From: Thioalkalivibrio thiocyanodenitrificans ARhD 1
GTDB taxonomy: Bacteria; Pseudomonadota; Gammaproteobacteria; Ectothiorhodospirales; Ectothiorhodospiraceae
Direction: 5' to 3'
Length of the DNA stretch: 64,000 bases
Assembly (NCBI RefSeq): GCF_000378965.1
Contig: NZ_KB900537.1
Location: 124,001 to 188,000, forward strand
Shown piece by piece: positions 1 to 64,000 of this stretch (positions are counted from its first letter, which is position 1; every line of letters begins with the position of its first letter). The notes beneath the pieces were generated by a model, which did no database searches, had not been told where the DNA came from, and worked only from the letters and a program-made list of their open reading frames with translations. The position numbers and the translations under genes were made by a program.

Positions 1-91
1 GGCTCTAGTCCCTTGCTCTAACTTTCCGCTCAAGGATCTCGGGCTTTGATCGTGCGCTGAAAGGGCGCCGTCAGCGTTCATCCCTGCGCCC

Positions 92-361
92 CTACAAGCC
101 AAGCATATCGGCAATCATAAAGAGAAGAACCGGAGAGGTCACTAAGCCGAGGATCGTGAGCACCCACGCCAGCACGTTTACTCCAATCCCCGCGATATTC
201 ATGTTCTTAATGGCGATAATTGTGCCAAATATAGCGACAATCGCGGCGAGCGGAACAAATATAAAGCCGATAGTGACGATCCCAAGAACAGCTAATACAC
301 AGGCGATAATTCCTGCGACTAATCCGCTCCCCGATCTGGGCTCTAGTTGTGATTCAATCAT
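92..361 (-). CDS. small integral membrane protein
   Basis: 89 residues, mostly hydrophobic, with two or three predicted membrane segments: residues about 14-36 and 37-51 separated by a short polar turn, and about 58-85. The start ATG is preceded by AAGGGGG at a suitable distance. No catalytic motif is visible and I do not recognise a family. It lies at the window edge, divergent from the CCA enzyme gene. Confidence 0.6.
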   Translation of the reverse strand: MIESQLEPRSGSGLVAGIIACVLAVLGIVTIGFIFVPLAAIVAIFGTIIAIKNMNIAGIGVNVLAWVLTILGLVTSPVLLFMIADMLGL

Positions 362-606
362 GGTACCCCCTTGTTTATCGTTAGATGCCAGCGCTTATCC
401 AGGGGTGCGTGACGGGCATGAGATGTAGCGTGCTGCGAACACCCCCGTGAGGCCTTGAAGCGCCTTGTCGCAGCAGCCGGATCCTGGTAACAGACCCCTC
501 CCTTATGCGCTTACAACCCTTGAGACTTACGGCTGCTGAGAATGTGTAGGGAAAACACCTCCGAAACCGGCAATGTCTACGGACCCCTGAGGTTGAGTAC
601 AACCGC

Positions 607-615
607 TCCCTACAC
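607..615 (+). promoter_or_regulatory. TCGCTATAC-family promoter core, cca
   Basis: TCCCTACAC, a one-base variant of the recurrent element, about 32 bases before the cca start and ahead of GAAAGAGG (ribosome-binding site). Confidence 0.45.
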
Positions 616-646
616 AAGGAAGGCAATTACGAAAGAGGATTTAGTT

Positions 647-1879
647 ATGGATATCTATCTGGTAGGAGGCGCGGTGAGGGACTCCCTGCTTGGAAAGGAG
701 GTCCGGGATCGTGATTACGTGATCGTCGGAGCAACTGCGGAGGATGTCGCCCGCCTGGAGAGTGAGGGTTACGCGCCGGTGGGGAAAGACTTCCCGGTGT
801 TTCTGCACCCGAAGACCAAGGAGGAGTACGCACTGGCACGGCGTGAGCGCAAGGTGGCGCCTGGTCATACGGGCTTTGCCGTGGAGGCTTCCCCGGAGAT
901 CACCCTGGAGGAGGATCTGTCCCGGAGGGATCTGACCATCAATGCGATGGCCCAGGCCTCGGATGGTTCGCTGATCGACCCCTTCAACGGGGCTAAGGAC
1001 CTGAAGGCCGGCATTCTGAGACACGTCTCTGATGCCTTTCGCGAGGATCCGCTGCGAGTACTCCGAGTGGCCCGCTTTGCGGCCCGTTACGACTTTCAGG
1101 TGGCCTGGGATACCTTCGAGCTGATGCGCGACATGGTCTCCGAAGGTCTCCTTGAGAGCCTGAGCACGGAACGCGTGTGGGCGGAGACCCAAAAGGCCCT
1201 GGGAGAGCCAAGCCCTCAGCGCTACTTCGAGATCCTTAGGATCACGGGTGCGTTGAAGCGGCTGTTCCCGGAGGTGGCTTGCCTGTTCGGAGTACCTCAG
1301 CCTGTCGAGCACCATCCTGAGAAGGATAGTGGCGTGCATACGCTGATGGTGCTGAAGCAGGCCGCGGCCCTGTCGGATGACCCTGTGGTGCGCTTCTGCG
1401 CCCTGGTTCATGATCTGGGCAAAGGAGTGACGCCGGAGGCTGAGCTCCCCAAGCACCAGGGGCACGAGGAGGCCGGCGTAGCGCTCATCGAGCAGATGTC
1501 CGAACGCCTGCGTATCCCCACAGCCTACCGACAGCTGGGGCGCCTGGTGTCTCAGCATCACTTGAGGGCTCACAGGGCCTTCGAGCTTCGAGCGGGATCG
1601 GTGTTGAAGGTGCTGGAGGCCTTGGATGCTCTGAAGCGTCCTGAACGCCTCGAGACGTTCCTGCTGGCCTGTGAAGCAGATGCCCGAGGTCGTCTTGGGC
1701 GCGAAGATCACCCCTACCCTCAGGCAGAGGTGTTTCGGGTTGCGCTCTCGGCGGCCAAGTCCGTCGACGCAAAGCCACTCGCAGCGCAGGGCTACGGCGG
1801 CGCAAAGCTCGGTGAGCTCCTGAGGGCCGGGAGAATCAGGGCAATCAAGAAAGCAGTATCTGCAATTCGCCCCGCCTAG
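647..1879 (+). CDS. cca: CCA-adding tRNA nucleotidyltransferase
   Basis: 410 residues, the usual length of the bacterial Cca enzyme that builds or repairs the 3' CCA end of tRNAs in the cytoplasm. The N-terminus has the polymerase-beta-type signature GGAVRD with the metal-binding pair in DRDYVIV, then a LSRRDLTINAMA segment and the REDPLRVLRVARFAARY neck. The C-terminal half has an HD phosphohydrolase motif (CALVHDLGKG) with a later SQHHLRAHRA, as in the E. coli-type enzyme. The start was set at ATG 647 behind GAAAGAGG; an in-frame upstream extension is unlikely. It stands alone with its own promoter and terminator. A plasmid copy of this housekeeping gene is unusual. Confidence 0.93.
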   Translation: MDIYLVGGAVRDSLLGKEVRDRDYVIVGATAEDVARLESEGYAPVGKDFPVFLHPKTKEEYALARRERKVAPGHTGFAVEASPEITLEEDLSRRDLTINAMAQASDGSLIDPFNGAKDLKAGILRHVSDAFREDPLRVLRVARFAARYDFQVAWDTFELMRDMVSEGLLESLSTERVWAETQKALGEPSPQRYFEILRITGALKRLFPEVACLFGVPQPVEHHPEKDSGVHTLMVLKQAAALSDDPVVRFCALVHDLGKGVTPEAELPKHQGHEEAGVALIEQMSERLRIPTAYRQLGRLVSQHHLRAHRAFELRAGSVLKVLEALDALKRPERLETFLLACEADARGRLGREDHPYPQAEVFRVALSAAKSVDAKPLAAQGYGGAKLGELLRAGRIRAIKKAVSAIRPA

Positions 1880-1893
1880 CAGCGGGGCTTTTT
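1869..1893 (+). terminator. rho-independent terminator of cca
   Basis: GCCCCGC, six-base loop, GCGGGGC, then five T. The stem includes the end of the coding region. Confidence 0.8.
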
Positions 1894-1919
1894 CGTGTGC
1901 CTGTCGTCAGCCACAAGAA

Positions 1920-1941
1920 AAGCCTCCCGAAGGGGAGGCTT
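1920..1941 (-). terminator. terminator of the 55-residue gene
   Basis: Read on the minus strand: AAGCCTCCC, CTTC loop, GGGAGGCTT followed by TTC. It closes the 1951-2606 operon. Confidence 0.75.
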
Positions 1942-1950
1942 GTTGAAGAT

Positions 1951-2118
1951 TCAATCGTGATTCTCGGCATACTCGAAGACCGAGTCTTCGACGTATCGCA
2001 CCTTGCGCCCCAGAACCTGGTTGGCAATGTGCTCGATGAAATCACCATCGGCCTGAGGCAAAACCTCCGCAATCTGGCCGATGACTTCCTCTGCTGTTAG
2101 CAGTTGCTTTGCAGACAT
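1951..2118 (-). CDS. small hypothetical protein (55 aa)
   Basis: Starts MSAKQLLTAEEV and ends AENHD. It has a very good ribosome-binding site (GGAGGACAGC-ATG), overlaps the end of the upstream gene by about 20 bases (likely translational coupling) and is followed by a clear terminator. The product is acidic and helical-looking, with no recognised family. It is third in a small operon read from the element at 2644. Confidence 0.7.
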   Translation of the reverse strand: MSAKQLLTAEEVIGQIAEVLPQADGDFIEHIANQVLGRKVRYVEDSVFEYAENHD

Positions 2119-2387
2119 GCTGTCCTCCTACTGGGTGCCACCATCGGGCATTCTTGCGGTTCACACAGTTCGCCGTCAGCGTCCGGGTGCATGCACTGGT
2201 TCACGCCGCTGTTTATGCGGACGCCCTCATAGCACGGACACTTCTCGCGCTCGACCTCGAATGCAATTGCATCACTCGGCATCTCCTGAGCAGCATCCGG
2301 GAGGAACGTCGCGACCATCTCGGTACCCGCCCATTGGCACTCGTCACATCCGCCTCCGCCGCAAGCTCTGTGGTCTCTCAACCTCAT
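2097..2387 (-). CDS. cysteine-rich hypothetical protein
   Basis: 96 residues with about ten cysteines in clusters (CGGGGCDEC, CPC, CMHP, CEPQEC), suggesting one or two bound metal ions. The start was placed at MRLRDHR because GGAGG lies five bases upstream; a start nine codons earlier is also open. Function unknown. Second gene of the 1951-2606 operon. Confidence 0.65.
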   Translation of the reverse strand: MRLRDHRACGGGGCDECQWAGTEMVATFLPDAAQEMPSDAIAFEVEREKCPCYEGVRINSGVNQCMHPDADGELCEPQECPMVAPSRRTACLQSNC

Positions 2388-2420
2388 ATCAACCTCCGCG
2401 CGACCCTCAATCATTCGTTT

Positions 2421-2606
2421 TCAGGAATCCCCCTCAAATTCAGGATGCGGTACATCCGGTCCTTGGTAGTACGGGTTCCGATGCCAGACGTCCCGGTCAG
2501 TGAGTATCCAGCACTTCTCAGGGTGTTTTGCACCCAGTTCGCTGGCCTCTGCGTTATCCCAGTCGGTGTCCGAGGAGTATTCGAAATGTTCTTCAGGAAA
2601 GCCCAT
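2421..2606 (-). CDS. small acidic hypothetical protein (61 aa)
   Basis: First gene of a three-gene minus-strand operon, behind AAGAGG and about 40 bases after the element at 2644. The product is acidic with several Trp and Tyr and no recognised motif. Confidence 0.6.
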   Translation of the reverse strand: MGFPEEHFEYSSDTDWDNAEASELGAKHPEKCWILTDRDVWHRNPYYQGPDVPHPEFEGDS

Positions 2607-2643
2607 AATCTTAGCCTCTTGGTTTACGCACTCTCTCGGCTAT

Positions 2644-2652
2644 GTATAGAAA
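2644..2652 (-). promoter_or_regulatory. TCGCTATAC-family promoter core
   Basis: Minus strand TTTCTATAC upstream of the 2421-2606 gene; the CGC part is degenerate in this copy. Confidence 0.45.
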
Positions 2653-2705
2653 CCGAACCGCCGGGGAGAGCGGCCTGACTTGTCTTGCTTTTTTGTTGCG
2701 CACAG

Positions 2706-2730
2706 AAAACCCCTCCACGAGAGGAGGGGT
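2706..2730 (-). terminator. terminator of the 68-residue gene
   Basis: Minus strand CCCCTCC, loop, GGAGGGG, TTTTC. Confidence 0.75.
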
Positions 2731-2757
2731 AGTGAATGAATCAAAGAGAAGACTGGG

Positions 2758-2964
2758 TCAGCAAACCCGGAGACTGAAGCCCCGGTCCGTGACTTCCTGC
2801 TCACCGTTGACGAGAGCCTCAAAGGCCTCGTCGCTGATGTAGTTCATCGCCTCATCAGCGCGCTCATCGATCGGGATGGCGAGCCACGATACGTCATTGG
2901 AGGTGACCTCGATCCTGCCGAGGTTTTCGCCACGCATCGCAATCTGTGCCCATACAGTTTTCAT
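2758..2964 (-). CDS. small hypothetical protein (68 aa)
   Basis: Starts MKTVWAQIAMRGENLG behind AGGAG, with its own element and terminator, so it is a stand-alone unit. The first half looks like a beta-rich fold; the second half is acidic and helical. I do not recognise it. Confidence 0.65.
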   Translation of the reverse strand: MKTVWAQIAMRGENLGRIEVTSNDVSWLAIPIDERADEAMNYISDEAFEALVNGEQEVTDRGFSLRVC

Positions 2965-2997
2965 CTCATGCTCTCCTAAGTTAATTGACCTCAAGAG

Positions 2998-3006
2998 GTA
3001 TAGGGA
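2998..3006 (-). promoter_or_regulatory. TCGCTATAC-family promoter core
   Basis: Minus strand TCCCTATAC followed by the short palindrome CCTCTTGAGG. A CAAA element lies 18 bases upstream of TATAC. Confidence 0.6.
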
Positions 3007-3045
3007 ACGATGCGTATGGATTTGATGCAGCGCCGCGCCAGGGCC

Positions 3046-3086
3046 AAAAAGAAGGCCCCTGAACCGCCAAATGACGGCCAGGGGCG
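3046..3086 (-). terminator. terminator of the zinc-ribbon protein gene
   Basis: Minus strand stem pairing GCCCCTG with CAGGGGC, continuing into CCG/CGG, followed by CTTCTTTTT. Confidence 0.75.
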
Positions 3087-3114
3087 TTGAATAGCATACT
3101 GCGAGCGCGTGCCC

Positions 3115-3624
3115 TTAGCGGCTCGCCCGCGGCTTGACCTTGATATCTTCGGTGGCGTCGCAGTCCCATCCGCCTTCGTCATCGACGCCGTTTTCACGCA
3201 GAAATTGGACCAGATCACGCAAAAGCGTCTTCATGCCCATGCCGGTGTTCGCAACGATCTCCGCGTCGGGAAACCCCATGTATTGATCGCGAATAGCTGT
3301 GGTCGCAATGGCGAGCATATCCAGACAGTCGCACATCACTCGATGGTCATCGGCTTCGCCGGCGCGCCCTTCTGACTGCCCGGCCTCATCGAGAGGCTCC
3401 GCCTCTCCACTGAACTCCGCGACCGTGGCGACCTTTCCGCAGGCCATGCACTCACATCGAGCGCCGCCCTCCCATTCGATATCGCCATCGACCCCTTGAA
3501 AGATCCCGTCGTCATGGACAACCGCAATTCCTGCCTGGGTTGCCGCAATCTTGAAGGGACCGAGATCGCCGCACTTCGGGCATGCCATGCCCGCCAGGCA
3601 GTTCTCGTTTACCTTCTCACCCAT
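3115..3624 (-). CDS. hypothetical protein with zinc ribbon
   Basis: 169 residues. Two cysteine pairs (CPKCG near residue 14 and CECMACG near residue 59) form a likely four-cysteine zinc ribbon. The C-terminal half is helical with an acidic tail. The start at MGEKVNENC has AGAGGAG six bases upstream. Own element and terminator. No family recognised. Confidence 0.65.
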   Translation of the reverse strand: MGEKVNENCLAGMACPKCGDLGPFKIAATQAGIAVVHDDGIFQGVDGDIEWEGGARCECMACGKVATVAEFSGEAEPLDEAGQSEGRAGEADDHRVMCDCLDMLAIATTAIRDQYMGFPDAEIVANTGMGMKTLLRDLVQFLRENGVDDEGGWDCDATEDIKVKPRASR

Positions 3625-4185
3625 AACATTCTCCTCTGAGAGTCCTAAGCACCCATGAGGGGTGCGCTCCAGGCACATCGCCCTTAAAGGGTGTAGAGAA
3701 TCGAGTGCCGATCGACGTGGCGCGCGTGCGAGCGCTCCGCCGAGGTGGCGTCGAGGACGGCTTCTGCCCATTCGGGAGGGGTTTCATGAGACAGGGCTAC
3801 TCAACGATCAATCGGGGTTCTACGCAATGCGAAAGGGCGCAATACCTCTCGCACGAGGGCAGCCCCACCAGGAACCTCTTTCTACCCCCCCTCCTACCCG
3901 CTACTGCCCGTAAACGCCGGCAAGCCCTCGCCACCGGCGCTCAAGGTCCCGCGTTCAGGCTGTGAACCGCCTCCCAGGCTGCCCGGCCGCACCTCTCCCT
4001 TCTTTGGCGCGCGCACCGACGGCGCGTCTTCCACTGACAGAAGTCATCGTCTTTTACGGAAGGCCCCCTCGGGCAATAGGGGCCCGGGAACACCTAAACT
4101 GGCATCGGCTAAAGGGATCGAAAGCAGGCGGGACGGGCTGGGATTTCGGGACTTTCTTAGCATCCGGCGACAGCCGGGCCCAACA
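3625..4185. other. non-coding stretch, little recognised
   Basis: Holds the element at 3691. The rest has only weak short reading frames without ribosome-binding sites. A GC hairpin near 4062-4090 (GGCCCC/GGGGCC) lacks a T run. Confidence 0.4.
3691..3699 (-). promoter_or_regulatory. TCGCTATAC-family promoter core
   Basis: Minus strand TCTCTACAC, reading into the 3115-3624 gene. Confidence 0.4.
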
Positions 4186-5013
4186 CTACCCGCCTTGCCG
4201 GGGCACACCCTCAGAGTCAGCAGCCTCGGCCATCGCCCGGCGAAAGTACCCCCTCAGAGAGCTTTTCAGGTGGCGTCTCGCGCGCCGTGCAGGGATTCCC
4301 TTGAGAGCGCAGAACAAGGCCAGGGCGTAGGTGGTCTCCTGCTGGCCCAGATGAGTGGCCCTCGCTACCTGAGGGAGCTTGCACTGGCCTCCACACCCAA
4401 CCCTCGGTGCGATATACGCAGTGTTGGCTATCATCAGCCCAAAACCCATGAAAACCGCCAGCACCTCGGCCGCGTGTGCCGCGCTGCCCGCCCCGCCAGG
4501 AGGAGGCTCCCCAAGCGCCGCTATCAAGTGGGCCGCCAGGGTTTGCGCGAAATGGGCAATCAGCACCTCGGGATCCGAGATCATGCCCGGGTGGTAACTG
4601 ATCTGGATACCAGGATCCGGAACGATCAACCCTCCTGACATATCCCGCGAAACACCGACTTGCCCAGCCAGCGCCGCGCTGTGTGACTCCTCCGACTCGA
4701 ACACCTCTGGCGCGACAACGCGCACAGGCCAGTGGCTCAAGCCCGCATGCCGCTTGACCCGCTCAAATACCAGCTCCGCCATCTCGTGGGTAGAACGGGC
4801 TTTGCCCGGGAAGTCCGCCTCAGTAGGGGTGACCAGCGACGTCCTGCGATGAAAGGCCTGCCCCTCGAAACCACGCAGCGCCCAATCATAGACATCGAGC
4901 AGCCAGGCGCGGGTTTGATCGTCGATCGCCGGCGGTCGATGAAAGGAGGATAGCGCAAGCAGTTTCTGCAACATAGCGAGATTCCGGTGGTTGTGATGGA
5001 CGTCTCCGCGCAT
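4186..5013 (-). CDS. hypothetical protein, possible inactive metallopeptidase-like fold
   Basis: 275 residues. The middle part (PEVLIAHFAQTLAAHLI, then AEVLAVFMGFGLMIANTAY, then TYALALFCALKGI) is laid out like a widespread bacterial family in which a helix LAHELAH is followed by a second helix of this type. Here the expected HExxH residues are replaced (AQTLAAH), so a zinc peptidase activity is unlikely. This assignment is from memory of the pattern and is weak. The start ATG has only GCGGAG upstream. Confidence 0.5.
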   Translation of the reverse strand: MRGDVHHNHRNLAMLQKLLALSSFHRPPAIDDQTRAWLLDVYDWALRGFEGQAFHRRTSLVTPTEADFPGKARSTHEMAELVFERVKRHAGLSHWPVRVVAPEVFESEESHSAALAGQVGVSRDMSGGLIVPDPGIQISYHPGMISDPEVLIAHFAQTLAAHLIAALGEPPPGGAGSAAHAAEVLAVFMGFGLMIANTAYIAPRVGCGGQCKLPQVARATHLGQQETTYALALFCALKGIPARRARRHLKSSLRGYFRRAMAEAADSEGVPRQGG

Positions 5014-5696
5014 CTCCGCGGCCGGCCCGTGCGAAGGCGCTTTGCCGATCTTCGGCGCCTGGCGCGCCTCACGCGCGGCAAGCCGCCGTTTGATTCAACA
5101 ATTTCACCCTCCTTCAGATCTCCCTCATAGCTTACCTACTGCCTTGAAGCTCTTTGCAGAGGGCTGTGAGGGAGGGCTTCGAGCGGCAAGAATCGCCCTA
5201 ACCCGCGGACCCGAAATGGGCCGGCAGGCGGCGACCTTGCCGCTCTAACGTCCGATAACCGCCTATGCGTCAGGAGGTCGGTCGGGTTGTCGCGGGCACC
5301 CCTTGCACGCTACGTGAGCGCGCCTGCTACCGGGATACAGCCTGGTTCGGGGCAGCAACCCCCTCACACCGGGTCCAGGCCTCAAGGCGCCTTGGAGCGC
5401 GTCCTTGAGAGTCTCTCCGTTGGTGGTTTGTGTGAGATCCCCATTCATTCCACCAAAACCCAGAAAAATCGGGCTTTTCATCACCTTACCGAATCGTGGC
5501 CGGTTTCCCGTGACGCATAAGCAAGGCTGCGCTGTTGCGCACACGGGCAGATTTCCCGCGCCATTGACGCCTCAGCGCATGGGTATAGTCAAAAATCCTT
5601 CGCTCTTTCGCAGACCCTTCCGGGGCCCGTTCTTGTGTTCGGACGTTACCGGTGCTATACTCTACACACGCCGTTAAAAAACGACGAGGTATCGTT
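5014..5696. other. long stretch without a convincing gene
   Basis: Short frames on both strands have no good ribosome-binding site or protein-like composition. The only clear signal is the class 2 promoter at 5645-5661. An AAGGAGGGTGAAATTG on the minus strand near 5100 leads only to a 12-codon frame. Confidence 0.4.
5645..5661 (+). promoter_or_regulatory. class 2 promoter, pil cassette
   Basis: GTTACCGGTGCTATACT: an extended minus-10 (TGCTATACT) with GTTACCGG directly upstream, shared with the sites at 17849, 52259 and 58072. It drives the small membrane protein and the pilin genes. Confidence 0.6.
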
Positions 5697-5945
5697 ATGA
5701 ATGGACCTATCTTCGACAACTCACCCTCCTACCTTGCGCAGCGCAGCGCCTCTTCTCACGCAGACATGAGCGCGCTTCCGGTCAAGGCTCGCCTGATGAT
5801 CCTTCAGGCCGAGGAGTCCGCCAAGTCAGCGCAGACGATCCAGGCGATGGGCCGGTTCCGTTCCTGGCTTATGGTTGCGGCAACCGTGATCATTGCCGGC
5901 ACGTTCCTGCTCAGCAGCGACTTCTTCCTGCGCGTGTTCATGTAG
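5697..5945 (+). CDS. small single-span membrane protein
   Basis: 82 residues: a polar N-terminal region and one C-terminal membrane segment (WLMVAATVIIAGTFLLSS). It starts just after CGACGAGG, is first in the unit with the pilin genes and ends two bases before pilV. No family recognised; a role with the pilins is inferred only from position. Confidence 0.6.
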   Translation: MNGPIFDNSPSYLAQRSASSHADMSALPVKARLMILQAEESAKSAQTIQAMGRFRSWLMVAATVIIAGTFLLSSDFFLRVFM

Positions 5946-5947
5946 GG

Positions 5948-6331
5948 TTGTGCGTGACTTGCCGGGCGCCGCAGAAAGGATTCACCCTGATCGAGGTACT
6001 GATCGCAATGGTCGTACTCTCGGTCGGGCTGCTTGGCTTCGCCCAGCTGCACCTCAAATCCATGCAGTACACCAGCAGCGCTTTCCAGCGCTCTCTCGCC
6101 CAGGCGCAAGCCCAGGATCTCGCAGAGAGGCTCTGGTTCAGCCTGGATGACCCTGAGCAGGCCGTAGGTCTGTGGCGCGAAGACCATGAAGACGCACTCC
6201 CGGGCTGGTCGGGCGAGATCGTGTCGGTGGCCGATGGCGAGTACCAGGTGCGCCTCGAGTGGGCAGAAGCCCGGTTCAATGAACCTTCGCCCTCCTTCGA
6301 GTACCTGATCAGACTTCCGCAGGGGCTCTAA
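5948..6331 (+). CDS. pilV: type IV pilus minor pilin, PilV-like
   Basis: 127 residues with a prepilin peptidase site QKGFTLIEVLIAMVVLSVGLLG (cleavage after G, Glu at +5) close to the N-terminus, as in PilV. A minor pilin helps prime pilus assembly at the inner membrane. The start is uncertain (TTG 5948 or GTG 5954). It overlaps pilW by one base. Confidence 0.82.
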   Translation: MCVTCRAPQKGFTLIEVLIAMVVLSVGLLGFAQLHLKSMQYTSSAFQRSLAQAQAQDLAERLWFSLDDPEQAVGLWREDHEDALPGWSGEIVSVADGEYQVRLEWAEARFNEPSPSFEYLIRLPQGL

Positions 6332-6906
6332 TGCGGTCCCAGTCTGGCTTCACCCTGATCGAGTTGATGGTGGCGATGGCTTTGTCGCTGCTTCTGATCC
6401 TTGCTGCGATCAGCCTCCTGCTCACCAACCAGCGAAGCGTTGAGACTCAGCGCGCAGTGATGGGCGTGCATGATGAGCTGCGCTTCTCCGTGGAAATGCT
6501 CATGCGCGCCGTTCGTACCAGCGATGCGGTTCTTTCGACCTCTGATGCCGGGCGCCTGGCGCTCTCCGGCGGCACGCTCTCGCCGAGCTGCGCCTCAGAG
6601 GGCCAGGATTTCTGGGTCGAGGTGACTGATCAGGGCCTCGCTTGTGGCCCCGTAGGCGAGCCTGAGGCCGCGGTCTTGTTCCCGCTTGCGCAGGAGCTGA
6701 TCTTCTCCTACGGCCATGATGACAATGCCACAGGATCGGTCAACGGCTTCCACCCACAAGCCGCCGCGGATCCCGCCGATACGCTTGCTGTGCGTTTTGA
6801 CTACACGGTCTCATCATCGTCAGCACGCTCACCCGTTACGCAAAACCTGCGCTTTCATGCCACGGTGCGCTCGCTGGTGCTTGCGCGAAGGGAGTTCGCG
6901 CAATGA
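6331..6906 (+). CDS. pilW: type IV pilus minor pilin, PilW-like
   Basis: 191 residues with QSGFTLIELMVAMALSLLLIL at the N-terminus (prepilin cleavage site plus hydrophobic helix) and QRSVETQRAV, typical of PilW. Start overlaps the pilV stop (TAATG), end overlaps pilX by four bases, so the three are one translationally coupled operon. Confidence 0.83.
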   Translation: MRSQSGFTLIELMVAMALSLLLILAAISLLLTNQRSVETQRAVMGVHDELRFSVEMLMRAVRTSDAVLSTSDAGRLALSGGTLSPSCASEGQDFWVEVTDQGLACGPVGEPEAAVLFPLAQELIFSYGHDDNATGSVNGFHPQAAADPADTLAVRFDYTVSSSSARSPVTQNLRFHATVRSLVLARREFAQ

Positions 6907-8015
6907 ACCGGGCCTCCTCGAAGGGCTTTGCCCTGCCCACTGTGCTGCTGCTGCTCTCTGTAGGGCTCCTTCTCGGGCTCCCAGCGCTGAGCGATGCCCT
7001 TTTGCAGGAACGCATCGCAGGCAATGCCCGCGCAAGCGTGATCGCGCTCCAGAGCGCCGAGGCAGGCGCGGCCGAGGCCGTGGACTCGCTCCGGGATGAA
7101 TCCATCGCCTGGCCGGACCCCGGGGTCTATAGTGGCGCACAGCTGACACAACTCACCGGCCTCCCCTCCTCGCCTGATGATGCGGCGCAGCATGGCGCGG
7201 GCCTGTGGTGGATCTCCTCGGTGAGCTTTACCGACAGCACCGCGGTCATCACGGCCTCCGGCAGCCTCGCCAACACCGGTGCACGGCGATCCGTACGGGT
7301 GGAATACGCACGCCCCTATGATTCCGTGATCCCTCTGGTATTCACCGACGCCATCGTTGACTGCGAGGAGGATGGTGAGTGCGATCCCGTGGACGTGGTC
7401 ACCCTGACCGAATCCTTGCGCCCCTCCACGCTCGAAGCCTTTCACTACAGCGGCCAGGGGACCGTCAACATCACGCCCGCCAACGCCACCAACGGTGTCG
7501 TAGGCGCATCAGAAGTCAGCCTGACCGGCGGCATCGATATGGTCGTTTCCGGGGATGTCGTGATGTATGTGGAGGGGGATTTCTCCCTACAGGGACAGTC
7601 CAGGCTGATCATCGAGGAGGACTCCTCGCTGGTGATCTATATCGCGGGCCAGGTCAACGCAGGTGGCGGCTCTTCCATCATCAACCACAACACCTCGCCC
7701 ACGTTGACCCGGTATAACGCCGATGGCAGCACGCACCAGATTCCGTCGTTTGCCATCGTCAGTGCCTACGATGCCAGCGATGGCATCAATCTCTACGGCA
7801 CCAGTGAGATCACCTCGATCATCTATGCGCCAAACACAGATGTCTCGGTTGTCGGTGATTCGCGATTGTATGGTTCAGTGTATGCGGGATCCACGAATGT
7901 CACCGGCGGATCTTCGGTGGAATACGATGAGACGCTCTATGACTTCCTGGTGCCCGGATACAACCCCGGCGCCGAGCCCGCGCGGCTTCTGTCGTGGCAT
8001 GAATGGATTGAATAA
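6903..8015 (+). CDS. pilX: PilX-like pilus assembly protein with repeat-rich C-terminus
   Basis: 370 residues. The N-terminus SSKGFALPTVLLLLSVGLLLG with QERIAGNARA... matches PilX-type minor pilins. From about residue 170 the chain is rich in short beta repeats (VVSGDVVMYVEGDFSLQGQS, LVIYIAGQVNAGGGSSI, SIIYAPNTDVSVVGDSRLYG), like the polymer-forming domains found on some PilX proteins. It may present an adhesin-like surface at the pilus tip (inference). Confidence 0.78.
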   Translation: MNRASSKGFALPTVLLLLSVGLLLGLPALSDALLQERIAGNARASVIALQSAEAGAAEAVDSLRDESIAWPDPGVYSGAQLTQLTGLPSSPDDAAQHGAGLWWISSVSFTDSTAVITASGSLANTGARRSVRVEYARPYDSVIPLVFTDAIVDCEEDGECDPVDVVTLTESLRPSTLEAFHYSGQGTVNITPANATNGVVGASEVSLTGGIDMVVSGDVVMYVEGDFSLQGQSRLIIEEDSSLVIYIAGQVNAGGGSSIINHNTSPTLTRYNADGSTHQIPSFAIVSAYDASDGINLYGTSEITSIIYAPNTDVSVVGDSRLYGSVYAGSTNVTGGSSVEYDETLYDFLVPGYNPGAEPARLLSWHEWIE

Positions 8016-8037
8016 CCCTGAAAAGCAGTGGTATACT

Positions 8038-8322
8038 ATGAACATGAATCCGTCGTTTCTCGATCTCCTGCTTGGCTACCTTTTCCCTTTGAAGCGCCAG
8101 GGCGGTCGCCTTCGTTTTTGTGCTGAGTGGCTCGAGACGGGCGCCTTTCGATACGCCCTTCGCCTGGTGGTAGTCGGCGCGACGGTCTATCTGGTCGGGC
8201 AGGTCGTCGCCCATCTGGGGCTTGCTGCGTTCGGTAACATGCTGTCGTCGACAGCCTACGGCTTCGCCGCTCTCTCAGGGCTGTTCTTCGGCGCCGCCAT
8301 CGACGGCTGGCGCAGGCGATAG
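8038..8322 (+). CDS. small membrane protein
   Basis: 94 residues (from ATG 8038) with two likely membrane segments, about residues 40-60 and 65-88. No ribosome-binding site; ATG 8038 directly follows GTATACT. A second ATG at 8044 sits where a start of transcription would fall if TATACT is a minus-10 box, so a leaderless start there is possible. Family not recognised. Confidence 0.5.
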   Translation: MNMNPSFLDLLLGYLFPLKRQGGRLRFCAEWLETGAFRYALRLVVVGATVYLVGQVVAHLGLAAFGNMLSSTAYGFAALSGLFFGAAIDGWRRR

Positions 8323-8362
8323 TGTCGCCCCGCCCTCCTGAACCTCATCAGTTTTGAAAACA

Positions 8363-8388
8363 AAAGCCCCACACGATGTGCGGGGCTT
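8363..8388. terminator. bidirectional terminator
   Basis: AAGCCCCACAC, GAT, GTGCGGGGCTT between two convergent genes. Confidence 0.7.
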
Positions 8389-8426
8389 CGTTGAATGAGG
8401 TTTAGAGTGTGCTCTTTTGAAGAGCG

Positions 8427-8516
8427 TTAGATCAGGCCGGCCCGATCAAGGACCGGACGAACCAGTCCAAAGTACAGCACGCAACCGGCAACCACACAAG
8501 CGGCGAACATGACCAT
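8427..8516 (-). CDS. 29-residue single-span membrane peptide
   Basis: MVMFAACVVAGCVLYFGLVR followed by nine more residues: one hydrophobic helix then a charged end. It is short, but has a strong ribosome-binding site (GGAAGGAGAAGGCT), its own TCCCTATAC element about 35 bases upstream and a terminator, so it is probably translated. Function unknown. Confidence 0.55.
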   Translation of the reverse strand: MVMFAACVVAGCVLYFGLVRPVLDRAGLI

Positions 8517-8551
8517 AGCCTTCTCCTTCCATTGTTTTATTGACCTGCTTC

Positions 8552-8560
8552 GTATAGGGA
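8552..8560 (-). promoter_or_regulatory. TCGCTATAC-family promoter core
   Basis: Minus strand TCCCTATAC with CAAAA 17 bases upstream, serving the 29-residue peptide. Confidence 0.6.
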
Positions 8561-8593
8561 ATCGCGCAACGATTTTGGTCGCCCCTCCAGAGA

Positions 8594-8621
8594 CAAGAAA
8601 ACCAGCCCGCGGGGGGCTGGT
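8594..8621 (-). terminator. terminator of the nucleotide kinase-like gene
   Basis: Minus strand ACCAGCCC, loop, GGGCTGGT, TTTTCTT. Confidence 0.75.
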
Positions 8622-8644
8622 CGGAAATGGCAGTACAATGGGCG

Positions 8645-9202
8645 TTAGCCGCTCTGTTCCCGGATCGAGCGCACGTCCGGCACCCTGACCTGCATTCTCA
8701 GCACATGCTCCAGCACCGCCTGGGCGTGATTCACGCCGGCCGGGATGTCTGTGAATTCGATGCAATGGGCCACCAGAAACGCCCTGATGCGCTCCCCGAG
8801 CGCCACGGCATCCTCCTCCAGCTCCATCCGCCCCTCAGGCTGATAGGCCCAGGCTGGGTTCAGGTAATAGACCTCGTTGTTGAACGAGTCGAAGAAGTCG
8901 ATCACCAGGCCCGTAAAGCTCCTGGGGTAATGCTCCGGCTTGTAGATGGCCGAAAGCAGCAAAGAGGAGTCGGTGACCACATAGTCGACCTTGTCTCTGA
9001 GCCTGTTGAGCCGGCGGTGTTGCTCGGCGAAGACATAGATCTGGTCTTCGAGCATCTTGAAATGCCCCTCCCAGACCACGTCCTTGGCGAACTCGGTAAC
9101 CAGCTCGGCGCGAAGCCCCTGGCGCTTCATGTCATAGAAAACGCCGGCCGCGGTGGTGGACTTGCCAGCGCACGGCGGCCCGATCAGATTGATGACCTTC
9201 AT
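8645..9202 (-). CDS. AAA_28-type P-loop ATPase/kinase
   Basis: 185 residues. Walker A GPPCAGKST starts at about residue 8 and a TEFAKD segment follows; a VTDSS strand near residue 80 is a likely Walker B-type region. The layout fits the AAA_28 group of small nucleotide or nicotinamide-riboside-type kinases seen in NadR and in phages. Substrate not known. Start at ATG 9202 behind CAGGAGG. Own promoter element and terminator. Confidence 0.72.
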   Translation of the reverse strand: MKVINLIGPPCAGKSTTAAGVFYDMKRQGLRAELVTEFAKDVVWEGHFKMLEDQIYVFAEQHRRLNRLRDKVDYVVTDSSLLLSAIYKPEHYPRSFTGLVIDFFDSFNNEVYYLNPAWAYQPEGRMELEEDAVALGERIRAFLVAHCIEFTDIPAGVNHAQAVLEHVLRMQVRVPDVRSIREQSG

Positions 9203-9232
9203 GGATCCTCCTGTTGGTATCGTGTCTGCCGT

Positions 9233-9241
9233 GTATAGCGA
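9233..9241 (-). promoter_or_regulatory. TCGCTATAC-family promoter core
   Basis: Minus strand TCGCTATAC about 30 bases before the kinase-like gene; CAAG 19 bases upstream. Confidence 0.6.
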
Positions 9242-9264
9242 CCGACGCGGGGCGCGCTTGCCGA

Positions 9265-10200
9265 TCACCTGAGCGCAGGCGTCTCGAGCTCGTTGACAGT
9301 GCGGATCAGGGTGATCGAGAGCACCTCCGAGAAGGCGGAGGAGAGAGTCCCGAAGATGCTTTGACGCGGCGTGTAGTCCTTGACCTGGCTGACGCCGAAT
9401 CGCTCCTCAACAACACCCGCAAGATCACCCTGCCCGTCCACGAGCCCGAGCTGCCAGGCAGTCTTGCCTGTCCAGTAATCGCCCGAGAACAGATCCCGGT
9501 GGTCGCCGGTGAGGTGTTCGGCGCGCGAATCCATGACGATGTCGATGAAGTGCGCGTGAATGTCGTCGAGCAGTCGAGTGGTCTTTGAGACCTCCTCCTC
9601 GGACAGATCCATGAACGGATCGAGCATGTTCTTGGATTCGCCTGCGGTGAATACCCTGCGCTCAACCCCCAAGGTGTCCATCAGACCCGTAAAGCCGAAT
9701 CCCTGCATGATCACGCCGATCGAGCCCACGACAGTGGATCGGTTCACGTAGATCTCATCTGAAGCCATGGCGATCAGGTATGCCCCTGAGGTCAGCATAT
9801 CCTCAGCAACCACAACCACCGGCTTCTCGTACTCCTCACGCAGCTGTTTGATGCGGTCATGAATCAGCGCGGCTTGTACGGGGGTGCCTCCGGGGCTGTT
9901 GATGACCAGCACCACGCCCTTGGCGCGCTCATCGGAGAAGGCTCGGTTGAGTGCGGGGTTGAGTCGTGCGGCCGAGGTGGTTCTGGAGTCCGGTGAGATC
10001 ATCCCCTCGATCCGAACGACCGCGGCGTAATCCTCATCAGGCTCCTTGTCCGCGGTGCTTCGGAGGTAGAAATTCAGGATGAAGCTCAGCATGACAATCG
10101 TGAACACGCCGGCGAAACGTACGTTTCTCCAGAATCGGTCACGCTTGCGCTCTTTGAGCAGTTCATCGACAAGTTCGGTATGCAGGGTTTCTTGGCTCAT
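9265..10200 (-). CDS. sppA: S49 signal peptide peptidase (SppA/SohB type)
   Basis: 311 residues, the length of short (36K-type) SppA. One membrane anchor (about residues 28-48) and a periplasmic serine protease domain: NSPGG loop, nucleophile Ser in LTSGAYLIA, and the partner Lys in AGESKNMLDPF. These make a Ser/Lys dyad that cuts leftover signal peptides or membrane proteins. The ATG lies only five bases after a TATATC box, so translation may start on a leaderless message; a TTG seven codons upstream is the alternative. Confidence 0.85.
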   Translation of the reverse strand: MSQETLHTELVDELLKERKRDRFWRNVRFAGVFTIVMLSFILNFYLRSTADKEPDEDYAAVVRIEGMISPDSRTTSAARLNPALNRAFSDERAKGVVLVINSPGGTPVQAALIHDRIKQLREEYEKPVVVVAEDMLTSGAYLIAMASDEIYVNRSTVVGSIGVIMQGFGFTGLMDTLGVERRVFTAGESKNMLDPFMDLSEEEVSKTTRLLDDIHAHFIDIVMDSRAEHLTGDHRDLFSGDYWTGKTAWQLGLVDGQGDLAGVVEERFGVSQVKDYTPRQSIFGTLSSAFSEVLSITLIRTVNELETPALR

Positions 10201-10205
10201 GAAGT

Positions 10206-10215
10206 GATATAGCGA
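10206..10215 (-). promoter_or_regulatory. TCGCTATAC-family promoter core at leaderless gene
   Basis: Minus strand TTCGCTATATC, then five bases, then the ATG of the S49 peptidase gene. Confidence 0.5.
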
Positions 10216-10312
10216 ATCCAAGCCGAGGATTTCAGAACGCTTTCGAGTTACCTACACTCCACAGGGCCGCCGGAGAAGGCCGGGCCCCCACACCACAAAC
10301 ACAAGAAGAGAC

Positions 10313-10816
10313 ATGCAAGCAGACCTCCCATCGTTTCGCTTCGACCCTGAAAAGGCGATCGAGGCTGTTCTCTACATCGCGACCCGGATACCGGTCGACA
10401 AGCGCGCCGTCCTGCGCGTCCTGTACCTGGCTGACAAGCAGCACCTTCGCACCTACGCGCGGTTTATCGCGGGCGATTTTTACCATGCGCTTGATTTTGG
10501 GCCTACGCCGATGCGCACATACGGCCTGATCGAGCTGCAAATCAGCTTTGAAGGGGTGAAAGGGGGCGCGAGCACGGTGTTGCGTGAACAGGGCTGCAAC
10601 GGCTCCAGGCGCCTGGAGGCGCTTCGTGATCCGGATCTCGATGTGTTCAGCGACTCGGACCTGGAGTGCCTGGATGCGGCGATCGACAAGGTGCTCGCGC
10701 AGCCGGATTCTGACCCGCTGCGCGCTCTCAGGGAGGAGATTTATGATCGCGCCTGGCTGAACGCCAGAGCAGAACGACATGATGGGCGGATGAGTATCCA
10801 GCACATCCTGGATTAG
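10313..10816 (+). CDS. Panacea (SocA/DUF4065-like) domain protein
   Basis: 167 residues. The N-terminal 100 residues (AIEAVLYIATR, RVLYLADKQHLRTYARFIAG, FYHALDFGPTPMRTYGLI) match the Panacea/SocA pattern, a domain often acting as the antitoxin part of toxin-antitoxin pairs or as a proteolysis adaptor. No neighbouring toxin gene is evident. Ribosome-binding site AAGAAGAG. Confidence 0.65.
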   Translation: MQADLPSFRFDPEKAIEAVLYIATRIPVDKRAVLRVLYLADKQHLRTYARFIAGDFYHALDFGPTPMRTYGLIELQISFEGVKGGASTVLREQGCNGSRRLEALRDPDLDVFSDSDLECLDAAIDKVLAQPDSDPLRALREEIYDRAWLNARAERHDGRMSIQHILD

Positions 10817-10830
10817 CGGCCCCCAAACAG

Positions 10831-10862
10831 AAAACCCTCGCAACAAATCAGCTGCGAGGGCT
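10831..10862 (-). terminator. terminator, possibly bidirectional
   Basis: CCCTCGCA and TGCGAGGG around a ten-base loop; the minus strand ends in TTTTC. Lies between convergent genes. Confidence 0.7.
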
Positions 10863-10873
10863 TGAAAGGATGA

Positions 10874-11086
10874 CTACAGGGGCTCCAGATCTCGAAACAC
10901 CATCCCGGGAGCCACCTCCTGGATCATGATGTCTTCTTCAAATTCCTCCAGATAGCCCGGCGCGGCATCACCCGTCTGTGAGACGTGGCGCTGCCAGCCT
11001 TGCTTGAGGGCTTCTCGGGCCTCGGCTTCCGTGTTCCCGTAAGCCTCAAACCCCCAGTTCGGGGTGTCAATACTGGCCTTATACAT
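10874..11086 (-). CDS. small acidic hypothetical protein (70 aa)
   Basis: Starts MYKASIDTPNWGFEAYGNTE behind GAAGGAGAGAG. The pattern of a beta strand pair then a helix with AEAREALKQGW looks like a small alpha/beta fold. Single-gene unit with element 11116 and its own terminator. Confidence 0.62.
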   Translation of the reverse strand: MYKASIDTPNWGFEAYGNTEAEAREALKQGWQRHVSQTGDAAPGYLEEFEEDIMIQEVAPGMVFRDLEPL

Positions 11087-11115
11087 GACTCTCTCCTTCG
11101 TTACTCACTCAGGGA

Positions 11116-11124
11116 GTGTAGCGA
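11116..11124 (-). promoter_or_regulatory. TCGCTATAC-family promoter core
   Basis: Minus strand TCGCTACAC followed by TCCCTGAGTGAG. Confidence 0.55.
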
Positions 11125-11137
11125 TAGAGGCGCGGTT

Positions 11138-11782
11138 TCACGCGCTCGCCGCGGAGAGGTCACGAAGACCCTCCCTGAACCTCTGCGCGCCTCCCATCGA
11201 GGGGTGGCGCAGCGCGGCCTTCGGCGAGACGCCCAGCATGCGCAGCGTCTTCTCAGCGGAGCGCCCCAGTGCAAGCACCTGAACCCCCTGAAAGTGCGCC
11301 AGCAGGGCCTCCAGTGCGCCCACACCCATCCTGAGCTCCTTGATCGACGGGGTGCGATTCGTCAGGCTCGCCCCGGGCCCGTGCGGATGCCAGGGGAATG
11401 CGTTCCAGAGCAGCGTCTCGTGCGCGACCCCGAGTTCCTCGAGGATCCCCCAGATGATGGTCGCGGAAGGCTCGGAGAAGGGCCGCTCGCGCGAGGTGAT
11501 CCGCGGTGTCGGCTCGATCCTCGGAATTACCCCCTCCACCAGCAATCGCTCGGAGGTGAACGCAACACCGGAATAGCGACAGCCCTGGTAGCCCGGCGCT
11601 TCGCCGAGCAGGATCCTGGTGGGGTGCTTACATTCCAGATGGCGCTTGAGACGATCCAGGCGCTGGCGTGGTGCGGCTTCGCACAGGTCGAAATCAAAGC
11701 ACCGGTCCCGCCAGGGATTGAACACCCAGTCAGAGTTGTACGGGTTATCGCAGATCAGGCTGAAAAAGGCATCGAGCGCCAT
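11138..11782 (-). CDS. uracil-DNA glycosylase family protein
   Basis: 214 residues. Motif 1 LLGEAPGYQGCRYSGVAFTS near residue 59 and RHPSMGG near residue 192 fit the uracil-DNA glycosylase superfamily (family 4/5-like rather than Ung), with LLWNAFPWHPH between. It would remove uracil from DNA, which makes sense beside the plasmid's own dCMP deaminase and replication genes. The start ATG follows ACGAGGAAGACC, overlapping the terminator of the upstream gene, so expression may need read-through. Confidence 0.75.
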   Translation of the reverse strand: MALDAFFSLICDNPYNSDWVFNPWRDRCFDFDLCEAAPRQRLDRLKRHLECKHPTRILLGEAPGYQGCRYSGVAFTSERLLVEGVIPRIEPTPRITSRERPFSEPSATIIWGILEELGVAHETLLWNAFPWHPHGPGASLTNRTPSIKELRMGVGALEALLAHFQGVQVLALGRSAEKTLRMLGVSPKAALRHPSMGGAQRFREGLRDLSAASA

Positions 11783-11794
11783 GGTCTTCCTCGT

Positions 11795-11826
11795 GAAAAG
11801 AAACCCCCTCCACGAACGGAAGGGGG
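11795..11826 (-). terminator. terminator of the SSB-like gene
   Basis: Minus strand CCCCCTTCC, loop, GGAGGGGG, TTTCTTTTC; it lies just before the glycosylase start. Confidence 0.7.
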
Positions 11827-11838
11827 CTGTGAAGAATG

Positions 11839-12357
11839 TTACGCAGCTTGCGTGTCGGCGGCAAGCTCACGGGCCTTCTCAAGCGCCAACTCGCGCGCCT
11901 GCTTGCTCAGGTTGAGCTTACCGATCGAGACCTCGGCGCCCTTGAGCGTGATCAGGCCGTCGCGCACCTGGATCAACACCGGGCGCACCGCCTCCTTCTC
12001 CTCTTCGGTAATCACCGCATCCCCGCCCTGCGAGCTCGACTCGGGGGCCGATTCGGCGCTCTCGCTCTGCTCCAGAACCTCCAGGCTCTGGACGTAGATC
12101 GTGAGGTTCACCGACGGCTCGCCGTCGTTCCTCTTGTAGGGCTCCACGCTGAGCCTGCCGGAGATCTTGACGCCCGCGCCCTTGGCGATCTCGCCATCCG
12201 CCGCCTTGGGCTCGAACACAACCGCGGTGTACCACACCGTCGAGTCGCCGTCCTTGACAGCCACCCGAAGCCGGCAGTAGGTCTTCTCCCGGCCCTGCTT
12301 GATCCCTTCGTTCGCGCCGACATGGCCGGCGATTTCGACTTTCTGGTATGTTTTCAC
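11839..12357 (-). CDS. SSB-like OB-fold protein
   Basis: 172 residues. The first 95 residues (KVEIAGHVGANEGIKQGREK, VWYTAVVFEPKA, GVKISGRLSVEPYK) have the strand layout of single-stranded DNA-binding proteins; the tail is acidic and helical without the usual DDDIPF end. Start GTG behind AGGAGGAAGAA. Next to the Rad52-type gene, suggesting joint action in recombination. Confidence 0.65.
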   Translation of the reverse strand: MKTYQKVEIAGHVGANEGIKQGREKTYCRLRVAVKDGDSTVWYTAVVFEPKAADGEIAKGAGVKISGRLSVEPYKRNDGEPSVNLTIYVQSLEVLEQSESAESAPESSSQGGDAVITEEEKEAVRPVLIQVRDGLITLKGAEVSIGKLNLSKQARELALEKARELAADTQAA

Positions 12358-12388
12358 TTCTTCCTCCTGTTTTTGCTCTTGCGCTTAC

Positions 12389-12397
12389 GTATAGCGA
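12389..12397 (-). promoter_or_regulatory. TCGCTATAC-family promoter core
   Basis: Minus strand TCGCTATAC with CAAC 17 bases upstream, before the SSB-like gene. Confidence 0.62.
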
Positions 12398-12414
12398 CCG
12401 GCGCAACGAGGTTG

Positions 12415-12442
12415 AAAAAAGACCCCGGGGCTCCGGGGTCTT
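12415..12442 (-). terminator. terminator of the Rad52-type gene
   Basis: Minus strand GACCCCGG, loop, CCGGGGTC, TTTTTT. Confidence 0.8.
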
Positions 12443-12452
12443 GAGTTGTGGC

Positions 12453-13241
12453 TTACTGGGTTTCCTTTCGACGTTCGACCATGCGCTCCTCGATCCGGGC
12501 GATTGCGAAGGCGCGCGCATCGGGAGACAACCCCTTGTTTGCTCGAAGGTGCTGAATGGCCCGCTCAGGGCTTGCGCCTGATCGGAGCTTCGAGAATACG
12601 CCCAGCAGAATACCTTCCTCCTCGGGCGTCATCTGAGGGGGCGCATCGGGAAGACGCTCCTGCCGCGAGTCTTCATTCAGCCCCCAATCGATCTCCTTGC
12701 TCATGCTGCGTGTGCTCCTTGCCGGCTGCGCGGCTTGCTCCGGGGGATTCGATACCGTCTCCTGCTCACCAATCTCCTCCTGCCCTTCGTCGGTGCAGAC
12801 GTCAAGAACGGATTCCTGAGGCAGAGAGGTTTCATCGATCAGTGTTTCCCCTTCGGATTCACAGACACACACCTCTACGGGATCCGCGCAGGCATAGCGA
12901 AAGATGCCATACTTGAGCGCGGCACGCTTGAAGGCTTCGGCCTCCGCGTGCTTGATGTTGCGGATATCCTCGAGAGGCGCGATCGCCGCTTTCTCTCTCC
13001 ACTCGCTCTCGACCCGGATGCCCAGAAAGCACTGGATCGCGATCGGATGGCGATCCTGGCCGAGCAGAAGCTCGTAGCGGTCACGCCAACCACAAGGGCC
13101 GAGCACATCGTCCAATCGATCCATGATCTGTAGGGCATCCACGCATCGAACGGCATGGCCTTTGCCGTCACAATGATCCAGGAGCTTCCATTTGACCGCC
13201 GAGGCCGGGAATGGCGCCGCCAGCGTCTTCAGTTCATGCAT
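12453..13241 (-). CDS. Rad52/Rad22-type single-strand annealing protein
   Basis: 262 residues. The first 120 residues match the annealing-protein core: LAAPFPASAVKWK, a long helix with ALQIMDRLDDVLGPCGWRDRY, and AEAEAFKRAALKYGIFRYA, which is the typical C-terminal end of this core. The remainder is a variable acidic linker and a small helical end. Such proteins pair single strands during recombination. Start ATG behind AGAGGAGGACCT. Own promoter, followed by the SSB-like gene. Confidence 0.78.
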   Translation of the reverse strand: MHELKTLAAPFPASAVKWKLLDHCDGKGHAVRCVDALQIMDRLDDVLGPCGWRDRYELLLGQDRHPIAIQCFLGIRVESEWREKAAIAPLEDIRNIKHAEAEAFKRAALKYGIFRYACADPVEVCVCESEGETLIDETSLPQESVLDVCTDEGQEEIGEQETVSNPPEQAAQPARSTRSMSKEIDWGLNEDSRQERLPDAPPQMTPEEEGILLGVFSKLRSGASPERAIQHLRANKGLSPDARAFAIARIEERMVERRKETQ

Positions 13242-13277
13242 AGGTCCTCCTCTGTGTGCTTGTTTAGTCCTTGGGAG

Positions 13278-13286
13278 GTATAGCGA
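13278..13286 (-). promoter_or_regulatory. TCGCTATAC-family promoter core
   Basis: Minus strand TCGCTATAC followed by CTCCCAAGGAC, before the Rad52-type gene. Confidence 0.6.
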
Positions 13287-13296
13287 TCGCGCGCGC

Positions 13297-13761
13297 CTAG
13301 ATAACCGTCAGCGTCAGCGCGGCGCCGAAAGCCCAGGTGAGTGGGACCAGCACCCACTCCCATTCGCCGCTTTTCCACCAGTTGAGCGAGGTGCGCCTGA
13401 AGGGGTGCACGACAGGAACACCCATGGGGTTTGGGATATCCATGGCAAGATGCGTCAATCCGCCCACCGCGAAGCCGAACAGAGCCGAGTAGAGAGCCTC
13501 GCCCTTCCCTGCGGCCAGCAGCGCTGTGCTTGCCAGCAGAAGCACCACCCAGGCCGGCAGCCAGTGCGTGATGGTTCGATGGGGGATCAGAGAGAGCCGC
13601 CGGCCTCTGAGCCAGTAGGGGATCTCCAGCCAGTCCGGCGCCGTGGCCCCGAGAAAGGCTCCGATGGCGGCCACCAGGGGTATTCCTCCAAGCCTTGCGC
13701 CCAGTCCGTAGGCGATCCCGCAAACCCCGATGCCTGTGAGCTGGTGCCCCAGCTTTGTCAT
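13297..13761 (-). CDS. membrane-bound metal-dependent hydrolase (YdjM/DUF457 type)
   Basis: 154 residues with four or so membrane helices. Motifs DWLE, HRTITH and GGLTHLAMDIPNPMGV carry the His/Asp residues typical of the YdjM group. Start overlaps the previous stop (ATGA), so it is last in the coupling-protein operon. Substrate unknown. Confidence 0.72.
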   Translation of the reverse strand: MTKLGHQLTGIGVCGIAYGLGARLGGIPLVAAIGAFLGATAPDWLEIPYWLRGRRLSLIPHRTITHWLPAWVVLLLASTALLAAGKGEALYSALFGFAVGGLTHLAMDIPNPMGVPVVHPFRRTSLNWWKSGEWEWVLVPLTWAFGAALTLTVI

Positions 13762-14009
13762 GAGCGGTATCGACGAGTGGGGTCCAGCTTGTGCTCGGGG
13801 AGCACGAGATGACGAATGAGATCGACGTGTGAACGCCAAATGATCTTGACGATCCAGATCACCCACGCCCACTTGGCGCCAAGCACCGCAAGCACCCCTT
13901 TACCGATGCCGTCAACGATGGGTTTGACCATGGTCGAGACCCCGGGCACGAACAGAAGGAGGATCAGCGCGCTGACCAGCACGGCCGCGTAGAACAGGAT
14001 CGTGTTCAT
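13758..14009 (-). CDS. small membrane protein next to coupling ATPase
   Basis: 83 residues; hydrophobic N-terminus (about residues 3-27) and a second hydrophobic stretch (about 36-60). It overlaps the coupling-protein stop by four bases and the next start by four, so it is tightly co-translated. A helper of the coupling protein is a guess from position. Confidence 0.6.
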   Translation of the reverse strand: MNTILFYAAVLVSALILLLFVPGVSTMVKPIVDGIGKGVLAVLGAKWAWVIWIVKIIWRSHVDLIRHLVLPEHKLDPTRRYRS

Positions 14010-15703
14010 TCGTCCGGGTCTCCCGTGTCCATGAGGAACTCGCGATAGCGGTGCTCGTACTCAAGACCTCGCTCCTCCTTTGGCATCTGCCTCGGGTGGC
14101 GAGTGACTTTATAGACCGGCACTTCCTCCGGGAACTCGAGCATGGGTGTCTTGATGTGAAACATGCGCGCCCCGCTCATCACGACGCTCTCGCCGATGCC
14201 GAGGGATTTGAGCTGATCGGGGCTGACGCGATAGCCCTCCTCTTCGCGCCAGCTCTCACCCAGCCCGCCTCCATGGCTCTCGGCAAGCTGAGGCACGGTA
14301 CGAAGCAGGGGGCTGGACTCGGTATCGTTCTCCGACACGGACAGCGAGTACTGGAACGTGGAGCTCTTGCCGATGATATCGGCAGCCATCTCCGGACTGT
14401 CCTTGCTGCCGAACTTGAACAGCACCTTTGACCATGTGTTTTGAATGATCATATCTGCGAAATCCGGCGAAACCACCGACAGGTTCGCGAAGCTCTGGAA
14501 GGCGGGGATCATGCAGATATTGGCGCTTCGCGCCTGCTCGAAAAGGCGCGCGATACCGGGCATCACGTATGAGCCCATCTCGTCAGCGAAGATCAGGTAA
14601 GGCGGAGCCGGGCGGCGGTACTTCGGCGTCCCCTGGATGTTGTAGGTCGCGGTGCGCACGTCAGAGAGAACCATCTTCCCCAGGTTCAGCGCCGCCACAT
14701 CCTTGCCCATGGTGGGCAGCATGATGTAGACGACCTTGTTGTTCAGGATGCAGTCCGTGAGATCGATCTCGGGCGTGTAGGTGTTGAGCACCTGCCCGAA
14801 CTTGCCTTGCGCGAACATGGCGATGCGCCCGGCCATGCCGCCGAGCACCTCTTTGAGCTTGTTGATATCGACCTGGCTGCCGTCCTTGGTCTTTCTGCGG
14901 AACTGATCGAGAAAGACCTGAAGCGCCCTTTTCTCCTGCGACCCTTCAGGGATCATGCGCTCCAGCGACTCGATGGCGCGCGCCGACTGCATGATGATCG
15001 ACAGGTCGCCGAAGTGGTACCGGCAGCCGGCCTTTTTCAGCGCCGCGGTGATTACCGTGAGCGCCTGGTTGGCCTGCTGCTTGTAGAAGTCCGCGCCGAT
15101 GTTGTTCTCAGAGCTTGGCAACAGGTTGAGCAGCCGCGACGAGACCTCGTCGGCATCGCCCGAGAGGATCGGGTTGTAGGTGTTGCTGTTGTGCGGCTCA
15201 TCGACGTTCAGGATGAACAGGTCTTCCTCGCGCCCGAGAAGCTTCATCATGTAGGCCAGCTTGTCGCGAGTCTCGACGTCGAGTTTGGCGTCGATGAAGA
15301 TGAAGCCACCCCCGCGAGCGGCCTGTGACCAGAGCATATACTCTCCGAGCGTGGTCTTGCCCACCCCGGACTGACCGATGATCGCCAGGTGGCGGGTCAG
15401 GAATCCGTTGGCAATATCCACGGGGCGCGAGTGATCGCGCGTGTAGCCGACCCGAAGCCCGTCAAAGCCCAGGGTTTCAGGAAAGGTCTCATCGCTTGGG
15501 AGGATGAAGCCCTCGCGGCTGACGAGATCGGTTCGATCCAGCCACTTCCGGGATCTGCGGTACCCGAGCCATGCGGCGCCAAGCCCTCCACCAGCCATGG
15601 CGGCGGCAGTAAGCGGCATGCCGGCAAACTGCGGGAGCGAAGCCAGGGCGGCCGAGGACAGGCCGAGCAGGGCAGAAGCATCTTTGGGTCCAACCAGGGG
15701 CAT
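14006..15703 (-). CDS. traD: conjugative coupling ATPase, TraD-type
   Basis: 565 residues. Two hydrophobic segments near the N-terminus, Walker A GQSGVGKTT at about 113, Walker B LIFADEMGS at about 365, and the FEQARSANICMIPAFQS segment typical of the TraD/TraG coupling family. It would link the relaxosome to the secretion channel at the inner membrane and pump DNA. No ribosome-binding site is seen at this ATG. No relaxase gene is in the window. Confidence 0.85.
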   Translation of the reverse strand: MPLVGPKDASALLGLSSAALASLPQFAGMPLTAAAMAGGGLGAAWLGYRRSRKWLDRTDLVSREGFILPSDETFPETLGFDGLRVGYTRDHSRPVDIANGFLTRHLAIIGQSGVGKTTLGEYMLWSQAARGGGFIFIDAKLDVETRDKLAYMMKLLGREEDLFILNVDEPHNSNTYNPILSGDADEVSSRLLNLLPSSENNIGADFYKQQANQALTVITAALKKAGCRYHFGDLSIIMQSARAIESLERMIPEGSQEKRALQVFLDQFRRKTKDGSQVDINKLKEVLGGMAGRIAMFAQGKFGQVLNTYTPEIDLTDCILNNKVVYIMLPTMGKDVAALNLGKMVLSDVRTATYNIQGTPKYRRPAPPYLIFADEMGSYVMPGIARLFEQARSANICMIPAFQSFANLSVVSPDFADMIIQNTWSKVLFKFGSKDSPEMAADIIGKSSTFQYSLSVSENDTESSPLLRTVPQLAESHGGGLGESWREEEGYRVSPDQLKSLGIGESVVMSGARMFHIKTPMLEFPEEVPVYKVTRHPRQMPKEERGLEYEHRYREFLMDTGDPDE

Positions 15704-15812
15704 AGGCGGTACGCGACTCGTTGTGGTATGGCTTCGCCTGGGCGAAGTTCGTCCGCCCTTTGGCTGTCAGATGCCTTTCGGGCGAGGCGCGCATGCACGC
15801 GCAATCAAGTGG

Positions 15813-15821
15813 GTATAGGGA
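15813..15821 (-). promoter_or_regulatory. TCGCTATAC-family promoter core, traD
   Basis: Minus strand TCCCTATAC about 110 bases before the coupling ATPase; GGGCAA element 17 bases upstream. Confidence 0.55.
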
Positions 15822-15877
15822 ATCGGACGATTCATTGCCCTCCGTCCTTGCGCCCCGGGCCCCCTCCCCTGCCCGGA

Positions 15878-16567
15878 TCAACGAAGGGCTTCGATCGCGT
15901 CGCGGATGGCCTTGATGTTTCTCTGCAACGTGGTCGGCTGCACGCCAAGCATGTCCTCGACCTCGTCGAGCGACTTGCCGGACTTGAGCAGCACGAGGAT
16001 GCGCAGCTGCCTGCGGCTGAGCTTCTTGCGCAACTCCACCTCGTCTTTCTCGCACTCGATCGCGATCTGCTTGGAGATGTTCTCGCGAAGCGTCATCGCG
16101 CCGTGCAGCTGCTGCTCGAGCTCGAGCATCTCCACGGGGGTGAGCCGCGAGAGATCGGAAGGCTCCTCGGCATCGACACCTCCGTCCTGATTGTCCAGCA
16201 CATCGGCCAGATCCTCCCAGGAGATGGGCGCGGCGAGGTGGCCCGGCTGCACGTAGGTGGTGCCGTCTTTCTTCTTGCGAAAGGCGCTGCCGGGCAGGCG
16301 CACAGGGGAGCCCATGTCGCGCCGGTGACGAAGGGCGGCGTGAAATCCGATCGTGTGCGCGTAGGATGCGGTCTGCCCCTCCGAGAGATCCGGGTCGGGC
16401 ATGGCGTTCAACCAGGCGATACGAATCTCCTGGGCGGCATCATCCTGCATGCTTGCGGGGATCCGCGCCTTGGCCAGCGTGATGTTGATCAATTTGCGCT
16501 CAAGCCCGAGTGCTGTTATCTTGTCATAGAGTGTGCTGGCGCTAAGCTTTTGATTTTTCGCAATCAT
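15878..16567 (-). CDS. sigma-70-like DNA-binding regulator (tentative)
   Basis: 229 residues. The N-terminal half (LINITLAKARIPASMQDDAA with QEIRIAWLNA after it) resembles sigma region 2; RRDMGSPVRLPGSAF resembles the RxxRPVRLP segment of region 3; the C-terminus (LSRRQLRILVLLKSGKSLDE, then VEDMLGVQPTTLQRNIKAI) is a helix-turn-helix like region 4 or a LuxR-type domain. Central residues 110-165 are an acidic linker. The match is by eye and could equally be a transcription regulator. Start ATG behind GGGGAG; it faces an HTH gene 21 bases away. Confidence 0.55.
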   Translation of the reverse strand: MIAKNQKLSASTLYDKITALGLERKLINITLAKARIPASMQDDAAQEIRIAWLNAMPDPDLSEGQTASYAHTIGFHAALRHRRDMGSPVRLPGSAFRKKKDGTTYVQPGHLAAPISWEDLADVLDNQDGGVDAEEPSDLSRLTPVEMLELEQQLHGAMTLRENISKQIAIECEKDEVELRKKLSRRQLRILVLLKSGKSLDEVEDMLGVQPTTLQRNIKAIRDAIEALR

Positions 16568-16588
16568 GCAAAGAGGCTCCCCAGGTAG

Positions 16589-17140
16589 ATGAACGTGATG
16601 GACAGAACGAGAAAAGGTCCGAGGATCGGCAAGCGATTCAAGGGCCCGAAACTGGATTTTTCGTTGGTGGCGCCAAAGCCTCCGGAGCGAGCCCCCACCG
16701 CGGACACCGTCCTGGCACAGGAAATAGCCAAGGCGCTCGATAAATTCGATCTCTCGCAGGCCGAGCTCGCGGACATTCTCACCGAGAGAACCGGGTATGT
16801 GGTCTCGGTGAACGGATTGTCCCGCTGGCGCAAGGCGGGCGTCGCGCCTCCGAGCGGCGAGGCGGAGATCCTTGGCGAGCTCAAGCGCATCAACAGATCG
16901 CGCACCCGGCCGATCGAGGAGACTCGCAAAGTCGCGCACGAGGAGCTTGTCGAGCTTCTCGACGCCTGGAATGCCCGCGGGTTCAAGGACAAGCAGATCG
17001 CCCTCGCCGCGGATCTCAGCCAATCGACGATTTCCTCGTGGAGGGCTGGACGCTCGTCAATGAGTCCCGAGCAGCTCAACGAGGTGATCTCAGCTGTAGA
17101 AAAATGGATCAAGCGCATCAACCCAAAAGCTCGTAGATGA
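16589..17140 (+). CDS. HTH DNA-binding protein, two helix-turn-helix segments
   Basis: 183 residues. Segments LSQAELADILTERTGYVVSV, followed by NGLSRWRKAG, and KDKQIALAADLSQSTISSWR both look like XRE-type helix-turn-helices. The N-terminus is basic. Its start is only 21 bases from the start of the divergent sigma-like gene, so each promoter must lie inside the other's 5' end and cross-regulation is likely. It overlaps the RusA-like gene end by 23 bases (convergent). Confidence 0.68.
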   Translation: MNVMDRTRKGPRIGKRFKGPKLDFSLVAPKPPERAPTADTVLAQEIAKALDKFDLSQAELADILTERTGYVVSVNGLSRWRKAGVAPPSGEAEILGELKRINRSRTRPIEETRKVAHEELVELLDAWNARGFKDKQIALAADLSQSTISSWRAGRSSMSPEQLNEVISAVEKWIKRINPKARR

Positions 17141-17579
17141 ATATGTGGCTGCGCCCCTGATTCCTGCGTGCCTCGAGCTGGCGCATGTAGGGGGGTTCAG
17201 GCATGTACTTCGGGCAATCGTCTACAATCAAACCAAGCCCATCAGGGTTCCTGCTGGTCTGGCGAACCAGGCAGTCCTGCACCACCTTCAGACCCCCAAG
17301 AGCGTTATCCCAGTCAAGCTCTCCGCTTGAGTAGCGATGCACTTCAAGCAGTGCCTGCGCAATAGGCCTGCTCGGCAAGCGCATGTTGAGCGCAACAAGA
17401 ATCTCGCTGGCCCACGCCCTTCTGAGCTTTCGATATGCCATGTAGTGCATCCCGCGAAGCGTGTTGTTTGAAGGCGTGAGTATGGCCAGGTCCAGGCGAT
17501 AGCACACGCGCGCGTTTCGCACGAGCGGCCAGAAAAGGTTCTCTTCGCCGGCCAGCGCTGTCGCAGCCTCGGTGATCAA
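17118..17579 (-). CDS. RusA-like Holliday junction resolvase
   Basis: 153 residues. LDLAILTPSNNTLRGMHYMA opens like RusA; the acidic cluster LDWDNALGGLKVVQDCLV with a later LIVDDCPKYM places Asp residues where RusA has its metal-binding sites. It would cut four-way junctions. Start TTG 17579 has no strong ribosome-binding site and follows the preceding stop at once. Confidence 0.65.
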   Translation of the reverse strand: MITEAATALAGEENLFWPLVRNARVCYRLDLAILTPSNNTLRGMHYMAYRKLRRAWASEILVALNMRLPSRPIAQALLEVHRYSSGELDWDNALGGLKVVQDCLVRQTSRNPDGLGLIVDDCPKYMPEPPYMRQLEARRNQGRSHIFIYELLG

Positions 17580-17582
17580 CGG

Positions 17583-17816
17583 TCAATCGCCGCTGCCGGC
17601 GCTACTCGGCTTGCTCTTCTCGAAGCGGGCGAACTCCCGGTCGGAATCCATGAACTGACGAACCATCTCCTCGACCAGCTGGTTGAGGGGGATTTCGTCG
17701 TTGTAGGCAGAGCTGTACATCGCCTGGTAGCTCTTGAGGCGATCAACGACGCTCTTGTGGATCCCGAGCGCCTGGCGCACGATTGGGTCGTGGTTTGTGA
17801 TCCGATCGATCTTCAC
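17583..17816 (-). CDS. small putative ribbon-helix-helix-type protein
   Basis: 77 residues: basic N-terminus, then VRQALGIHKSVVDRLKSYQA and EIPLNQLVEEMVRQFMDSD, a strand-helix-helix order like CopG or DUF2274 proteins. Start GTG behind ACGGAG. Two tandem copies of a 23-base promoter/operator-like repeat lie upstream, which suits an autoregulated DNA-binding protein (inference). Confidence 0.6.
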   Translation of the reverse strand: MKIDRITNHDPIVRQALGIHKSVVDRLKSYQAMYSSAYNDEIPLNQLVEEMVRQFMDSDREFARFEKSKPSSAGSGD

Positions 17817-17848
17817 TGTGATCTCCGTTTTTGTTCCGTGATGTGGTG

Positions 17849-17895
17849 AAAGTGTAGCACCAGTAACGGGGCAAAGTGTAGCACCAGTAACGGGG
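17849..17895 (-). promoter_or_regulatory. tandem class 2 promoter/operator (2 x 23 bp)
   Basis: Two exact 23-base copies, one base apart, each reading GTTACTGGTGCTACACTTT on the minus strand. Same design as 5645 and 58072. Confidence 0.65.
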
Positions 17896-17992
17896 GCGGT
17901 CAACAAAATGGGAAGGGGTACTGGGTGCCCTGCCCTGCCCAAGCGAATCCGGCAGCGGATCCGGGGAAACGCCGCAAGGCTGGTGGTGGTAG

Positions 17993-18001
17993 GTATAGGG
18001 A
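17993..18001 (-). promoter_or_regulatory. TCGCTATAC-family promoter core
   Basis: Minus strand TCCCTATAC with CAAA 18 bases upstream; a third possible promoter for the 17583-17816 gene. The GC-rich DNA from here to 18136 has no other feature. Confidence 0.5.
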
Positions 18002-18136
18002 ACGCGACCGCAGGTTTTGCGGGCAGCCGGGGTCCTGGGGCGCGCGGTTGCGCGCCAGCGGGGAGCCCCCGCGGGGCGGGCTACAGGGGGATCTTAGGAG
18101 CGGGTTCGGCCAGCGCGGCGCGCCGGGCGCGGAGGC

Positions 18137-18688
18137 CTAGTGCTTGGTCTCGGCGCTGTAGAGGCGGCGCAGGGCGTCGCGCGCCTCAGGGGAGAGGTCT
18201 TTCGAGGGGTCGACCAGCCATCCGGGAGTGATGAAAGGCGGGTTCTGGGAGACGAAGAATCTGCCCGCGCCGGGCGAGAACGGCGCGGAGGTGCTGACAG
18301 TCTCGAGAGGGTGTGTCCAGATCAGATTGCAATCGTCGGTGCCGCAGATGATGAGATACTCGTTGGCGTTCGGGCGGCCGTTTTCGGTACATGCGGCTCG
18401 CAGGACGACGCCAGGCGCGTCGGTGGATTCTCCGGGTTCGACCCGCCCGGTGAGGATGAGTCCGTAATGTATTGCCTGGTGATCGGCGAGAAAGAGACGT
18501 GCAAAGTCAGCGAAGTGAGAGAAGGCCTGCGCGTTGTCAATCTCTACGACAACATCGCCGAGGATCGTATTGCTTGCGCCGAAGGCGATAAGGCGGACAT
18601 CGTTCTGTTGCGGGGGTTGTGCCTTGACGATTGGCAAAAGCATGGAGGTCAGGCAGGTGTAAAGACCTTTGAGTCGCGCATCGAGCAT
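18137..18688 (-). CDS. hypothetical protein (183 aa)
   Basis: Starts MLDARLKGLYTCL, about 30 bases after the class 2 promoter at 18717. Alpha/beta composition with CTENGRPNANEYLIICGTDD and CNLIWTHP; no catalytic motif recognised. It sits between the origin and the RHH-like gene, so a replication or control role is possible but unsupported. Confidence 0.55.
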   Translation of the reverse strand: MLDARLKGLYTCLTSMLLPIVKAQPPQQNDVRLIAFGASNTILGDVVVEIDNAQAFSHFADFARLFLADHQAIHYGLILTGRVEPGESTDAPGVVLRAACTENGRPNANEYLIICGTDDCNLIWTHPLETVSTSAPFSPGAGRFFVSQNPPFITPGWLVDPSKDLSPEARDALRRLYSAETKH

Positions 18689-18716
18689 TGGGCGCTTCCG
18701 GGTCGAATGGGCGTAA

Positions 18717-18730
18717 AGTATAGCACAGGT
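18717..18730 (-). promoter_or_regulatory. class 2 promoter, partial
   Basis: Minus strand ACCTGTGCTATACT; the GTTAC part is replaced by GCAC. Confidence 0.5.
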
Positions 18731-18971
18731 GCGTGCGTCGAAGAAAAGGCTTTGCGCGGTGCTCTGTGAGCATGCAAGGGGGCATGCTACTGCAATGCGC
18801 GGTTGGCGCCTGGATCTGTCTTTGGGTTGAGGTTGAAAAAAAGAAGGCTTGTTCCCGCTGCCTAACTGCGGCGGAACTAAAGAGTATTCTGAGGGCACTG
18901 CAAAAGCACTAGATCACTGGCGTGAGCGAGTTTTTGTCGCGTATTCAACCCGTTACCGCCCTACCCTGTTT

Positions 18972-19085
18972 CGTTCGTCCACCCATGGTGCGAAGCTCGT
19001 GCGCCTGAGGTGCGATGGTTGCTCCGCCTGTAGTGCGAAGCTCCTCCGGCGCCGGTGCGAAGGTTCGTCCACCTGTAGTGCGATG
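18972..19085 (+). repeat. degenerate iteron cluster
   Basis: Four to five imperfect units ending GGTGCGA or AGTGCGA, about 22 bases apart, only some keeping the CGTTCGTCCACC half. Confidence 0.65.
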
Positions 19086-19088
19086 GGT

Positions 19089-19117
19089 TGTGGATGACCG
19101 CGTCTGGCTGTGGAGAA
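19089..19117 (-). other. two possible DnaA boxes
   Basis: TGTGGATGA (19089-19097) and TGTGGAGAA (19109-19117) each differ by one base from the reverse of TTATCCACA. Confidence 0.45.
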
Positions 19118-19353
19118 AGCAACACACGCACCGCGCGCACTGTAGCCGAGCTTCTGCGCTTCCTCCCCTGGTCGATCACGCAGGGCCGCGCGCCTGCCCA
19201 CGCGCCGCTCTGGTGAGTGCCCTGCGCCGCAGCTGGGCCTCGATCTCTGGTCCGGCCGCCGTCCGCCCTCCAGGCCGTTGACCTTCTGCGGGCAGCAAGA
19301 ACAAGGAACCCTCTCCCGCATCGTGTGCAGCCCCGCCCGGTGCGCGGATCCCG

Positions 19354-19378
19354 CGTTCGTCCACCTCTGGTGCGATGG
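19354..19378 (+). repeat. iteron 1 of the conserved set
   Basis: CGTTCGTCCACC followed by TCTGGTGCGATGG. Confidence 0.8.
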
Positions 19379-19406
19379 TTTCGGGCTTTCAGAGGCCCCT
19401 CAAGCC

Positions 19407-19431
19407 CGTTCGTCCACCTCTGGTGCGATGG
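19407..19431 (+). repeat. iteron 2
   Basis: Identical to iteron 1 across the unit; followed by an A/T-rich stretch. Confidence 0.8.
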
Positions 19432-19615
19432 TTTTTCAGGAGCAATTGCAGGGTAAGTCATTGAAAAAACGAGATAAGCACGAAAATATGGTCGTTTTCG
19501 GGCGCTGCCGTCGGCGCAGCCACCTGGATCCCGCGCCAGGCCTCGGAGGGCCTGAAAAGGCGTTTTTTGGCGGGATTTGGGTGTAGTTAATTCCAACAAA
19601 AACAGATGCTTACGG

Positions 19616-19640
19616 CGTTCGTCCACCTCTGGTGCGATGG
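19616..19640 (+). repeat. iteron 3
   Basis: Same unit, extended upstream by TTACGG, with CAAAAACAG a few bases further up. Confidence 0.8.
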
Positions 19641-19707
19641 ATCCGGACTTGGCGGCCCGAGGCGCCCCTCGCGCGCCAGAATATACGGGCAAATCAGGTA
19701 GTTACGG

Positions 19708-19732
19708 CGTTCGTCCACCTCTGGTGCGACGC
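19708..19732 (+). repeat. iteron 4
   Basis: Same unit with GTTACGG upstream; last bases GACG instead of GATG. Confidence 0.8.
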
Positions 19733-19821
19733 AGTCGCGCTCTCAGGACCAGGAGCTGTGTCGGCCGCAAAATACCTGGCCTGCGGATGATGGGATTGAG
19801 CGCAAAAACAGCGAGTTACGA

Positions 19822-19845
19822 CGTTCGTCCGGCTCCGGTGCGATG
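19822..19845 (+). repeat. iteron 5 (variant)
   Basis: CGTTCGTCCGGCTCCGGTGC: three changes in the centre; again preceded by CAAAAACAG and GTTACGA. Confidence 0.75.
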
Positions 19846-19901
19846 CTCGTAACGGTCTCTGGCCTGGCGGCCTCGGCCCTGCTTAAACCCTGATCTCGCT
19901 G

Positions 19902-19925
19902 CGTTCGTCCACCTCTGGTGCGACG
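19902..19925 (+). repeat. iteron 6
   Basis: CGTTCGTCCACCTCTGGTGC then GACG; ends four bases before the initiator stop codon. Confidence 0.8.
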
Positions 19926-19929
19926 AACG

Positions 19930-21105
19930 CTACGCCGTATCCGCGGGGTTATCGCTGGCGCGGGTGGTGTGAAGCTTGAAGGGCGTCCGGCGTCCCGTGC
20001 CCGAAATATGGAAACGCTCAAGCCAGCCTACGTCGACGAGCTCTTGCGCTGCTTCAGAGAAGGTTTCGCGCCAGCGCTTCGACCCTCCGGGCCAACCGAT
20101 CGTTTTGGCCAGCCACTCCAGTTCGCGACAATAGTGATAGGGTTGTGTTGAGAGGAACTTGAAAAGCGCTTTCGAGGTCGCGCGAACAAGTTTGCGCCGC
20201 ACGTTCCAGTTCAGGTAGGTGAACTCTCGCTCGAGCCAGTGCGTGACCAGCGGGTTGAACTGGATCTGAAAGAGCCCCGGGGTTCCGTAAGCATCCCATA
20301 TCACATGCAGCAGGTTGAAGGTTGTGCCTGGGGTGAAGTCCGGGAGGTAGCGCTGGTGGAGGTCTTCGGTGCGGTAGTTGATCTCGATGCTCACGCCCGC
20401 GAGATCCTGCACACAGGCCTTGATCGCGTTGAGGTTCTTGGAGCCAGTCGATGCCCAGCCCAGCTCCCGGGCGATCTCTGTGCTGGTGCACAGTGTGACG
20501 TAGACGCGCTCCGGTCGCCCTGCCCTCCCCTCGGCGCCGTCCAGCTCCTGGCGGGTAAAGGCAATGGGGATGGGCAGCTTGCGAGGCAGCCCGCGCACAT
20601 GGTTGTTGCGCAGGCGCAGCAGCGCAATCAGGACATCCTCGTGCCGCGTCGTGACTTTCGGCCCGTGGCGCTTGCCGTACCCGAACGGACCCTGGAAGAC
20701 GAGCGCGTTTGTGCGCGGCTCGAGCAGCTCCTGCTGCTTTTCCTCCGAGATCGGTGGAAAGATGGGAAAACGGCAGATCGGGATCGGAAATTCATTGCCC
20801 ACGCCCACGGCGGGGAGCACATCGATATGTCCCTCGCGCTCCATCTTAAAGAGTTCAAGCTGCGCGGCGGCAACCAACTGGCGTGTCGAGCGCCCGCTGC
20901 CGCGAGGTCTTGGGGTGGCGCTCGGTTCGACTGGCGCATCGGGCGGCGCCTCAGAGCGCGCAAGCTCTTCCCCCAGGGTGAGCGCCTGAGCCTTGGCCTG
21001 CGCCTTTCTGGAGACCGCCTTCTCGATACGACGAAGCGATGAGTGCAGGCTGGCTTCCATCGTTGACTCCCGAGCGTTGTGTATTGAGGGTGGGGCAGAC
21101 CCCAT
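19930..21105 (-). CDS. trfA: plasmid replication initiator, TrfA-like
   Basis: 391 residues. The C-terminal 280 residues show the double winged-helix initiator pattern: FPIFPPISEEKQQELL, TTRHEDVLIALLRLRN, LGWASTGSKNLNAIKACVQD, FNPLVTHWLEREFTYLNWNV, ALFKFLSTQPYHYCRELEWL. It would bind the adjacent iterons and open the origin. Two starts are plausible: ATG 21105 after GAGGAGGG (wide spacing) and ATG 21060 after GGGAG (ideal spacing), as TrfA itself is made in two lengths. Divergent from parA; sigma-70-like promoter at 21137-21165. Confidence 0.82.
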   Translation of the reverse strand: MGSAPPSIHNARESTMEASLHSSLRRIEKAVSRKAQAKAQALTLGEELARSEAPPDAPVEPSATPRPRGSGRSTRQLVAAAQLELFKMEREGHIDVLPAVGVGNEFPIPICRFPIFPPISEEKQQELLEPRTNALVFQGPFGYGKRHGPKVTTRHEDVLIALLRLRNNHVRGLPRKLPIPIAFTRQELDGAEGRAGRPERVYVTLCTSTEIARELGWASTGSKNLNAIKACVQDLAGVSIEINYRTEDLHQRYLPDFTPGTTFNLLHVIWDAYGTPGLFQIQFNPLVTHWLEREFTYLNWNVRRKLVRATSKALFKFLSTQPYHYCRELEWLAKTIGWPGGSKRWRETFSEAAQELVDVGWLERFHISGTGRRTPFKLHTTRASDNPADTA

Positions 21106-21136
21106 ATCTTGCGATTCCCTCCTCTATGCCTTGCAA

Positions 21137-21165
21137 AAGCTAGGCGCTGCTGGCGGTTTTGTCAA
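21137..21165 (-). promoter_or_regulatory. promoter of the initiator gene
   Basis: Minus strand TTGACA, 17-base spacer, TAGCTT; ordinary sigma-70 type, unlike the TCGCTATAC family. Confidence 0.65.
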
Positions 21166-21184
21166 GCTACCCCTTGATTTTCCG

Positions 21185-21226
21185 AAAATAACACTGGCAT
21201 CGCTCGTTGTTGGAAAATACACTGGG
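21185..21226 (+). promoter_or_regulatory. direct repeat upstream of parA
   Basis: AAAATAACACTGG and AAAATACACTGG 29 bases apart, in the divergent region between initiator and parA; possible operator for ParA autoregulation. Confidence 0.45.
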
Positions 21227-21256
21227 TACACCATGAACGGGAGGGAGGAGTATTAC

Positions 21257-22435
21257 ATGGCTACAGGCCTTGAGACCATCCGCGACCTGATCGATCGCAG
21301 CACCCGCGCGCATCGCCAGATTCATTCTATTAACCTGGAGCCGGGCAGAACAAAGGAGTTGTTCAACCGCTTCTCGATCACCGAAGTCAGCGCCATGGTC
21401 GGACGCACGCCCCAGGCGATTCGCCGCGCCGAGAACCAGGGAGATCTCGAGAGCCCGCGGCGAGATGAGAAGGGCCGGCGCGAAGGTTACACGCTGACAC
21501 AGGTCAACAAGATCCGCGACCATTTCGGCACCCGCAAGCGGCGCTCTCCCGAGGAAAAGCCGGCCATTGTGGCGGTGCAGAATTTTAAGGGCGGGGTAGC
21601 CAAATCCACTCTGGCGGTACATCTGGCCCAGTACCTGGCCTTGCAGGGGTATCGCGTGCTGATTGTGGATTGCGATCCGCAGGCCTCCACTACACGCACC
21701 TTTGGCTACCTGCCGGATGAGCAGCTTGCCGAGAGCGACACGCTCTTGCCTTATCTTCGCCAAGAAGGGGACCTGGTCACCGCGATCCGGCCTACCTACT
21801 GGGAAGGGCTGGACCTGATTCCCGCCAACCTGCGTCTCTACCAGGCAGAGTACGAGCTGGCGTCTGATATCTACCAGCAAGGGGGCTATGTTCTGCATCT
21901 GCTCAAGCGCGGTCTCGCTGAGGTCGAGGATAAGTACGACGTTATTGTGCTTGATCCTCCCCCGGCGCTGGGCTTTATCGCCCTCAACGTGATGTTCGCT
22001 TCGAATAGCCTGCTGATCCCGGCGCCGCCTACGATGTACGATTTCACCTCGACGATTTCGTTCCTGAACATGCTCAACGACAACCTGGCGTCTATCGAGC
22101 GCCACATGGGGGCCTCGGTGGATTATCAGTTCGTGCGCATCGTCATCAGCCGTTACCGGGGCCAGCTCACGGCGCAGAGTGCCATGGCCGAGTTGATGCA
22201 AAACGTATTCGGGCATTATCTGTTGCCAACCCGGTTCAAGGAATCCTCGGAAATCCAGAGCGCGAGCAACCAGGACAAGACGGTCTATGAGCTGACCGAG
22301 CCAACCACATCGGCAAAGCGCACCTACCTGCGAGCCACGGCGATGCTTGAAGCCGTGATGCGCGATATTGAGCTCCAGATCCGCATGACCTGGCCGAGCC
22401 ACAGAAAACAACTTCAGGCCGAAGGGCGCCTGTAA
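21257..22435 (+). CDS. parA: partition ATPase ParA (with N-terminal HTH)
   Basis: 392 residues. N-terminal DNA-binding part (FNRFSITEVSAMVGRTPQAI), then deviant Walker A FKGGVAKST at about 114 and VIVLDPPPALG. The HTH plus length fit type Ia ParA (P1/F-like), which drives plasmid segregation over the nucleoid and represses its own operon. Start at ATG 21257 after GGGAGGAG; ATG 21233 is a weaker alternative. parB follows 11 bases later. Confidence 0.9.
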   Translation: MATGLETIRDLIDRSTRAHRQIHSINLEPGRTKELFNRFSITEVSAMVGRTPQAIRRAENQGDLESPRRDEKGRREGYTLTQVNKIRDHFGTRKRRSPEEKPAIVAVQNFKGGVAKSTLAVHLAQYLALQGYRVLIVDCDPQASTTRTFGYLPDEQLAESDTLLPYLRQEGDLVTAIRPTYWEGLDLIPANLRLYQAEYELASDIYQQGGYVLHLLKRGLAEVEDKYDVIVLDPPPALGFIALNVMFASNSLLIPAPPTMYDFTSTISFLNMLNDNLASIERHMGASVDYQFVRIVISRYRGQLTAQSAMAELMQNVFGHYLLPTRFKESSEIQSASNQDKTVYELTEPTTSAKRTYLRATAMLEAVMRDIELQIRMTWPSHRKQLQAEGRL

Positions 22436-22446
22436 GGAGACCTGTC

Positions 22447-23442
22447 ATGGCAAACAAGAACCGTCAGATGGTCGATAAGCTCAAGGACATTATGGGCCCG
22501 CCGCCCAAACCAGGGCAGGGCGGTGAGAGCGCGACACCTCCGCCCACCGGGATCCTGGAGGATCGTCTTCGCCAGACAAAGGAGCTCGCGGCCGATAAGC
22601 GGTTTCGAAAGCTCTACCATCGGGTGGCGCCTGAGAAGATCAAGGTCCCGGACAATCACAACCGCCGGTATGACCTGCTGAATGATGAGAATTGCGCCGA
22701 CCTGATCAACTCCTTCCGCGAGCTGGGCAAGCAGGAGATCCCTGCGATCGCGCGCCGGCTTGAAGATGATCCTGATTATACCCACGAGTTGATCCTGGGG
22801 GCCCGACGTCATTGGACCGCGACTTATCTTGGGTGGGATCTAGTGATCGAGGAACGCGATCTCAGTAACGAAGAGGCCTTTCGTCTGAGAGATGTGGAGA
22901 ACCGCGCCCGCGCAGACATCTCGGATTATGAGCGCGCGCTCGATTACAAGAAGGCGCTGGAAAGCTACTACGAGTCACAACGCCAAATGGCAACTCGGAT
23001 GGAGGTTTCGCATGCGTGGCTGAATTACTACATCTTGCTGGCTACTCTGCCCCAAGAGGTGGTGGATGCTTACCCGAGCATCACAGAAATCAAGGTTCGC
23101 CACGCACGCGAACTCACGCCACTGCTGAGCAACCCGGTCTCCCGGGAGAAGATTTTACAGGCCGCCTTAGAGATCAAGGCGCAGCGCGCAGCCGGGCAGG
23201 CCGCCCCCAAGGACGGCGCCGGAGTATTGCGTGCGCTCAAGGAGAGCGCGCGTCGAAGCGGAAAGCGCAAGGCGCAACCACGCATCTACACGGGCGGCAC
23301 GGGAGGCGAGGTGGCGCGCATCATCTCGAAATACAAGAACCACCTCAAGCTCGACTTTGATCTCCAGCAAGACGATGAGGCGCTCGTTTCAGCCTTCAAG
23401 GAGGCCTTGACGGATGCCCGCACGACAGACAAGCAAGGCTAG
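22447..23442 (+). CDS. parB: partition protein ParB
   Basis: 331 residues. KIKVPDNHNRRYDLLNDENC then ADLINSFRELGKQEIPAIAR and HELILGARRHWTATYLG form the ParB nuclease-like core, followed by a helix-turn-helix (RQMATRMEVSHAWLNYYILL) and a basic C-terminus. Typical partner of the ParA encoded upstream. Start behind AAGGAGACC. Confidence 0.88.
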   Translation: MANKNRQMVDKLKDIMGPPPKPGQGGESATPPPTGILEDRLRQTKELAADKRFRKLYHRVAPEKIKVPDNHNRRYDLLNDENCADLINSFRELGKQEIPAIARRLEDDPDYTHELILGARRHWTATYLGWDLVIEERDLSNEEAFRLRDVENRARADISDYERALDYKKALESYYESQRQMATRMEVSHAWLNYYILLATLPQEVVDAYPSITEIKVRHARELTPLLSNPVSREKILQAALEIKAQRAAGQAAPKDGAGVLRALKESARRSGKRKAQPRIYTGGTGGEVARIISKYKNHLKLDFDLQQDDEALVSAFKEALTDARTTDKQG

Positions 23443-23444
23443 TG

Positions 23445-23458
23445 TCAACCATGGTTGA
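23445..23458. promoter_or_regulatory. 14-bp palindrome overlapping a promoter
   Basis: TCAACCATGGTTGA is a perfect palindrome; its right half includes the minus-35 of the promoter at 23455-23482. Likely operator. Confidence 0.6.
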
Positions 23459-23482
23459 TTTGCTCGCAAGTGGTTGTATAAT
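23455..23482 (+). promoter_or_regulatory. sigma-70 promoter of second parB gene
   Basis: TTGATT, 16-base spacer, TATAAT. Confidence 0.7.
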
Positions 23483-23558
23483 AAGAGAAAAGCGGTGTTT
23501 TAATTCAACCGTACACGACCTTCTTTGCCTCTGGCGTAAGAGGGATCGGCTCTCGGAT

Positions 23559-23574
23559 TGTTCTACGTGAAACA
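23559..23574. other. parS-like centromere site
   Basis: TGTTCTACGTGAAACA differs at two neighbouring positions from the bacterial chromosomal parS TGTTTCACGTGAAACA. It lies 22 bases before the chromosomal-type ParB gene. Confidence 0.7.
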
Positions 23575-23595
23575 TCCGGAGACGGGGGTGCGCTG

Positions 23596-24390
23596 ATGGA
23601 AAAACTCATGTCTATACCCGTGGACCTGATCTCCAGGAGCCCCTACCAGTGCCGCCGTAAATTTGAGCCCGCGCTCCTGCAAGAGCTGGCGGACTCGATC
23701 GAGCGCCAGGGCCTGCTCGAGCCGGTGATTGTCAGGCCGTCTGCCGGCGGCAGGTATGAGTTGGTCGCCGGCGAACGGCGTTGGCGCGCTGTGCAGCTCC
23801 TCGGCCTGCACGAAATCAATGCGGTGGTGCGCGAGCTCGGCGACGCCGCGTCCGCCGCCAGCGGTTTGATCGAGAATCTCCAGCGCGAAAACCTCAATCC
23901 GATCGAGGCGGCCGCTGGGATCGAGCGCATGATGCGCGAGTTCAAGTTCACTCATCAGGAGATCGCCGAGGTGATCGGACTAAGCAGGGAGCGGGTCACC
24001 AACACCCTGCGCCTGCTCACGCTCACCTCCGAGGTGCAGGACCTGGTGCTGGCGGACAAGCTCACCGCGGGGCACGGCAAGATGCTTGCCGGAGTGTCCG
24101 GCGAGCGCCAGGTGGTGCTTGCGCGCCAGGCGGTGCGCCAAGGCTGGTCGGTACGCGAGATCGAGCGACGCATCGCAGCCCTTAAGCGTCTCGACCGCGG
24201 CCCTGAATCTGGCGATCCAAACCTGCGCGCGCTGGAGAGCAGGGTAGGGGAGGCGCTTGGCTCAAAGGTCACGGTGGTGGCCTCGAAAGAGGGTGGGGGC
24301 GGGGAGCTGCGCATCGCCTATCACAATCTCGACGCACTCTCCGGGATCCTCGCGCGCATCGGCATCTACGAAGATGACGGCCCCGGATGA
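23596..24390 (+). CDS. chromosomal-type ParB/Spo0J family protein
   Basis: 264 residues. PYQCRRKFEPALLQELADSI, ERQGLLEPVIVRP, YELVAGERRWRA and ENLQRENLNPIEAA form the CTP-binding ParB core (GERRWRA is the key box), then helix-turn-helix FTHQEIAEVIGLSRERVTNT and TAGHGKMLAG. This is the Noc/Spo0J/KorB style rather than the P1 style of the parB upstream. A parS-like site sits in its leader. It may be a second partition factor or a KorB-like global regulator. Confidence 0.85.
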   Translation: MEKLMSIPVDLISRSPYQCRRKFEPALLQELADSIERQGLLEPVIVRPSAGGRYELVAGERRWRAVQLLGLHEINAVVRELGDAASAASGLIENLQRENLNPIEAAAGIERMMREFKFTHQEIAEVIGLSRERVTNTLRLLTLTSEVQDLVLADKLTAGHGKMLAGVSGERQVVLARQAVRQGWSVREIERRIAALKRLDRGPESGDPNLRALESRVGEALGSKVTVVASKEGGGGELRIAYHNLDALSGILARIGIYEDDGPG

Positions 24391-24421
24391 ACCGCCTCAC
24401 GCCCCGCGCCTTGCCGTCCGT

Positions 24422-24436
24422 TTATACCGTTACCGG
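24422..24436 (+). repeat. TTATACCGTTACCGG element
   Basis: Identical to 28718-28732 and, inverted, 28839-28853. Contains the GTTACCGG box of the class 2 promoters. Confidence 0.55.
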
Positions 24437-24454
24437 CCGTTCTCGCCCGGCGGA

Positions 24455-24463
24455 TCGCTACAC
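24455..24463 (+). promoter_or_regulatory. TCGCTATAC-family promoter core
   Basis: TCGCTACAC about 40 bases before the 86-residue gene. Confidence 0.55.
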
Positions 24464-24502
24464 CTAGCGAGACCCCGAACATTTCAAGAGAGGAGGCCAC
24501 CA

Positions 24503-24763
24503 ATGCCTACAACGCAGGACACCTATGAACCCAGAAGCGTTACGGGCTGCTTCGGCGCCCAGATGCTGTCCGCCTACCGGATCACGGCGCTGACCCGCCC
24601 CGAAGGCCATTCCCGGCGCGTGAGCGTGAGCTTCGTCGTCACCGCCACCAGTGAAGAACAGGCCCGCGAGCTTGCGCGGCGTTTCGATCTGGGGGTGCAC
24701 TATCATGGCCTGGAGATCACTGTGGTTCAGTTTCTCGGCGGCGTTTCATACTATATGGATTGA
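24503..24763 (+). CDS. small hypothetical protein (86 aa)
   Basis: MPTTQDTYEPRSVTGCFGAQ with a good AGAGGAGG site. Beta-alpha-beta pattern (RVSVSFVVTATSEEQARELA). Unknown family, common style of plasmid accessory protein. Confidence 0.62.
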   Translation: MPTTQDTYEPRSVTGCFGAQMLSAYRITALTRPEGHSRRVSVSFVVTATSEEQARELARRFDLGVHYHGLEITVVQFLGGVSYYMD

Positions 24764-24796
24764 CGGCGGTGCGAACTGCCGCCAAAGGAGAGCAAT

Positions 24797-25351
24797 ATGA
24801 GTGAGTTCGACGTGGTGAGCTTCACCATGGGCGTGGAGGATGGCTCGATCGAGCCTGGCAGCCAGCAATACCTGGAAGGCTTCCAGCACCTGATCGACTC
24901 GGGCCTCGCCTGGCAGCTGCAAGGGACCTACGGGCGCACCGCCCAGACGTTGATCGACGCCGGCCAGTGTCGCGCGCCCAAGCCGCAGCCGCGCCACACG
25001 CTCGATGGCGCACTGCCCGATGTCGGGCCCTACGCGAAGGTCAGCGCAGACAAGCAGCTGAGCTTTGACAACGGGCGCACTTTTCGCATCGTGCTCTATG
25101 GCGCCTACAACGCCAGAGGCCTGATCGGATCCGAGAAGAACGGCATCGCCGTGCTCGATGAGGACAATCTCGAGGTGCTCGCCGATGAGATCGGGCGCGA
25201 GGACTCGGGTTATTTCGGCGCAACCCGCGCACAGGCACAGCTGTTCGAGCGCCTGAGCGCAGGCTCTTTCGAGACCCTGCGCCAGGTCGTCAACGACTCG
25301 CCCCGATGCCGCCATCCCCTGGATGCGGCCGGGAATCTGCAAGGGACCTAG
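24797..25351 (+). CDS. plasmid accessory protein (184 aa)
   Basis: The first 60 residues (VVSFTMGVEDGSIEPGSQQY, GFQHLIDSGLAWQLQGTYGR) match a short domain often seen in IncP-like and related plasmids with no known job. The C-terminal part is unrelated alpha/beta. Start behind AAAGGAGAG, 33 bases after the preceding gene, and followed by a terminator. Confidence 0.65.
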   Translation: MSEFDVVSFTMGVEDGSIEPGSQQYLEGFQHLIDSGLAWQLQGTYGRTAQTLIDAGQCRAPKPQPRHTLDGALPDVGPYAKVSADKQLSFDNGRTFRIVLYGAYNARGLIGSEKNGIAVLDEDNLEVLADEIGREDSGYFGATRAQAQLFERLSAGSFETLRQVVNDSPRCRHPLDAAGNLQGT

Positions 25352-25373
25352 TCCCTCTGGCATCATGCAATTC

Positions 25374-25403
25374 AAGCCCCTCCTGGTGAGGGGCTTTCTC
25401 TTT
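25374..25403 (+). terminator. terminator of the 24503-25351 unit
   Basis: AAGCCCCTC, CTGGT, GAGGGGCTT, TTCTCTTT. Confidence 0.78.
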
Positions 25404-25428
25404 CGCCCGCCGCGCGCAGAGGCGCTCG

Positions 25429-25437
25429 TCCCTATAC
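25429..25437 (+). promoter_or_regulatory. TCGCTATAC-family promoter core, klcA
   Basis: TCCCTATAC followed by CTCTTGAGGACAA. Confidence 0.6.
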
Positions 25438-25468
25438 CTCTTGAGGACAACCACCCGGGAGAAAGACA

Positions 25469-25897
25469 ATGCAGCACGCACAAAGCAATACCGAGACCCC
25501 CATGCAGTACAGCAAGATCGAACCATGGAGCGACCATCTCGCGCGCATCATCGGCGGTAGTGCCGTGGATGCGGTGCGCATGGAGACCTTCATCTACGCG
25601 ATGATGCGCCGCATCTGCCCGCAGTACGACGGCGGCGCCTGGGACCTCTACGAGACCAGCAACGGCGCGTTCTTTCTGTGCTTGCGCGGCGAGGGGGATC
25701 TCCAGATCATCGTCCCGTCGAACTGGTTCGAGGGCTCGATGAGCCGGGAGGCGGCCAGCATCACGGCCACCTGTTTCGCCGCCGGGCTCTATGCCGAGAG
25801 CGCCGAGACCGATCAGGCGATCGAGCTCCTGTACCGGGTGCGCGAGGTGGCCTATGCGCATGCCGAAAGAGAGAAGATCCTGGCCGCGCTGGATTAG
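25469..25897 (+). CDS. klcA: antirestriction protein KlcA/ArdB family
   Basis: 142 residues, the normal ArdB/KlcA length. YDGGAWDLYETSNGAFFLCL and AASITATCFAAGLYA are the family signatures. It protects incoming plasmid DNA from type I restriction. A second in-frame ATG at 25502 could be used. Own promoter and terminator. Confidence 0.85.
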   Translation: MQHAQSNTETPMQYSKIEPWSDHLARIIGGSAVDAVRMETFIYAMMRRICPQYDGGAWDLYETSNGAFFLCLRGEGDLQIIVPSNWFEGSMSREAASITATCFAAGLYAESAETDQAIELLYRVREVAYAHAEREKILAALD

Positions 25898-25937
25898 CGG
25901 CGCGTGACCGTGGCGCGTTTGCCGCGGGCTTGATTCA

Positions 25938-25976
25938 CCCCCTCCACACCCTTGAACGGTGCTGGAGGGGTTTTTC
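25938..25976 (+). terminator. terminator of klcA
   Basis: CCCCTCCA, loop, TGGAGGGG, TTTTTC. Confidence 0.75.
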
Positions 25977-26018
25977 ATTGCACGCGCGGGACCCGGCACA
26001 GGGCGGGGCAGGGGGCCA

Positions 26019-26053
26019 TAAAAAAACCCCATAGACCAATCGGTCTACGGGGT
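26019..26053 (-). terminator. terminator of the methyltransferase gene
   Basis: Minus strand ACCCCGTAGACC, GATT, GGTCTATGGGGT, then seven T. Confidence 0.82.
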
Positions 26054-26114
26054 GGGAATGCGAAGGTGTCCGCGCGCTTGCCGGTCACCTCCCGATCTCA
26101 GGTCCTTGAGCGCA

Positions 26115-27491
26115 TCAGGCCGCTGCCCTGTGTGGCTCGACCGGCGCGCAAAGCCTGTTGAGCGCCTCGCCCAGGTGCGCTCCGACTGCTTCGAACACGC
26201 AGTGGATCACTGACTGGCCGAGCATCTCGTGGGCCGTGGTCTCGGCAACCCCCTCGATGAGTTTCCCGGGGATCGTCTTGACCGCAGCATGCTCTGCCGG
26301 CGTGAACAGGCGTTCGAGCACCGGATCACTGGGATGGGAGAGCATCGGCTCGGTGGAGCGGTACTTCGCGTAGCCGCGCCCGATGGTGCCGCATCCGTCC
26401 TCATCGCCCTTGAGTACCTGGCGCTTGAACCCCTTTCCGGCCGCCTCGTCCTTGACCGCCTTGTCACGCAGGTACGACAGGTCGCGCCAACGCGGGGAGT
26501 CCTCGGCCACCGGCTCGAGGATCTCGGCCAGGCTGTGCTCACGCGCACGCACCGCCCTGAGCGTCTGGAGGTCGATCTCCAGCCCCTCGGTGGCGGCCAC
26601 CACACACAGACGGTCGCGCCGTTCGAGCGACCCGAACTCGGGCCCCGAGAGCACGCGCTCCTCGAGCGCATAGCCCCTGGATTCGAGCACCTCTCGGATG
26701 ACGTGCATCGAGACCGTGTTCTGGTAGGGTGGCACGTTCTCCAGGACCACCACCGCGGGTTGGGTCGCCTCGATGAAGGCGAGAAACGCGACAAACAGCG
26801 ACCCGGCCGTCTCGTGCTGCTCGGCGAACGCCAGCTTGTTCTTCGCGCGCCCCGAGAGCGAGGCCCCGGTGCAGGGCAGCCCCGCGACCAGGATCTCCAC
26901 CGGCGCAAGGCGCGAGACTTCCACGTCCTGCATCGGCGCACAGATGGCGGTCGAGTCCTTGTCCCAGACCGGGTTGTTCTCCAGACTGGCCTCCAGGTAC
27001 TTCGCCTCGATCTCCACGCCAAAGGCCAGGCGCGATGCGATGCCCGCGCGCCGAAGCCCGCTGTGCAACGCATGATCGAGCACGCCGGCGCCATGCGCCA
27101 GTGAGCCCACGCGCAGCGCCTCGCCCCGGCGCAGCCGATCGCGCACCCGCTCGAGGCGTTCCTGACAGGCCGCCTGGTGCGGGTGGAGGGTGACCAGCAG
27201 CCCCTCGGGGCGCACCACAACGCGTACGCGATCGACCTGCCCAAAGAGCTCCGCGAGCTCCGAGGCGTTGATATCGAGCACCGGCGAGACCTTCTCGCCG
27301 CGCTTTCTCTTGCTGATGGTGCGCTCGCCGTCGTCGGCGAGCCTGAGCACCAGGCGCTTGTTATCGGTGTCCCAGTCGAGCCGGAACCTGTCACCGGGCT
27401 TGATGCCGTGGCGTGAGAGGATGTTGCCTTCAAGCCACAGGCGTCGATTGCCGCGGTGCTCGCCGAGTTTCGTGTACACGACCGATGCCAT
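26115..27491 (-). CDS. C5 cytosine DNA methyltransferase, orphan
   Basis: 458 residues. The catalytic loop VAGLPCTGAS (Cys nucleophile), VVLENVPPY (ENV motif) and LERRDRLCVVA (QRRxR-like) identify a cytosine-5 methyltransferase. The first 115 residues are an unusual N-terminal domain, and the SAM-binding motif I (normally FxGxG) is replaced by VGSLAHGAGVLDHAL. No restriction enzyme gene lies nearby, so it may act in self-protection or gene control. Start behind GGAGG; own element at 27522. Confidence 0.78.
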   Translation of the reverse strand: MASVVYTKLGEHRGNRRLWLEGNILSRHGIKPGDRFRLDWDTDNKRLVLRLADDGERTISKRKRGEKVSPVLDINASELAELFGQVDRVRVVVRPEGLLVTLHPHQAACQERLERVRDRLRRGEALRVGSLAHGAGVLDHALHSGLRRAGIASRLAFGVEIEAKYLEASLENNPVWDKDSTAICAPMQDVEVSRLAPVEILVAGLPCTGASLSGRAKNKLAFAEQHETAGSLFVAFLAFIEATQPAVVVLENVPPYQNTVSMHVIREVLESRGYALEERVLSGPEFGSLERRDRLCVVAATEGLEIDLQTLRAVRAREHSLAEILEPVAEDSPRWRDLSYLRDKAVKDEAAGKGFKRQVLKGDEDGCGTIGRGYAKYRSTEPMLSHPSDPVLERLFTPAEHAAVKTIPGKLIEGVAETTAHEMLGQSVIHCVFEAVGAHLGEALNRLCAPVEPHRAAA

Positions 27492-27521
27492 ATATACCTC
27501 CTGGGTTGTTGACCTCAGGAG

Positions 27522-27530
27522 GTATAGCGA
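27522..27530 (-). promoter_or_regulatory. TCGCTATAC-family promoter core
   Basis: Minus strand TCGCTATAC followed by CTCCTGAGGTCAAC, before the methyltransferase. Confidence 0.62.
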
Positions 27531-27576
27531 GCCCAGGTGGAGGGTCTGACGGCGTGTCTCGGGGAGAGCGCGGGCC

Positions 27577-28488
27577 TCAGAGGCCTGCTTCGCGCGTCTT
27601 GTAGCGATAGATCCGCAGCGCGGGGATGTAGGGCGTGGACTCGAGCTTCTGGTCAGCCACGCGCTCTCGTCGCTTGCGCGGTGCGGCCAGGGCGGGGGGT
27701 CGGGTGCGCGGCAGCGCCGATCCCGCGGCGCAGGGGTAGATCAGGGGCAGCGGCGCGGGCACCAGGCGGCGCAGGGTCTCGGTGTTGGTGCCGCTCTCAA
27801 AGCACACGTTCGCTTTGAGCACCGGGGGCAGAGGCTGGACCTGCGCCAGGCGCTCCTTTGGGTCGAGCGCGGCGAGTTTTGACAGCAACCAGGCCTCGGT
27901 GCCGTCGCCGCTGATCGAGGCGAGCAGCTCCCCGGCCGTGTAGGTCTTGATCGCGCGCACCTGCGCCCATGTCCAGCCCACATAGCTTGGCGGCTCGCAC
28001 AGGAGCGGGATCTTGCGATAGCACTGCTTGAGCGCCGGGCGGGGCAGGCCGGCTTGCTGCAAGGCGCTGCGGATGTGTTTGTCGGCGCAGCCGCCGTCGC
28101 GCCCGGCACTGGTGTAGCGCCGGCGCAGCCCCGAGGTTGCCTTGATCAGCTCACCCTTGAGATGGTTGATCTTTTGCACCAGCGCGATCGTCTCGCTCGA
28201 GGCACCCACGATACCCGGCAGCGTGAGCGTCTCCTGGGGCTCCTGGCCGTCGAGGAACTCGAGCCGGCTGTAGAGCGCGCTGGTGATGGCGCGCGCATCG
28301 GGCTCAAGCAGCGAGCCCGAGGGGTAGAAGTACTCCTTGGCAAAATCATCACAATAGGCGCGCCCGCCGATCCAGATCGGGCGATCCCTTTCATGGATCA
28401 GCGCCTGGTGGAGCGCGCGCAGCTGTTCCCTGAGCTGTCGCGCCAGCTCATAGATCTCCTGGGTGCCGCTCACGGCAGACATACCCAT
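27577..28488 (-). CDS. replication-terminus-binding protein, Tus-like
   Basis: 303 residues. LTLPGIVGASSETIALVQKI, PSYVGWTWAQVRAIKTYTAG and a basic C-terminus (RKRRERVADQKLESTPYIPA) resemble plasmid members of the DNA replication terminus site-binding family. If correct it would stop replication forks on one side of a Ter site. Recognition is from memory of the family and moderate. A second ATG two codons in (28482) has the better spacing to GAGGGGG. Confidence 0.6.
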   Translation of the reverse strand: MGMSAVSGTQEIYELARQLREQLRALHQALIHERDRPIWIGGRAYCDDFAKEYFYPSGSLLEPDARAITSALYSRLEFLDGQEPQETLTLPGIVGASSETIALVQKINHLKGELIKATSGLRRRYTSAGRDGGCADKHIRSALQQAGLPRPALKQCYRKIPLLCEPPSYVGWTWAQVRAIKTYTAGELLASISGDGTEAWLLSKLAALDPKERLAQVQPLPPVLKANVCFESGTNTETLRRLVPAPLPLIYPCAAGSALPRTRPPALAAPRKRRERVADQKLESTPYIPALRIYRYKTREAGL

Positions 28489-28717
28489 CCCCCTCGTTTA
28501 AGTTCTTGTTTCGGAACTATTCTAATGCAATTCAAGCAATCATTGAACTGCTAATCATATAAATGATCCAGGTAATACACCTCAATAATCGAGCCCTGCG
28601 CGCCCTGACGCCTATTCCCTGGCCGCCTGCCGTTGATCCGGATTGTTGCGTCTTTCGTCGCGTGCGCCTTTTCACGTATTGACCCCCCGCGCCCCGTTGC
28701 TGCATCTTGACTCTCAG

Positions 28718-28732
28718 TTATACCGTTACCGG
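28718..28732 (+). repeat. TTATACCGTTACCGG element, left arm
   Basis: Exact copy of 24422-24436; pairs with 28839-28853 in inverted orientation across about 106 bases. Confidence 0.6.
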
Positions 28733-28762
28733 ATGTTTCTCGCCTGACGGGGTTTATCTGGG

Positions 28763-28802
28763 CTCTCTGCACCTCTCTGCACCTCTCTTGAGCTCTCTGG
28801 GG
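28763..28802 (+). repeat. four imperfect 10-bp tandem repeats
   Basis: CTCTCTGCAC twice, then CTCTCTTGAG and CTCTCTGGGG. Confidence 0.6.
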
Positions 28803-28838
28803 CGGCAGCGGGCGCGGCAAGGGTGGGAGAGCGCAGGA

Positions 28839-28853
28839 CCGGTAACGGTATAA
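28839..28853 (-). repeat. TTATACCGTTACCGG element, right arm
   Basis: Inverted exact copy, about 50 bases before the HDOD gene start. Confidence 0.6.
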
Positions 28854-28901
28854 CTCGGGCGTCTGGTGATGGGCGAGCTGAAACCATTAAGGAGACCGAT
28901 C

Positions 28902-29789
28902 ATGCGGCTAGAGAATAAGGCGAGCGCGCGAAACGGGGTCGATCCAGTAGAGGAAGGCGTAGCCTACGTCTATGACGCCTTGCTTGGCGTGGATGAGCCG
29001 CGCCTGCCGGTGATGCCGCAGAGCGCGCGCCGGATCCAGGCCGCGCTGCTGCGCGGGGGCGCGCTCGATACCCGTAAGGTCTCCGGCCTGCTCAGCGCCG
29101 ATCCGGGGCTCTCTGCGCGCCTGTTGCGCCTGGCCAACTCTCCGTTGTTCAGCGACATGGGCACCGCCCGCACGCCGCGCCAGGCGATCGCGCTGGTGGG
29201 CGAGGTGCTGATCCAGCGCATGCTCTGCTACGCGGCGACGGACAGCCTCTATCACGCCAGCTCACCGACCACCGCGCCCTGGTTCAATTGCGTGCTGGAG
29301 CACTCGCAGTGGGTGGCGCGCACCGCCTACGCCCTGGCCACGCTGGCGGGATGGGAGCGCACGCGCTGCGTGGAGGCCTTTGTCGCCGGCAGCCTGCATG
29401 ACATCGGCGCGCTGGTGGCGCTCCAGATCCTCGAGCAACGCCCGGATCTGGCCTCGGACAAGAAGATCGTCGCCGAGATCGTGATGCAGACCCACTGCAA
29501 GGCCGGCGCGCTGCTCGCCGAGGCCTGGCATCTGCCGGAACCCTACCGGGAAGTAATCGAGCACCACGAGCAGCCCATCCGCCTGGCCGCCGATGCCAGC
29601 GAGGCGCTGAGCCTGCTCGAGGTGGTGCAATGCGCGGACCTGTTCCACGGGCGCTGCCCGGCGGTGCACTCGCACGCGGCGCTCAAGCGCACGCGCTGCA
29701 AGACGCGCCTGGGGCTCCCGCCTGACTGGGAGCTCGAGAAGGACCCTGCATTCCAGGGCGCGTTTGCCCAGGCGCACGCCCTGCTCTAG
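28902..29789 (+). CDS. HDOD-domain signalling protein
   Basis: 295 residues. RLPVMPQSARRIQAALLRGG and SADPGLSARLLRLANSPLFS open a classical HDOD domain, followed by VEAFVAGSLHDIGALVALQI. HDOD proteins act in cell-cycle, motility or second-messenger control without HD enzyme activity. Start at ATG behind AAGGAGACC. Its end overlaps the next, convergent gene by four bases. Confidence 0.82.
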   Translation: MRLENKASARNGVDPVEEGVAYVYDALLGVDEPRLPVMPQSARRIQAALLRGGALDTRKVSGLLSADPGLSARLLRLANSPLFSDMGTARTPRQAIALVGEVLIQRMLCYAATDSLYHASSPTTAPWFNCVLEHSQWVARTAYALATLAGWERTRCVEAFVAGSLHDIGALVALQILEQRPDLASDKKIVAEIVMQTHCKAGALLAEAWHLPEPYREVIEHHEQPIRLAADASEALSLLEVVQCADLFHGRCPAVHSHAALKRTRCKTRLGLPPDWELEKDPAFQGAFAQAHALL

Positions 29790-31207
29790 CGCGCCTCGAG
29801 CACTGCGGGCCCGGGGTTCGCCCCGGGGCTGGGCGCAAGGCTTCGGGTGGACTTGTGCGGGCTCAGCCCGGCGTAGTTGGCGCGAGCGCCCTCCAGGCGC
29901 TCGTTGCTGAGCTGGCGCACCGCGAAACCGAGCACCGGCAGGCCGGCGGCGCGAAAGCCCTGCGCGCCGCTCACCGACACGCCCTCGCGCCCGGCGCCGC
30001 TCAGGCGCAGCCGCGCCCAGCCGTTGGCCTGTGAGCCGGTGATGCGGGTGGTGATCTCATCGGAGACCTCGAGCGCGCCACGCTCGGCAAAGCGCAGCAC
30101 ATTGACCTGGTGACACAGGCGCACCGTGCGCACCCCGGGGCGTCCGCCCCCGCGGCCCCAGTCCTTGAGCGTCATCGCCTCACAGGCCTCGCCGAGCAGC
30201 CCGTCCCAGGGTTGCGAGAAGGGCGCGCGCGCAGGCGTCTCGTTGACGTAGTAGTGCTTGGTCGGGAAGGTGACCACCCAGTCGGTGGCCCCGCCGACCT
30301 CCTCGCTGCGGGTGAAGTTGTTCATCAGCTGCGCGCGCATCAGCGCGCCCGAGACGGCGTTGACCCCGTGCAGGCGTGCAGGCGTTTCAGGGTCCTCGGT
30401 GGAGCCAAAGCGCGCGCGGGCCTCGTGAAACACACTGACCCGCGCCTGCGCATCGGCCAGGGTGACGCTCTCGGGGCGCGCCGGCGGGCTGTGCAGGATC
30501 GTCTCCGGCGCCCAGAACCGATCGAGTGCGGTGGCGCTGTAGGCGACCGCGGTACCCTTGTCGGCATCGTGGATCACCGCGCTGCCAAAAAGCCCGCCGC
30601 CGGCAGGGCGAAGGCCCTGGCGCGCATCGCGTGCCCAGTGCGTCTCCCAGGCCTGCTCGAGCGCCCAGCATGCGCCGCGCTCGCGCGCCCAGCGCGCCGG
30701 CGTGAACGCCCCCTCATCGACGAGCTCGCCCATCTCGATGACCTCGATAAAGCCCTCGTTCGCCCAGCTCGGGGTGAGCGCGCTCTCGGGGGTGTCCTCG
30801 CGGGTGCGCAGCGCCTGCCCCGAGAAACTCGGGCGGGGCAGTACGCACGCCGCACTCTCGGTGTCGAGATAGGCCTGCCCGGTGGCGGCGTCGATGGTTG
30901 CGCGCCAGGCATCGCGCGGCGCCAGGTACAGGTTGAACGCCAGCGCCTCGCGCCCGTTGGCGCCCTCGCGCAGGCGCACCCGCACGGCCTTGGCCGCGTT
31001 GCTGCTGTTGTTGATGTGAAGGGTGGTCTGCTGCGCCCCGTGCGCGGCGTAGAACGGGTAGAGCAGCACCTGTCCGAAGCCGTCCTGCGCCACGCGCACC
31101 GCCTGGGCAGGCCCCGCCCAGAGCGCCGCCGCGCCAAGCGCAAGGCAGCCAAGCAGCACGAGCGCGCCGCGCGCGCCGCGCGCGCCCTGAGCGTCGCGCC
31201 GACTCAT
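29786..31207 (-). CDS. secreted hypothetical protein
   Basis: 473 residues with a signal peptide (ALVLLGCLALGAAALWAGPA, cut near QA-V). The mature part begins VRVAQDGFGQVLLYPFYAAH and is Ala/Arg-rich beta-type, similar in style to cell-surface or S-layer-like proteins. The start overlaps the GGDEF/EAL stop (ATGA), so the pair is co-translated and export may follow c-di-GMP signalling. Family not named. Confidence 0.62.
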   Translation of the reverse strand: MSRRDAQGARGARGALVLLGCLALGAAALWAGPAQAVRVAQDGFGQVLLYPFYAAHGAQQTTLHINNSSNAAKAVRVRLREGANGREALAFNLYLAPRDAWRATIDAATGQAYLDTESAACVLPRPSFSGQALRTREDTPESALTPSWANEGFIEVIEMGELVDEGAFTPARWARERGACWALEQAWETHWARDARQGLRPAGGGLFGSAVIHDADKGTAVAYSATALDRFWAPETILHSPPARPESVTLADAQARVSVFHEARARFGSTEDPETPARLHGVNAVSGALMRAQLMNNFTRSEEVGGATDWVVTFPTKHYYVNETPARAPFSQPWDGLLGEACEAMTLKDWGRGGGRPGVRTVRLCHQVNVLRFAERGALEVSDEITTRITGSQANGWARLRLSGAGREGVSVSGAQGFRAAGLPVLGFAVRQLSNERLEGARANYAGLSPHKSTRSLAPSPGANPGPAVLEAR

Positions 31208-32982
31208 GAGAGCGCCGCCTGCGCGCACGCCTTCTTGCCGCTCGGACAGGGCAGGGCGGGATCCGAGGCGCTCGCTCGCACGCACCCCGGGCGCAGAAAG
31301 CGCTCGATCAGCTTCGCCTCGCTCATCGCCTTGCCGAATAGATGACCCTGGGCCTCGTCACAGCCCCAGGCGGAGATCAGCTCGTACTGGCTTTGACGCT
31401 CGACGCCCTCGGCGGTGACGCGCAGGCCGAGGTTCTTGACAAAGCAGATCAACGCCCTGGCCATGCGCGGCGGAGGCGCCTCGCTGTCGATGCCCTCGAG
31501 AAAGCTTCGATCGAGCTTGATCTTGTCGATGCTGTAGTCGCGCAGATGCGAGATGGCCGAGTAGCCGACCCCGAAATCATCGATCGCCACGCGCACCCCG
31601 CGCGATCTCAGGCGCCCGAGCTGCACGACCATGTCGGGGGTGGCGTGCAGCATGGAGCTCTCCGTGATCTCGATACCAAGCGCGCTGAGCGGCACATCCA
31701 TATCGACAGCGGTCTGAAGGAAGCCCTCCACGAACGAGGGGTCGCGCAGCTGAAGCGGCGAGACGTTGAGAAACAGCGTCGGCACCTCAAGGCCCTGCGC
31801 CATCCACGACTTCAGGTGCCGACAGGCCGCGCGGATCACCCAATCGCCCAGCAGGTGGATGAGCCCGTTCTCCTCGGCCAGGGGGATGAACTCATCGGGC
31901 GCCAGGATGCCGGCCTGCGGGTGGTTCCAGCGGATCAGGGCCTCGACGCCGCAGACCCGCCCGGTGGCGAGATCGATCTGCGGCTGGAACCGGAAGAACA
32001 TCTCGTCGTTCTCAACCCCTTGGCGAAGGCGGTGCTCAAGGTCCTTGCGAACCTTGATCTCCTCGAAAAAGGCGGTGTCGAAGTTCGTGTAGGTGTTCTT
32101 CCCGGCCGCCTTGGAGCGATACATGGCGATATCGGTAAAGCGCAGCAGATCCTCGGGGCTTGCGTCGTTGAAGGGGTGGTAGGCAATACCGATCGAGCAC
32201 GAGACATAGAGATCGAGCCCGCGCACGCGCACCGGCGCGGTGATCGCACTGATCAGGCGCCGCGCGGTGGCTTCGGCCTCCTCGATGTTGAGTATGTCCG
32301 TGACAATCACGGCAAACTCATCGCCCCCGAGGCGCGCCACGAAATCCGTGGAGCGAATGCTCAGGCTCAGGCGATCGGCGATCTGGCAGAGCAGCTCATC
32401 ACCCACGTCGTGGCCGAGCGTATCGTTGACGTCCTTGAAATCATCCAGATCGATGAACAACAGCGCGGTCAGGGCCTCGGCCGTCTCGCCCTGGCCCATC
32501 GCCTCGGCGAGGCGCTGCTTGAGATAAGCGCGGTTCGGCAGGCCGGTCAAGGCGTCGTGCAGCGCCTCGTGGTGTGCGTTGCGCAGCTCATCGATGCGCT
32601 CCGAGATATCGCGCAGCACGACGATAATAAACCGCGCATCACCCTCTCCGACGCTGCTCAGGGTGTACTCCACCGGGCGCGGCCCGGCGGCCGTGATCGC
32701 CGCACAAAGCACCGCGCGCCCGAAGCGCCACACACCACAGGCGCTTGGATCACAGGCCTGACAGAGATGGGTTTGCGACTCGAGCGGGATGTTCTCGCTT
32801 CGACCCAGAAGCGAGGAGAAGGCCCTGCCGATGAGCATCTGCCGGTGGAGCCCGAACAGGGCGCAGGCCGCTGCGTTGGCGCATACGATGCGCATCTCGC
32901 GATCGCAGGTGATCACCGCGTCGTTGAGCGCGGCGCACACGCCAGGCCAGGTGAGAGGGGTTTGTTGCGTATTGGCGTTCAT
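31204..32982 (-). CDS. PAS-GGDEF-EAL c-di-GMP enzyme
   Basis: 592 residues. PAS-like N-terminus (ALNDAVITCDREMRIVCANA), then a full diguanylate cyclase (RLGGDEFAVIV, with the inhibitory RSTD site five residues before GGDEF) and a full phosphodiesterase domain (VEALIRWNHP, EITESSML, DDFGVGYS, KIKLDRSFL). Both catalytic cores look intact. Cytoplasmic regulator of biofilm or motility; the nearby HDOD, pilin and secreted proteins make that plausible. Confidence 0.9.
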   Translation of the reverse strand: MNANTQQTPLTWPGVCAALNDAVITCDREMRIVCANAAACALFGLHRQMLIGRAFSSLLGRSENIPLESQTHLCQACDPSACGVWRFGRAVLCAAITAAGPRPVEYTLSSVGEGDARFIIVVLRDISERIDELRNAHHEALHDALTGLPNRAYLKQRLAEAMGQGETAEALTALLFIDLDDFKDVNDTLGHDVGDELLCQIADRLSLSIRSTDFVARLGGDEFAVIVTDILNIEEAEATARRLISAITAPVRVRGLDLYVSCSIGIAYHPFNDASPEDLLRFTDIAMYRSKAAGKNTYTNFDTAFFEEIKVRKDLEHRLRQGVENDEMFFRFQPQIDLATGRVCGVEALIRWNHPQAGILAPDEFIPLAEENGLIHLLGDWVIRAACRHLKSWMAQGLEVPTLFLNVSPLQLRDPSFVEGFLQTAVDMDVPLSALGIEITESSMLHATPDMVVQLGRLRSRGVRVAIDDFGVGYSAISHLRDYSIDKIKLDRSFLEGIDSEAPPPRMARALICFVKNLGLRVTAEGVERQSQYELISAWGCDEAQGHLFGKAMSEAKLIERFLRPGCVRASASDPALPCPSGKKACAQAALS

Positions 32983-33058
32983 GTAGCGCCTGCTTGAGAG
33001 TCTTGAAACAGATCGCTCCCGCACGCCTCGCGCGCGCCCGCGGGCGTCATCTTGTTGC

Positions 33059-33742
33059 TCAATGGACCCACCGGCGCTCAGCGCCCTCGTGGCCCAGGCC
33101 ACGCGGCCAACTTGATGCCTTGGGGCTTTCGAGCGCCTCGAGCACCCGAAGGATCTCGAAGTAGGCCATCTCGCGCAGCGCCTGGCCGGTCTTTACGCCC
33201 GCGCAGCCATCGAGGTGGCGCAGGTGACGCGCCAGGCCTGTGAGCCCTGTCACCCTGGTCACGGCGCGCGCCTCGCCCCGCTCGCCCATCGAGACAAACA
33301 GCACCTCGGGGGCGACGCACCAGCGCCCGGCGTCTCTGAGCTGCCCGCCGAATACGCACATCAGGCAGTCATCGCCAAGTTCGGCGCGCGCCACCGCAGG
33401 GATCGCGGCCCCTCGCTGGCGCACGCTCAGCACGAAGCGCTTCGCATAGAAGCGATAGGCCTGCGGATAGCCCGGCTCAACACCCGGCGAGGGCGCATCG
33501 AACACCGCCACGGCCACCCCTTCGGGCAACGACAAATCACCCGACTTGAGCGGTGCGCGCGCATCGAGCTCGATGCCGATGAGTGCGGCGTGCGAGATCA
33601 GGCCGCGCACCAGGCGGATAAAAGCCTGATCGGTATCCTCGGGCTTACAGAGCGTATCCAGGAAGCGCCCGAAAGGCGCCAGCTCGCCGGCCAGATCCGA
33701 GACCGAACCGGTAAAGACCTCAGAGGGCCAGATCGGTTCCAT
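33059..33742 (-). CDS. hypothetical protein (227 aa)
   Basis: Starts MEPIWPSEVFTGSVSDLAGE behind AAGGGGACC. Alpha/beta, with a hydrophobic core around RFVLSVRQRGAAIPAVARAE. No family recognised. Overlaps the YbaB-like gene by 23 bases, so likely co-translated. Confidence 0.55.
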   Translation of the reverse strand: MEPIWPSEVFTGSVSDLAGELAPFGRFLDTLCKPEDTDQAFIRLVRGLISHAALIGIELDARAPLKSGDLSLPEGVAVAVFDAPSPGVEPGYPQAYRFYAKRFVLSVRQRGAAIPAVARAELGDDCLMCVFGGQLRDAGRWCVAPEVLFVSMGERGEARAVTRVTGLTGLARHLRHLDGCAGVKTGQALREMAYFEILRVLEALESPKASSWPRGLGHEGAERRWVH

Positions 33743-34043
33743 CGAATGCGGTCCCCTTGGTGATCTCGGAGGAGCGGCGCGCGATCTCGGCATCCGCGTT
33801 CTCGATCGCCTGGTTGATCAGATCGGCCAGATCGCGCGTATCATCGCCGCTGAGCGCCGGGGCCTTGATCTCGACGAGCTTGTGGTCACCGCGCACCCGC
33901 ACCTCAATGCCTTTCTCGGGGTCGGCGGCGCTGAACTCCTCAGCCGAGATCTCCTTCTTGAGCTGGCGCAGCGCGGCCTGCGTCTTGAAGGCGCTTTTGA
34001 GAACCTTTCCCGCCTTCATGGTGTTGCTGATCATCTTTCTCAT
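33720..34043 (-). CDS. YbaB/EbfC-like nucleoid protein
   Basis: 107 residues. Helical N-terminus, central strand pair EVRVRGDHKLVEIKAPALSG and helix RDLADLINQAIENADAEIA follow the YbaB/EbfC layout; such small dimers coat DNA. Ribosome-binding site GAGGAG. Sits between the topoisomerase fragment and the 227-residue gene. Confidence 0.6.
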   Translation of the reverse strand: MRKMISNTMKAGKVLKSAFKTQAALRQLKKEISAEEFSAADPEKGIEVRVRGDHKLVEIKAPALSGDDTRDLADLINQAIENADAEIARRSSEITKGTAFDGTDLAL

Positions 34044-34083
34044 CTGTAACTCACTCCTCGGTTGTTCGGTTATCGGTGGCGGA

Positions 34084-34866
34084 TCAGTCTTTGTTCTGGT
34101 CGATCCATTGCGAGAGGGTCTTGCTTTCGCGCATCGCCTTGGCCGGGATCGACACGCCCTTGCGCTCGGCGATGCTCTTGGCGAATTCGAGCTGCTTCTC
34201 GCTCGGGGGGAATGGCTTGCTGGCGTGCTCGTCCAGGAACTTCCTGCATACGCCGGCGTCGGTCTCGCAGTTCTCAGGCAGGCTCAGGTTGAGCGCCGCG
34301 GCCAGCTTCTGCGCAAACGCGATCTGTTTCTCGGTGGGTGCTCCAGACATTGTGTCTCCTCGGTGCGTTGTTGATGAGGGCCTCGCGAGGCCCTTGAGTG
34401 TTTCGATATCGCAGGAAAGCTTTTTCACCAAAGCCGCCTCAAAGCGCTCGCGGGTCAGCTTGCCTTCCTGAATCCCCTGGAGCGCCGCTTCCCATCGGGC
34501 GGTCTCGGCCACGTCGTATAGCGACTCGGGCAGGAACTCGATCAGCTCGCGGCCCTTGTCGGTGGAGATGATGTGCTTGCCTTTGTTGATGAGCAGGCCG
34601 TGGCGCTTGAGCGTCTCAATGATCGAGGCGCGCGTGGCGCCCGTGCCCAGCCCGGTGACCTGTTTGAGGGTCTTGGCGAATTCGCGCTCCGCGACGAACT
34701 TCGATGCGGCCTCCATGTCATCGACCAGCGTGCCCTCGCTATAGCGCGCCGGCGGCTTGGTCTTCTTCGCCTTGATCGAGACCGACAGCACGCTGGCCAT
34801 CTCGCCATCGCTCACTGGCGGCAGGATCTGCTCCTCGCCCGAGCTCTTTTCGGTGGAATCGGCCAT
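34084..34866 (-). CDS. topoisomerase III C-terminal domain protein, truncated
   Basis: 260 residues. KPPARYSEGTLVDDMEAASK, TGLGTGATRASIIETLKRHG and KGKHIISTDKGRELIEFLPE are the late part of TopB (domains after the catalytic tyrosine), followed by two SEKQ-type terminal repeats as at the TopB end. The TOPRIM and tyrosine parts are missing. A second start (MSGAPTEKQ, ATG 34350) has its own GAGGAG eight bases upstream, so a separate 88-residue product may also be made. Confidence 0.7.
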   Translation of the reverse strand: MADSTEKSSGEEQILPPVSDGEMASVLSVSIKAKKTKPPARYSEGTLVDDMEAASKFVAEREFAKTLKQVTGLGTGATRASIIETLKRHGLLINKGKHIISTDKGRELIEFLPESLYDVAETARWEAALQGIQEGKLTRERFEAALVKKLSCDIETLKGLARPSSTTHRGDTMSGAPTEKQIAFAQKLAAALNLSLPENCETDAGVCRKFLDEHASKPFPPSEKQLEFAKSIAERKGVSIPAKAMRESKTLSQWIDQNKD

Positions 34867-34878
34867 CGCTTTGCGCCC

Positions 34879-35364
34879 CTACAGGTACGACCAGGAGCCG
34901 CGCGCGGCCGGTGATGCGTAGCGCTCCACGCGCGCCTGGCCGGCGCCCTTGATCTTGAGCTCATAGACACGCACGCCCCGCCGGCAGAGATAATCGAGGC
35001 CTTTCGTGTCGCGGTAGTGGTTTGCGAAGTAGAGCTCGGCGACGCCCGCGCCCGCGATGCGCTTGGCGCACCCAAGGCATGGGCTGTGGGTCGTGAACAC
35101 CTTCGCGCCCGCGCCGGATTCCGTCGATCCGGCCAGCTTGTCGAAGGCGTTCTCTTCGGCGTGCAGGACATCGGGGAGGGTGTTGTTGTCGGCATCCTCG
35201 CAGCCGTTATCCCAACCGGGCGGGGTGCCGTTGTAGCCGATCGAGATGATGCGGTGCTGGGTGTTGACCACCACGCACCCCACCTTCAGGCGCGTACAGC
35301 TGGAGAGCTCGGCGAACACGTGCGCGGTCTGCATATAGGCACACAAGTGCTTGATTTTCATCAT
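34879..35364 (-). CDS. deoxycytidylate (dCMP) deaminase
   Basis: 161 residues. Zinc-binding HAEEN and PCLGCAK plus SSCTRLKVGCVVV match dCMP deaminase, which makes dUMP for dTTP synthesis. Phages and large plasmids carry it to tune nucleotide pools. Tandem ATGs at 35364 and 35361; CGGAG upstream. Own element at 35421. Confidence 0.86.
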   Translation of the reverse strand: MMKIKHLCAYMQTAHVFAELSSCTRLKVGCVVVNTQHRIISIGYNGTPPGWDNGCEDADNNTLPDVLHAEENAFDKLAGSTESGAGAKVFTTHSPCLGCAKRIAGAGVAELYFANHYRDTKGLDYLCRRGVRVYELKIKGAGQARVERYASPAARGSWSYL

Positions 35365-35420
35365 CTCCGTTTATCCTCAACGCGCCGTGAAAGTGAGCGC
35401 GCCCGTGATAGGCGCCCCTT

Positions 35421-35429
35421 GTATAGCGA
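35421..35429 (-). promoter_or_regulatory. TCGCTATAC-family promoter core
   Basis: Minus strand TCGCTATAC with GCAAA ending exactly 17 bases upstream of TATAC. Confidence 0.65.
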
Positions 35430-35574
35430 ACGCACAAAACTCTTTGCACGCAGACCCCGACAGGGTCGTGCGGATCACGGTCCGAGGCGACAGTTCTGTT
35501 TGAGTTGAAGTTGAAAGCCTATATACTTGATGTATACTATGAAGCCTCGTTTATCACCCCCGGGAGATCGCTTC

Positions 35575-36258
35575 ATGGATCAACAGGCATTCAGGAAGCT
35601 CTGTGACTCCATCGCCGCCAGCAAGGAAGAGACGCGCCTGCTGCGCGAGGTGTTTTTCGCCAAGCGCCGCCCGACCGACATCGCGTCAAGCACCAGCGTC
35701 TCCTACCAGACGCTTCGAAACGCCATCGAGCGCATCGCGCGCGAGCGGGTTCGAACCCAGGGCCTGCCGCGTACCTGGCGTGCAGCACTGGTGGTGGTGC
35801 CCGCGGAGATGGCCAGCGAGATCTACCAGATGGAGCAGGAGGCACGCGCCCGCCAGACGAGTGATTCGGCCGCGCGCCTGACCACCCGGGCGATCTCCGC
35901 CCTGCCCAAGCGCGTGCGCGTGGTGCGCCGGCGTACCAGCGCGCGCAAGCGCCCCGCCGCACCCGTGGGCAAGGTGTTCGAGGTGGACGTGGATATGAGC
36001 GTGCTGGCCACCCCGAAGAAGAAAAAGAAGAAGAGCGCAAAGAAAGCCAGGACGGCGCCCAAGAAGAAGGCAGCCCGAAAGACGGTCAAGAAGACAGCCA
36101 AGAAGACAGCCAAGAAGACGGCCCGAAAGACACCAGTCCCCGCCGCCAAGACCGCGCGCAAAGCAACAACCAAGGCGGCGCGGGGCGCGACTTCCGGTAA
36201 GGCCTCCGCTGCGCCGCGCAAGAAAACCACCAAGAAAAAGGCGCGCACCGCGCGCTGA
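35575..36258 (+). CDS. HTH protein with histone H1-like tail
   Basis: 227 residues. N-terminal 60 residues (MDQQAFRKLCDSIAASKEET, ASSTSVSYQTLRNAIERIAR) look like the TrfB/KorA helix-turn-helix. From about residue 105 the chain becomes basic, and from about 145 it is a Lys/Ala/Thr-rich tail with KKTAKKTAKKTARKT, like bacterial histone H1-type proteins. It likely binds a specific site and also coats DNA. Start behind GGGAG; a shorter upstream ATG after TATACT is less likely. Confidence 0.75.
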   Translation: MDQQAFRKLCDSIAASKEETRLLREVFFAKRRPTDIASSTSVSYQTLRNAIERIARERVRTQGLPRTWRAALVVVPAEMASEIYQMEQEARARQTSDSAARLTTRAISALPKRVRVVRRRTSARKRPAAPVGKVFEVDVDMSVLATPKKKKKKSAKKARTAPKKKAARKTVKKTAKKTAKKTARKTPVPAAKTARKATTKAARGATSGKASAAPRKKTTKKKARTAR

Positions 36259-36268
36259 GCGAGGCGAC

Positions 36269-37162
36269 TCAGGCGCCGCCCGCGCGCTCGATATTACGGA
36301 TCCGTGCCCGGGTCGTCGGGTGCGTGGAGATCACCCCGCCAAAGGAGGGCTCGATGCCGCCCGAGAGGCGCATCAGCGTCTGCACCGCCGCCTCCTCGCC
36401 GGCGATCTGTGCCCCCTCGCGATCGGCCCTGTATTCCATCCTGCGGTTGATGAGCAAATCGAGCAGGCGCAGCACCCGCCAGATCGCGCGATCGAGCAGG
36501 ACACAGATATAGAAGACGCCCCGTATGGGTAGCAGGATCAGGCCGATGAGGCTCTGCATCAACGGCAGTGCGGCCGTGATGCGCACGGGCAGCAGCACCG
36601 CCTCGAACTGAAGGCGCGCCAGACCGACGCGGCTTCTCGCGCTGGCCAGCCAGAACCCCAGACTGAGCGCATCCCGGCGCCTGATGTGGGAGAGCTCGTG
36701 GGCGATGACGAACTCGAGCTCGCGCGCGGGCAGGGCATTGACCAGCCCCTCGGTGAGCACGATCGCCGAGCGCAACGGGCCGGCCAGCGCAAAGGCGTTG
36801 CCGTTGGGGGAGTCGAGGAGGTAGAGCGCGGGCGGGCGCATCCCCCAGCGCCTGGCGATGCGCTCTGCGCAGCGCGAGAGCACATCTCCGTCCGGGAGAC
36901 GGCGAAGCTTTAGATCCCCGGCAAGCCGGGAGAGGTCGACGCTCAGGGGTGTGACCAGAAAGACGGCCACCTGGAGGGTGAAGATCAACACCCCCAGGGC
37001 CAGGGTCAGCTCGAGCATGCTCGTGCCAAGGCGCACCAGCGCCGGGGGCTCCAGGAAGAAGTACGCCGGCAACACGACAAGGGCGGCGAACACCACCCCA
37101 AGGATCAGCAGGCTCGAGGCGAGCAGGGCCATCAGCGTCAGGCTGACCCGAATGAGCGCCAT
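36269..37162 (-). CDS. M48 family zinc metalloprotease (HtpX-like)
   Basis: 297 residues. Two N-terminal membrane segments, zinc motif VIAHELSHI at about 152 and second glutamate in RMEYRADREG, as in HtpX-type membrane proteases. It sits directly after the TraF-type peptidase gene (stop and start three bases apart), suggesting a role in processing or quality control of transfer proteins. Confidence 0.85.
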   Translation of the reverse strand: MALIRVSLTLMALLASSLLILGVVFAALVVLPAYFFLEPPALVRLGTSMLELTLALGVLIFTLQVAVFLVTPLSVDLSRLAGDLKLRRLPDGDVLSRCAERIARRWGMRPPALYLLDSPNGNAFALAGPLRSAIVLTEGLVNALPARELEFVIAHELSHIRRRDALSLGFWLASARSRVGLARLQFEAVLLPVRITAALPLMQSLIGLILLPIRGVFYICVLLDRAIWRVLRLLDLLINRRMEYRADREGAQIAGEEAAVQTLMRLSGGIEPSFGGVISTHPTTRARIRNIERAGGA

Positions 37163-37163
37163 G

Positions 37164-37751
37164 CTACCAGAGCGGCCCGTAGATCAGGCCCACGACGCGC
37201 TCGCGCGGGATCAGACCCTGGTAGCGCGAATCAAAGCTCCTGGGGTGCTCGGCGGTCACGTAGAGAAACCCGGGCTTGATCTCGAGCGCCTCGAACGCCG
37301 GCAGATCAGGGATCTCCTGGCCCTGGATGTCGTGGCTCAGCATGCGACCCAGCGCCCGGCAGTGCCTGAGCGGATCGCGCGCATGGGCCCGGCTCTCGCA
37401 GGCAAAGTGCGTGTGCTCGTGCGTCTGGAGCCAGGCGCCCGGCAGCGCGCCGACACGCTTGGCAAACACCACGCTCTCGTTGACGATCCCGCGCCCGCGG
37501 GCCCACTCGGGGATCACCGGCCGGTAGGCGATGGAGTCGGAGGCGCTGAGCTCGTGATCGGGCGCGATCTGCTTCATGACGTACCATCCCGTCGGGATCG
37601 AGGGAGTGGTGACGTAGAGGATGCGATAGGGCTGCGCCAGAAAGAGCGCGATCAGCAGGGCGCATGCGCCCACCGGCAGGGCCACCCCGAGCACCAGGCG
37701 GCGCACGTCCAACCCGCGCCCGCCCGCGCCCTCGCGTGCGAGCGCGCTCAT
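37164..37751 (-). CDS. traF: conjugative signal peptidase, TraF-type (S26)
   Basis: 195 residues. One N-terminal membrane segment, then TPSIPTGWYVMK with the catalytic Ser, Lys in VFAKRVGALPG and the S26 box SFDSRYQGLIPRERVVG. This family trims or cyclises pilins in plasmid transfer. Overlaps the trbI-like stop by four bases. Confidence 0.83.
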   Translation of the reverse strand: MSALAREGAGGRGLDVRRLVLGVALPVGACALLIALFLAQPYRILYVTTPSIPTGWYVMKQIAPDHELSASDSIAYRPVIPEWARGRGIVNESVVFAKRVGALPGAWLQTHEHTHFACESRAHARDPLRHCRALGRMLSHDIQGQEIPDLPAFEALEIKPGFLYVTAEHPRSFDSRYQGLIPRERVVGLIYGPLW

Positions 37752-38269
37752 GGCAGAAGTTCGGTCGAGCGTTGCAGGCGATCGTCAGCGACGCCTTCGT
37801 TGTGCTCGCGAAGGCGCTGTTCTTCGTTCCTGGCGGTCGCTTCTCGCATGATGGTCAGACCGATATCCACGGGCGCGACGTCCTCGACGTAGCGCATGGG
37901 GTCCACCGTTGGGACATCGGTCGGCAGCCCGAGCGCCTCGAGCACCTCGTCGGTGATATCGTAGACATCGCCCGCCACGATGGCCTGCTTGACCAGTACG
38001 ATGGTCTGGGGCCCGGCGATCTCCTGGATCACCGATTGGCTCTGGCGCCCGATGCGGTTCAGGGCAACCAGCACATCGGTGTCCTCGCTCGTGATCAGCC
38101 CCGCAGCAATGGCGCGCTGGGCGTTGGCGAGACGGGTCGGGTCGAGAGAGACGACCTGGCCGTGCGATGCGCCGGGGGGTTTGAACTGGGTGTAGACCAG
38201 GTACGCGCTCATGCCCGCCAGAAGGAGCAGTACGCCATACATGGCAAGATCGCTTATCGTCAGCTTCAT
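37748..38269 (-). CDS. TrbI-like conjugation membrane protein
   Basis: 173 residues. One N-terminal membrane helix, then ANAQRAIAAGLITSEDTDVL and PQTIVLVKQAIVAGDVYDIT, resembling F-type TrbI. Start behind AGAGGAATAG, just after a terminator-like hairpin, so its level may be set by read-through from traC. Assignment moderate. Confidence 0.55.
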   Translation of the reverse strand: MKLTISDLAMYGVLLLLAGMSAYLVYTQFKPPGASHGQVVSLDPTRLANAQRAIAAGLITSEDTDVLVALNRIGRQSQSVIQEIAGPQTIVLVKQAIVAGDVYDITDEVLEALGLPTDVPTVDPMRYVEDVAPVDIGLTIMREATARNEEQRLREHNEGVADDRLQRSTELLP

Positions 38270-38282
38270 GACTATTCCTCTA

Positions 38283-38304
38283 AAAAGAGGCCCCCGAAGG
38301 GGCC
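38283..38304 (-). terminator. hairpin between traC and trbI
   Basis: Minus strand GGCCCC, TTCG, GGGGCC, TCTTTTT; inside an operon, so a partial terminator is likely. Confidence 0.65.
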
Positions 38305-38350
38305 AATAGGGCAACACTCTTTATTTGACACTTCCGTGTTCCTTGTGTAG

Positions 38351-41002
38351 CTAATTCTGCGGCCACATTTTCCTGTAATCTTCGGCGGCGCACTGATCGA
38401 TCGCCTGTTCGAGCGTCATCCCGCTGTTGACCAGCTGCTCGAGCTTGGCGAGATCGTCCGGATTGGTGGTGTAGGTCCAGTAGGAGTGCTTGTCGACGAT
38501 GAAGCGGTAGAGCCCGACCCCGTTGTCGTGTTCGACGAACACCTCGGAGAACCCGTTGCCGGGCATGACGGTGGCGATGATATCCTGCAACCACTCGCTG
38601 TCCGGCAGCATCTCCTTGTCTTTGGCGAACTTCATGCTGCTGCCTTTCTGCTTGAGCGTGAACTTCCACGGCGCGTTGTCGTAGGCCGCCTGGGCGGCCG
38701 GCGAGAGGAAGTAGTCGGCGAAGCTCTGCGTGATCACCCCGGCCGAGCCGTTGTACTTACGCACCCGGCGAAAGGCCGTTTCGATGAATTTCCCGGTTTT
38801 CGCCTCACCGAGCAGCGACCACGCCTCATCGATAATGATCGTCTTTTTCAGCGCACGGGAAGACTGATACATCTCGCGCGTGATAAAGCTCACCAGAATG
38901 CTCAGGATCACCGAGCGAAGCTCTGAGTCGTTCTCGAGCTCCTCGAGCTCCAGGATGGTGAACTTGTTGGTGAACTTGATCTCCGGCTTGCCGTTGAACC
39001 ATTGCGCGTAGCGCCCGACCGCGTAGGGCTCGAGCTGGAGGGCGATGTTGCGCGCGCGCTCATCATCAAACGCGGAGAGATAGTCGTAGACGTGGCGCGT
39101 ATCCATGCGATCCTGCTTCTCCACCCAGGTCTCCCAGATCGCCTTCTCGATGATCTGCAAGTCATAGTCGGTCTGCTGACCCTGGGGGAACGCCATGGTC
39201 GCCACCATGGCCTTCAGGGAAGGCAGCATTTCAGTGATCTCGCCGCCATCCTCCTGGATCTTGCCTTCCTCCTCCAGGCCATCGGGGTGGTACTTCTTGT
39301 TGGTCAGGCCCCAGAAGGGGTTGAGCGAGCGCGGGTTCGAGGGGTGGAACTCCAGCACTTCGCCCCCGAGCCGGTTGGCCAGCTTCTGGTAGGAGCGGCC
39401 CACGTCGATCACGCGCGCGATGCCGCCGCGCGCCAGGATGTCGCAGATGAACTCGTTGATGAAAAACGACTTGCCGGCGCCCGAGGTCGCGGTCGTGATC
39501 CAGTTGTAGGAGGTATCCGAGGAGAACACGTCGATGCAGGCCAGCTGGCCGCGGCGCGAGGTCAGCAGCATGCCGCTGTTCTTCGGATGAGATCCGCTCC
39601 AGTCGCCCTGCACGAAGGACAGGCAGGCGGCATTGAGCGAATGCATGGTGGTGGCGCGCTGGAGTCCGCGCCCCGGCTGGTCCATGCTGGGGCTGAACGA
39701 GAGCGGCAGGCTCGCCATGAACACGGGCAGCGTGATGAATCGCTCGGGCGAGAGCTTGAAGTCAGCGTTCTCCCAGAGCGCGGCCACCTGCTGCGCGTCG
39801 CGCTGCGCGAACATGTCGGCCGAATAGACGTTGATGCCCGAGTAGGCGCGCACCAGGTTGTGCCCGGCGCGGGTCTGGGTGAGCAGGTTGTCCACGGCGT
39901 TTCTCTGCTCGTAGAGATGGCCCATCATCGACTTGTACCACTCGGAGTCGGACATGGCCTGCTTGTTGAGATTGCCGAACTTGAAGGTCAGGCGCTCGCG
40001 CCCCTTGTCCGGGTCCTGGATCAGGATATTCGTGTAGGCGTAGAAGACCCGGGGGATGCGCTCCTCTCGCGAGAGCGGATCGCCCAGCAGGCGCGCCATG
40101 TTGGGCAGCGTGTGCGGACTGCTCGGGAAGGAGTCGACCGTCATCGCCACCATGCGCACATCGAGATTGTGGTTGGTCTGTCCGAGCTGCTCGCCGGCCT
40201 GCTTGCTTCCGGTGGGCGTGCGGCTGAAAGAAAGCGTGCCGTCTTCGCACACCCGGATGCGGGTCTCCTTCTCGATCAGCTCCTCCTGCAACGGGCGATC
40301 AGAGGCGTTACTGACCAGCTCCGCCGGCGGAATGTGCGGGTTGCAGATCTCGCGCAGGAATTGCTTGACCGCCTGCTCATCGAGCTCCCAGGAGGGGATG
40401 CTGGTGCCCCAGAACGCCTCTTTGACGGTATCGCGAATGTCGTTGACGATGCCAAGCCACTGCTCGACTTCGCGTCGATTCGAGACATCGCCGTTAAACG
40501 GCACGCGCGCGCTGAACACGTAGCGGATCATGCGCGGATGAAGCTTCTGACCGGGCAGAGCCGAGAGCTGCGCCGAAGTGAGCATCATGAAATCATGACG
40601 CCGATGCGCCATCTCGCGAATCATCGGGTGCTGGCACCGCTTGAGCCGCGCCTCGAGCCAGGTCTCGACATAGGGCTTCACGTAGGAAGAGGACAGCACC
40701 CCGAACTGAAGGGAGGATCCCGCCGGAAACGCCTTGATGATCTGCTCGATCTGGCGCTCTGAGTTGGTGCCCGCGACCACCAGGGGCGCGTACTCGAGAA
40801 AGAATCCACAGGATGGTCCTTCGCCGTCATCGAGAAACAGCAGATTGCGTTCCTTGTCGAAATCGCGATAAGGCAGGAGCTCCGAGAAGCGCTCACGCTC
40901 AAGCAGGTTGTTGGCCTGCGCCACTGTCACAGGTGTCTGCGAGGTGCCCGCGGGGCGAACCCACTGCGCAAACTTTCGAGAGAGGCTGTCTACGATCTTC
41001 AT
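38351..41002 (-). CDS. traC: type IV secretion ATPase TraC (VirB4 family)
   Basis: 883 residues. Walker A TSGAGKSFF and Walker B KKTIIIDEAWSLLGEA, plus YDNAPWKFTLKQKGSS near the end, define the F-type TraC/VirB4 ATPase that powers pilus assembly on the inner face of the inner membrane. The N-terminal 400 residues are the usual TraC_F domain. Start ATG after ACAGGGA. Follows traV. Confidence 0.92.
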   Translation of the reverse strand: MKIVDSLSRKFAQWVRPAGTSQTPVTVAQANNLLERERFSELLPYRDFDKERNLLFLDDGEGPSCGFFLEYAPLVVAGTNSERQIEQIIKAFPAGSSLQFGVLSSSYVKPYVETWLEARLKRCQHPMIREMAHRRHDFMMLTSAQLSALPGQKLHPRMIRYVFSARVPFNGDVSNRREVEQWLGIVNDIRDTVKEAFWGTSIPSWELDEQAVKQFLREICNPHIPPAELVSNASDRPLQEELIEKETRIRVCEDGTLSFSRTPTGSKQAGEQLGQTNHNLDVRMVAMTVDSFPSSPHTLPNMARLLGDPLSREERIPRVFYAYTNILIQDPDKGRERLTFKFGNLNKQAMSDSEWYKSMMGHLYEQRNAVDNLLTQTRAGHNLVRAYSGINVYSADMFAQRDAQQVAALWENADFKLSPERFITLPVFMASLPLSFSPSMDQPGRGLQRATTMHSLNAACLSFVQGDWSGSHPKNSGMLLTSRRGQLACIDVFSSDTSYNWITTATSGAGKSFFINEFICDILARGGIARVIDVGRSYQKLANRLGGEVLEFHPSNPRSLNPFWGLTNKKYHPDGLEEEGKIQEDGGEITEMLPSLKAMVATMAFPQGQQTDYDLQIIEKAIWETWVEKQDRMDTRHVYDYLSAFDDERARNIALQLEPYAVGRYAQWFNGKPEIKFTNKFTILELEELENDSELRSVILSILVSFITREMYQSSRALKKTIIIDEAWSLLGEAKTGKFIETAFRRVRKYNGSAGVITQSFADYFLSPAAQAAYDNAPWKFTLKQKGSSMKFAKDKEMLPDSEWLQDIIATVMPGNGFSEVFVEHDNGVGLYRFIVDKHSYWTYTTNPDDLAKLEQLVNSGMTLEQAIDQCAAEDYRKMWPQN

Positions 41003-41055
41003 TTAGCAATCCCTGTATCTAATGAACGGGCCGCCCAGGCAGCGCCGCTTGCGGG

Positions 41056-41628
41056 TTATCGAGGCACGTTCGGGACGAGGCGCTCGTGAGGCTGTACGAT
41101 CCCGGCGCGCTCGCGCACCTCGGCATCGGCATCATCGGAACTCGTTTGCGCCTCCGGGCTCTTCGGGTTGAAGCCGAGATTCTCCGGGCGAAGCGGCGTG
41201 ATCACGCCCGCCCCCTCACCAGGGGCCGTCAAGGTGCCGAAGTTCCAGTAACCCTCGGTGGTGAAGTAGAGGTATTCCCCGCCGTGCAGAACGCCCTCGG
41301 CGCTCTGATACGGGGCGATCCATAGCTGATGGACCGAGGGGGGCGTATAGACCGGCTTGCCGCGCTCATCGGGCATCGGGAACCCCGGGAACACCCTTTC
41401 GCCGACCACTCCCTGGCGCTCTGCCGACTGGCCACCATTGGCGCCGGAGCGCTCATGCACGTTCTCGCGCGACCCGAAGTCGCCCAGGGCGGCGGAGTGG
41501 GTGTCTTCCAGGCTCTTGCAGTAGCCCTCGGCGCTGTTGAGTGGGCACGAATAGCTCGGGCTCGATGCGCACCCGGCGGCGAACAGGGAAACTGCGCCAA
41601 TCAGGATCAGTGTCTGGTAGGGCTTCAC
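41056..41628 (-). CDS. traV: TraV outer-membrane lipoprotein
   Basis: 190 residues. Lipobox LFAAGC at residues 15-20 of the signal peptide, then CPLNSAEGYCKSLEDTH, the TraV cysteine signature. It anchors the secretion channel in the outer membrane. Start GTG behind GGAGTC. Own element at 41706, inside the traB-traV gap. Confidence 0.88.
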   Translation of the reverse strand: MKPYQTLILIGAVSLFAAGCASSPSYSCPLNSAEGYCKSLEDTHSAALGDFGSRENVHERSGANGGQSAERQGVVGERVFPGFPMPDERGKPVYTPPSVHQLWIAPYQSAEGVLHGGEYLYFTTEGYWNFGTLTAPGEGAGVITPLRPENLGFNPKSPEAQTSSDDADAEVRERAGIVQPHERLVPNVPR

Positions 41629-41705
41629 TTGTATGACTCCTTCAGTCGTTTAGCGGTGCGCCAGCGGCCGTTACATAGGGGGCGAGCATTCACTCAAACC
41701 CTCAT

Positions 41706-41714
41706 GTGTAGCGA
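41706..41714 (-). promoter_or_regulatory. TCGCTATAC-family promoter core, traV
   Basis: Minus strand TCGCTACAC with CAAC 17 bases upstream. Confidence 0.6.
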
Positions 41715-41724
41715 CTATTGGCGA

Positions 41725-43071
41725 TCAGTTGACCGGACTCGTGGTCTTTCTGTAGAGGCTTCCGTAATCGTTCCACTCCAGGGAGACCCCGTCAGTGATA
41801 ACGACGGTGGCCTTTCTGCCATTGGGCACGGAGATCACCGGGAAGATGTTCTTCAGGTTGTCCACGTAGTGCTGTGCCAGGTTGTTCATGGCGGTCTCGG
41901 CGCCACCAAAGCCCGCGCGCTGCGCGATATCGCCGCCGGATACACTCTGGCCGGTGCCAATCAGCGAGCCGGTCAGGCTGTTGGAAGTGCTGCCGAACGC
42001 AGAACCAAGGCCGCTGAAGAATCCGGCAACGAGACTCCGCCCAAGCAGCGCCCCGTCCTTGTGATCGACCACGCCCCGGATACCCAGCGAGCCGTCGGAA
42101 TCCACCACGTAGCCCTTGACCTCGGAGCTGAGCACCAGGTGGTTGTCCTTATCCACGCAACTGAGGCGCGACAGGCGCACATAGACGCGCTCCGAGGAGA
42201 GATCCCCGTAGGCCGAGCCCAGCACCATGCAGGACTTCACCGAATAGCGCGCCTCGCCGGGCAGCGTGGCGTTGGTCTGCACACGCATCAGCACGGGCTC
42301 AGGGTTGGTGCGGGTGTAATCAGAAGATCCCGCATCCAGTCCGTTGAGCAGCACGACCTGCGCATGCGATCCCGGCGGCAGGTAACCTGCGTAGGGGTTG
42401 CGGGTATAGGTGGTCTCGACCTCCACGGAATCATCTTCCGGCGCCTTCACGCGAATATGGATCGGGCGCGGCTTTGCGCCCGATCCCGGCTCCCCGGGAC
42501 GCTCTGCGCCGCGCGGCGGCGGCGGGGGCGGGACCACGGCGCGCGCCTGGTCTTCCGGCTCGTCGCGAACCGGCGGCGGAGGCGGCAGTGGCGTCGGACG
42601 CGTGCCCTCGCGCTCGCGAAGCTCCTCGAGCTGGCGCGCAAGCTCCTCCTGAGAGATACCCTGGCCCTCGCGAAGCGATCCGAGCTCCTCACTCTGCTCC
42701 TCGAGCTTCTGATTCTGCGTCTCGATGCGCCGCTGTAGCTCCTGGTTCTCGCGCGAGATCGATTCGAGCATGCGCTTGATATCGGCCATCTCCGCCTGGC
42801 TGGTCGCCTGCCAGGAGCGCTGGTCGAGATTGCGGGGCGTGGTGTCCACCACCGTATCCCTTCGATCCTGGCGCGCGGTGCGCTCGTATTCCTTGGGGGC
42901 GAACAGCATGCTCGACATGATCGAGAGCATCAGCACACCCGCGCCCACGAGCATCCAGCGCTTTTTTACGCTCATCGCGATCTGGGAGGGCCCCTTGATA
43001 TCGACGTCGAAATCAGAGCCCTTGTCCGGGGCTGCTTGCGTCTTCTGGTTGCCTTTCTTCTCATCAGCCAT
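41725..43071 (-). CDS. traB: TraB channel scaffold protein
   Basis: 448 residues. One membrane helix (about 38-58), a coiled coil (MADIKRMLESISRENQELQR onward), a Pro-rich linker and a VirB10-type beta-barrel end with YAGYLPPGSHAQVVLLNGLD. It spans both membranes and links the inner and outer parts of the channel. Two bases after traK. Confidence 0.9.
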   Translation of the reverse strand: MADEKKGNQKTQAAPDKGSDFDVDIKGPSQIAMSVKKRWMLVGAGVLMLSIMSSMLFAPKEYERTARQDRRDTVVDTTPRNLDQRSWQATSQAEMADIKRMLESISRENQELQRRIETQNQKLEEQSEELGSLREGQGISQEELARQLEELREREGTRPTPLPPPPPVRDEPEDQARAVVPPPPPPRGAERPGEPGSGAKPRPIHIRVKAPEDDSVEVETTYTRNPYAGYLPPGSHAQVVLLNGLDAGSSDYTRTNPEPVLMRVQTNATLPGEARYSVKSCMVLGSAYGDLSSERVYVRLSRLSCVDKDNHLVLSSEVKGYVVDSDGSLGIRGVVDHKDGALLGRSLVAGFFSGLGSAFGSTSNSLTGSLIGTGQSVSGGDIAQRAGFGGAETAMNNLAQHYVDNLKNIFPVISVPNGRKATVVITDGVSLEWNDYGSLYRKTTSPVN

Positions 43072-43073
43072 CG

Positions 43074-43820
43074 TTACCGACTCCCGAAGAACACGGATTC
43101 ATCGACCAGGATGAACAGCTTCGGGCTGGCGCGTCGGCTCACGACATCCCCGCCCTCGAGCTGCACGGCCCGAACGCCGCTGCGATAGAATTGAGGCGAG
43201 GCCACCACGACGCGCGGGCCCTTGGAGACCAACTTGTAGATGAGCATGCGGTCCGTGCCGTTGCTCCAGGCCTCAAGGGGCTCGGCGTAGAAACTGTCGA
43301 ACTCCACGGTGGGCAGCGTCTCGACGCGCGTGAAGTTATCCCGATTGCCGCGCACGAACCGCTTGAACGTCTCGAGCAGGTAGCGCTGCTCCTCGGACTG
43401 GCTGCGCATGGCGCTCTGGCTGGTATCCACGGCCGAGGTCTTGGGCCTGTCGGACGCGCCGGCCACGCGATGCTCGACCCCCGGGATGGCCGCAGGACGC
43501 ATGCGCAGTGTGTGCACAGTGCCGTCCTCGAGCTGGACTACCATCTGTACAGTCTGGCGCACCCCCTGGTGCACCTCGAACAGGATCGAGCGATTGCCCC
43601 CAAGCGGCACCGGATCGCTCTTGAGCGGCGCGTTCGCAGGGAAGATGATGTCGGTGAACGGAACGGGGAATACCACCCGGTTGTACTCCCGATCAGAGAT
43701 ATCGATCACCCCCTCATCGAGCGCCTCGGCCTGCCCCTCGGCATACACCGGGGAGAGGGTGGCGGCGATCGTGAACAGCAGCAGCAGGATGCCCCGGAGA
43801 AAAGCAGTATTAACGCTCAT
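43074..43820 (-). CDS. traK: TraK periplasmic channel protein
   Basis: 248 residues with a signal peptide (FLRGILLLLFTIAATLSPVY, cut at A). The mature part is beta-rich, ending with RASPKLFILVDESVFFGSR; this is the VirB9-like TraK that binds TraB and TraV. Overlaps traE by eleven bases. Start set at MSVNTAF behind GGAAGGAAA. Confidence 0.85.
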   Translation of the reverse strand: MSVNTAFLRGILLLLFTIAATLSPVYAEGQAEALDEGVIDISDREYNRVVFPVPFTDIIFPANAPLKSDPVPLGGNRSILFEVHQGVRQTVQMVVQLEDGTVHTLRMRPAAIPGVEHRVAGASDRPKTSAVDTSQSAMRSQSEEQRYLLETFKRFVRGNRDNFTRVETLPTVEFDSFYAEPLEAWSNGTDRMLIYKLVSKGPRVVVASPQFYRSGVRAVQLEGGDVVSRRASPKLFILVDESVFFGSR

Positions 43821-44385
43821 CGGTATTTCCTTCCAGAGTGAGATTGTTGACATACGGCATGCCGTGGAGTGAGCGATACTCGATGCGATAGGAGACGCGC
43901 TCGCTGAAGATGAGTTTCTCGGCCTCCCAGCGCATCAACGTCCCAACGACCCGGACAACATTTTTGTTGATCACGCTCGTGCGCGTGGGGCGGAAGGACT
44001 GGCTGACATCGTTGCGTCGAAGCTCGCGGCTTTCCCTGAGCAGCTCGACATTGCGTGCCGCATACAGGTCAGGTGAGGCGCGGTTGAGGAATCGCCCGTA
44101 TTGCTGCTCGACATTCTCCGGCGAGTAGTTCAGCAGCAGCCCGACGTCCGCCAGCGCAATGTAGGTCAGGTAAGACTCATCGGGCGTGCTTGCCCGGGAG
44201 ATCTCCACGGGTCCTTGCGAGACGGCGAAATCATAAGGCACCAGGGTTGTCGTGGTGTTGAATGAGCTCCACATGAGAAAGAAGCTCTGAACAACCAGCA
44301 CAGCGCCCAGCACAACAGCCGCGAAGACCCATGCGTTCTTTTCCCTGGACGTGTTTACCAGACTATCGATGAATCTTTTTTTCAT
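43810..44385 (-). CDS. traE: TraE inner-membrane transfer protein
   Basis: 191 residues. N-terminal membrane anchor (WVFAAVVLGAVLVVQSFFLM) and a beta-rich periplasmic domain (YSPENVEQQYGRFLNRASPD), as in TraE/VirB5-8-like proteins of the F system. Part of the L-E-K-B order. Confidence 0.85.
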   Translation of the reverse strand: MKKRFIDSLVNTSREKNAWVFAAVVLGAVLVVQSFFLMWSSFNTTTTLVPYDFAVSQGPVEISRASTPDESYLTYIALADVGLLLNYSPENVEQQYGRFLNRASPDLYAARNVELLRESRELRRNDVSQSFRPTRTSVINKNVVRVVGTLMRWEAEKLIFSERVSYRIEYRSLHGMPYVNNLTLEGNTDER

Positions 44386-44430
44386 AGGACATCCCGCCAA
44401 TGGACCGACAGCCCGCAGAGAAAGAGCTCA

Positions 44431-44730
44431 TCATTGGATGAATTCATTCTTCCAGGGAGCTGGGAATTTTTTCTTCAGGCAGCTATCGAGCTGCAACCCA
44501 AGGCGCCAGAGAAAATGCTGCACAGTGCCCGGCTTTGCGCCGCGCTTGAGCTTCTGGGCGCCCACCAAAACAGCGACGGCCCCGACCGCGCCAAACAGCA
44601 AGATCCCCATGACAATTCCGAACCCGAGCATGCAGATGGAAATGACAAACTCTACTGGTTCCCAGAAAAGGATCGGCGTGGGCCGATCAATACCTTTTCC
44701 GATGAGGTGTGCTTGTGGGTCGAAGGCCAT
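44431..44730 (-). CDS. traL: TraL pilus assembly protein
   Basis: 99 residues. HLIGKGIDRPTPILFWEPVE followed by two membrane helices, the typical TraL. Starts 12 bases after traA ends. Confidence 0.85.
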   Translation of the reverse strand: MAFDPQAHLIGKGIDRPTPILFWEPVEFVISICMLGFGIVMGILLFGAVGAVAVLVGAQKLKRGAKPGTVQHFLWRLGLQLDSCLKKKFPAPWKNEFIQ

Positions 44731-44742
44731 CGCTTTATGCGC

Positions 44743-45051
44743 TTAGATCAGCGCACCGGAACCCATGATCGCCTTGATCACGCCGGGGCCCCAGTAGAGA
44801 ATTGCAGCACCAGCGATACCGGACAGGGCGGGCAGCGGGCTGTTCTTGGCAACACCCATCGCGGCTCCCACTAACAGCATAGTTATGGCCAAGCCAATTC
44901 CGAGCGCACCCGAGGCCCATGCGTCCACGGTCTCCATGAACTCCAGGAAGGGGTCGTCGCCGGTGGCCGCCATCGCCACGCCGGACATGAGCATCAGAAA
45001 CAGGGCAAGCAGAACCCTCTTGTAATGCACGTTATGAACATTGTTGAGCAT
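44743..45051 (-). CDS. traA: TraA major pilin
   Basis: 102 residues. Signal region ending MSGVAMA-ATGDDPFLEF, then two hydrophobic stretches (about 55-75 and 80-95), as in F-type pilin precursors. Start behind ACGGAGAAAG. First gene of the tra operon, with a strong TCGCTATAC element 70 bases upstream. Confidence 0.83.
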   Translation of the reverse strand: MLNNVHNVHYKRVLLALFLMLMSGVAMAATGDDPFLEFMETVDAWASGALGIGLAITMLLVGAAMGVAKNSPLPALSGIAGAAILYWGPGVIKAIMGSGALI

Positions 45052-45119
45052 CTTCTTTCTCCGTGTAGAGTTGATTAACCTCACGACAAGAGCAGGAGGC
45101 GCGGGTCGCGGGTTAAGGT

Positions 45120-45128
45120 GTATAGCGA
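45120..45128 (-). promoter_or_regulatory. TCGCTATAC-family promoter core, traA operon
   Basis: Minus strand TCGCTATAC with GCAAA ending 17 bases upstream. It lies just upstream of the transglycosylase gene end and reads into traA. Confidence 0.68.
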
Positions 45129-45167
45129 CCCAATTGACGGATTTGCATGAACCGCGGATTTTTCTGC

Positions 45168-45593
45168 TCAGCGCGCCCCGTAATGCAGGTTGTTCCACCT
45201 CTCAAGTACCGTTCGGGCGTACTCCCGGCCGTTCTCGATCGCGAAACCCGCGTTGTATGACATGATCGCCTTGGTCCAGTCCTGATCGTGGTGCTCGTAG
45301 TACTTGCGCAGGATCCAGACACCCACCCCGATGTTCACGCACGGCGACCACAGAAGGTCTTGTTCGAAGATCCCGTACTCCTTGAGTGGCTCGATCCAGA
45401 TCGTGTTGATCTGCATCGGTCCGAGATCATAAGTGCCGTTTCTATTGGGGCCCACTCGTTGCCCGAGCTGCCCGCCTTCCTGCGTCAGAATCGACTGAAT
45501 CAGCAAAGGAGGGACGTGGTAACGAGCGGAGGCCTGCGCAATGCAGACCTCCGCCGTCTCTTGCGGGAGCGGTTGTGGTGGAGGCATGTCCAT
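45168..45593 (-). CDS. lytic transglycosylase (VirB1-like)
   Basis: 141 residues. Catalytic Glu in SILTQEGGQ, then GTYDLGPMQIN and AIMSYNAGF mark the SLT fold. It would open the cell wall for the transfer channel. Start after ACAGTG; no clear ribosome-binding site. In line with the SSB-like gene upstream. Confidence 0.83.
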   Translation of the reverse strand: MDMPPPQPLPQETAEVCIAQASARYHVPPLLIQSILTQEGGQLGQRVGPNRNGTYDLGPMQINTIWIEPLKEYGIFEQDLLWSPCVNIGVGVWILRKYYEHHDQDWTKAIMSYNAGFAIENGREYARTVLERWNNLHYGAR

Positions 45594-45635
45594 CACTGTT
45601 CTCCGAAGCGAGCTGGTTGAAAATGAGAGGCGCTA

Positions 45636-45977
45636 CTACGCTTCCCCCTCGCTCTCGGCCTGCGCGTCCGGATCCATGACCAGGTTGACCCGCTCGGCGA
45701 CCAGCTCGGTCTGAACGAAACCGTCGCTGACGATCCCCTTCATCACGCCCTGGACCCGCCCGCTGATCTCCACGAACGCATCCTCCTCGACCGCGGCACG
45801 GCACTTCTCCAGGCGAAACGCAGGAATGCGGATGGGCACGGCGTTGATGAATTCGATGGCGCGGTTCTGCTGACGCTCCCGCTGAGGACCGTACTGCACG
45901 AGAATCAGCGCGGACGGATTCTCTTTCTCCGGGATGTGAACGGACCTGATGCGTCCGATGATGTGAAACAGGTTCAT
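45636..45977 (-). CDS. SSB-like OB-fold protein, transfer region
   Basis: 113 residues. NLFHIIGRIRSVHIPEKENP, EFINAVPIRIPAFRLEK and DAFVEISGRVQGVMKG follow the SSB/OB strand order but lack the acidic tail. Start behind AAAGGAG. Likely binds single strands around transfer; inference. Confidence 0.58.
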   Translation of the reverse strand: MNLFHIIGRIRSVHIPEKENPSALILVQYGPQRERQQNRAIEFINAVPIRIPAFRLEKCRAAVEEDAFVEISGRVQGVMKGIVSDGFVQTELVAERVNLVMDPDAQAESEGEA

Positions 45978-46043
45978 TTTGAATCTCCTTTGGATGCAAA
46001 TATTGTTGACTACTTTGTTAGCGGCTCTTGGATCCGCGAGGAT

Positions 46044-46052
46044 GTATAGCGA
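46044..46052 (-). promoter_or_regulatory. TCGCTATAC-family promoter core
   Basis: Minus strand TCGCTATAC, CAAG 17 bases upstream, before the SSB-like/transglycosylase unit. Confidence 0.62.
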
Positions 46053-46113
46053 GCAGCGCGCGCCTCTTGCGCACGCGAAGCGATTTTTTTCAGAGCGCGG
46101 CGGGCACCAGGCA

Positions 46114-46142
46114 GCAAAAACCCCGCCTGTTGAGACGGGGTC
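46114..46142 (-). terminator. terminator of the repeat lipoprotein gene
   Basis: Minus strand CCCCG, loop, CGGGG, TTTTT. Confidence 0.7.
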
Positions 46143-46191
46143 TTTGAGTGTGCGAGCGCCGGAGCAGGCGAGCGGGGCGCAGGGAAGACGA

Positions 46192-48879
46192 TCAGGGCAC
46201 GAACTGCGGGCTTCCGATCAGCGCCTGGGGGCGGGGCCTGAGAATAAAGACATCGGCGCCTCCCTCGGACGCCGTTGCGCTTCTCTCCGACGATTGCTCA
46301 TCCGCCTCCTCTTCGCGCGCGTATCGGTGGATCTCGACCCGTCGCTCAAACTCGAAGGTCTCCGGTGTGCTCCTTGCGTAACGATCACCCTGCCCGTGAG
46401 TCGCTACGACCTCCCTGCCCAGACGCTCGAGGTACTGCCCAACGGATTGCGCTCTCATCAGGGACAGGTGAAGATTCTCCTGACTGCCTCCCCTCGGATC
46501 AGAGAAGCCGTGTAGCGTGTAACGCTCCCCGCCGGGGATTGCCTCAAGAGCGAGCAGCGCGGTTGGCGTGAGTTGCGCGCTGTCCGCCGGGAAGTAGACG
46601 ATACCGACAAGTGTTTCGCCGGCCACGTGGTACCTGCCGGCCTCCAGTTGCGCCGCGCCCGCAGGGGATGGCTGGTACTCCTGGCCCTGGTCTGCGCTTG
46701 ATGCGTCCTCCTCCGTGTCTTCGTGCGCGGCCTCGACCCACGCCGCCACCGTTTCAGGCTCAACCTCGCGCTCCTCGGGCGCTTTCACTGCCTGCGCGCT
46801 ACGCTCGCTTTTCGCCCTTACGATTCGAGCCTCGCCCGTCGCGTCAAACGAGTCCTGGCCCGTCGGGGGCGGATCGAACGGATCCACGATTTCAAGCATC
46901 TCCTGGTATCGTGGATGCGCGAAGATCGCGTCACGGTCACGACCCTCAAGGCTTACGGGCCGGCCCGCAGGCTTGTCCGTCTCGGCCTCGGCGAGCGCCT
47001 TCGCGGCCGGCGCCTCTTCCGGAGCGGGGTCGATTTCTGCCGTGATTTCAACCGGTTGCGCCACCGGCTTCGGATCAAACGGATCCACGGTGTCGAGCAT
47101 CTCCTGGTACTGCGGGTGCTTGAAGATCGCATCACGGTCACGGCCGTCGAGGCTCACCGCACGGCGCGCGGGCTTGTCCGTCTCGGGCTCAACGCGCTCC
47201 TCCACCGCCGAGGCCTGCCCGACAATCTCGGGCTCGCTTGAAGCGAGAGGGTCTCGCGCAAGGGGCTTCGGATCGAACGGATCCACGATCTCGAGCATCT
47301 CCCGGTACCGCGGGTGGGCGAAGATCGCATCACGGTCACGGCCGTCGAGGCTCACAGGTCTGCCCGCAGGCTTGTCTGGCGCATCGCCTTGGCGCGACTC
47401 GACATCACTCTCAGTGACTTTTTTCTTCAAAGCGGCCCTGGCCGCAGGCTCCTCCCGGTCAAGGCCCGCGTGCTGACCGTCAACGGGTTTCTGCGCATGT
47501 GCGAGTTCGGCAGCCTCCTTCGCGTGCGCCAGTGCCTCACGGCGCGCGGCCCCCGGCACAGACGCTTTCACCTCGCCGGGCGCTTCCACGTGCACATCCA
47601 CGCGTCGATCACGCCAAAGCTCGTCTGCGGGCACATCGTCTTGCACCACACCCAGCCCCTCGACTTCGCTGACCTGCGCACCCAGGCCGAGCAGGTACTG
47701 AGAGACCGCATAGGCGCGGCGTTGCGCCAGCCTTCGATTCATTTCTCGGTCGCCTCTATGGTCCGCGTAGCCACGCAGCGCGTAGCGTGCATCCGGGGAC
47801 AGAGTCCTGAGGGTCTCGATCGCCGTTTCAGTCAATCGAGCGCTGGCCGTATCGAAATGGATGGAGGCAACCACGTCGCCTTCCAGGGCCTCGTCTTCAT
47901 GAGAGGGCACTGTCTTGCGTTCATGAGGCTTCGGATCGAACGGATCCACGATCTCGAGCATCTCCCGGTACCGTGGGTGCGCGAAGATCGCATCACGGTC
48001 ACGGCCGTCGAGGCTCACCGCCGGGCGGGCGGGCTTGTCCGTCTCGGGCCCGGCGGGTGCCTTCGCGTCCGGCGCCTCTTCCGTGGCGGGTTCGATTTCT
48101 GCCGTGATTTCAACCGGTTGCGCCTCCGGCTTCGGATCAAACGGATCCACGGTATCGAGCATCTCCTGGTACTGCGGGTGCTCGAAGATCGCATCACGGT
48201 CACGGCCGTCAAGGCTCACGGGTCTGCCCGTAGGCTTGTCCGTCTCGGGCTCGCCGCTCGCTGGCGTCATCGCGTCCTGATCGACAATCTCAGGCTCACT
48301 CGAAGCGACAGGGTCCCTCGCCTCAGATTTCGGATCGAATGGATCCACGATCTCCAACATCTCCCGGTACCGCGGATGCTCGAAGATCGCATCGCGATCA
48401 CGACCCTCAAGGTTCACGGGCCGGGGCGCAGGCCGTGGCGTCTCGACTTGCGGTGCGCGCTCAAGCTCGGCGCCGCCCTCGGGCGTCTCGGCGCCGATGC
48501 CTGGCGCCTCTTCGGGCGCCACGGCCGCGTGCACATCCTCGCTGCCCTCGGGTTCCTTCACGGTGCCCGGCTCAAAAGACGCTTCTCTCGCATCGGGCGC
48601 GGCCACCGGCTCGATTGCCGCATCGAGATGGCTGTCGGGAAGCAGGTCATACTCACCCAGTTGGCGAAAGTCGTTCGCGCGCGCCCCGGGCATCCAGTTG
48701 GTCGAGGGCATGACGATCACGTTGTTGTGCTCTCGTCGCTCTGTAACGACCCCGTAGCCGGCTTCCATGGGCTGGTAGACAGGCTCGGGAAGGGCCCCGG
48801 AGGCATCCTCCGGCTGGGTGGCGAGCAGGCCGCAGCCGGTGACCGCCAGGGCGATTGCCAGTACCAGGAGTTGCTTCAT
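46192..48879 (-). CDS. repeat-bearing OmpA-domain lipoprotein
   Basis: 895 residues. Lipobox VTGC at residue 16, so a lipoprotein. Six copies of a 30-residue unit (GRDRDAIF, then HP, Y, EML, VDPFDP) at about 154, 220, 288, 508, 574 and 641, in two sets of three, each set followed by an OmpA-like peptidoglycan-binding domain (about 335-432, with GYADHRGD and NRRLAQRRAYAVSQYL; and about 765-870, with GFSDPRGG and LMRAQSVGQYL). The chain is therefore an internal duplication of repeats-plus-OmpA, with acidic Pro/Glu linkers between. It could brace the transfer channel to the cell wall. Start behind TAGGAGAG. Confidence 0.75.
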   Translation of the reverse strand: MKQLLVLAIALAVTGCGLLATQPEDASGALPEPVYQPMEAGYGVVTERREHNNVIVMPSTNWMPGARANDFRQLGEYDLLPDSHLDAAIEPVAAPDAREASFEPGTVKEPEGSEDVHAAVAPEEAPGIGAETPEGGAELERAPQVETPRPAPRPVNLEGRDRDAIFEHPRYREMLEIVDPFDPKSEARDPVASSEPEIVDQDAMTPASGEPETDKPTGRPVSLDGRDRDAIFEHPQYQEMLDTVDPFDPKPEAQPVEITAEIEPATEEAPDAKAPAGPETDKPARPAVSLDGRDRDAIFAHPRYREMLEIVDPFDPKPHERKTVPSHEDEALEGDVVASIHFDTASARLTETAIETLRTLSPDARYALRGYADHRGDREMNRRLAQRRAYAVSQYLLGLGAQVSEVEGLGVVQDDVPADELWRDRRVDVHVEAPGEVKASVPGAARREALAHAKEAAELAHAQKPVDGQHAGLDREEPAARAALKKKVTESDVESRQGDAPDKPAGRPVSLDGRDRDAIFAHPRYREMLEIVDPFDPKPLARDPLASSEPEIVGQASAVEERVEPETDKPARRAVSLDGRDRDAIFKHPQYQEMLDTVDPFDPKPVAQPVEITAEIDPAPEEAPAAKALAEAETDKPAGRPVSLEGRDRDAIFAHPRYQEMLEIVDPFDPPPTGQDSFDATGEARIVRAKSERSAQAVKAPEEREVEPETVAAWVEAAHEDTEEDASSADQGQEYQPSPAGAAQLEAGRYHVAGETLVGIVYFPADSAQLTPTALLALEAIPGGERYTLHGFSDPRGGSQENLHLSLMRAQSVGQYLERLGREVVATHGQGDRYARSTPETFEFERRVEIHRYAREEEADEQSSERSATASEGGADVFILRPRPQALIGSPQFVP
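46867..48420 (-). repeat. six-unit coding repeat block
   Basis: Six near-identical DNA units inside the lipoprotein gene, interrupted by the first OmpA domain. High DNA identity suggests recent amplification. Confidence 0.75.
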
Positions 48880-49502
48880 TGGTTCTCTCCTAATTCCTTG
48901 AGCTTTGCTTCGATACGCCCGCGAAAGGCAGAGCCGACCGGTTGATCGTCGTGACGTTCAAGCGTGTAGACGGGCCGCCCGTCCTGGATGAATACATAGG
49001 AAGGCAGGAGGTTCACACGCGCCATGTGCGCCAGGCGCAGCGCCCGCTGATGTGCCTCGCGCGCCTCCTCGGAGCGGGCAGCGACCTGGAGCTGGGCGAG
49101 GTTGAAGGTACGGGTGGAGGGGGCTCGCCCAAGAAACTCCAGCACCTGAGCCTCGGTTTCCATCGGCAGCTGGTCATCCTGCGCGCCACGATAGAGCGCC
49201 TCTTTCACGCGCTCTGCGGCCTCGGCGCCCAACTGACGTGCGCCGTAGTAGATGAGCTCTCGCGTGTCGTTGTGCTCGGACAGGGAGATCGGCGCGAAGC
49301 GAAACGCCCCGCCGTACTGACGCACCGCTGTTTCGAGGTGGTCGTGCCACCGACTCATGGCCCGGCAGTAGGGGCACGAGAAGTTCGCGACCTCGACCAG
49401 GAAAATGCTATTCATCGCACCCCGGGGCTCGCGAGAAGCGCCCACAGCCCAGTTCGCCCAGGGCGCGAGCAGGAGTGCAGAGACAAATCGCCGGCGGTCC
49501 AC
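48876..49502 (-). CDS. thioredoxin-fold DsbA/DsbC-like protein
   Basis: 208 residues with a signal peptide (RRRFVSALLLAPWANWAVGA), thioredoxin motif SCPYCRAM and cis-Pro region NLLPSYVFIQD. It would form or repair disulfides of transfer proteins in the periplasm. Start GTG overlaps the previous stop; end overlaps the lipoprotein start by four bases. Confidence 0.83.
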   Translation of the reverse strand: MDRRRFVSALLLAPWANWAVGASREPRGAMNSIFLVEVANFSCPYCRAMSRWHDHLETAVRQYGGAFRFAPISLSEHNDTRELIYYGARQLGAEAAERVKEALYRGAQDDQLPMETEAQVLEFLGRAPSTRTFNLAQLQVAARSEEAREAHQRALRLAHMARVNLLPSYVFIQDGRPVYTLERHDDQPVGSAFRGRIEAKLKELGENQ

Positions 49503-49504
49503 GA

Positions 49505-49822
49505 TCAGTCCTCGCTCTCCGCGGGAGGCACCTCGGACACGACGCCGTCCTCCTTCATGGCGTCGATGTAGTCGCGCTCATAGAAGGCGCGCCAGAGCGT
49601 GTACTGACAGCCGTAATCGAGCTTCTCGAACGATTCTCTGACCGTCACCTGTCCATCCGGCACGGTCAGCGCGGTCACCGACACCGCCAGGTTGCCGGTC
49701 CACTCGATGGGCGCACAGGCCCGCTCGATCCGGGTGCTGGAATCAGGCGCGAGGAACATCCACCCGATGTAAACGATCACGAGCAGGGAGAAGATCTGTC
49801 CGAAAATGGTCTTTCCTGGCAT
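49505..49822 (-). CDS. small membrane-anchored protein
   Basis: 105 residues. Membrane segment IFGQIFSLLVIVYIGWMFLA near the N-terminus, then a soluble periplasmic part with two cysteines (ERAC, GCQY). First in the unit with the DsbA/C-like and lipoprotein genes. Unknown family. Confidence 0.62.
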   Translation of the reverse strand: MPGKTIFGQIFSLLVIVYIGWMFLAPDSSTRIERACAPIEWTGNLAVSVTALTVPDGQVTVRESFEKLDYGCQYTLWRAFYERDYIDAMKEDGVVSEVPPAESED

Positions 49823-49991
49823 TTCGAAGAAGCCTCTTTATAGTGAAAAATCAACCCCTTAGGGGAAACACGTTTCAGGTCTGGCCCGGCGCCCTCAGGC
49901 CACAAGAAAGCCGGTGCTGCAAGCGCGCCGCCCGGCCAGCGCCCCGGGGCTTTGCGCCTCGACAGGTGTGGCGGACCCTCGCGCTGCCCGT

Positions 49992-50000
49992 GTATAGCGA
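49992..50000 (-). promoter_or_regulatory. TCGCTATAC-family promoter core
   Basis: Minus strand TCGCTATAC about 170 bases before the 105-residue gene; the leader between is GC-rich with no other signal. Confidence 0.55.
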
Positions 50001-50113
50001 ATATTTCCCGCACCTGTACCGCCTCTGAAGCGGGCGGCGTAGCGGCCGGGGCGGGGCGCCGGCGGGGCTTGTTCTCGAGAGGGGGTTAGCGAGCGCCCGG
50101 GGGCGATGCTCGC

Positions 50114-52219
50114 TTATGCGCTGAGCGCTGCGGCGTCGGCAATCCGGTGGAAAGGGGGCAGGGAGTCGAGCATGCGACCCACCCGCTCGATCTCAAGCAG
50201 GCGGTCATCGAGCAGGGTCAGGCGGCCCACGTCGGTTTCCCGGCGAATGAGTCGCCCTGCGGCCTGGATGAGCTTTCGCGTGGCCTCGGGCATGATGTTC
50301 GCCTCGAAGTGCTCACTGCCGTAATGCTCGCGCACTGCCTCGCGGATGGGGTCGTTGGGATGCTCGAACGGAATACGGGTAATGATCACATGCCGACAGT
50401 ACGCACCCGGAAGATCCACCCCTTCCGAGAGCGTGGCCACACCGAACAGTACGCTACCGTCTCCGGAATCGATCCGTGCGCGGTGCTCACGGACCTGGCT
50501 CTGATGGCCGCGGGGTTTTTGCGCGATCACCTGGGCGCGCAGCGGGTGCGCCATTCGCGCGCGCGTCATCTCCATGATCTGGCGGCTGGTGAACAGCACA
50601 AGCGTGGCCTCCCTGGGGTCGATGTTCGCCGAGAGCCATGCCGCCAGCAGCGCCGTGTATCGCGCATATCCCTGAGGATCCCTGGGCGGGCGCATGCCAA
50701 GCCTCGGGATGTGCAGCACGCTCTTCTCGTAGGGGAAGATGTGCGGAAGGGCCAGGTAACGGGTGGAGGAGGGCAGTCCTGCCCTGCGTGCAAAAAACGA
50801 GAAGTCCCCCTCCACGCGCAGGGTTGCCGAAACGAGCACGGTTCGGGAGATCACGGCGAACAGGTCGGGTTCAAGGACTTGCGCCCCCTCAAGGGGCCCT
50901 GTGCAGATCGTGTACTGCGTCTTTCTGTCGTGCGTCTCGACCCCGACCCATCGAACAGAGGTGTCTTGATCGGCAAACTGCTTGAGCCCGGAGAGGTAGT
51001 GCTCGAGCTTTGCGCTCAGGCTCAACGACTCGACCTCGAGTTTGCGCGCAAGCTCGGGCTCCGTGGCGGCAACATGCCCAAGCGCGTGAGCGACCTTCTT
51101 CAGGGTCAGCGAGATGAACCATCCGGGGCGGGTGACCTCGGAGATCAAAACAGCAAGATCCTCCGGGCATTCGGCGAATCTGTGATAAGGCCCGGCCCCG
51201 GCGTCCGGGAAGACGTTGCTCAGCCACCCGCCGAGATCCCTGATCACGCGCGTGAACTTGCGACTGGTAAGCACCTGATACCACCCGGTGACATCGACCA
51301 GCACCGAGAGGGGGGTGAGGGGCGCGCACTTCTCCGCAAGCTCTGCGATCTGGCGGGCAAGGTAGAGCCCGTCGCGCACCGCGATGCGCGTCTTTGCGTG
51401 CTCTACCGCCTTGCTGGGGAGGTGGTGGGCCTCATCGATCACCAGCATGTAGTCGGAGACAGGAAACACCGGCTCCGCCCCGTTTCGCCGCGCCTTGAGA
51501 TCGACAAGAACCATGTCGTGATTGGCGATGATGATGCGCGCGCCGGCGAGCGAGCGACGCGCGCTGTAGAACGGGCACGCCTTCTCATAGGCCCAGCATT
51601 TCTCGCCGATGCATGTCTCGGGCGATGAGCGAACCGCCTCCCATATCGCGGGGGGCTCACCGTCCCAGGCGTCCACGTCCCCCTGCCATGCCCCGGCCCT
51701 CCATACCCCAAGCAGACGTTCCGCGCCGCGCTTCTCCGCGGGCATGCGCGGGTCGAGCTCTTCGCTGCCAAAACCGAAGAGATCCTCCTGGCGCTGGATG
51801 GGGCGAAGCGGGTGTCCGGCGATCCTCTGCGCTTCGTGCAAGCACATGTAGCGCCCCCGGCCCTTGGCGAGCACCATGTCATCGCTACCCAGAAATCCCA
51901 TCCGGGTCAGCACGGGGATGTCCTTGTCAAAGAGCTGGGCCTGGAGCGCAACCGTATTGGTCGCCACCACGATCGGCATGACATCCTTGCCTTCGCGCTC
52001 ACGAATCCCCTGAACGGCGATCGCCGCGATCAGATAGGCCAGGGACTTGCCGGTGCCGGTGGGCGCTTCGGCGCACAGCACGCGCCCCTTCAGGAGCGCC
52101 TCCATGATCTCCTGGGAGAGTCTTACCTGCTCATCGCGCCAGCCAAATCCCGCGCTCTCGCCGAGGCGTCGATACGCCTCCACGATATCCGGGTGAAACT
52201 GGCTGTGCTCAGGAGTCAT
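50114..52219 (-). CDS. dinG: DinG-type helicase with iron-sulfur cysteines
   Basis: 701 residues. Walker A APTGTGKSLAY, DEAH box VIDEAHHLP, and the four-cysteine cluster (GRYMCLHEA and CIGEKCWAYEKACPFY) place it with DinG/XPD superfamily 2 helicases that unwind DNA or R-loops 5' to 3'. The start MTPEHSQ lacks a good ribosome-binding site; ATG 52258, directly after TATACT, is the alternative. Class 2 promoter. Confidence 0.82.
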   Translation of the reverse strand: MTPEHSQFHPDIVEAYRRLGESAGFGWRDEQVRLSQEIMEALLKGRVLCAEAPTGTGKSLAYLIAAIAVQGIREREGKDVMPIVVATNTVALQAQLFDKDIPVLTRMGFLGSDDMVLAKGRGRYMCLHEAQRIAGHPLRPIQRQEDLFGFGSEELDPRMPAEKRGAERLLGVWRAGAWQGDVDAWDGEPPAIWEAVRSSPETCIGEKCWAYEKACPFYSARRSLAGARIIIANHDMVLVDLKARRNGAEPVFPVSDYMLVIDEAHHLPSKAVEHAKTRIAVRDGLYLARQIAELAEKCAPLTPLSVLVDVTGWYQVLTSRKFTRVIRDLGGWLSNVFPDAGAGPYHRFAECPEDLAVLISEVTRPGWFISLTLKKVAHALGHVAATEPELARKLEVESLSLSAKLEHYLSGLKQFADQDTSVRWVGVETHDRKTQYTICTGPLEGAQVLEPDLFAVISRTVLVSATLRVEGDFSFFARRAGLPSSTRYLALPHIFPYEKSVLHIPRLGMRPPRDPQGYARYTALLAAWLSANIDPREATLVLFTSRQIMEMTRARMAHPLRAQVIAQKPRGHQSQVREHRARIDSGDGSVLFGVATLSEGVDLPGAYCRHVIITRIPFEHPNDPIREAVREHYGSEHFEANIMPEATRKLIQAAGRLIRRETDVGRLTLLDDRLLEIERVGRMLDSLPPFHRIADAAALSA

Positions 52220-52258
52220 GAAAGGGTGTCGTCCGCGCTGATGAGTTGAGAGACGCAT

Positions 52259-52275
52259 AGTATAGCACCGGTAAC
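52259..52275 (-). promoter_or_regulatory. class 2 promoter, helicase
   Basis: Minus strand GTTACCGGTGCTATACT; identical to the pil cassette site. Confidence 0.65.
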
Positions 52276-52316
52276 CGGCGACTTACGAGGCTCGCTCCGG
52301 CCTCGCAAGGCGGGCG

Positions 52317-52345
52317 AAGAAAAGCCCCTCCCGAGGAGGGGCTTG
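52317..52345 (-). terminator. terminator of ssb
   Basis: Minus strand AAGCCCCTC, CTCGG, GAGGGGCTT, TTCTTC. Confidence 0.78.
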
Positions 52346-52374
52346 TGAATAGCGTTGATGCGTAACCCCTTGAT

Positions 52375-52815
52375 CTAAAAGGGGATTTCATCTCCAAATG
52401 GGTCGAATTCCTGGGAAGCAGGCGGGGCGCTCTGCTGAGCCTGCGGCTGAGCCTGCGGCTGAGCATGTGCACCGGAGCCCTGGCCGCCGCGCGCACCGAG
52501 CATCTGCATCTCGTTGGCGACGATCTCCGTGGAGTAGCGGTCCTGGCCACTCTGGTCCTGCCACTTGCGGGTCTGAAGACGGCCCTCGACGTAGACCATC
52601 GAGCCCTTCTTGAGATACTCGCCCGCGATCTCCGCCAGGCGCCCGAAGAACACCACGCGATGCCATTCGGTCTTCTCCTGGCGCTCGCCGCTGTTCTTGT
52701 CTCGCCACTTCTCCGTGGTGGCGAGGCTCACGTTGGTCACGGCGCCGCCGTTGGGCGTGTGCCGCACCTCGGGGTCGTTGCCGAGGTTCCCCACCAATAT
52801 CACCTTGTTAACCAT
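52375..52815 (-). CDS. ssb: single-stranded DNA-binding protein SSB
   Basis: 146 residues. [40 protein letters not shown] and [12 protein letters not shown] are standard SSB; the Gln/Pro-rich linker ends in DPFGDEIPF, the partner-binding tip. Start behind CAGGAGGACGT. Own promoter and terminator. Confidence 0.93.
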
Positions 52816-52854
52816 ACGTCCTCCTGTTATTGCGGACCCTAATGCCCGTGTTGT

Positions 52855-52863
52855 GTATAGGTA
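52855..52863 (-). promoter_or_regulatory. TCGCTATAC-family promoter core, ssb
   Basis: Minus strand TACCTATAC; back to back with the + strand element at 52912. Confidence 0.55.
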
Positions 52864-52911
52864 CCGCGAAAGCCGCTTAGGCCAACGCCCCGGGGTTTGC
52901 TCCCTGGCGGG

Positions 52912-52920
52912 TCGCTATAC
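52912..52920 (+). promoter_or_regulatory. TCGCTATAC-family promoter core
   Basis: TCGCTATAC followed by CTCCTGAGTTCAG, before the HD hydrolase gene. Confidence 0.62.
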
Positions 52921-52951
52921 CTCCTGAGTTCAGCTGACAAAGGACATAGCG

Positions 52952-53569
52952 ATGAAATTGAGGTACTTGATCGCGGGTTACCTGATCGGTAACGTGCCGC
53001 AACGCCTGGGGCGAAAGGCCTGGATCCTGACGCAATCAGGGCGAAGGTTCTATCCGATCGCGCCGCGCGCAGAAGACGTGGTGATCGAGGATATCGCCCA
53101 TGCGCTTGCAAACATGTGCCGCTTCAACGGCCATTGTTCGGACTACTACTCGGTGGCCCAGCACTCGGTGCTGGTCAGCGAAGCGGTAGAGCGCGCTTTG
53201 CCTGGGGACCCGATGGCGGCGCTACAGGGCTTGCTCCACGACGCGACCGAGGCCTATCTTCCCGATGTGCCCTCGCCCGTGAAGCCCTTTCTCTTTGGCT
53301 TCAAGCGCATCGAGAACAGAGTCATGGCAGCCCTCTGCCAGGCCCTTCACATTCCGCAGGCGTTCCCTCCTGAAATAAAGGCCGCGGATCTGGCCATTCT
53401 CTGGGATGAGGCGCGCGCGCTGCTCAAGGAGCCTCCCAGTGACTGGCATGTCCCGGTAATCCCGCTGGGCGTGCAGATAAGTCCCTGGGAGCCGAAGAAA
53501 GCGAAGCGATTGTTCATGGATCGCTTCAGATCACTGCTTGCGCAGCTCAAATACGCGCAGGCCGCTTAA
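52952..53569 (+). CDS. HD-domain nucleotidase (YfbR-like)
   Basis: 205 residues. YYSVAQHSVLVSEAVERAL, LLHDATEAYLPDVPSPVK and AADLAILWDEARAL carry the HD-domain His/Asp set of 5'-deoxynucleotidases. It would act on dNMPs, in keeping with the dCMP deaminase. Start behind AAAGGACATAGCG. Own terminator. Confidence 0.78.
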   Translation: MKLRYLIAGYLIGNVPQRLGRKAWILTQSGRRFYPIAPRAEDVVIEDIAHALANMCRFNGHCSDYYSVAQHSVLVSEAVERALPGDPMAALQGLLHDATEAYLPDVPSPVKPFLFGFKRIENRVMAALCQALHIPQAFPPEIKAADLAILWDEARALLKEPPSDWHVPVIPLGVQISPWEPKKAKRLFMDRFRSLLAQLKYAQAA

Positions 53570-53581
53570 CCATTCCCCCTC

Positions 53582-53610
53582 GCCGGCGCCTTTTGGTGCC
53601 GGCTTTCTTT
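53582..53610 (+). terminator. terminator of the HD gene
   Basis: GCCGGCGCC, TTTT, GGTGCCGGC, TTTCTTT. Confidence 0.78.
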
Positions 53611-53624
53611 GCGCCCCGCCGCGC

Positions 53625-53633
53625 TCGCTATAT
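53625..53633 (+). promoter_or_regulatory. TCGCTATAC-family promoter core
   Basis: TCGCTATAT about 40 bases before the three-domain gene. Confidence 0.5.
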
Positions 53634-53671
53634 TTGGCGTAGAGGCAACAAAATCAGAGCGAGGCTGGATT

Positions 53672-54721
53672 ATGAGAGACACACAACAGAAGGATTTTCT
53701 TGATCCTCACTCGAGCACTCGAGTGGTCAATGTCCGAGACGAGAAGGCAGACGTCTACATCGGGCGCGGCAGCGCTTACGGCAATCCCTTTCTTGTGCAG
53801 CGCTACGGCCGTGATGGATGTATCGCGCAGTTTCGCGCCTGGATCCGCGAGCAGCCTGAGCTGCTACGTCATGTGCGCGAGACCCTGCCCGGGAAGAGCC
53901 TGGGGTGTCATTGCGCACCGCAGGCCTGTCACGGCGACGTGCTCAAGGAGATCGCCGACGGGCTGTGGGATGCCCGTATCCCACCAGAGCCGGTGTTCGT
54001 ATTCGGCTCCAATGAGGCGGGACGCCATGGCGCCGGCGCTGCCCGTTTTGCGCAAACCACCAGAGGTGCCGAGCCCGGCGTCGGAGTAGGCCCTACGGGG
54101 TCTGCTTATGCGCTGCCGACGAAGGATAAGCAGATCGAGACCCTTGAGCTTGATGCGGTGCGCCGCTATGTGCAGAGCTTCCTGGCGCACGCACGTGCCC
54201 ACCCTGATCAGCTCTTTCAGGTGACGCGCATCGGCTGCGGCCTGGCCGGGTTTGATGATGCGCAGATCGCTCCGCTGTTCAAGGAGCGCTCTGCCAACGT
54301 CCTACTCCCCGGGATCTGGCTCGCGCTGGAGAACCCGCGGCTCGCGCGGGTTGTGGTTGCTGGCTCGAGGGGATTCGAGGATTATCGGTTGCTTGAAGAA
54401 CGGCTCACGCGGATCCTCGACGGATTGGCGCAATCCGGCGCCTCGATCGAGATCGTCTCAGGAGGGGCCAAAGGGGCTGACACCCTGGGTGAGCGTTTCG
54501 CGCTGGAGCATGGTTACCCGATCCGGCGCATGCCGGCCCCGTGGCACCGCTACGGCAAGCGCGCCGGCATGATCAGAAACCAGCTAATGAGCTGGTACGC
54601 CACGCACCTGGTGGCCTTCTGGGACGGGGTCTCCCCGGGAACGAAAATGATGGTCGATACCGCTGGACAGGATAAGATCAAGACAAGGGTGGTTCGCGCA
54701 AACCCTCTCGAGCGGGGGTGA
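53672..54721 (+). CDS. DUF4326 - macro-like - SLOG three-domain fusion
   Basis: 349 residues. About 15-105: DUF4326 (VYIGRGSAYGNPF, LGCHCAPQACHGDVL). About 108-225: the A1S_2505-type phage-associated domain (VFVFGSNEAGRHGAGAARFA, TRIGCGLAGFDDAQIAPLF), macro-like. About 228-345: DUF2493/YspA SLOG (VVVAGSRGFEDYRLLEERL, IVSGGAKGADTLGERFA), a Rossmann nucleotide-binding domain. Such domains usually occur as separate proteins in phages; together they suggest handling of a nucleotide or NAD-derived signal. Function is inferred only. Start behind GCGAGG. Confidence 0.78.
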   Translation: MRDTQQKDFLDPHSSTRVVNVRDEKADVYIGRGSAYGNPFLVQRYGRDGCIAQFRAWIREQPELLRHVRETLPGKSLGCHCAPQACHGDVLKEIADGLWDARIPPEPVFVFGSNEAGRHGAGAARFAQTTRGAEPGVGVGPTGSAYALPTKDKQIETLELDAVRRYVQSFLAHARAHPDQLFQVTRIGCGLAGFDDAQIAPLFKERSANVLLPGIWLALENPRLARVVVAGSRGFEDYRLLEERLTRILDGLAQSGASIEIVSGGAKGADTLGERFALEHGYPIRRMPAPWHRYGKRAGMIRNQLMSWYATHLVAFWDGVSPGTKMMVDTAGQDKIKTRVVRANPLERG

Positions 54722-54746
54722 GAACGCCTGGCAATAGGAGGAAAGC

Positions 54747-54959
54747 ATGCAGTATGTCGTGATGAACGAGAACACGTTGGGGATCATCAGGGAATCCAGC
54801 CCTCAGGCGCTGGAGGTGCTCGCGGGATCCGTACTCAAGGGAGGCCACGACCCAAAGAACGGCATGGTCGCGGTGTCAATGAGGCCCGGCGCCCTGCGCC
54901 CGGCGACCAAGGCTGATTTCGAAGCGTTTCGAGTCTCCGCGAAAGGGCATTTGGAGTAA
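54747..54959 (+). CDS. small hypothetical protein (70 aa)
   Basis: Starts MQYVVMNENTLGIIRE behind AGGAGGAAAG, 25 bases after the fusion gene, so probably one operon. No family recognised. Confidence 0.62.
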   Translation: MQYVVMNENTLGIIRESSPQALEVLAGSVLKGGHDPKNGMVAVSMRPGALRPATKADFEAFRVSAKGHLE

Positions 54960-54966
54960 TTCACAA

Positions 54967-55003
54967 AGAGCCTCGCAACCTGCAAAGCGTTGCGGGGCTC
55001 TTT
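54967..55003 (+). terminator. terminator of the fusion-gene operon
   Basis: AGAGCCTCGCAA, loop, TTGCGGGGCTCT, TTCT. Confidence 0.78.
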
Positions 55004-55029
55004 CTATGATATGGCTTTCGCCACCTCTG

Positions 55030-55068
55030 AATAAGGGCGCCTCTCGAACCAAGCGGTTGGAGGGGCGC
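55030..55068 (-). terminator. terminator of the 131-residue gene
   Basis: Minus strand GCGCCCCTC, loop, GAGAGGCGCCC, TTATTC. Confidence 0.6.
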
Positions 55069-55091
55069 TGAGTCGCGCATTAGCGCGTGAG

Positions 55092-55487
55092 TTACGCGTG
55101 GTAATCCACGCCGTTTCTGGCCCTGCTCAGAATAGTCTGAAACGCGAGATTACGCTCCGGCGCGTCGAGTACTTCGCGGAGCTTTTCATGCGCCGCATCC
55201 CGGCCTTTCTCGCACAGCACTCGCTCGAGTAAAGGCCAGTGCTGAAGCAGCGCACGCCAGCAACCGCTTTGCTCCTGAGCCATCTCATCCAGGCGCTTGC
55301 GCCACCCCGGAAACCCGTTCAGTAGGAGTACGCAGGTTGCGAAATCCCGCCCCGTGGCTGGGTGGTGGCGCCGCGTCATGGGCTTTGCGGACATACGGGA
55401 GAGCAGTGTTCTGGCCCCTGTATGCTCGAGCACTGCGGGATGTCGCATAACGAATCCCAAGATCTCGCTGTCGCTTGGATTTTTCAT
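55092..55487 (-). CDS. hypothetical protein (131 aa)
   Basis: Helical, starts MKNPSDSEILGFVMRHP behind GGAAAGGGG. RCVLLLNGFPGWRKR-type segment and several Trp; family not recognised. Stand-alone unit with element 55524. Confidence 0.58.
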   Translation of the reverse strand: MKNPSDSEILGFVMRHPAVLEHTGARTLLSRMSAKPMTRRHHPATGRDFATCVLLLNGFPGWRKRLDEMAQEQSGCWRALLQHWPLLERVLCEKGRDAAHEKLREVLDAPERNLAFQTILSRARNGVDYHA

Positions 55488-55523
55488 TTGTCCCCTTTCC
55501 TGTGATTTTTCTCACATAGCAAG

Positions 55524-55532
55524 GTGTAGCGA
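55524..55532 (-). promoter_or_regulatory. TCGCTATAC-family promoter core
   Basis: Minus strand TCGCTACAC before the 131-residue gene. Confidence 0.55.
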
Positions 55533-55558
55533 ATTCCCGGGGCGTCTCTGACCATACA

Positions 55559-55583
55559 GAGGGGCGCCATTTCGGCGCCCCGG
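55559..55583 (-). terminator. terminator of the rubrerythrin gene
   Basis: Minus strand GGGGCGCC, GAAAT, GGCGCCCC, TCTGT. Confidence 0.7.
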
Positions 55584-55607
55584 ACAGACCTATCGTGTGT
55601 CTGCTGC

Positions 55608-56027
55608 TCAAGACTCCAACGCATCGAGCGCCTTCTTGAATCGGTTGGCATGCGATCGTTCAGCCTTCGCGAGCGTTTCGAACCAGTCGGCGATCTCGTC
55701 AAATCCCTCGTCACGGGCGACCTTCGCCATGCCCGGGTACATATCTGTGTACTCATGGGTCTCCCCGTGAATGGCGGATTCGAGATTCGCGCGGGTGGCG
55801 CCAAAAGGCATACCTGTGGCTGGGTCCCCGGCCGCCTCCAGGTATTCCATGTGCCCGTGGGCATGCCCTGTCTCACCTTCCGCGGTAGCGCGAAATAGAG
55901 TCGCCACCTCGCTCAGGCCTTCGACATCAGCCTTGTTTGCAAAATAGAGATAACGCCGGTTGGCTTGTGCTTCCCCGGCAAACGCCTCCTTCAGGGAAGT
56001 TTCGGTACGACTGCCTTTGAGTTCCAT
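55608..56027 (-). CDS. rubrerythrin (erythrin domain only)
   Basis: 139 residues. [41 protein letters not shown] and [10 protein letters not shown] carry the di-iron Glu/His ligands of the four-helix domain that removes peroxide. The usual C-terminal rubredoxin with its four cysteines is absent, so electrons must come from another partner. Start ATG behind AGGAGGATGC. Confidence 0.88.
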
Positions 56028-56067
56028 GCATCCTCCTTTTGATGTGCTTGTAGAACGGGTGTCTTCC

Positions 56068-56076
56068 GTATAGCGA
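56068..56076 (-). promoter_or_regulatory. TCGCTATAC-family promoter core
   Basis: Minus strand TCGCTATAC about 40 bases before the rubrerythrin gene. Confidence 0.62.
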
Positions 56077-56249
56077 TAGAGCAAATAATCCAAGACCTAG
56101 AAACCTATGAATATTAACTATGATGAAGATAGGGAAAACCTAAACAGCGCGGCGCCAGTTGCGCTCGGCGCTGTCTTCTTTGCCCGGCGCTCAGCCGGGC
56201 TGGTCAACTTAGTCGTTTCATACCCCTCGCCAGGCTTGCGCCTTGCACA

Positions 56250-56288
56250 CGAAGAAAAGCCCCGCAATCGCGTGGATTGGCGGGGCTT
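56250..56288 (-). terminator. terminator of the secreted Gly-rich protein gene
   Basis: Minus strand AAGCCCCGC, loop, GCGGGGCTT, TTCTTC. Confidence 0.78.
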
Positions 56289-56316
56289 CGTTTCATGCAA
56301 GGAGCTGCTGCCGGGG

Positions 56317-57030
56317 TTACCAGTTCGTCGGCGGGCAGTTCGCGGTGCAGACCTGGACTTCGATCTGATGGAACATAAGGGTATCCAAGAGCCAGTCCTC
56401 TGAGCCGTCGGTCATCACCTCGAGACCGAAGATATCGTCGGTATAGCCACCCCAGTCAGGGTACGGCATCTCGGCGGTGAACGTCACATTGGTATACGGC
56501 GGGTTCGTGTATGGCTCCAGCCACTCCTTGCCCCAGGACATGATGACGCCCATATCCGCCCACGCCGACGGATCGCTCTCATCAAGGCTTGCGGTCAAGC
56601 GAACAGCATAAAGGGGCATATTGGCGATATTCGGGCTGTAGTCCCAGCTGAGCGGTTCTCCAGCCGAGTACATGACAATATAAGTCGACCAGTAGGGCGC
56701 GGTCATCGTCCACGTGCTGCCATCCCACTGGAACATGTTCTCGCTCCCGGGGTCTGCACTGTAGGGCTGCCAGTGCTGCGGATCCGTGATATCAACCCAG
56801 GACAACACAGGATCGCCACCTTCGCCGCCGCCTTCGCCGCCGCCTTCACCGCCACCTTCACCACCTTCGCCTCCGGATCCTCCGGAACCCAAGGCCTGGG
56901 AAATGCAGTCGCTGCCGCTGCCGGTCATTCCAGGCATGGCGACGGAAAAGCAGTACGAGGTCTCATCACTGTGAGACACCCCGGGTAGCATCAGGGCCGC
57001 AAGGGCAGCCAAAAGAAAAAGTCTTTTCAT
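56317..57030 (-). CDS. secreted protein with Gly/Glu-rich linker
   Basis: 237 residues. Signal peptide LFLLAALAALMLPGVSHS, a short Cys pair (SYC, SDC), a GGEGGG-type linker at about 50-72 and a Trp/Tyr-rich beta domain ending CTANCPPTNW. The domain looks like an adhesin or carbohydrate-binding fold, but no family is recognised. Start behind AACGGAG. Confidence 0.6.
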   Translation of the reverse strand: MKRLFLLAALAALMLPGVSHSDETSYCFSVAMPGMTGSGSDCISQALGSGGSGGEGGEGGGEGGGEGGGEGGDPVLSWVDITDPQHWQPYSADPGSENMFQWDGSTWTMTAPYWSTYIVMYSAGEPLSWDYSPNIANMPLYAVRLTASLDESDPSAWADMGVIMSWGKEWLEPYTNPPYTNVTFTAEMPYPDWGGYTDDIFGLEVMTDGSEDWLLDTLMFHQIEVQVCTANCPPTNW

Positions 57031-57111
57031 CGAAATCTCCGTTGTAGTTGAGTACGAGCCTCTGCCTGGCTCACCCTGGAGCGCATGCAGCCGCGGTTTG
57101 GTTTGTAAGAG

Positions 57112-57120
57112 GTATAGGTA
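57112..57120 (-). promoter_or_regulatory. TCGCTATAC-family promoter core
   Basis: Minus strand TACCTATAC followed by CTCTTACAAACC, about 80 bases before the secreted Gly-rich protein gene. Confidence 0.5.
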
Positions 57121-57165
57121 CCGATGCGCCCGAATCATCCGGGCACACCAACCTCCGGCGCCCTT

Positions 57166-57174
57166 GTGTAGCGA
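57166..57174 (-). promoter_or_regulatory. second TCGCTATAC-family core, same gene
   Basis: Minus strand TCGCTACAC, 54 bases upstream of the previous element. Confidence 0.45.
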
Positions 57175-57251
57175 ATCCTTCCCGCGCATTTGCACCAAAA
57201 CTGAGACGCCCGTGCGGCCTTCGGCTTTCGCAGTCAATCCTCCCCGGCTGG

Positions 57252-57260
57252 TTGCTATAC
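57252..57260 (+). promoter_or_regulatory. TCGCTATAC-family promoter core
   Basis: TTGCTATAC with TCAAT 17 bases upstream. Six bases later comes an ATG that opens a 13-codon frame (MKDCNRVCHAKAQ) overlapping the RNase H start. Confidence 0.55.
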
Positions 57261-57291
57261 AGGGGCATGAAAGACTGCAACCGGGTTTGCC

Positions 57292-58017
57292 ATGCCAAGG
57301 CTCAGTGACGCTCTCTCTCACCGTCTCGGCGCGGCCATCAACACTGCTTTTACACATCCCGCACCGAGCAATATCGCGGCCGTCGTCAATCTGTCAGCAG
57401 GGCTTGCTCCAGACGAAGCCTTGGCGCGCGTCGGCTACCGCTATACCCGCCAGCTGCGCAACGCCAACTCCCCCGAGCAACGCCTGCTACTCTCCAGCGT
57501 CTTTGATCAGATCAAGGAGGCGCTTACTCGAAACGCGCTCCATCGCCAGGACTGGTTCTACGGATACAGCGACGGGTCCAGCAAGCGATGCGGGACCCCT
57601 GTGCCAGACTCCGGAGTGGGCGGGGTCATCTACGACCCCGACAAGCACCCAATTCACGCGTTCAGTGAGTACCGAAAGGGACTTACGTCTTATGAGTCCG
57701 AACTCACCGCGCTCCTGCTGCTCCTTGAGGAAGCGCTGTCGTTGGGTGTGATGCGCTTGTACGCCCATGTCGACTGTCGCTCGCTTGCCGACATGATCGA
57801 GCACAAGCCCTATGACGAGCGCATCCTTCCGCTGACCGAGCGCCTGAGCGATTTCTGCGCAGTGCGCCTGATCGTGATCCCGCGCAAAAACAACCGGGTG
57901 GCGGATCGCCTGGCGCACAAGGCTTGCAGCTCCGGGGGCGTCGGGCTGAATCAGAAGCCCACCGGAGCCTGGCTCGCAAAGGCCGGCGCGGCGCAGGTCG
58001 CCGATGCCGCCGTGTAG
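57292..58017 (+). CDS. ribonuclease H-like protein
   Basis: 241 residues. The catalytic set is visible: YSDGSSKR (Asp), YESELTALLLLLEEAL (Glu), AHVDCRSLADMI (Asp) and NNRVADRLAHKA (Asp), all in RNase HI order. An extra N-terminal helical part of about 90 residues precedes it. It would cleave RNA in RNA-DNA hybrids, beside the DNA polymerase. No ribosome-binding site at the ATG. Confidence 0.75.
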   Translation: MPRLSDALSHRLGAAINTAFTHPAPSNIAAVVNLSAGLAPDEALARVGYRYTRQLRNANSPEQRLLLSSVFDQIKEALTRNALHRQDWFYGYSDGSSKRCGTPVPDSGVGGVIYDPDKHPIHAFSEYRKGLTSYESELTALLLLLEEALSLGVMRLYAHVDCRSLADMIEHKPYDERILPLTERLSDFCAVRLIVIPRKNNRVADRLAHKACSSGGVGLNQKPTGAWLAKAGAAQVADAAV

Positions 58018-58071
58018 TCCGGGCGGGCCCCGCCTCGGGGCGCGCCCCTTGATTCTCCTTTAGAAGCGGCG

Positions 58072-58088
58072 GTTACCTGTGCTATACT
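58072..58088 (+). promoter_or_regulatory. class 2 promoter, DNA polymerase
   Basis: GTTACCTGTGCTATACT, one base different from the 5645 and 52259 sites. Confidence 0.62.
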
Positions 58089-58133
58089 TGTGCATTCCTA
58101 CGCGAACTTCCTCTTTAGAAAGACTTGAGACCC

Positions 58134-60503
58134 ATGCAAACCCTTCTCCCTCTTGACGGCCCGGAAATAGATCTATGGGACATGCCGAACGAGGAGATGG
58201 TCGAGAGTCTGTCGCGCTCGCCTGTCAAGGTCCTTGATCTTGAGACCACCGGTCTCACCCTCTCCTCGGAGCCGGTCAGACTCAATGGCACCGAGCTTCG
58301 CGCCGGCGATGACCCCACCCTCAGGGTTCGAGTCATCACCGTGGCCTGGGCCGATGGAGACCGACTCAGGCGCGCAGCGTTCGATCTGGATCTCGTAAGC
58401 CAGCGCGCCGGCGAGTTCTGGGTGGGGCGCATCGCCGCGGCCTGCATGACGCACACCGTGTGCGGTCACAACGTCGGGTTCGATCTTGGCTGGCTGAGTC
58501 TCCTGACCGAAAATGTTCCCGAGCGCACGCTCGACACGATGCTGCTGGCGAGATGCCTGCGACCGGATGTGCCGCTGCGCCTGGCGCAGATCGTGGGCGA
58601 GCGCGAACCCGAGCGCCGCCACTTCTACTACGAAAACGCCCGCGCCGTCTTTCTCAAAGGCGGCGGCATGTGGACTCTCGAGACTCTGGTCGCGGTAATC
58701 CTTGACCGCCCCATGGAGAAGGGCTACCAACGCCCGAAGAACTGGACGCGCGCCGTACTTACCGAGGAGCACTACAAGTACGCCACCGCAGACGTCGATC
58801 TCACCGTGGAGCTTTTGATGGAGCTCCTGGGGGCGCGCTCTGTCGATGAGATCGTAAGCTGCTACGAAAGCTTCAAGCAGAGCACGCCGGCCATCGCGGT
58901 CGTGGAGCCCCAGGTTCTTGATGTGCTCTCGATCCGCGCCCGAGGGATCCCGGTCAACACTCAGAGCGCGCGCGACTACGCGAAGCGCCGGTTCGAAGAC
59001 GCCCGGGTGCATGCCGGAGAGATGGCGCTGATCGAGCCCTCGCTCGCGCCTTTTCGCGAAGACCTGGCCAATCACGAGAAAGGGGTGTCTCGTGAGCTTC
59101 GCTCCGCGCTTGCCCAGGCATTCATCTCGCGCGGCCTGGAACTGGGGCAAACGGACAAGACAGCAGAGTACAAGGTAGGCGAGAAGGATCTTCGGCTCGT
59201 GGGGGCGGAGAGAAACCCGGAGGCCAAGGCCCTTTTCGATGCGTGGGTGAAGGTGGCCAAGGCGCAGAAGGCGGGAAACATGGCGCTTGAGCTCGCCGCC
59301 TTTGCCGCCAGAAGCCCCGACGGCAGGGTACATCCGCTACTCTCCCATGGCCCGGCGACGGGGCGCCTGTCCTCGGCCGAGCCCAACTCCCAGCAGTTTC
59401 CGGGCGACCCGGATTTTCGGGCGATTGTCGAGGCCGGCGAGGGCCTGAAGATCGCGGCCTCCGACTACTCAGCGCTCGATGTACGCGTGGGGTCCGCGCT
59501 CTGCATTCGCGCACAGCGCGAGATTCTCTCGGCCTACCACGAGGCCAGCCTGCCTCCCCAGGTACAGATCGCCATCCACGAGGCCATGTCCCGTCCTTAC
59601 GAGGAGGTGGTGCTTCGCATGGAGCGGGTGATCGAGGACGCCAACCGAAAGCTCAAGGAGGCGATCGAGACCCGCAACTGGACGGAGAAAGACGAGCAGC
59701 ACCAAAGGCTTCTGGTCGCGCGCCTGGCAACGCGCTTTGCTTTCGTGATGACCCAGGCAAGGCTCAAGGGCGAGCCCGAGTGGAGCGCCTTGAGAGAGGC
59801 CTTCCGGCTGGATCTGGATATCCACACCTTCACAGCGCTCAAGATGACCGGCCAGGACCCGGTGGCGATCTTCGCCGGGCTGTCTCGAGAGCAGATCGCC
59901 AAGGTGCAAAAGGAGCTCAAGGAGGAGCTTGGCGAGAAGCGCAAGTCGGGAAAAGTCGCAAACCTTGGGCTGCTCTATGCGATGCAGACCGCGGGGTTTC
60001 GGGATTTTGCCAACAAGACCTTCAATATGGGGTGGGGGTTCGAGTACTCCGACGAAATCAGGGTCTCGTGGCTCGATGCATACCCGGAGGTCGATATCTG
60101 GCACATCTGGACGGAACTCAACCCCGGCGGCCGGGTCTGGGTGCCGGAGGCCAATTCGCACGGCAACCGCCCCAAGAACTGGTACACGGTCACGACCCTG
60201 GGCGGGCGCGACATGGTGGCGATCGGCACCAATGCCGCGCTCGCCTATCCCGACCAGGGCACGGGCGCCGACATTATCGGCCTGGCGCTGGCGCTGCTGC
60301 GAGAAGAGCATCCGGACGCCTTCCGGGCCTGCATCAACCAGGTCCACGATGAGCTGGTCTTTGAGTTCCCGGCCGCGCACCAGGATCGTTACACGCGGGT
60401 TATCTCGGAGACGATGAGCCGCGCAGGCAACCACTACACCATGCCGTTCGGCGTGCCGATCGAGGCTGGCTGCATCGCAGGAGACGTTTGGCTCAAGGAC
60501 TGA
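58134..60503 (+). CDS. family A DNA polymerase with 3'-5' exonuclease
   Basis: 789 residues. Exonuclease motifs VLDLETTGL, GHNVGFDLGWL and YKYATADVDLT (about residues 34-230) are intact. Polymerase motif A is ASDYSALDVR, motif B RKSGKVANLGLLYA, motif C NQVHDELVFE. No 5' nuclease domain. Compared with Pol I, the usual Glu of motif A is Asp and the O-helix Phe is Leu. Likely used for plasmid replication or repair. TTG 58125 is an alternative start. Confidence 0.88.
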   Translation: MQTLLPLDGPEIDLWDMPNEEMVESLSRSPVKVLDLETTGLTLSSEPVRLNGTELRAGDDPTLRVRVITVAWADGDRLRRAAFDLDLVSQRAGEFWVGRIAAACMTHTVCGHNVGFDLGWLSLLTENVPERTLDTMLLARCLRPDVPLRLAQIVGEREPERRHFYYENARAVFLKGGGMWTLETLVAVILDRPMEKGYQRPKNWTRAVLTEEHYKYATADVDLTVELLMELLGARSVDEIVSCYESFKQSTPAIAVVEPQVLDVLSIRARGIPVNTQSARDYAKRRFEDARVHAGEMALIEPSLAPFREDLANHEKGVSRELRSALAQAFISRGLELGQTDKTAEYKVGEKDLRLVGAERNPEAKALFDAWVKVAKAQKAGNMALELAAFAARSPDGRVHPLLSHGPATGRLSSAEPNSQQFPGDPDFRAIVEAGEGLKIAASDYSALDVRVGSALCIRAQREILSAYHEASLPPQVQIAIHEAMSRPYEEVVLRMERVIEDANRKLKEAIETRNWTEKDEQHQRLLVARLATRFAFVMTQARLKGEPEWSALREAFRLDLDIHTFTALKMTGQDPVAIFAGLSREQIAKVQKELKEELGEKRKSGKVANLGLLYAMQTAGFRDFANKTFNMGWGFEYSDEIRVSWLDAYPEVDIWHIWTELNPGGRVWVPEANSHGNRPKNWYTVTTLGGRDMVAIGTNAALAYPDQGTGADIIGLALALLREEHPDAFRACINQVHDELVFEFPAAHQDRYTRVISETMSRAGNHYTMPFGVPIEAGCIAGDVWLKD

Positions 60504-60543
60504 GGGGCCGGCGCGCGCTCTACGGCCAAACCCGAGGCCCTGT

Positions 60544-60552
60544 TCGCTATAC
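60544..60552 (+). promoter_or_regulatory. TCGCTATAC-family promoter core
   Basis: TCGCTATAC with CCAAA ending exactly 17 bases upstream of TATAC. Confidence 0.65.
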
Positions 60553-60588
60553 GGGAGACGCCCACTCAGAGCCTTGCCAAACACCCCT

Positions 60589-61041
60589 ATGCCCGCGCTT
60601 TCACCGAAACCGATTCTTCACGTCTACGCCTGGATAGGTGGCCTTGTTCTGGGACGCGCATCGCCCGCCGATCTTCCCGGCTACTCCCTCAAAGAGGCGT
60701 TCCTGCTGTTTGCCAGCGCGCTCGTGCTTACCTTCCTGTGGGCTTCTCATGTATCAGGACTCGGCGCCGGGCACGCGCTTCTCTGGGTCTTTGTGGATCC
60801 CTTGGCCGCCGGCCTTGCGCTGTGCGTGATCCTGCTCTACAAGGGGCTCTCCAACCGAATCGCCCAGATGATTGCAGGCCTGGCCTTTCTCAGCCTGGGG
60901 ATCGTGCTGATCAAGGCCCTGCTGAGCTTCGCAGCCGGCTCGGTGATGGACGCGCAGATCCTTCTGCTCTCGTATCTGATCCTGGACATCGCCTACCTGG
61001 TGGGCCTCGTGCGCCTTGCTCAACGAAGCGGCTGCTTCTAA
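60589..61041 (+). CDS. four-span membrane protein
   Basis: 150 residues with about four membrane helices (near 28-48, 55-80, 87-107, 117-140). No catalytic motif. The start is uncertain (ATG 60589, or TTG 60574), with no clear ribosome-binding site. Followed 15 bases later by the 199-residue gene. Confidence 0.55.
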   Translation: MPALSPKPILHVYAWIGGLVLGRASPADLPGYSLKEAFLLFASALVLTFLWASHVSGLGAGHALLWVFVDPLAAGLALCVILLYKGLSNRIAQMIAGLAFLSLGIVLIKALLSFAAGSVMDAQILLLSYLILDIAYLVGLVRLAQRSGCF

Positions 61042-61056
61042 GCGAGGCGTGCACGG

Positions 61057-61656
61057 ATGATCTCCAGGCTACAGAAGCGAGTGATCGTCAACCCCTCTGA
61101 GTGGACGCCGAAGAGATGGGTGCGAAACAAGAAGAACTCGCCGCAGTACCTCGATGCGCTTGCCGCCACCGCGCTCGATGAGCTTCGCTCGGATCTCGAG
61201 AAGGCGCTCGATACGCTCCAGCGCATCAATGCCAGGCTCGCAGAGATCGATGAGGCAATCCGATCGCTTCAGCCCAAGCGCCATGGTGCGATCGTCATGG
61301 AGCGCTACGGCTGCGAGGGGCACGGCGTGCTTGGCTGCGTCGGCTGCCCGCACGTTCGCTGGGTGCAATGGCTCGATCTGTCACGGCAGGAGGAGAACCA
61401 CAAGCCCAAGGCGCGCCAGTATCGTGACGAGGCCCCTGAGCAGCGCCCGGGGCTGGCGAGAAAGACCTGGAATGCCTACCTGCGCGAGCACCCGCTGCGC
61501 TACCTGAGAAGGACAGGGCCCTTTGAAGCGATCCATCGCGACATCGAGACCCTGATCAAGGAGGCTCAGACGCTGTTACAGGAGAAGTCCAAGCTTCTCA
61601 ACAGCATCGGGAACTTCCGCCGAAGTTTCCGTCAGATGAAGTTCTCTCAGCCCTGA
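61057..61656 (+). CDS. coiled-coil protein with cysteine cluster
   Basis: 199 residues. Helical arms (about 35-75 and 155-185) flank a compact centre with CEGHGVLGCVGCPHVRWVQW, where Cys, Cys, Cys and His could bind zinc. A basic C-terminus follows. Possibly DNA-binding; family not recognised. Confidence 0.58.
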   Translation: MISRLQKRVIVNPSEWTPKRWVRNKKNSPQYLDALAATALDELRSDLEKALDTLQRINARLAEIDEAIRSLQPKRHGAIVMERYGCEGHGVLGCVGCPHVRWVQWLDLSRQEENHKPKARQYRDEAPEQRPGLARKTWNAYLREHPLRYLRRTGPFEAIHRDIETLIKEAQTLLQEKSKLLNSIGNFRRSFRQMKFSQP

Positions 61657-61669
61657 GATGCAGCGCCGC

Positions 61670-62689
61670 TCAAGGGTTCTTCCCGGAGATTCCGTTGGGC
61701 TTAAGTTCCACGGGAGCGGCTTCGCCGGCCGCCACCGCGAGGCTGAACCACTCCTTGAGCATTGCCGCCTCGACGCTGAGATTCTCCCGGTCCTGCGCGC
61801 TGAGCACGTAGATCTGGTATGAGCTCACGCGCAGATCCGAGCGCACCAGCATCACAAACTGCCTCTCGCCTTGCGCACAGTCGATGTGCGCAACCCATAC
61901 AGCGCCGCGCTGATGCGCGATACGCTCCTGCTCGATCTCAGGGTCCGGGCAGGTCAGGCTGCGCTCCATCACCGCCCTTGAGAACAGCTCGCGCGTGATC
62001 GCCCTGGGGTGCTCGCGCTCAATCACAAAACCCCGAACCCCATCATCCGAGCGCCACGCCAGGGTGGTCAGAGGATCGATAGGGTCGTTGACGCGAAAAT
62101 CCGGGCGCCCGAGCTCCGCGGACTCGTACATCTGCGCAATGGAATCACGCATCCGGGTAGAGAGCGCAAGGCGCTCAGGGCGCAAGGTGATCGCCTCTGG
62201 GTCGATGAACTCTCCCGAGATCACCCGATCCGCGCCTCTCTCTTGGCCCGCCACGCAGCGATCCATGCGCTCGAGCGCAGCCATGGATCCACGCAGGCTC
62301 ACGGTCCTTGAGACGCCCTCAGCCTCCAGCACGAGATCAAGGCCCTTGCGAAGCTTGTCTACGTCCAGGCCTTCCAGGGGGATCTCGATCCGGTGCGCGG
62401 TGGCTGCGCGCGCCATGGCGGTGCCCGGCGACAGGCGATCGCCGTCCACTTCAAGCGAGATGTTGATGTAAACGCCTGGCGTGAACGCCCATCGCTCATC
62501 GAAGAACCCAAGCTGGTGTTCAGAGCCCTCGGCTGAGGCACGCACGGACATGTAGCCGCCCGGGTAGGTGTTCGCATAGGCAGTGCATTCGCCTTGCGTG
62601 CCCGGCGCGGCGGAGCGCGCCACGCTCCAGTCCTGGGCGGCAGCGGTGACAGAGAACAAGGCAAGGCAAAGCAAGGTGGCAAGACGCAT
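61670..62689 (-). CDS. secreted hypothetical protein (339 aa)
   Basis: Signal peptide MRLATLLCLALFSVTAAAQ (cut after AAA or AAAQ). The mature chain has two cysteine pairs and regions such as FFDERWAFTPGVYINISLEV. Periplasmic or outer-membrane location likely; no family recognised. Weak ribosome-binding site. Convergent with the coiled-coil gene. Confidence 0.58.
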   Translation of the reverse strand: MRLATLLCLALFSVTAAAQDWSVARSAAPGTQGECTAYANTYPGGYMSVRASAEGSEHQLGFFDERWAFTPGVYINISLEVDGDRLSPGTAMARAATAHRIEIPLEGLDVDKLRKGLDLVLEAEGVSRTVSLRGSMAALERMDRCVAGQERGADRVISGEFIDPEAITLRPERLALSTRMRDSIAQMYESAELGRPDFRVNDPIDPLTTLAWRSDDGVRGFVIEREHPRAITRELFSRAVMERSLTCPDPEIEQERIAHQRGAVWVAHIDCAQGERQFVMLVRSDLRVSSYQIYVLSAQDRENLSVEAAMLKEWFSLAVAAGEAAPVELKPNGISGKNP

Positions 62690-62738
62690 AGTGGGTATCC
62701 GTTGGAGAAATGGCGCGGCAGAGCTCGCCGCCGCCTCT

Positions 62739-62747
62739 GTATAGCTA
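62739..62747 (-). promoter_or_regulatory. TCGCTATAC-family promoter core
   Basis: Minus strand TAGCTATAC about 50 bases before the secreted protein gene. Confidence 0.5.
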
Positions 62748-62833
62748 CTTTCGAGACCGCGCGGGAAAATCAAAACGCATCGCCCCGCACGCCCTGATTT
62801 TCTTTTCGAGAGCGGGCAAATGAGTTTGCATTA

Positions 62834-62842
62834 TCGCTATAC
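62834..62842 (+). promoter_or_regulatory. TCGCTATAC-family promoter core
   Basis: TCGCTATAC with GCAAA ending exactly 17 bases upstream; reads into the 65-residue gene. Confidence 0.65.
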
Positions 62843-62897
62843 GCAGGGAAGGCGGTCGCGCGGTGTGGCCGTCATCCAACGAAAGAAGAGGTTTGCT

Positions 62898-63095
62898 ATG
62901 ACCCCAACGACGCCGAGGGCCTGGGAGGAAGAAATCGCCTACGCTCAGCGCACACTGCACACCAAGGATTACAGCCAGCATGGCTATGATCCTCGCAGTT
63001 TCCAGCAGTACATCTCAAACCTGGCCGCCGCCGCGGAACAAGCCGGCCACAAGGAGTACAAGCGCAAGCTGCGCCGCATCGCCAGTATCGCCTAG
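62898..63095 (+). CDS. small hypothetical protein (65 aa)
   Basis: Starts MTPTTPRAWEEEIAYAQRTL behind AAGAGG. Helical and basic at its end (KRKLRRIASIA). Unknown. Confidence 0.6.
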   Translation: MTPTTPRAWEEEIAYAQRTLHTKDYSQHGYDPRSFQQYISNLAAAAEQAGHKEYKRKLRRIASIA

Positions 63096-63197
63096 CGCGA
63101 TCTGCCTGGCCGGTGTCGGTGGCCATGGATGCGCGCTTCACCGACATCGGCCTCTTTATTTTCAGTCAAGCCTTCCAGCCCTCCCCCGAAAGAAAAG

Positions 63198-63228
63198 AAC
63201 CACCTCAACGAAAGTCGTTGAGGTGGTT
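63198..63228. terminator. strong bidirectional terminator
   Basis: 14-base perfect stem AACCACCTCAACGA/TCGTTGAGGTGGTT with a three-base loop; minus strand continues TCTTTTCTTTC. Confidence 0.82.
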
Positions 63229-63245
63229 TGAATGGTGCGGTTGAT

Positions 63246-63710
63246 TTAGTACCTGAACATGAACTGCCAGGCAAGCGTCGGGACATCGAGGTCTCCACCC
63301 ATATCAGGGATGAAGGTAACCCTCGTTCTCACCTTGTTGGTGCCGAAAGTCATCATCGGCAACACACCTGGCATGGTCTTGATGTAGTCGAAGTTATCGC
63401 GATACATCAAGAACGCCATGGCGCCCATACCCACCGCGCCGACCCGGTACTCCCAGGCCTTTCCGATGTAGCCGGAAGGCTCTCCGAGGCTGTCAATGAA
63501 GACATCGGCGGTGTTGTAGGTCACGGTGTTCCCGGAATGCTTGAAGTTCCAGGACGCCCCCACGCCGCGGTTATCCTCGTTGTAACCGTGCCCGGCCTCG
63601 GCAAAGTGGTAAGAGCTGCCGTTGACGTGCACCCAAGCGCTGCTGGCAATGGCCGGGGCCATGGTGATCGAGCCGACGATCAGGCACACGAGCATCATGA
63701 AAGTTCTCAT
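63246..63710 (-). CDS. secreted, probable outer-membrane beta-barrel protein
   Basis: 154 residues. Signal peptide ending IASSAWVHV; then YNEDNRGVGASWNFKHSGNT and a final aromatic FMFRY, the style of small outer-membrane barrels (PagP- or deacylase-like). No catalytic residues identified. Start behind CAGGAG. Confidence 0.62.
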   Translation of the reverse strand: MRTFMMLVCLIVGSITMAPAIASSAWVHVNGSSYHFAEAGHGYNEDNRGVGASWNFKHSGNTVTYNTADVFIDSLGEPSGYIGKAWEYRVGAVGMGAMAFLMYRDNFDYIKTMPGVLPMMTFGTNKVRTRVTFIPDMGGDLDVPTLAWQFMFRY

Positions 63711-63742
63711 CGCTAATCTCCTGGTTATGGTTTCCTCAAGGA

Positions 63743-63752
63743 GATCTAGCGA
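63743..63752 (-). promoter_or_regulatory. TCGCTATAC-family variant
   Basis: Minus strand TTCGCTAGATC followed by TCCTTGAGGAAAC; the TATA part is changed. Confidence 0.4.
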
Positions 63753-63834
63753 AAAGCGCCGCTCTTTCTGATCCCTGAAGACGAGCGCGTGTCGCAACAC
63801 GAAAGGAGAGAGAGGCCGATACGGCGCTGGCGGT

Positions 63835-63843
63835 CGCTATACC
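63835..63843 (+). promoter_or_regulatory. TCGCTATAC-family promoter core
   Basis: TCGCTATAC 30 bases before the last gene of the window. Confidence 0.6.
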
Positions 63844-63873
63844 GGGTGAGACCCAAAGACAGGAGAAACAAGA

Positions 63874-64000
63874 TGGCGCGCACCCGATACAAGATCTCTA
63901 TCGACCTCTACGCCGATGGAGATGAATGGGAGCTCAAGCAGTTCAAAGACGTGAGCGATGCCCTTCACACCCGCTCGCAGGAGCGAGACCGGCTGGTGAA
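63874..64000 (+). CDS. hypothetical protein, cut by window end
   Basis: Starts MARTRYKISIDLYADGDEWE behind CAGGAGAAAC and runs off the end. Too little to classify. Confidence 0.6.

Follow-up and report, generated by a model that had tools for sequence, protein, structure and literature searches.

A Putative Plasmid-Encoded Sigma Factor and a Plasmid-Wide Promoter Family in Thioalkalivibrio thiocyanodenitrificans ARhD 1

A sigma factor is the subunit that directs RNA polymerase to its start sites. Can a large plasmid direct the transcription of its own genes with one that it encodes itself? The question is raised by a gene for a 229-residue protein in a 64,000-nucleotide stretch of DNA (the window; positions 124,001 to 188,000 of contig NZ_KB900537.1) from Thioalkalivibrio thiocyanodenitrificans ARhD 1. 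An initial annotation, made without database searches, tentatively described the gene as a plasmid-borne, sigma-70-like gene whose product could read an unusual family of promoters containing TCGCTATAC. The follow-up analysis shows sequences, positions, enrichment, conservation and a predicted fold. The most likely interpretation is that the gene encodes a plasmid sigma factor that is started by the host sigma-70 and runs a plasmid-wide regulon, with core polymerase binding and promoter firing being inferred.

Genomic setting and homologs of the gene

The 229-residue open reading frame was confirmed at the annotated position, on the minus strand, which had not been specified. The window is part of a 301,689-bp contig (C2) in a genome of 3.75 Mb and three contigs. 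Because C2 contains a parA-like gene, F-type transfer genes, and a gene for a TraD-like coupling protein, its earlier description as a plasmid is a fair one. Gene calls were made with a simple custom finder and are approximate. The gene and its neighbors are as follows:

14006-15703, minus strand: TraD-like coupling protein gene (PF12696, E=1.4e-7; 65% identical in Variovorax)
15878-16567, minus strand: sigma-70-family-like gene, 229 residues (TIGR02937, Sigma70_r2, predicted model and fold searches)
16589-17140, plus strand: divergent gene for a 183-residue XRE-type helix-turn-helix protein (PF01381, E=4e-7)
17118-17579, minus strand: conserved 153-residue gene of unidentified family, in the same operon as the sigma-like gene and present in the Agitococcus contig
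17583-17816, minus strand: DUF2274 gene, first of the sigma operon (PF10038, E=7e-10; synteny in related plasmids)

The ends of C2 appeared to duplicate one another, as the copies of TCGCTATAC at positions 1073 and 3958 of the contig were found again, with identical surroundings, at 298320 and 301205, and the plasmid is therefore probably circular, with a length of approximately 297 kb.

Homologs of the 229-residue protein are rare. One was found on a Variovorax megaplasmid (35% identity over 95% of the length, in the same gene block), one on a contig of an Agitococcus metagenome-assembled genome, and more distant ones on five Halomonas/Vreelandella plasmids. The Halomonas protein, annotated as hypothetical or as a helix-turn-helix protein, is encoded in the same place, and the family profile matched its first 84 residues (E=7e-9). 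No more full-length homologs were found in approximately 1,250 sampled genomes, in which weak matches covered chiefly the C-terminal helix-turn-helix, and none were found in phage records or viral contigs. The gene order, DUF2274, the 153-residue gene, the sigma-like gene, and then transfer genes, was kept across the related plasmids. A homolog of the 183-residue protein was found at the same place and on the opposite strand on the Halomonas plasmids (BLASTP E=3e-11; synteny); this protein may be an anti-sigma factor or a repressor.

Similarity to sigma factors

The best matches of the protein in the profile search were to sigma-70/ECF models, all of them under the curated cut-offs and significant by E-value alone. 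The best NCBIfam model was TIGR02937 (sigma70-ECF), which matched residues 39-225 (E=1.8e-4, 21.2 bits against a cut-off of 42.9), and Pfam Sigma70_r2 matched residues 40-84 (E=8.8e-4, 19.5 bits against a cut-off of 24). Since these scores are under the cut-offs, the protein is called sigma-70-like here, and the claim made is that it functions like a sigma factor. TIGR02937 was independently matched by the Agitococcus (E=0.003) and Halomonas (E=0.002) members along their length, and the Halomonas member also matched Sigma70_r4_2 (E=0.001). The Variovorax homolog alone matched no family model. The C-terminus of the 229-residue protein had helix-turn-helix matches, including sigma region 4 and LuxR-type domains; its match to GerE was confined to this end, and GerE was the sole Pfam match of the Agitococcus member. 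No other gene on the 302-kb plasmid matched Sigma70_r2, and the profile search of the plasmid gave no rival match to Sigma70_r4_2. HHalign of the N-terminal domain against the sigma factors of the host gave no signal, with shallow profiles, which counts against the sigma reading. PHROGs gave weak, mostly C-terminal matches. No single-subunit RNA polymerase was matched on the plasmid, but the positive control also matched nowhere, so that this search is uninformative.

Three segments within the gene resemble regions of sigma factors:

16316-16450, minus strand: region 2.2-2.4-like segment, residues 40-84, with QEI..W and YA...R..RR (Sigma70_r2; helices 38-54 and 63-84; alignment)
16274-16303, minus strand: region 3.0-like VRLPGSAFRK, residues 89-98, invariant in three close homologs and lost in the Halomonas one
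15884-16024, minus strand: region 4-like helix-turn-helix, residues 182-228 (helices 185-195, 200-207 and 211-228; region 4 and LuxR matches)

In the alignment, the Q(E/D)I..W of region 2.2 was conserved in all four homologs. The structure was predicted with AlphaFold from an input of only three sequences (pLDDT 70 for the full length). The model had helices at residues 13-20, 23-33, 38-54, 63-84, 144-182, 185-195, 200-207 and 211-228, with a low-confidence linker between the fourth and fifth of these, which is a predicted layout of sigma2, linker and sigma4. When the full model was searched against the PDB with Foldseek, nearly all of the best rows were sigma factors with both domains covered, among them Bacillus subtilis SigH, Mycobacterium tuberculosis SigH, sigma32, sigmaE and FliA. 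LuxR-type proteins aligned only to the last ~50 residues, where DesR and other regulators of this type matched about as well as sigma4 did. When the first 115 residues were modeled separately (pLDDT 80), they matched sigma2 domains nearly exclusively, mostly with rmsd of 2.3-3.2 Å over 61-75 residues and Z of 6-7.5, and the first match was T4 gp55 (Z 7.5). Z stayed under 9 across the fold searches, and because it was under 8 for the N-terminal domain, support for this fold is moderate and rests on the uniform sigma identity of the matches. The region 2 fold with its QE helix was present in the N-terminal model with the same moderate support, and its binding to core polymerase is inferred.

The initial annotation had placed region 2 around QEIRIAWLNA (residues 46-55), region 3 at SPVRLPGSAF (residues 87-96), and region 4 in a C-terminal helix-turn-helix (residues ~182-228). 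The first placement held, both in the Sigma70_r2 match and in the sigma2-type fold, and so did the third, although LuxR-type helix-turn-helices match it about as well. The second held in part: the predicted model has no separate sigma3 domain, and VRLPGSAF is best read as region 3.0 directly after region 2.4. It had also been stated that a best structural match to a plain LuxR- or XRE-type regulator lacking core-binding helices would refute the sigma reading, and this did not occur, because the similarity to LuxR proteins is confined to the C-terminal ~50 residues. The proposal of an element-encoded sigma factor is thus supported by the family models, the two-domain model, and the sigma-dominated Foldseek matches.

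A promoter family found throughout the plasmid

The 9-mer TCGCTATAC was the most over-represented on the plasmid (58 observed, 1.2 expected), followed by TCCCTATAC (31 observed, 0.7 expected). It was spread over the whole plasmid at very high copy number, and there were only 2 copies on the 3.4-Mb chromosome compared with the 58 on the plasmid. With 14 exact copies in the window against 0.09 expected, the unusual promoter family noticed initially was confirmed. Expectation maximization gave the motif T-C-[GC]-C-T-A-[TC]-A-C, present by position weight matrix (PWM) in 56% of upstream regions. As a pattern, TC[GC]CTA[TC]AC was found in the sense orientation in 91 of 262 upstream regions, about a third, and in the antisense orientation in 24 (p=2e-10), and the antisense sites included those of divergent neighbors. 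CTATAC was found in sense in 124 of the 262 regions and in antisense in 41, compared with 6 sense and 0 antisense in the 279 upstream regions of a 400-kb chromosomal control sample.

These sites, designated class 1, were positioned like promoters. Fifty-nine of 106 were 20-60 nt before a start codon, and a purine-rich start region was present 5-7 nt downstream of the CTA-n-AC core. A weak -35-like element, G[GT]n[CA]A[AG], preceded 28 of 105 sites (1 of 105 at the control position), and GAAC was found at this element in none of the 105. Class-1 sites preceded genes for TraD, TraV, pilin, two single-stranded DNA-binding proteins (SSBs), a DNA methylase, and dCMP deaminase, among others, and there was no class-1 site in the rep/par block. 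In the window they are:

9233-9241, minus strand: TCGCTATAC (exact match) before the AAA_28 ATPase gene (8645-9202)
12389-12397, minus strand: before an SSB gene (11839-12357)
13278-13286, minus strand: before gene 12453-13241
15813-15821, minus strand: TCCCTATAC upstream of the traD-like gene (PWM)
17993-18001, minus strand: TCCCTATAC before the sigma operon, which may thus be autoregulated (PWM 25.1, among the best in the window)
27522-27530, minus strand: before the C5-cytosine methylase gene (26115-27491)
34516-34524, minus strand: TCGCTATAC, 481 nt from the next start codon and possibly not functional
35421-35429, minus strand: before the dCMP deaminase gene (34879-35364)
41706-41714, minus strand: variant TCGCTACAC before the TraV-like gene (41056-41628)
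45120-45128, minus strand: before the TrbC/VirB2-type pilin gene (44743-45051)
46044-46052, minus strand: before gene 45636-45977
49992-50000, minus strand: before gene 49505-49822
52855-52863, minus strand: variant TACCTATAC before the second SSB gene (52375-52815)
52912-52920, plus strand: before gene 52952-53569
56068-56076, minus strand: before the rubrerythrin gene (55608-56027)
60544-60552, plus strand: before gene 60589-61041
62834-62842, plus strand: before gene 62865-63095
63834-63842, plus strand: near the window end

From sequence alone, it is likely that about half of the transcription units of the plasmid begin at a class-1 signal that the host chromosome hardly uses.

The class-1 signal is probably not of the sigma-70 type, an inference from its avoidance of T at a position where sigma-70 requires that base. 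Only 6 of 105 class-1 sites had T directly after CTA[TC]AC (p=8e-5), compared with 25 of the 31 sites preceded by TG, and the two classes were nearly mutually exclusive (Fisher p=3e-16). The second class, TGCTA[TC]ACT, has 25 sites on the plasmid, which combine the TGn and the following T with a TTAC box and with TTGA at the distance of a -35. Its consensus is TTGA..TTAC.gTGCTA[TC]ACTttg, and its positions in the window include 5653, 18725, 52267 and 58080. Class 2 has the form of sigma-70 extended -10 promoters, and the conservation of its TTAC box suggests, by inference, that these promoters share a plasmid repressor. It preceded the sigma operon and two further genes of the window:

52259-52267, minus strand: class-2 (sigma-70, extended -10) TGCTATACT before the helicase gene (50114-52219)
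58080-58088, plus strand: class-2 TGCTATACT before the family-A DNA polymerase gene (58134-60503)

Expression of the sigma operon

Upstream of the sigma operon were the class-1 site at 17993-18001 and the following elements:

17875-17903, minus strand: host sigma-70-type promoter, TTGACC-N17-TACACT with TG, and an operator-like GTTACTG
17851-17859, minus strand: second tandem class-2 element TGCTACACT (direct repeat CCCCGTTACTGGTGCTACACTTT)

The TTGACC-N17-TACACT promoter sits within GTTACTGGTGCTACACTTT, in tandem. The region upstream of the Variovorax sigma operon contains TTGACAGTTGGTGTTACTGAAGCTATACTTT, and that of the Agitococcus operon TTGACA-N18-TATACT. The pattern TTGAC-N16-18-TA[CT]ACT occurred once on C2 and once on the Variovorax plasmid, in both cases at the sigma operon, where the promoter is conserved between the two. 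The simplest reading is that a repressor that binds GTTACTG controls initiation of the operon by the host sigma-70 and that the plasmid sigma factor then reinforces expression of the operon; both the repressor and the feedback are inferred.

Distribution of the promoter with the gene

Only two plasmids had both a close homolog and enough DNA for statistics. On the Variovorax megaplasmid, TC[GC]CTA[TC]AC was found 44 times in sense and 13 times in antisense orientation (p=5e-5). Expectation maximization gave T-n-G-C-T-A-[TCG]-A-C-G; its -10 is looser than that of C2, and an A is conserved where transcription probably starts. Among the leading sense hexamers before genes were CTACAC, AGGACA, TCGCTA, CTAGAC and CTATAC. 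The genome of a Variovorax strain had only 15 copies of TCGCTATAC in 8.1 Mb, and the 0.8-Mb plasmid of a sister strain had 11. Matches to TC[GC]CTA[TC]AC numbered 0-1 in the chromosomal sample of the strain that carries C2 and in two related conjugative plasmids in which no sigma homolog was found, pHN39-SIM and RPME01 (400 kb of it; with a related TraD).

This motif was also absent from the Halomonas plasmids, whose homolog lacks VRLPGSAF. A different motif, TGTCA-N5-14-CCTA[CT]C (TGTCA..CCCTA[TC]C) followed by a GAGACC leader, was found there at the same distance from genes, with 7 sense and 2 antisense sites on each of two plasmids and 0-1 elsewhere. It was found by reading upstream regions and then checked on the second plasmid, k-mer scans having been swamped by repeated leaders. 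Because related plasmids may share sites by descent, this point is merely suggestive. At the start of many genes on the Halomonas plasmids, directly following TGTCA..CCCTAYC, is the leader GAGACCTGCA(N)GCAGGAATGAGAGAGGAG, which is a short hairpin before the ribosome site.

By comparison, without biochemistry, a dedicated promoter class travels with the gene on the two replicons with close homologs. The co-occurrence is based on two close lineages only, and other plasmid genes co-occur as well. The link initially drawn from the gene to the TCGCTATAC promoters is accordingly supported by comparison only, that is, by the co-occurrence in Variovorax and the absence of the motif without the gene.

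Proposed mechanism and alternative explanations

In the proposed mechanism, host RNA polymerase with sigma-70 would transcribe the operon of DUF2274, the 153-residue gene, and the sigma gene from TTGAC-N17-TA[CT]ACT. The resulting two-domain (sigma2 and sigma4) factor would bind the host core polymerase via the QE(I) helix of region 2. Regions 2.3-2.4 and the VRLPGSAF segment would read the -10 and its 5' extension, TC[GC]CTA[TC]AC, and region 4 would read the weak -35-like G[GT]n[CA]A[AG] as help. The factor would turn on approximately half of the plasmid transcription units, including those for transfer, SSB, DNA metabolism and cargo, and would probably activate its own operon too (site at 18001). 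Core binding, promoter recognition, the direction of regulation, and autoactivation are all inferred, without biochemistry or RNA data. A bolder reading, judged more likely than not, is that an unrecognized sigma family gives conjugative megaplasmids of the Pseudomonadota their own transcription program, started by the host sigma-70, with about half of the operons depending on it, a -10 invisible to sigma-70, and co-evolution of sigma factor and promoter between lineages.

The first alternative is that the protein is an ordinary LuxR/GerE-type regulator with an unrelated helical N-terminal domain, and that the host sigma-70 reads TCGCTATAC with this or another protein as activator. In its favor are the C-terminal matches, which are about as good to LuxR-type regulators as to sigma4, and GerE as the only Pfam match of the Agitococcus member. 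It is nevertheless unlikely. The N-terminal models match sigma2 almost exclusively, and the protein does not have the arrangement of LuxR-type and response regulators, a receiver or ligand domain followed by a GerE helix-turn-helix; no receiver or autoinducer domain was found, and the N-terminal domain is sigma2-like rather than receiver-like. Furthermore, the box is at the -10 position and lacks the TGn and the -7 T of sigma-70, both of which the class-2 promoters keep, while an activator box would normally be expected near -35 to -60, where none is prominent.

The second alternative, also considered unlikely, is that the sigma-like gene is a bystander, with an alternative sigma factor from the chromosome or another shared plasmid protein reading the motif. 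The chromosome does encode approximately ten sigma factors, and many backbone genes are common to C2 and the Variovorax plasmid. However, the chromosome is nearly without the motif (2 exact sites, and none in the 279 upstream regions sampled), the same motif family recurs in a host that is only distantly related, the plasmid has no further match to sigma-70 r2 or r4_2, and the motif changed where the gene diverged, in Halomonas. A third possibility, that TCGCTATAC is a non-promoter signal such as a partition, methylation, entry or packaging site, would fit its very high copy number over the whole plasmid, but is very unlikely given the strong orientation bias toward genes, the narrow start-codon distance, the CTA-n-AC core that is followed after 5-7 nt by purine-rich start sequence, and the lack of the motif in the rep/par block.

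Comparison with known systems and implications

Under the preferred reading, that of a plasmid sigma factor, the nearest known analog would be SigN (ZpdN) of the B. subtilis plasmid pBS32, which is transcribed from host-sigma promoters and from its own promoter (PMC6751061). Like SigN, the putative factor is plasmid-encoded, has weak homology to known sigma factors, a predicted regulon on its own plasmid, and putative promoters of both kinds, host-sigma and its own class. SigN, by contrast, comes from a Firmicute plasmid that harbors a cryptic prophage-like element; DNA damage induces it, and it is lethal to the cell (PMC6751061), whereas the C2-type factor is found on conjugative megaplasmids of the Pseudomonadota, with its putative promoters at approximately half of the transcription units. 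The predicted layout of sigma2 and sigma4, and TIGR02937 as the best model along the whole length, are shared with ECF (group 4) sigma factors. The protein differs from these in its score (21 against 42.9 bits), in a long linker of ~55 residues (~88-143) with an invariant VRLPGSAFRK-KDG, and in extended -10 promoters without a strong GGAAC-type -35; no gene for a membrane anti-sigma factor was recognized beside the sigma gene. As with T4 gp55, an element-encoded factor would divert host RNA polymerase to -10-dominated promoters of the element, with diversion by the plasmid factor being inferred. The phage protein lacks a DNA-binding sigma4 and needs co-activators. Unlike gp55, the plasmid protein has a sigma4-like helix-turn-helix, and no relative of it was found in phage records or viral contigs. 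No proteobacterial plasmid sigma factor of this kind was found in the open-license literature searched, the coverage of which was partial.

If this reading is correct, the plasmid would run much of its own genome via a private sigma factor and be only loosely wired to host promoters, which could explain how large plasmids stay expressible across hosts. One gene would be a master switch for transfer and cargo, an orthogonal pair of sigma factor and promoter would be on offer, and genes annotated as hypothetical on the Variovorax and Halomonas plasmids would gain testable roles.

Two types of repeats were observed in addition to the promoter motifs. Dispersed repeats of the GGTGCGACCATCG type, iteron-like by eye in translations of the open reading frames, are present at 19000-20000 of the window, near a rep-like gene. 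On the chromosome contig C1 (400 kb sampled), a unit with TTCAATGAGGCC and neighboring words was present more than 90 times and is probably part of a CRISPR array.
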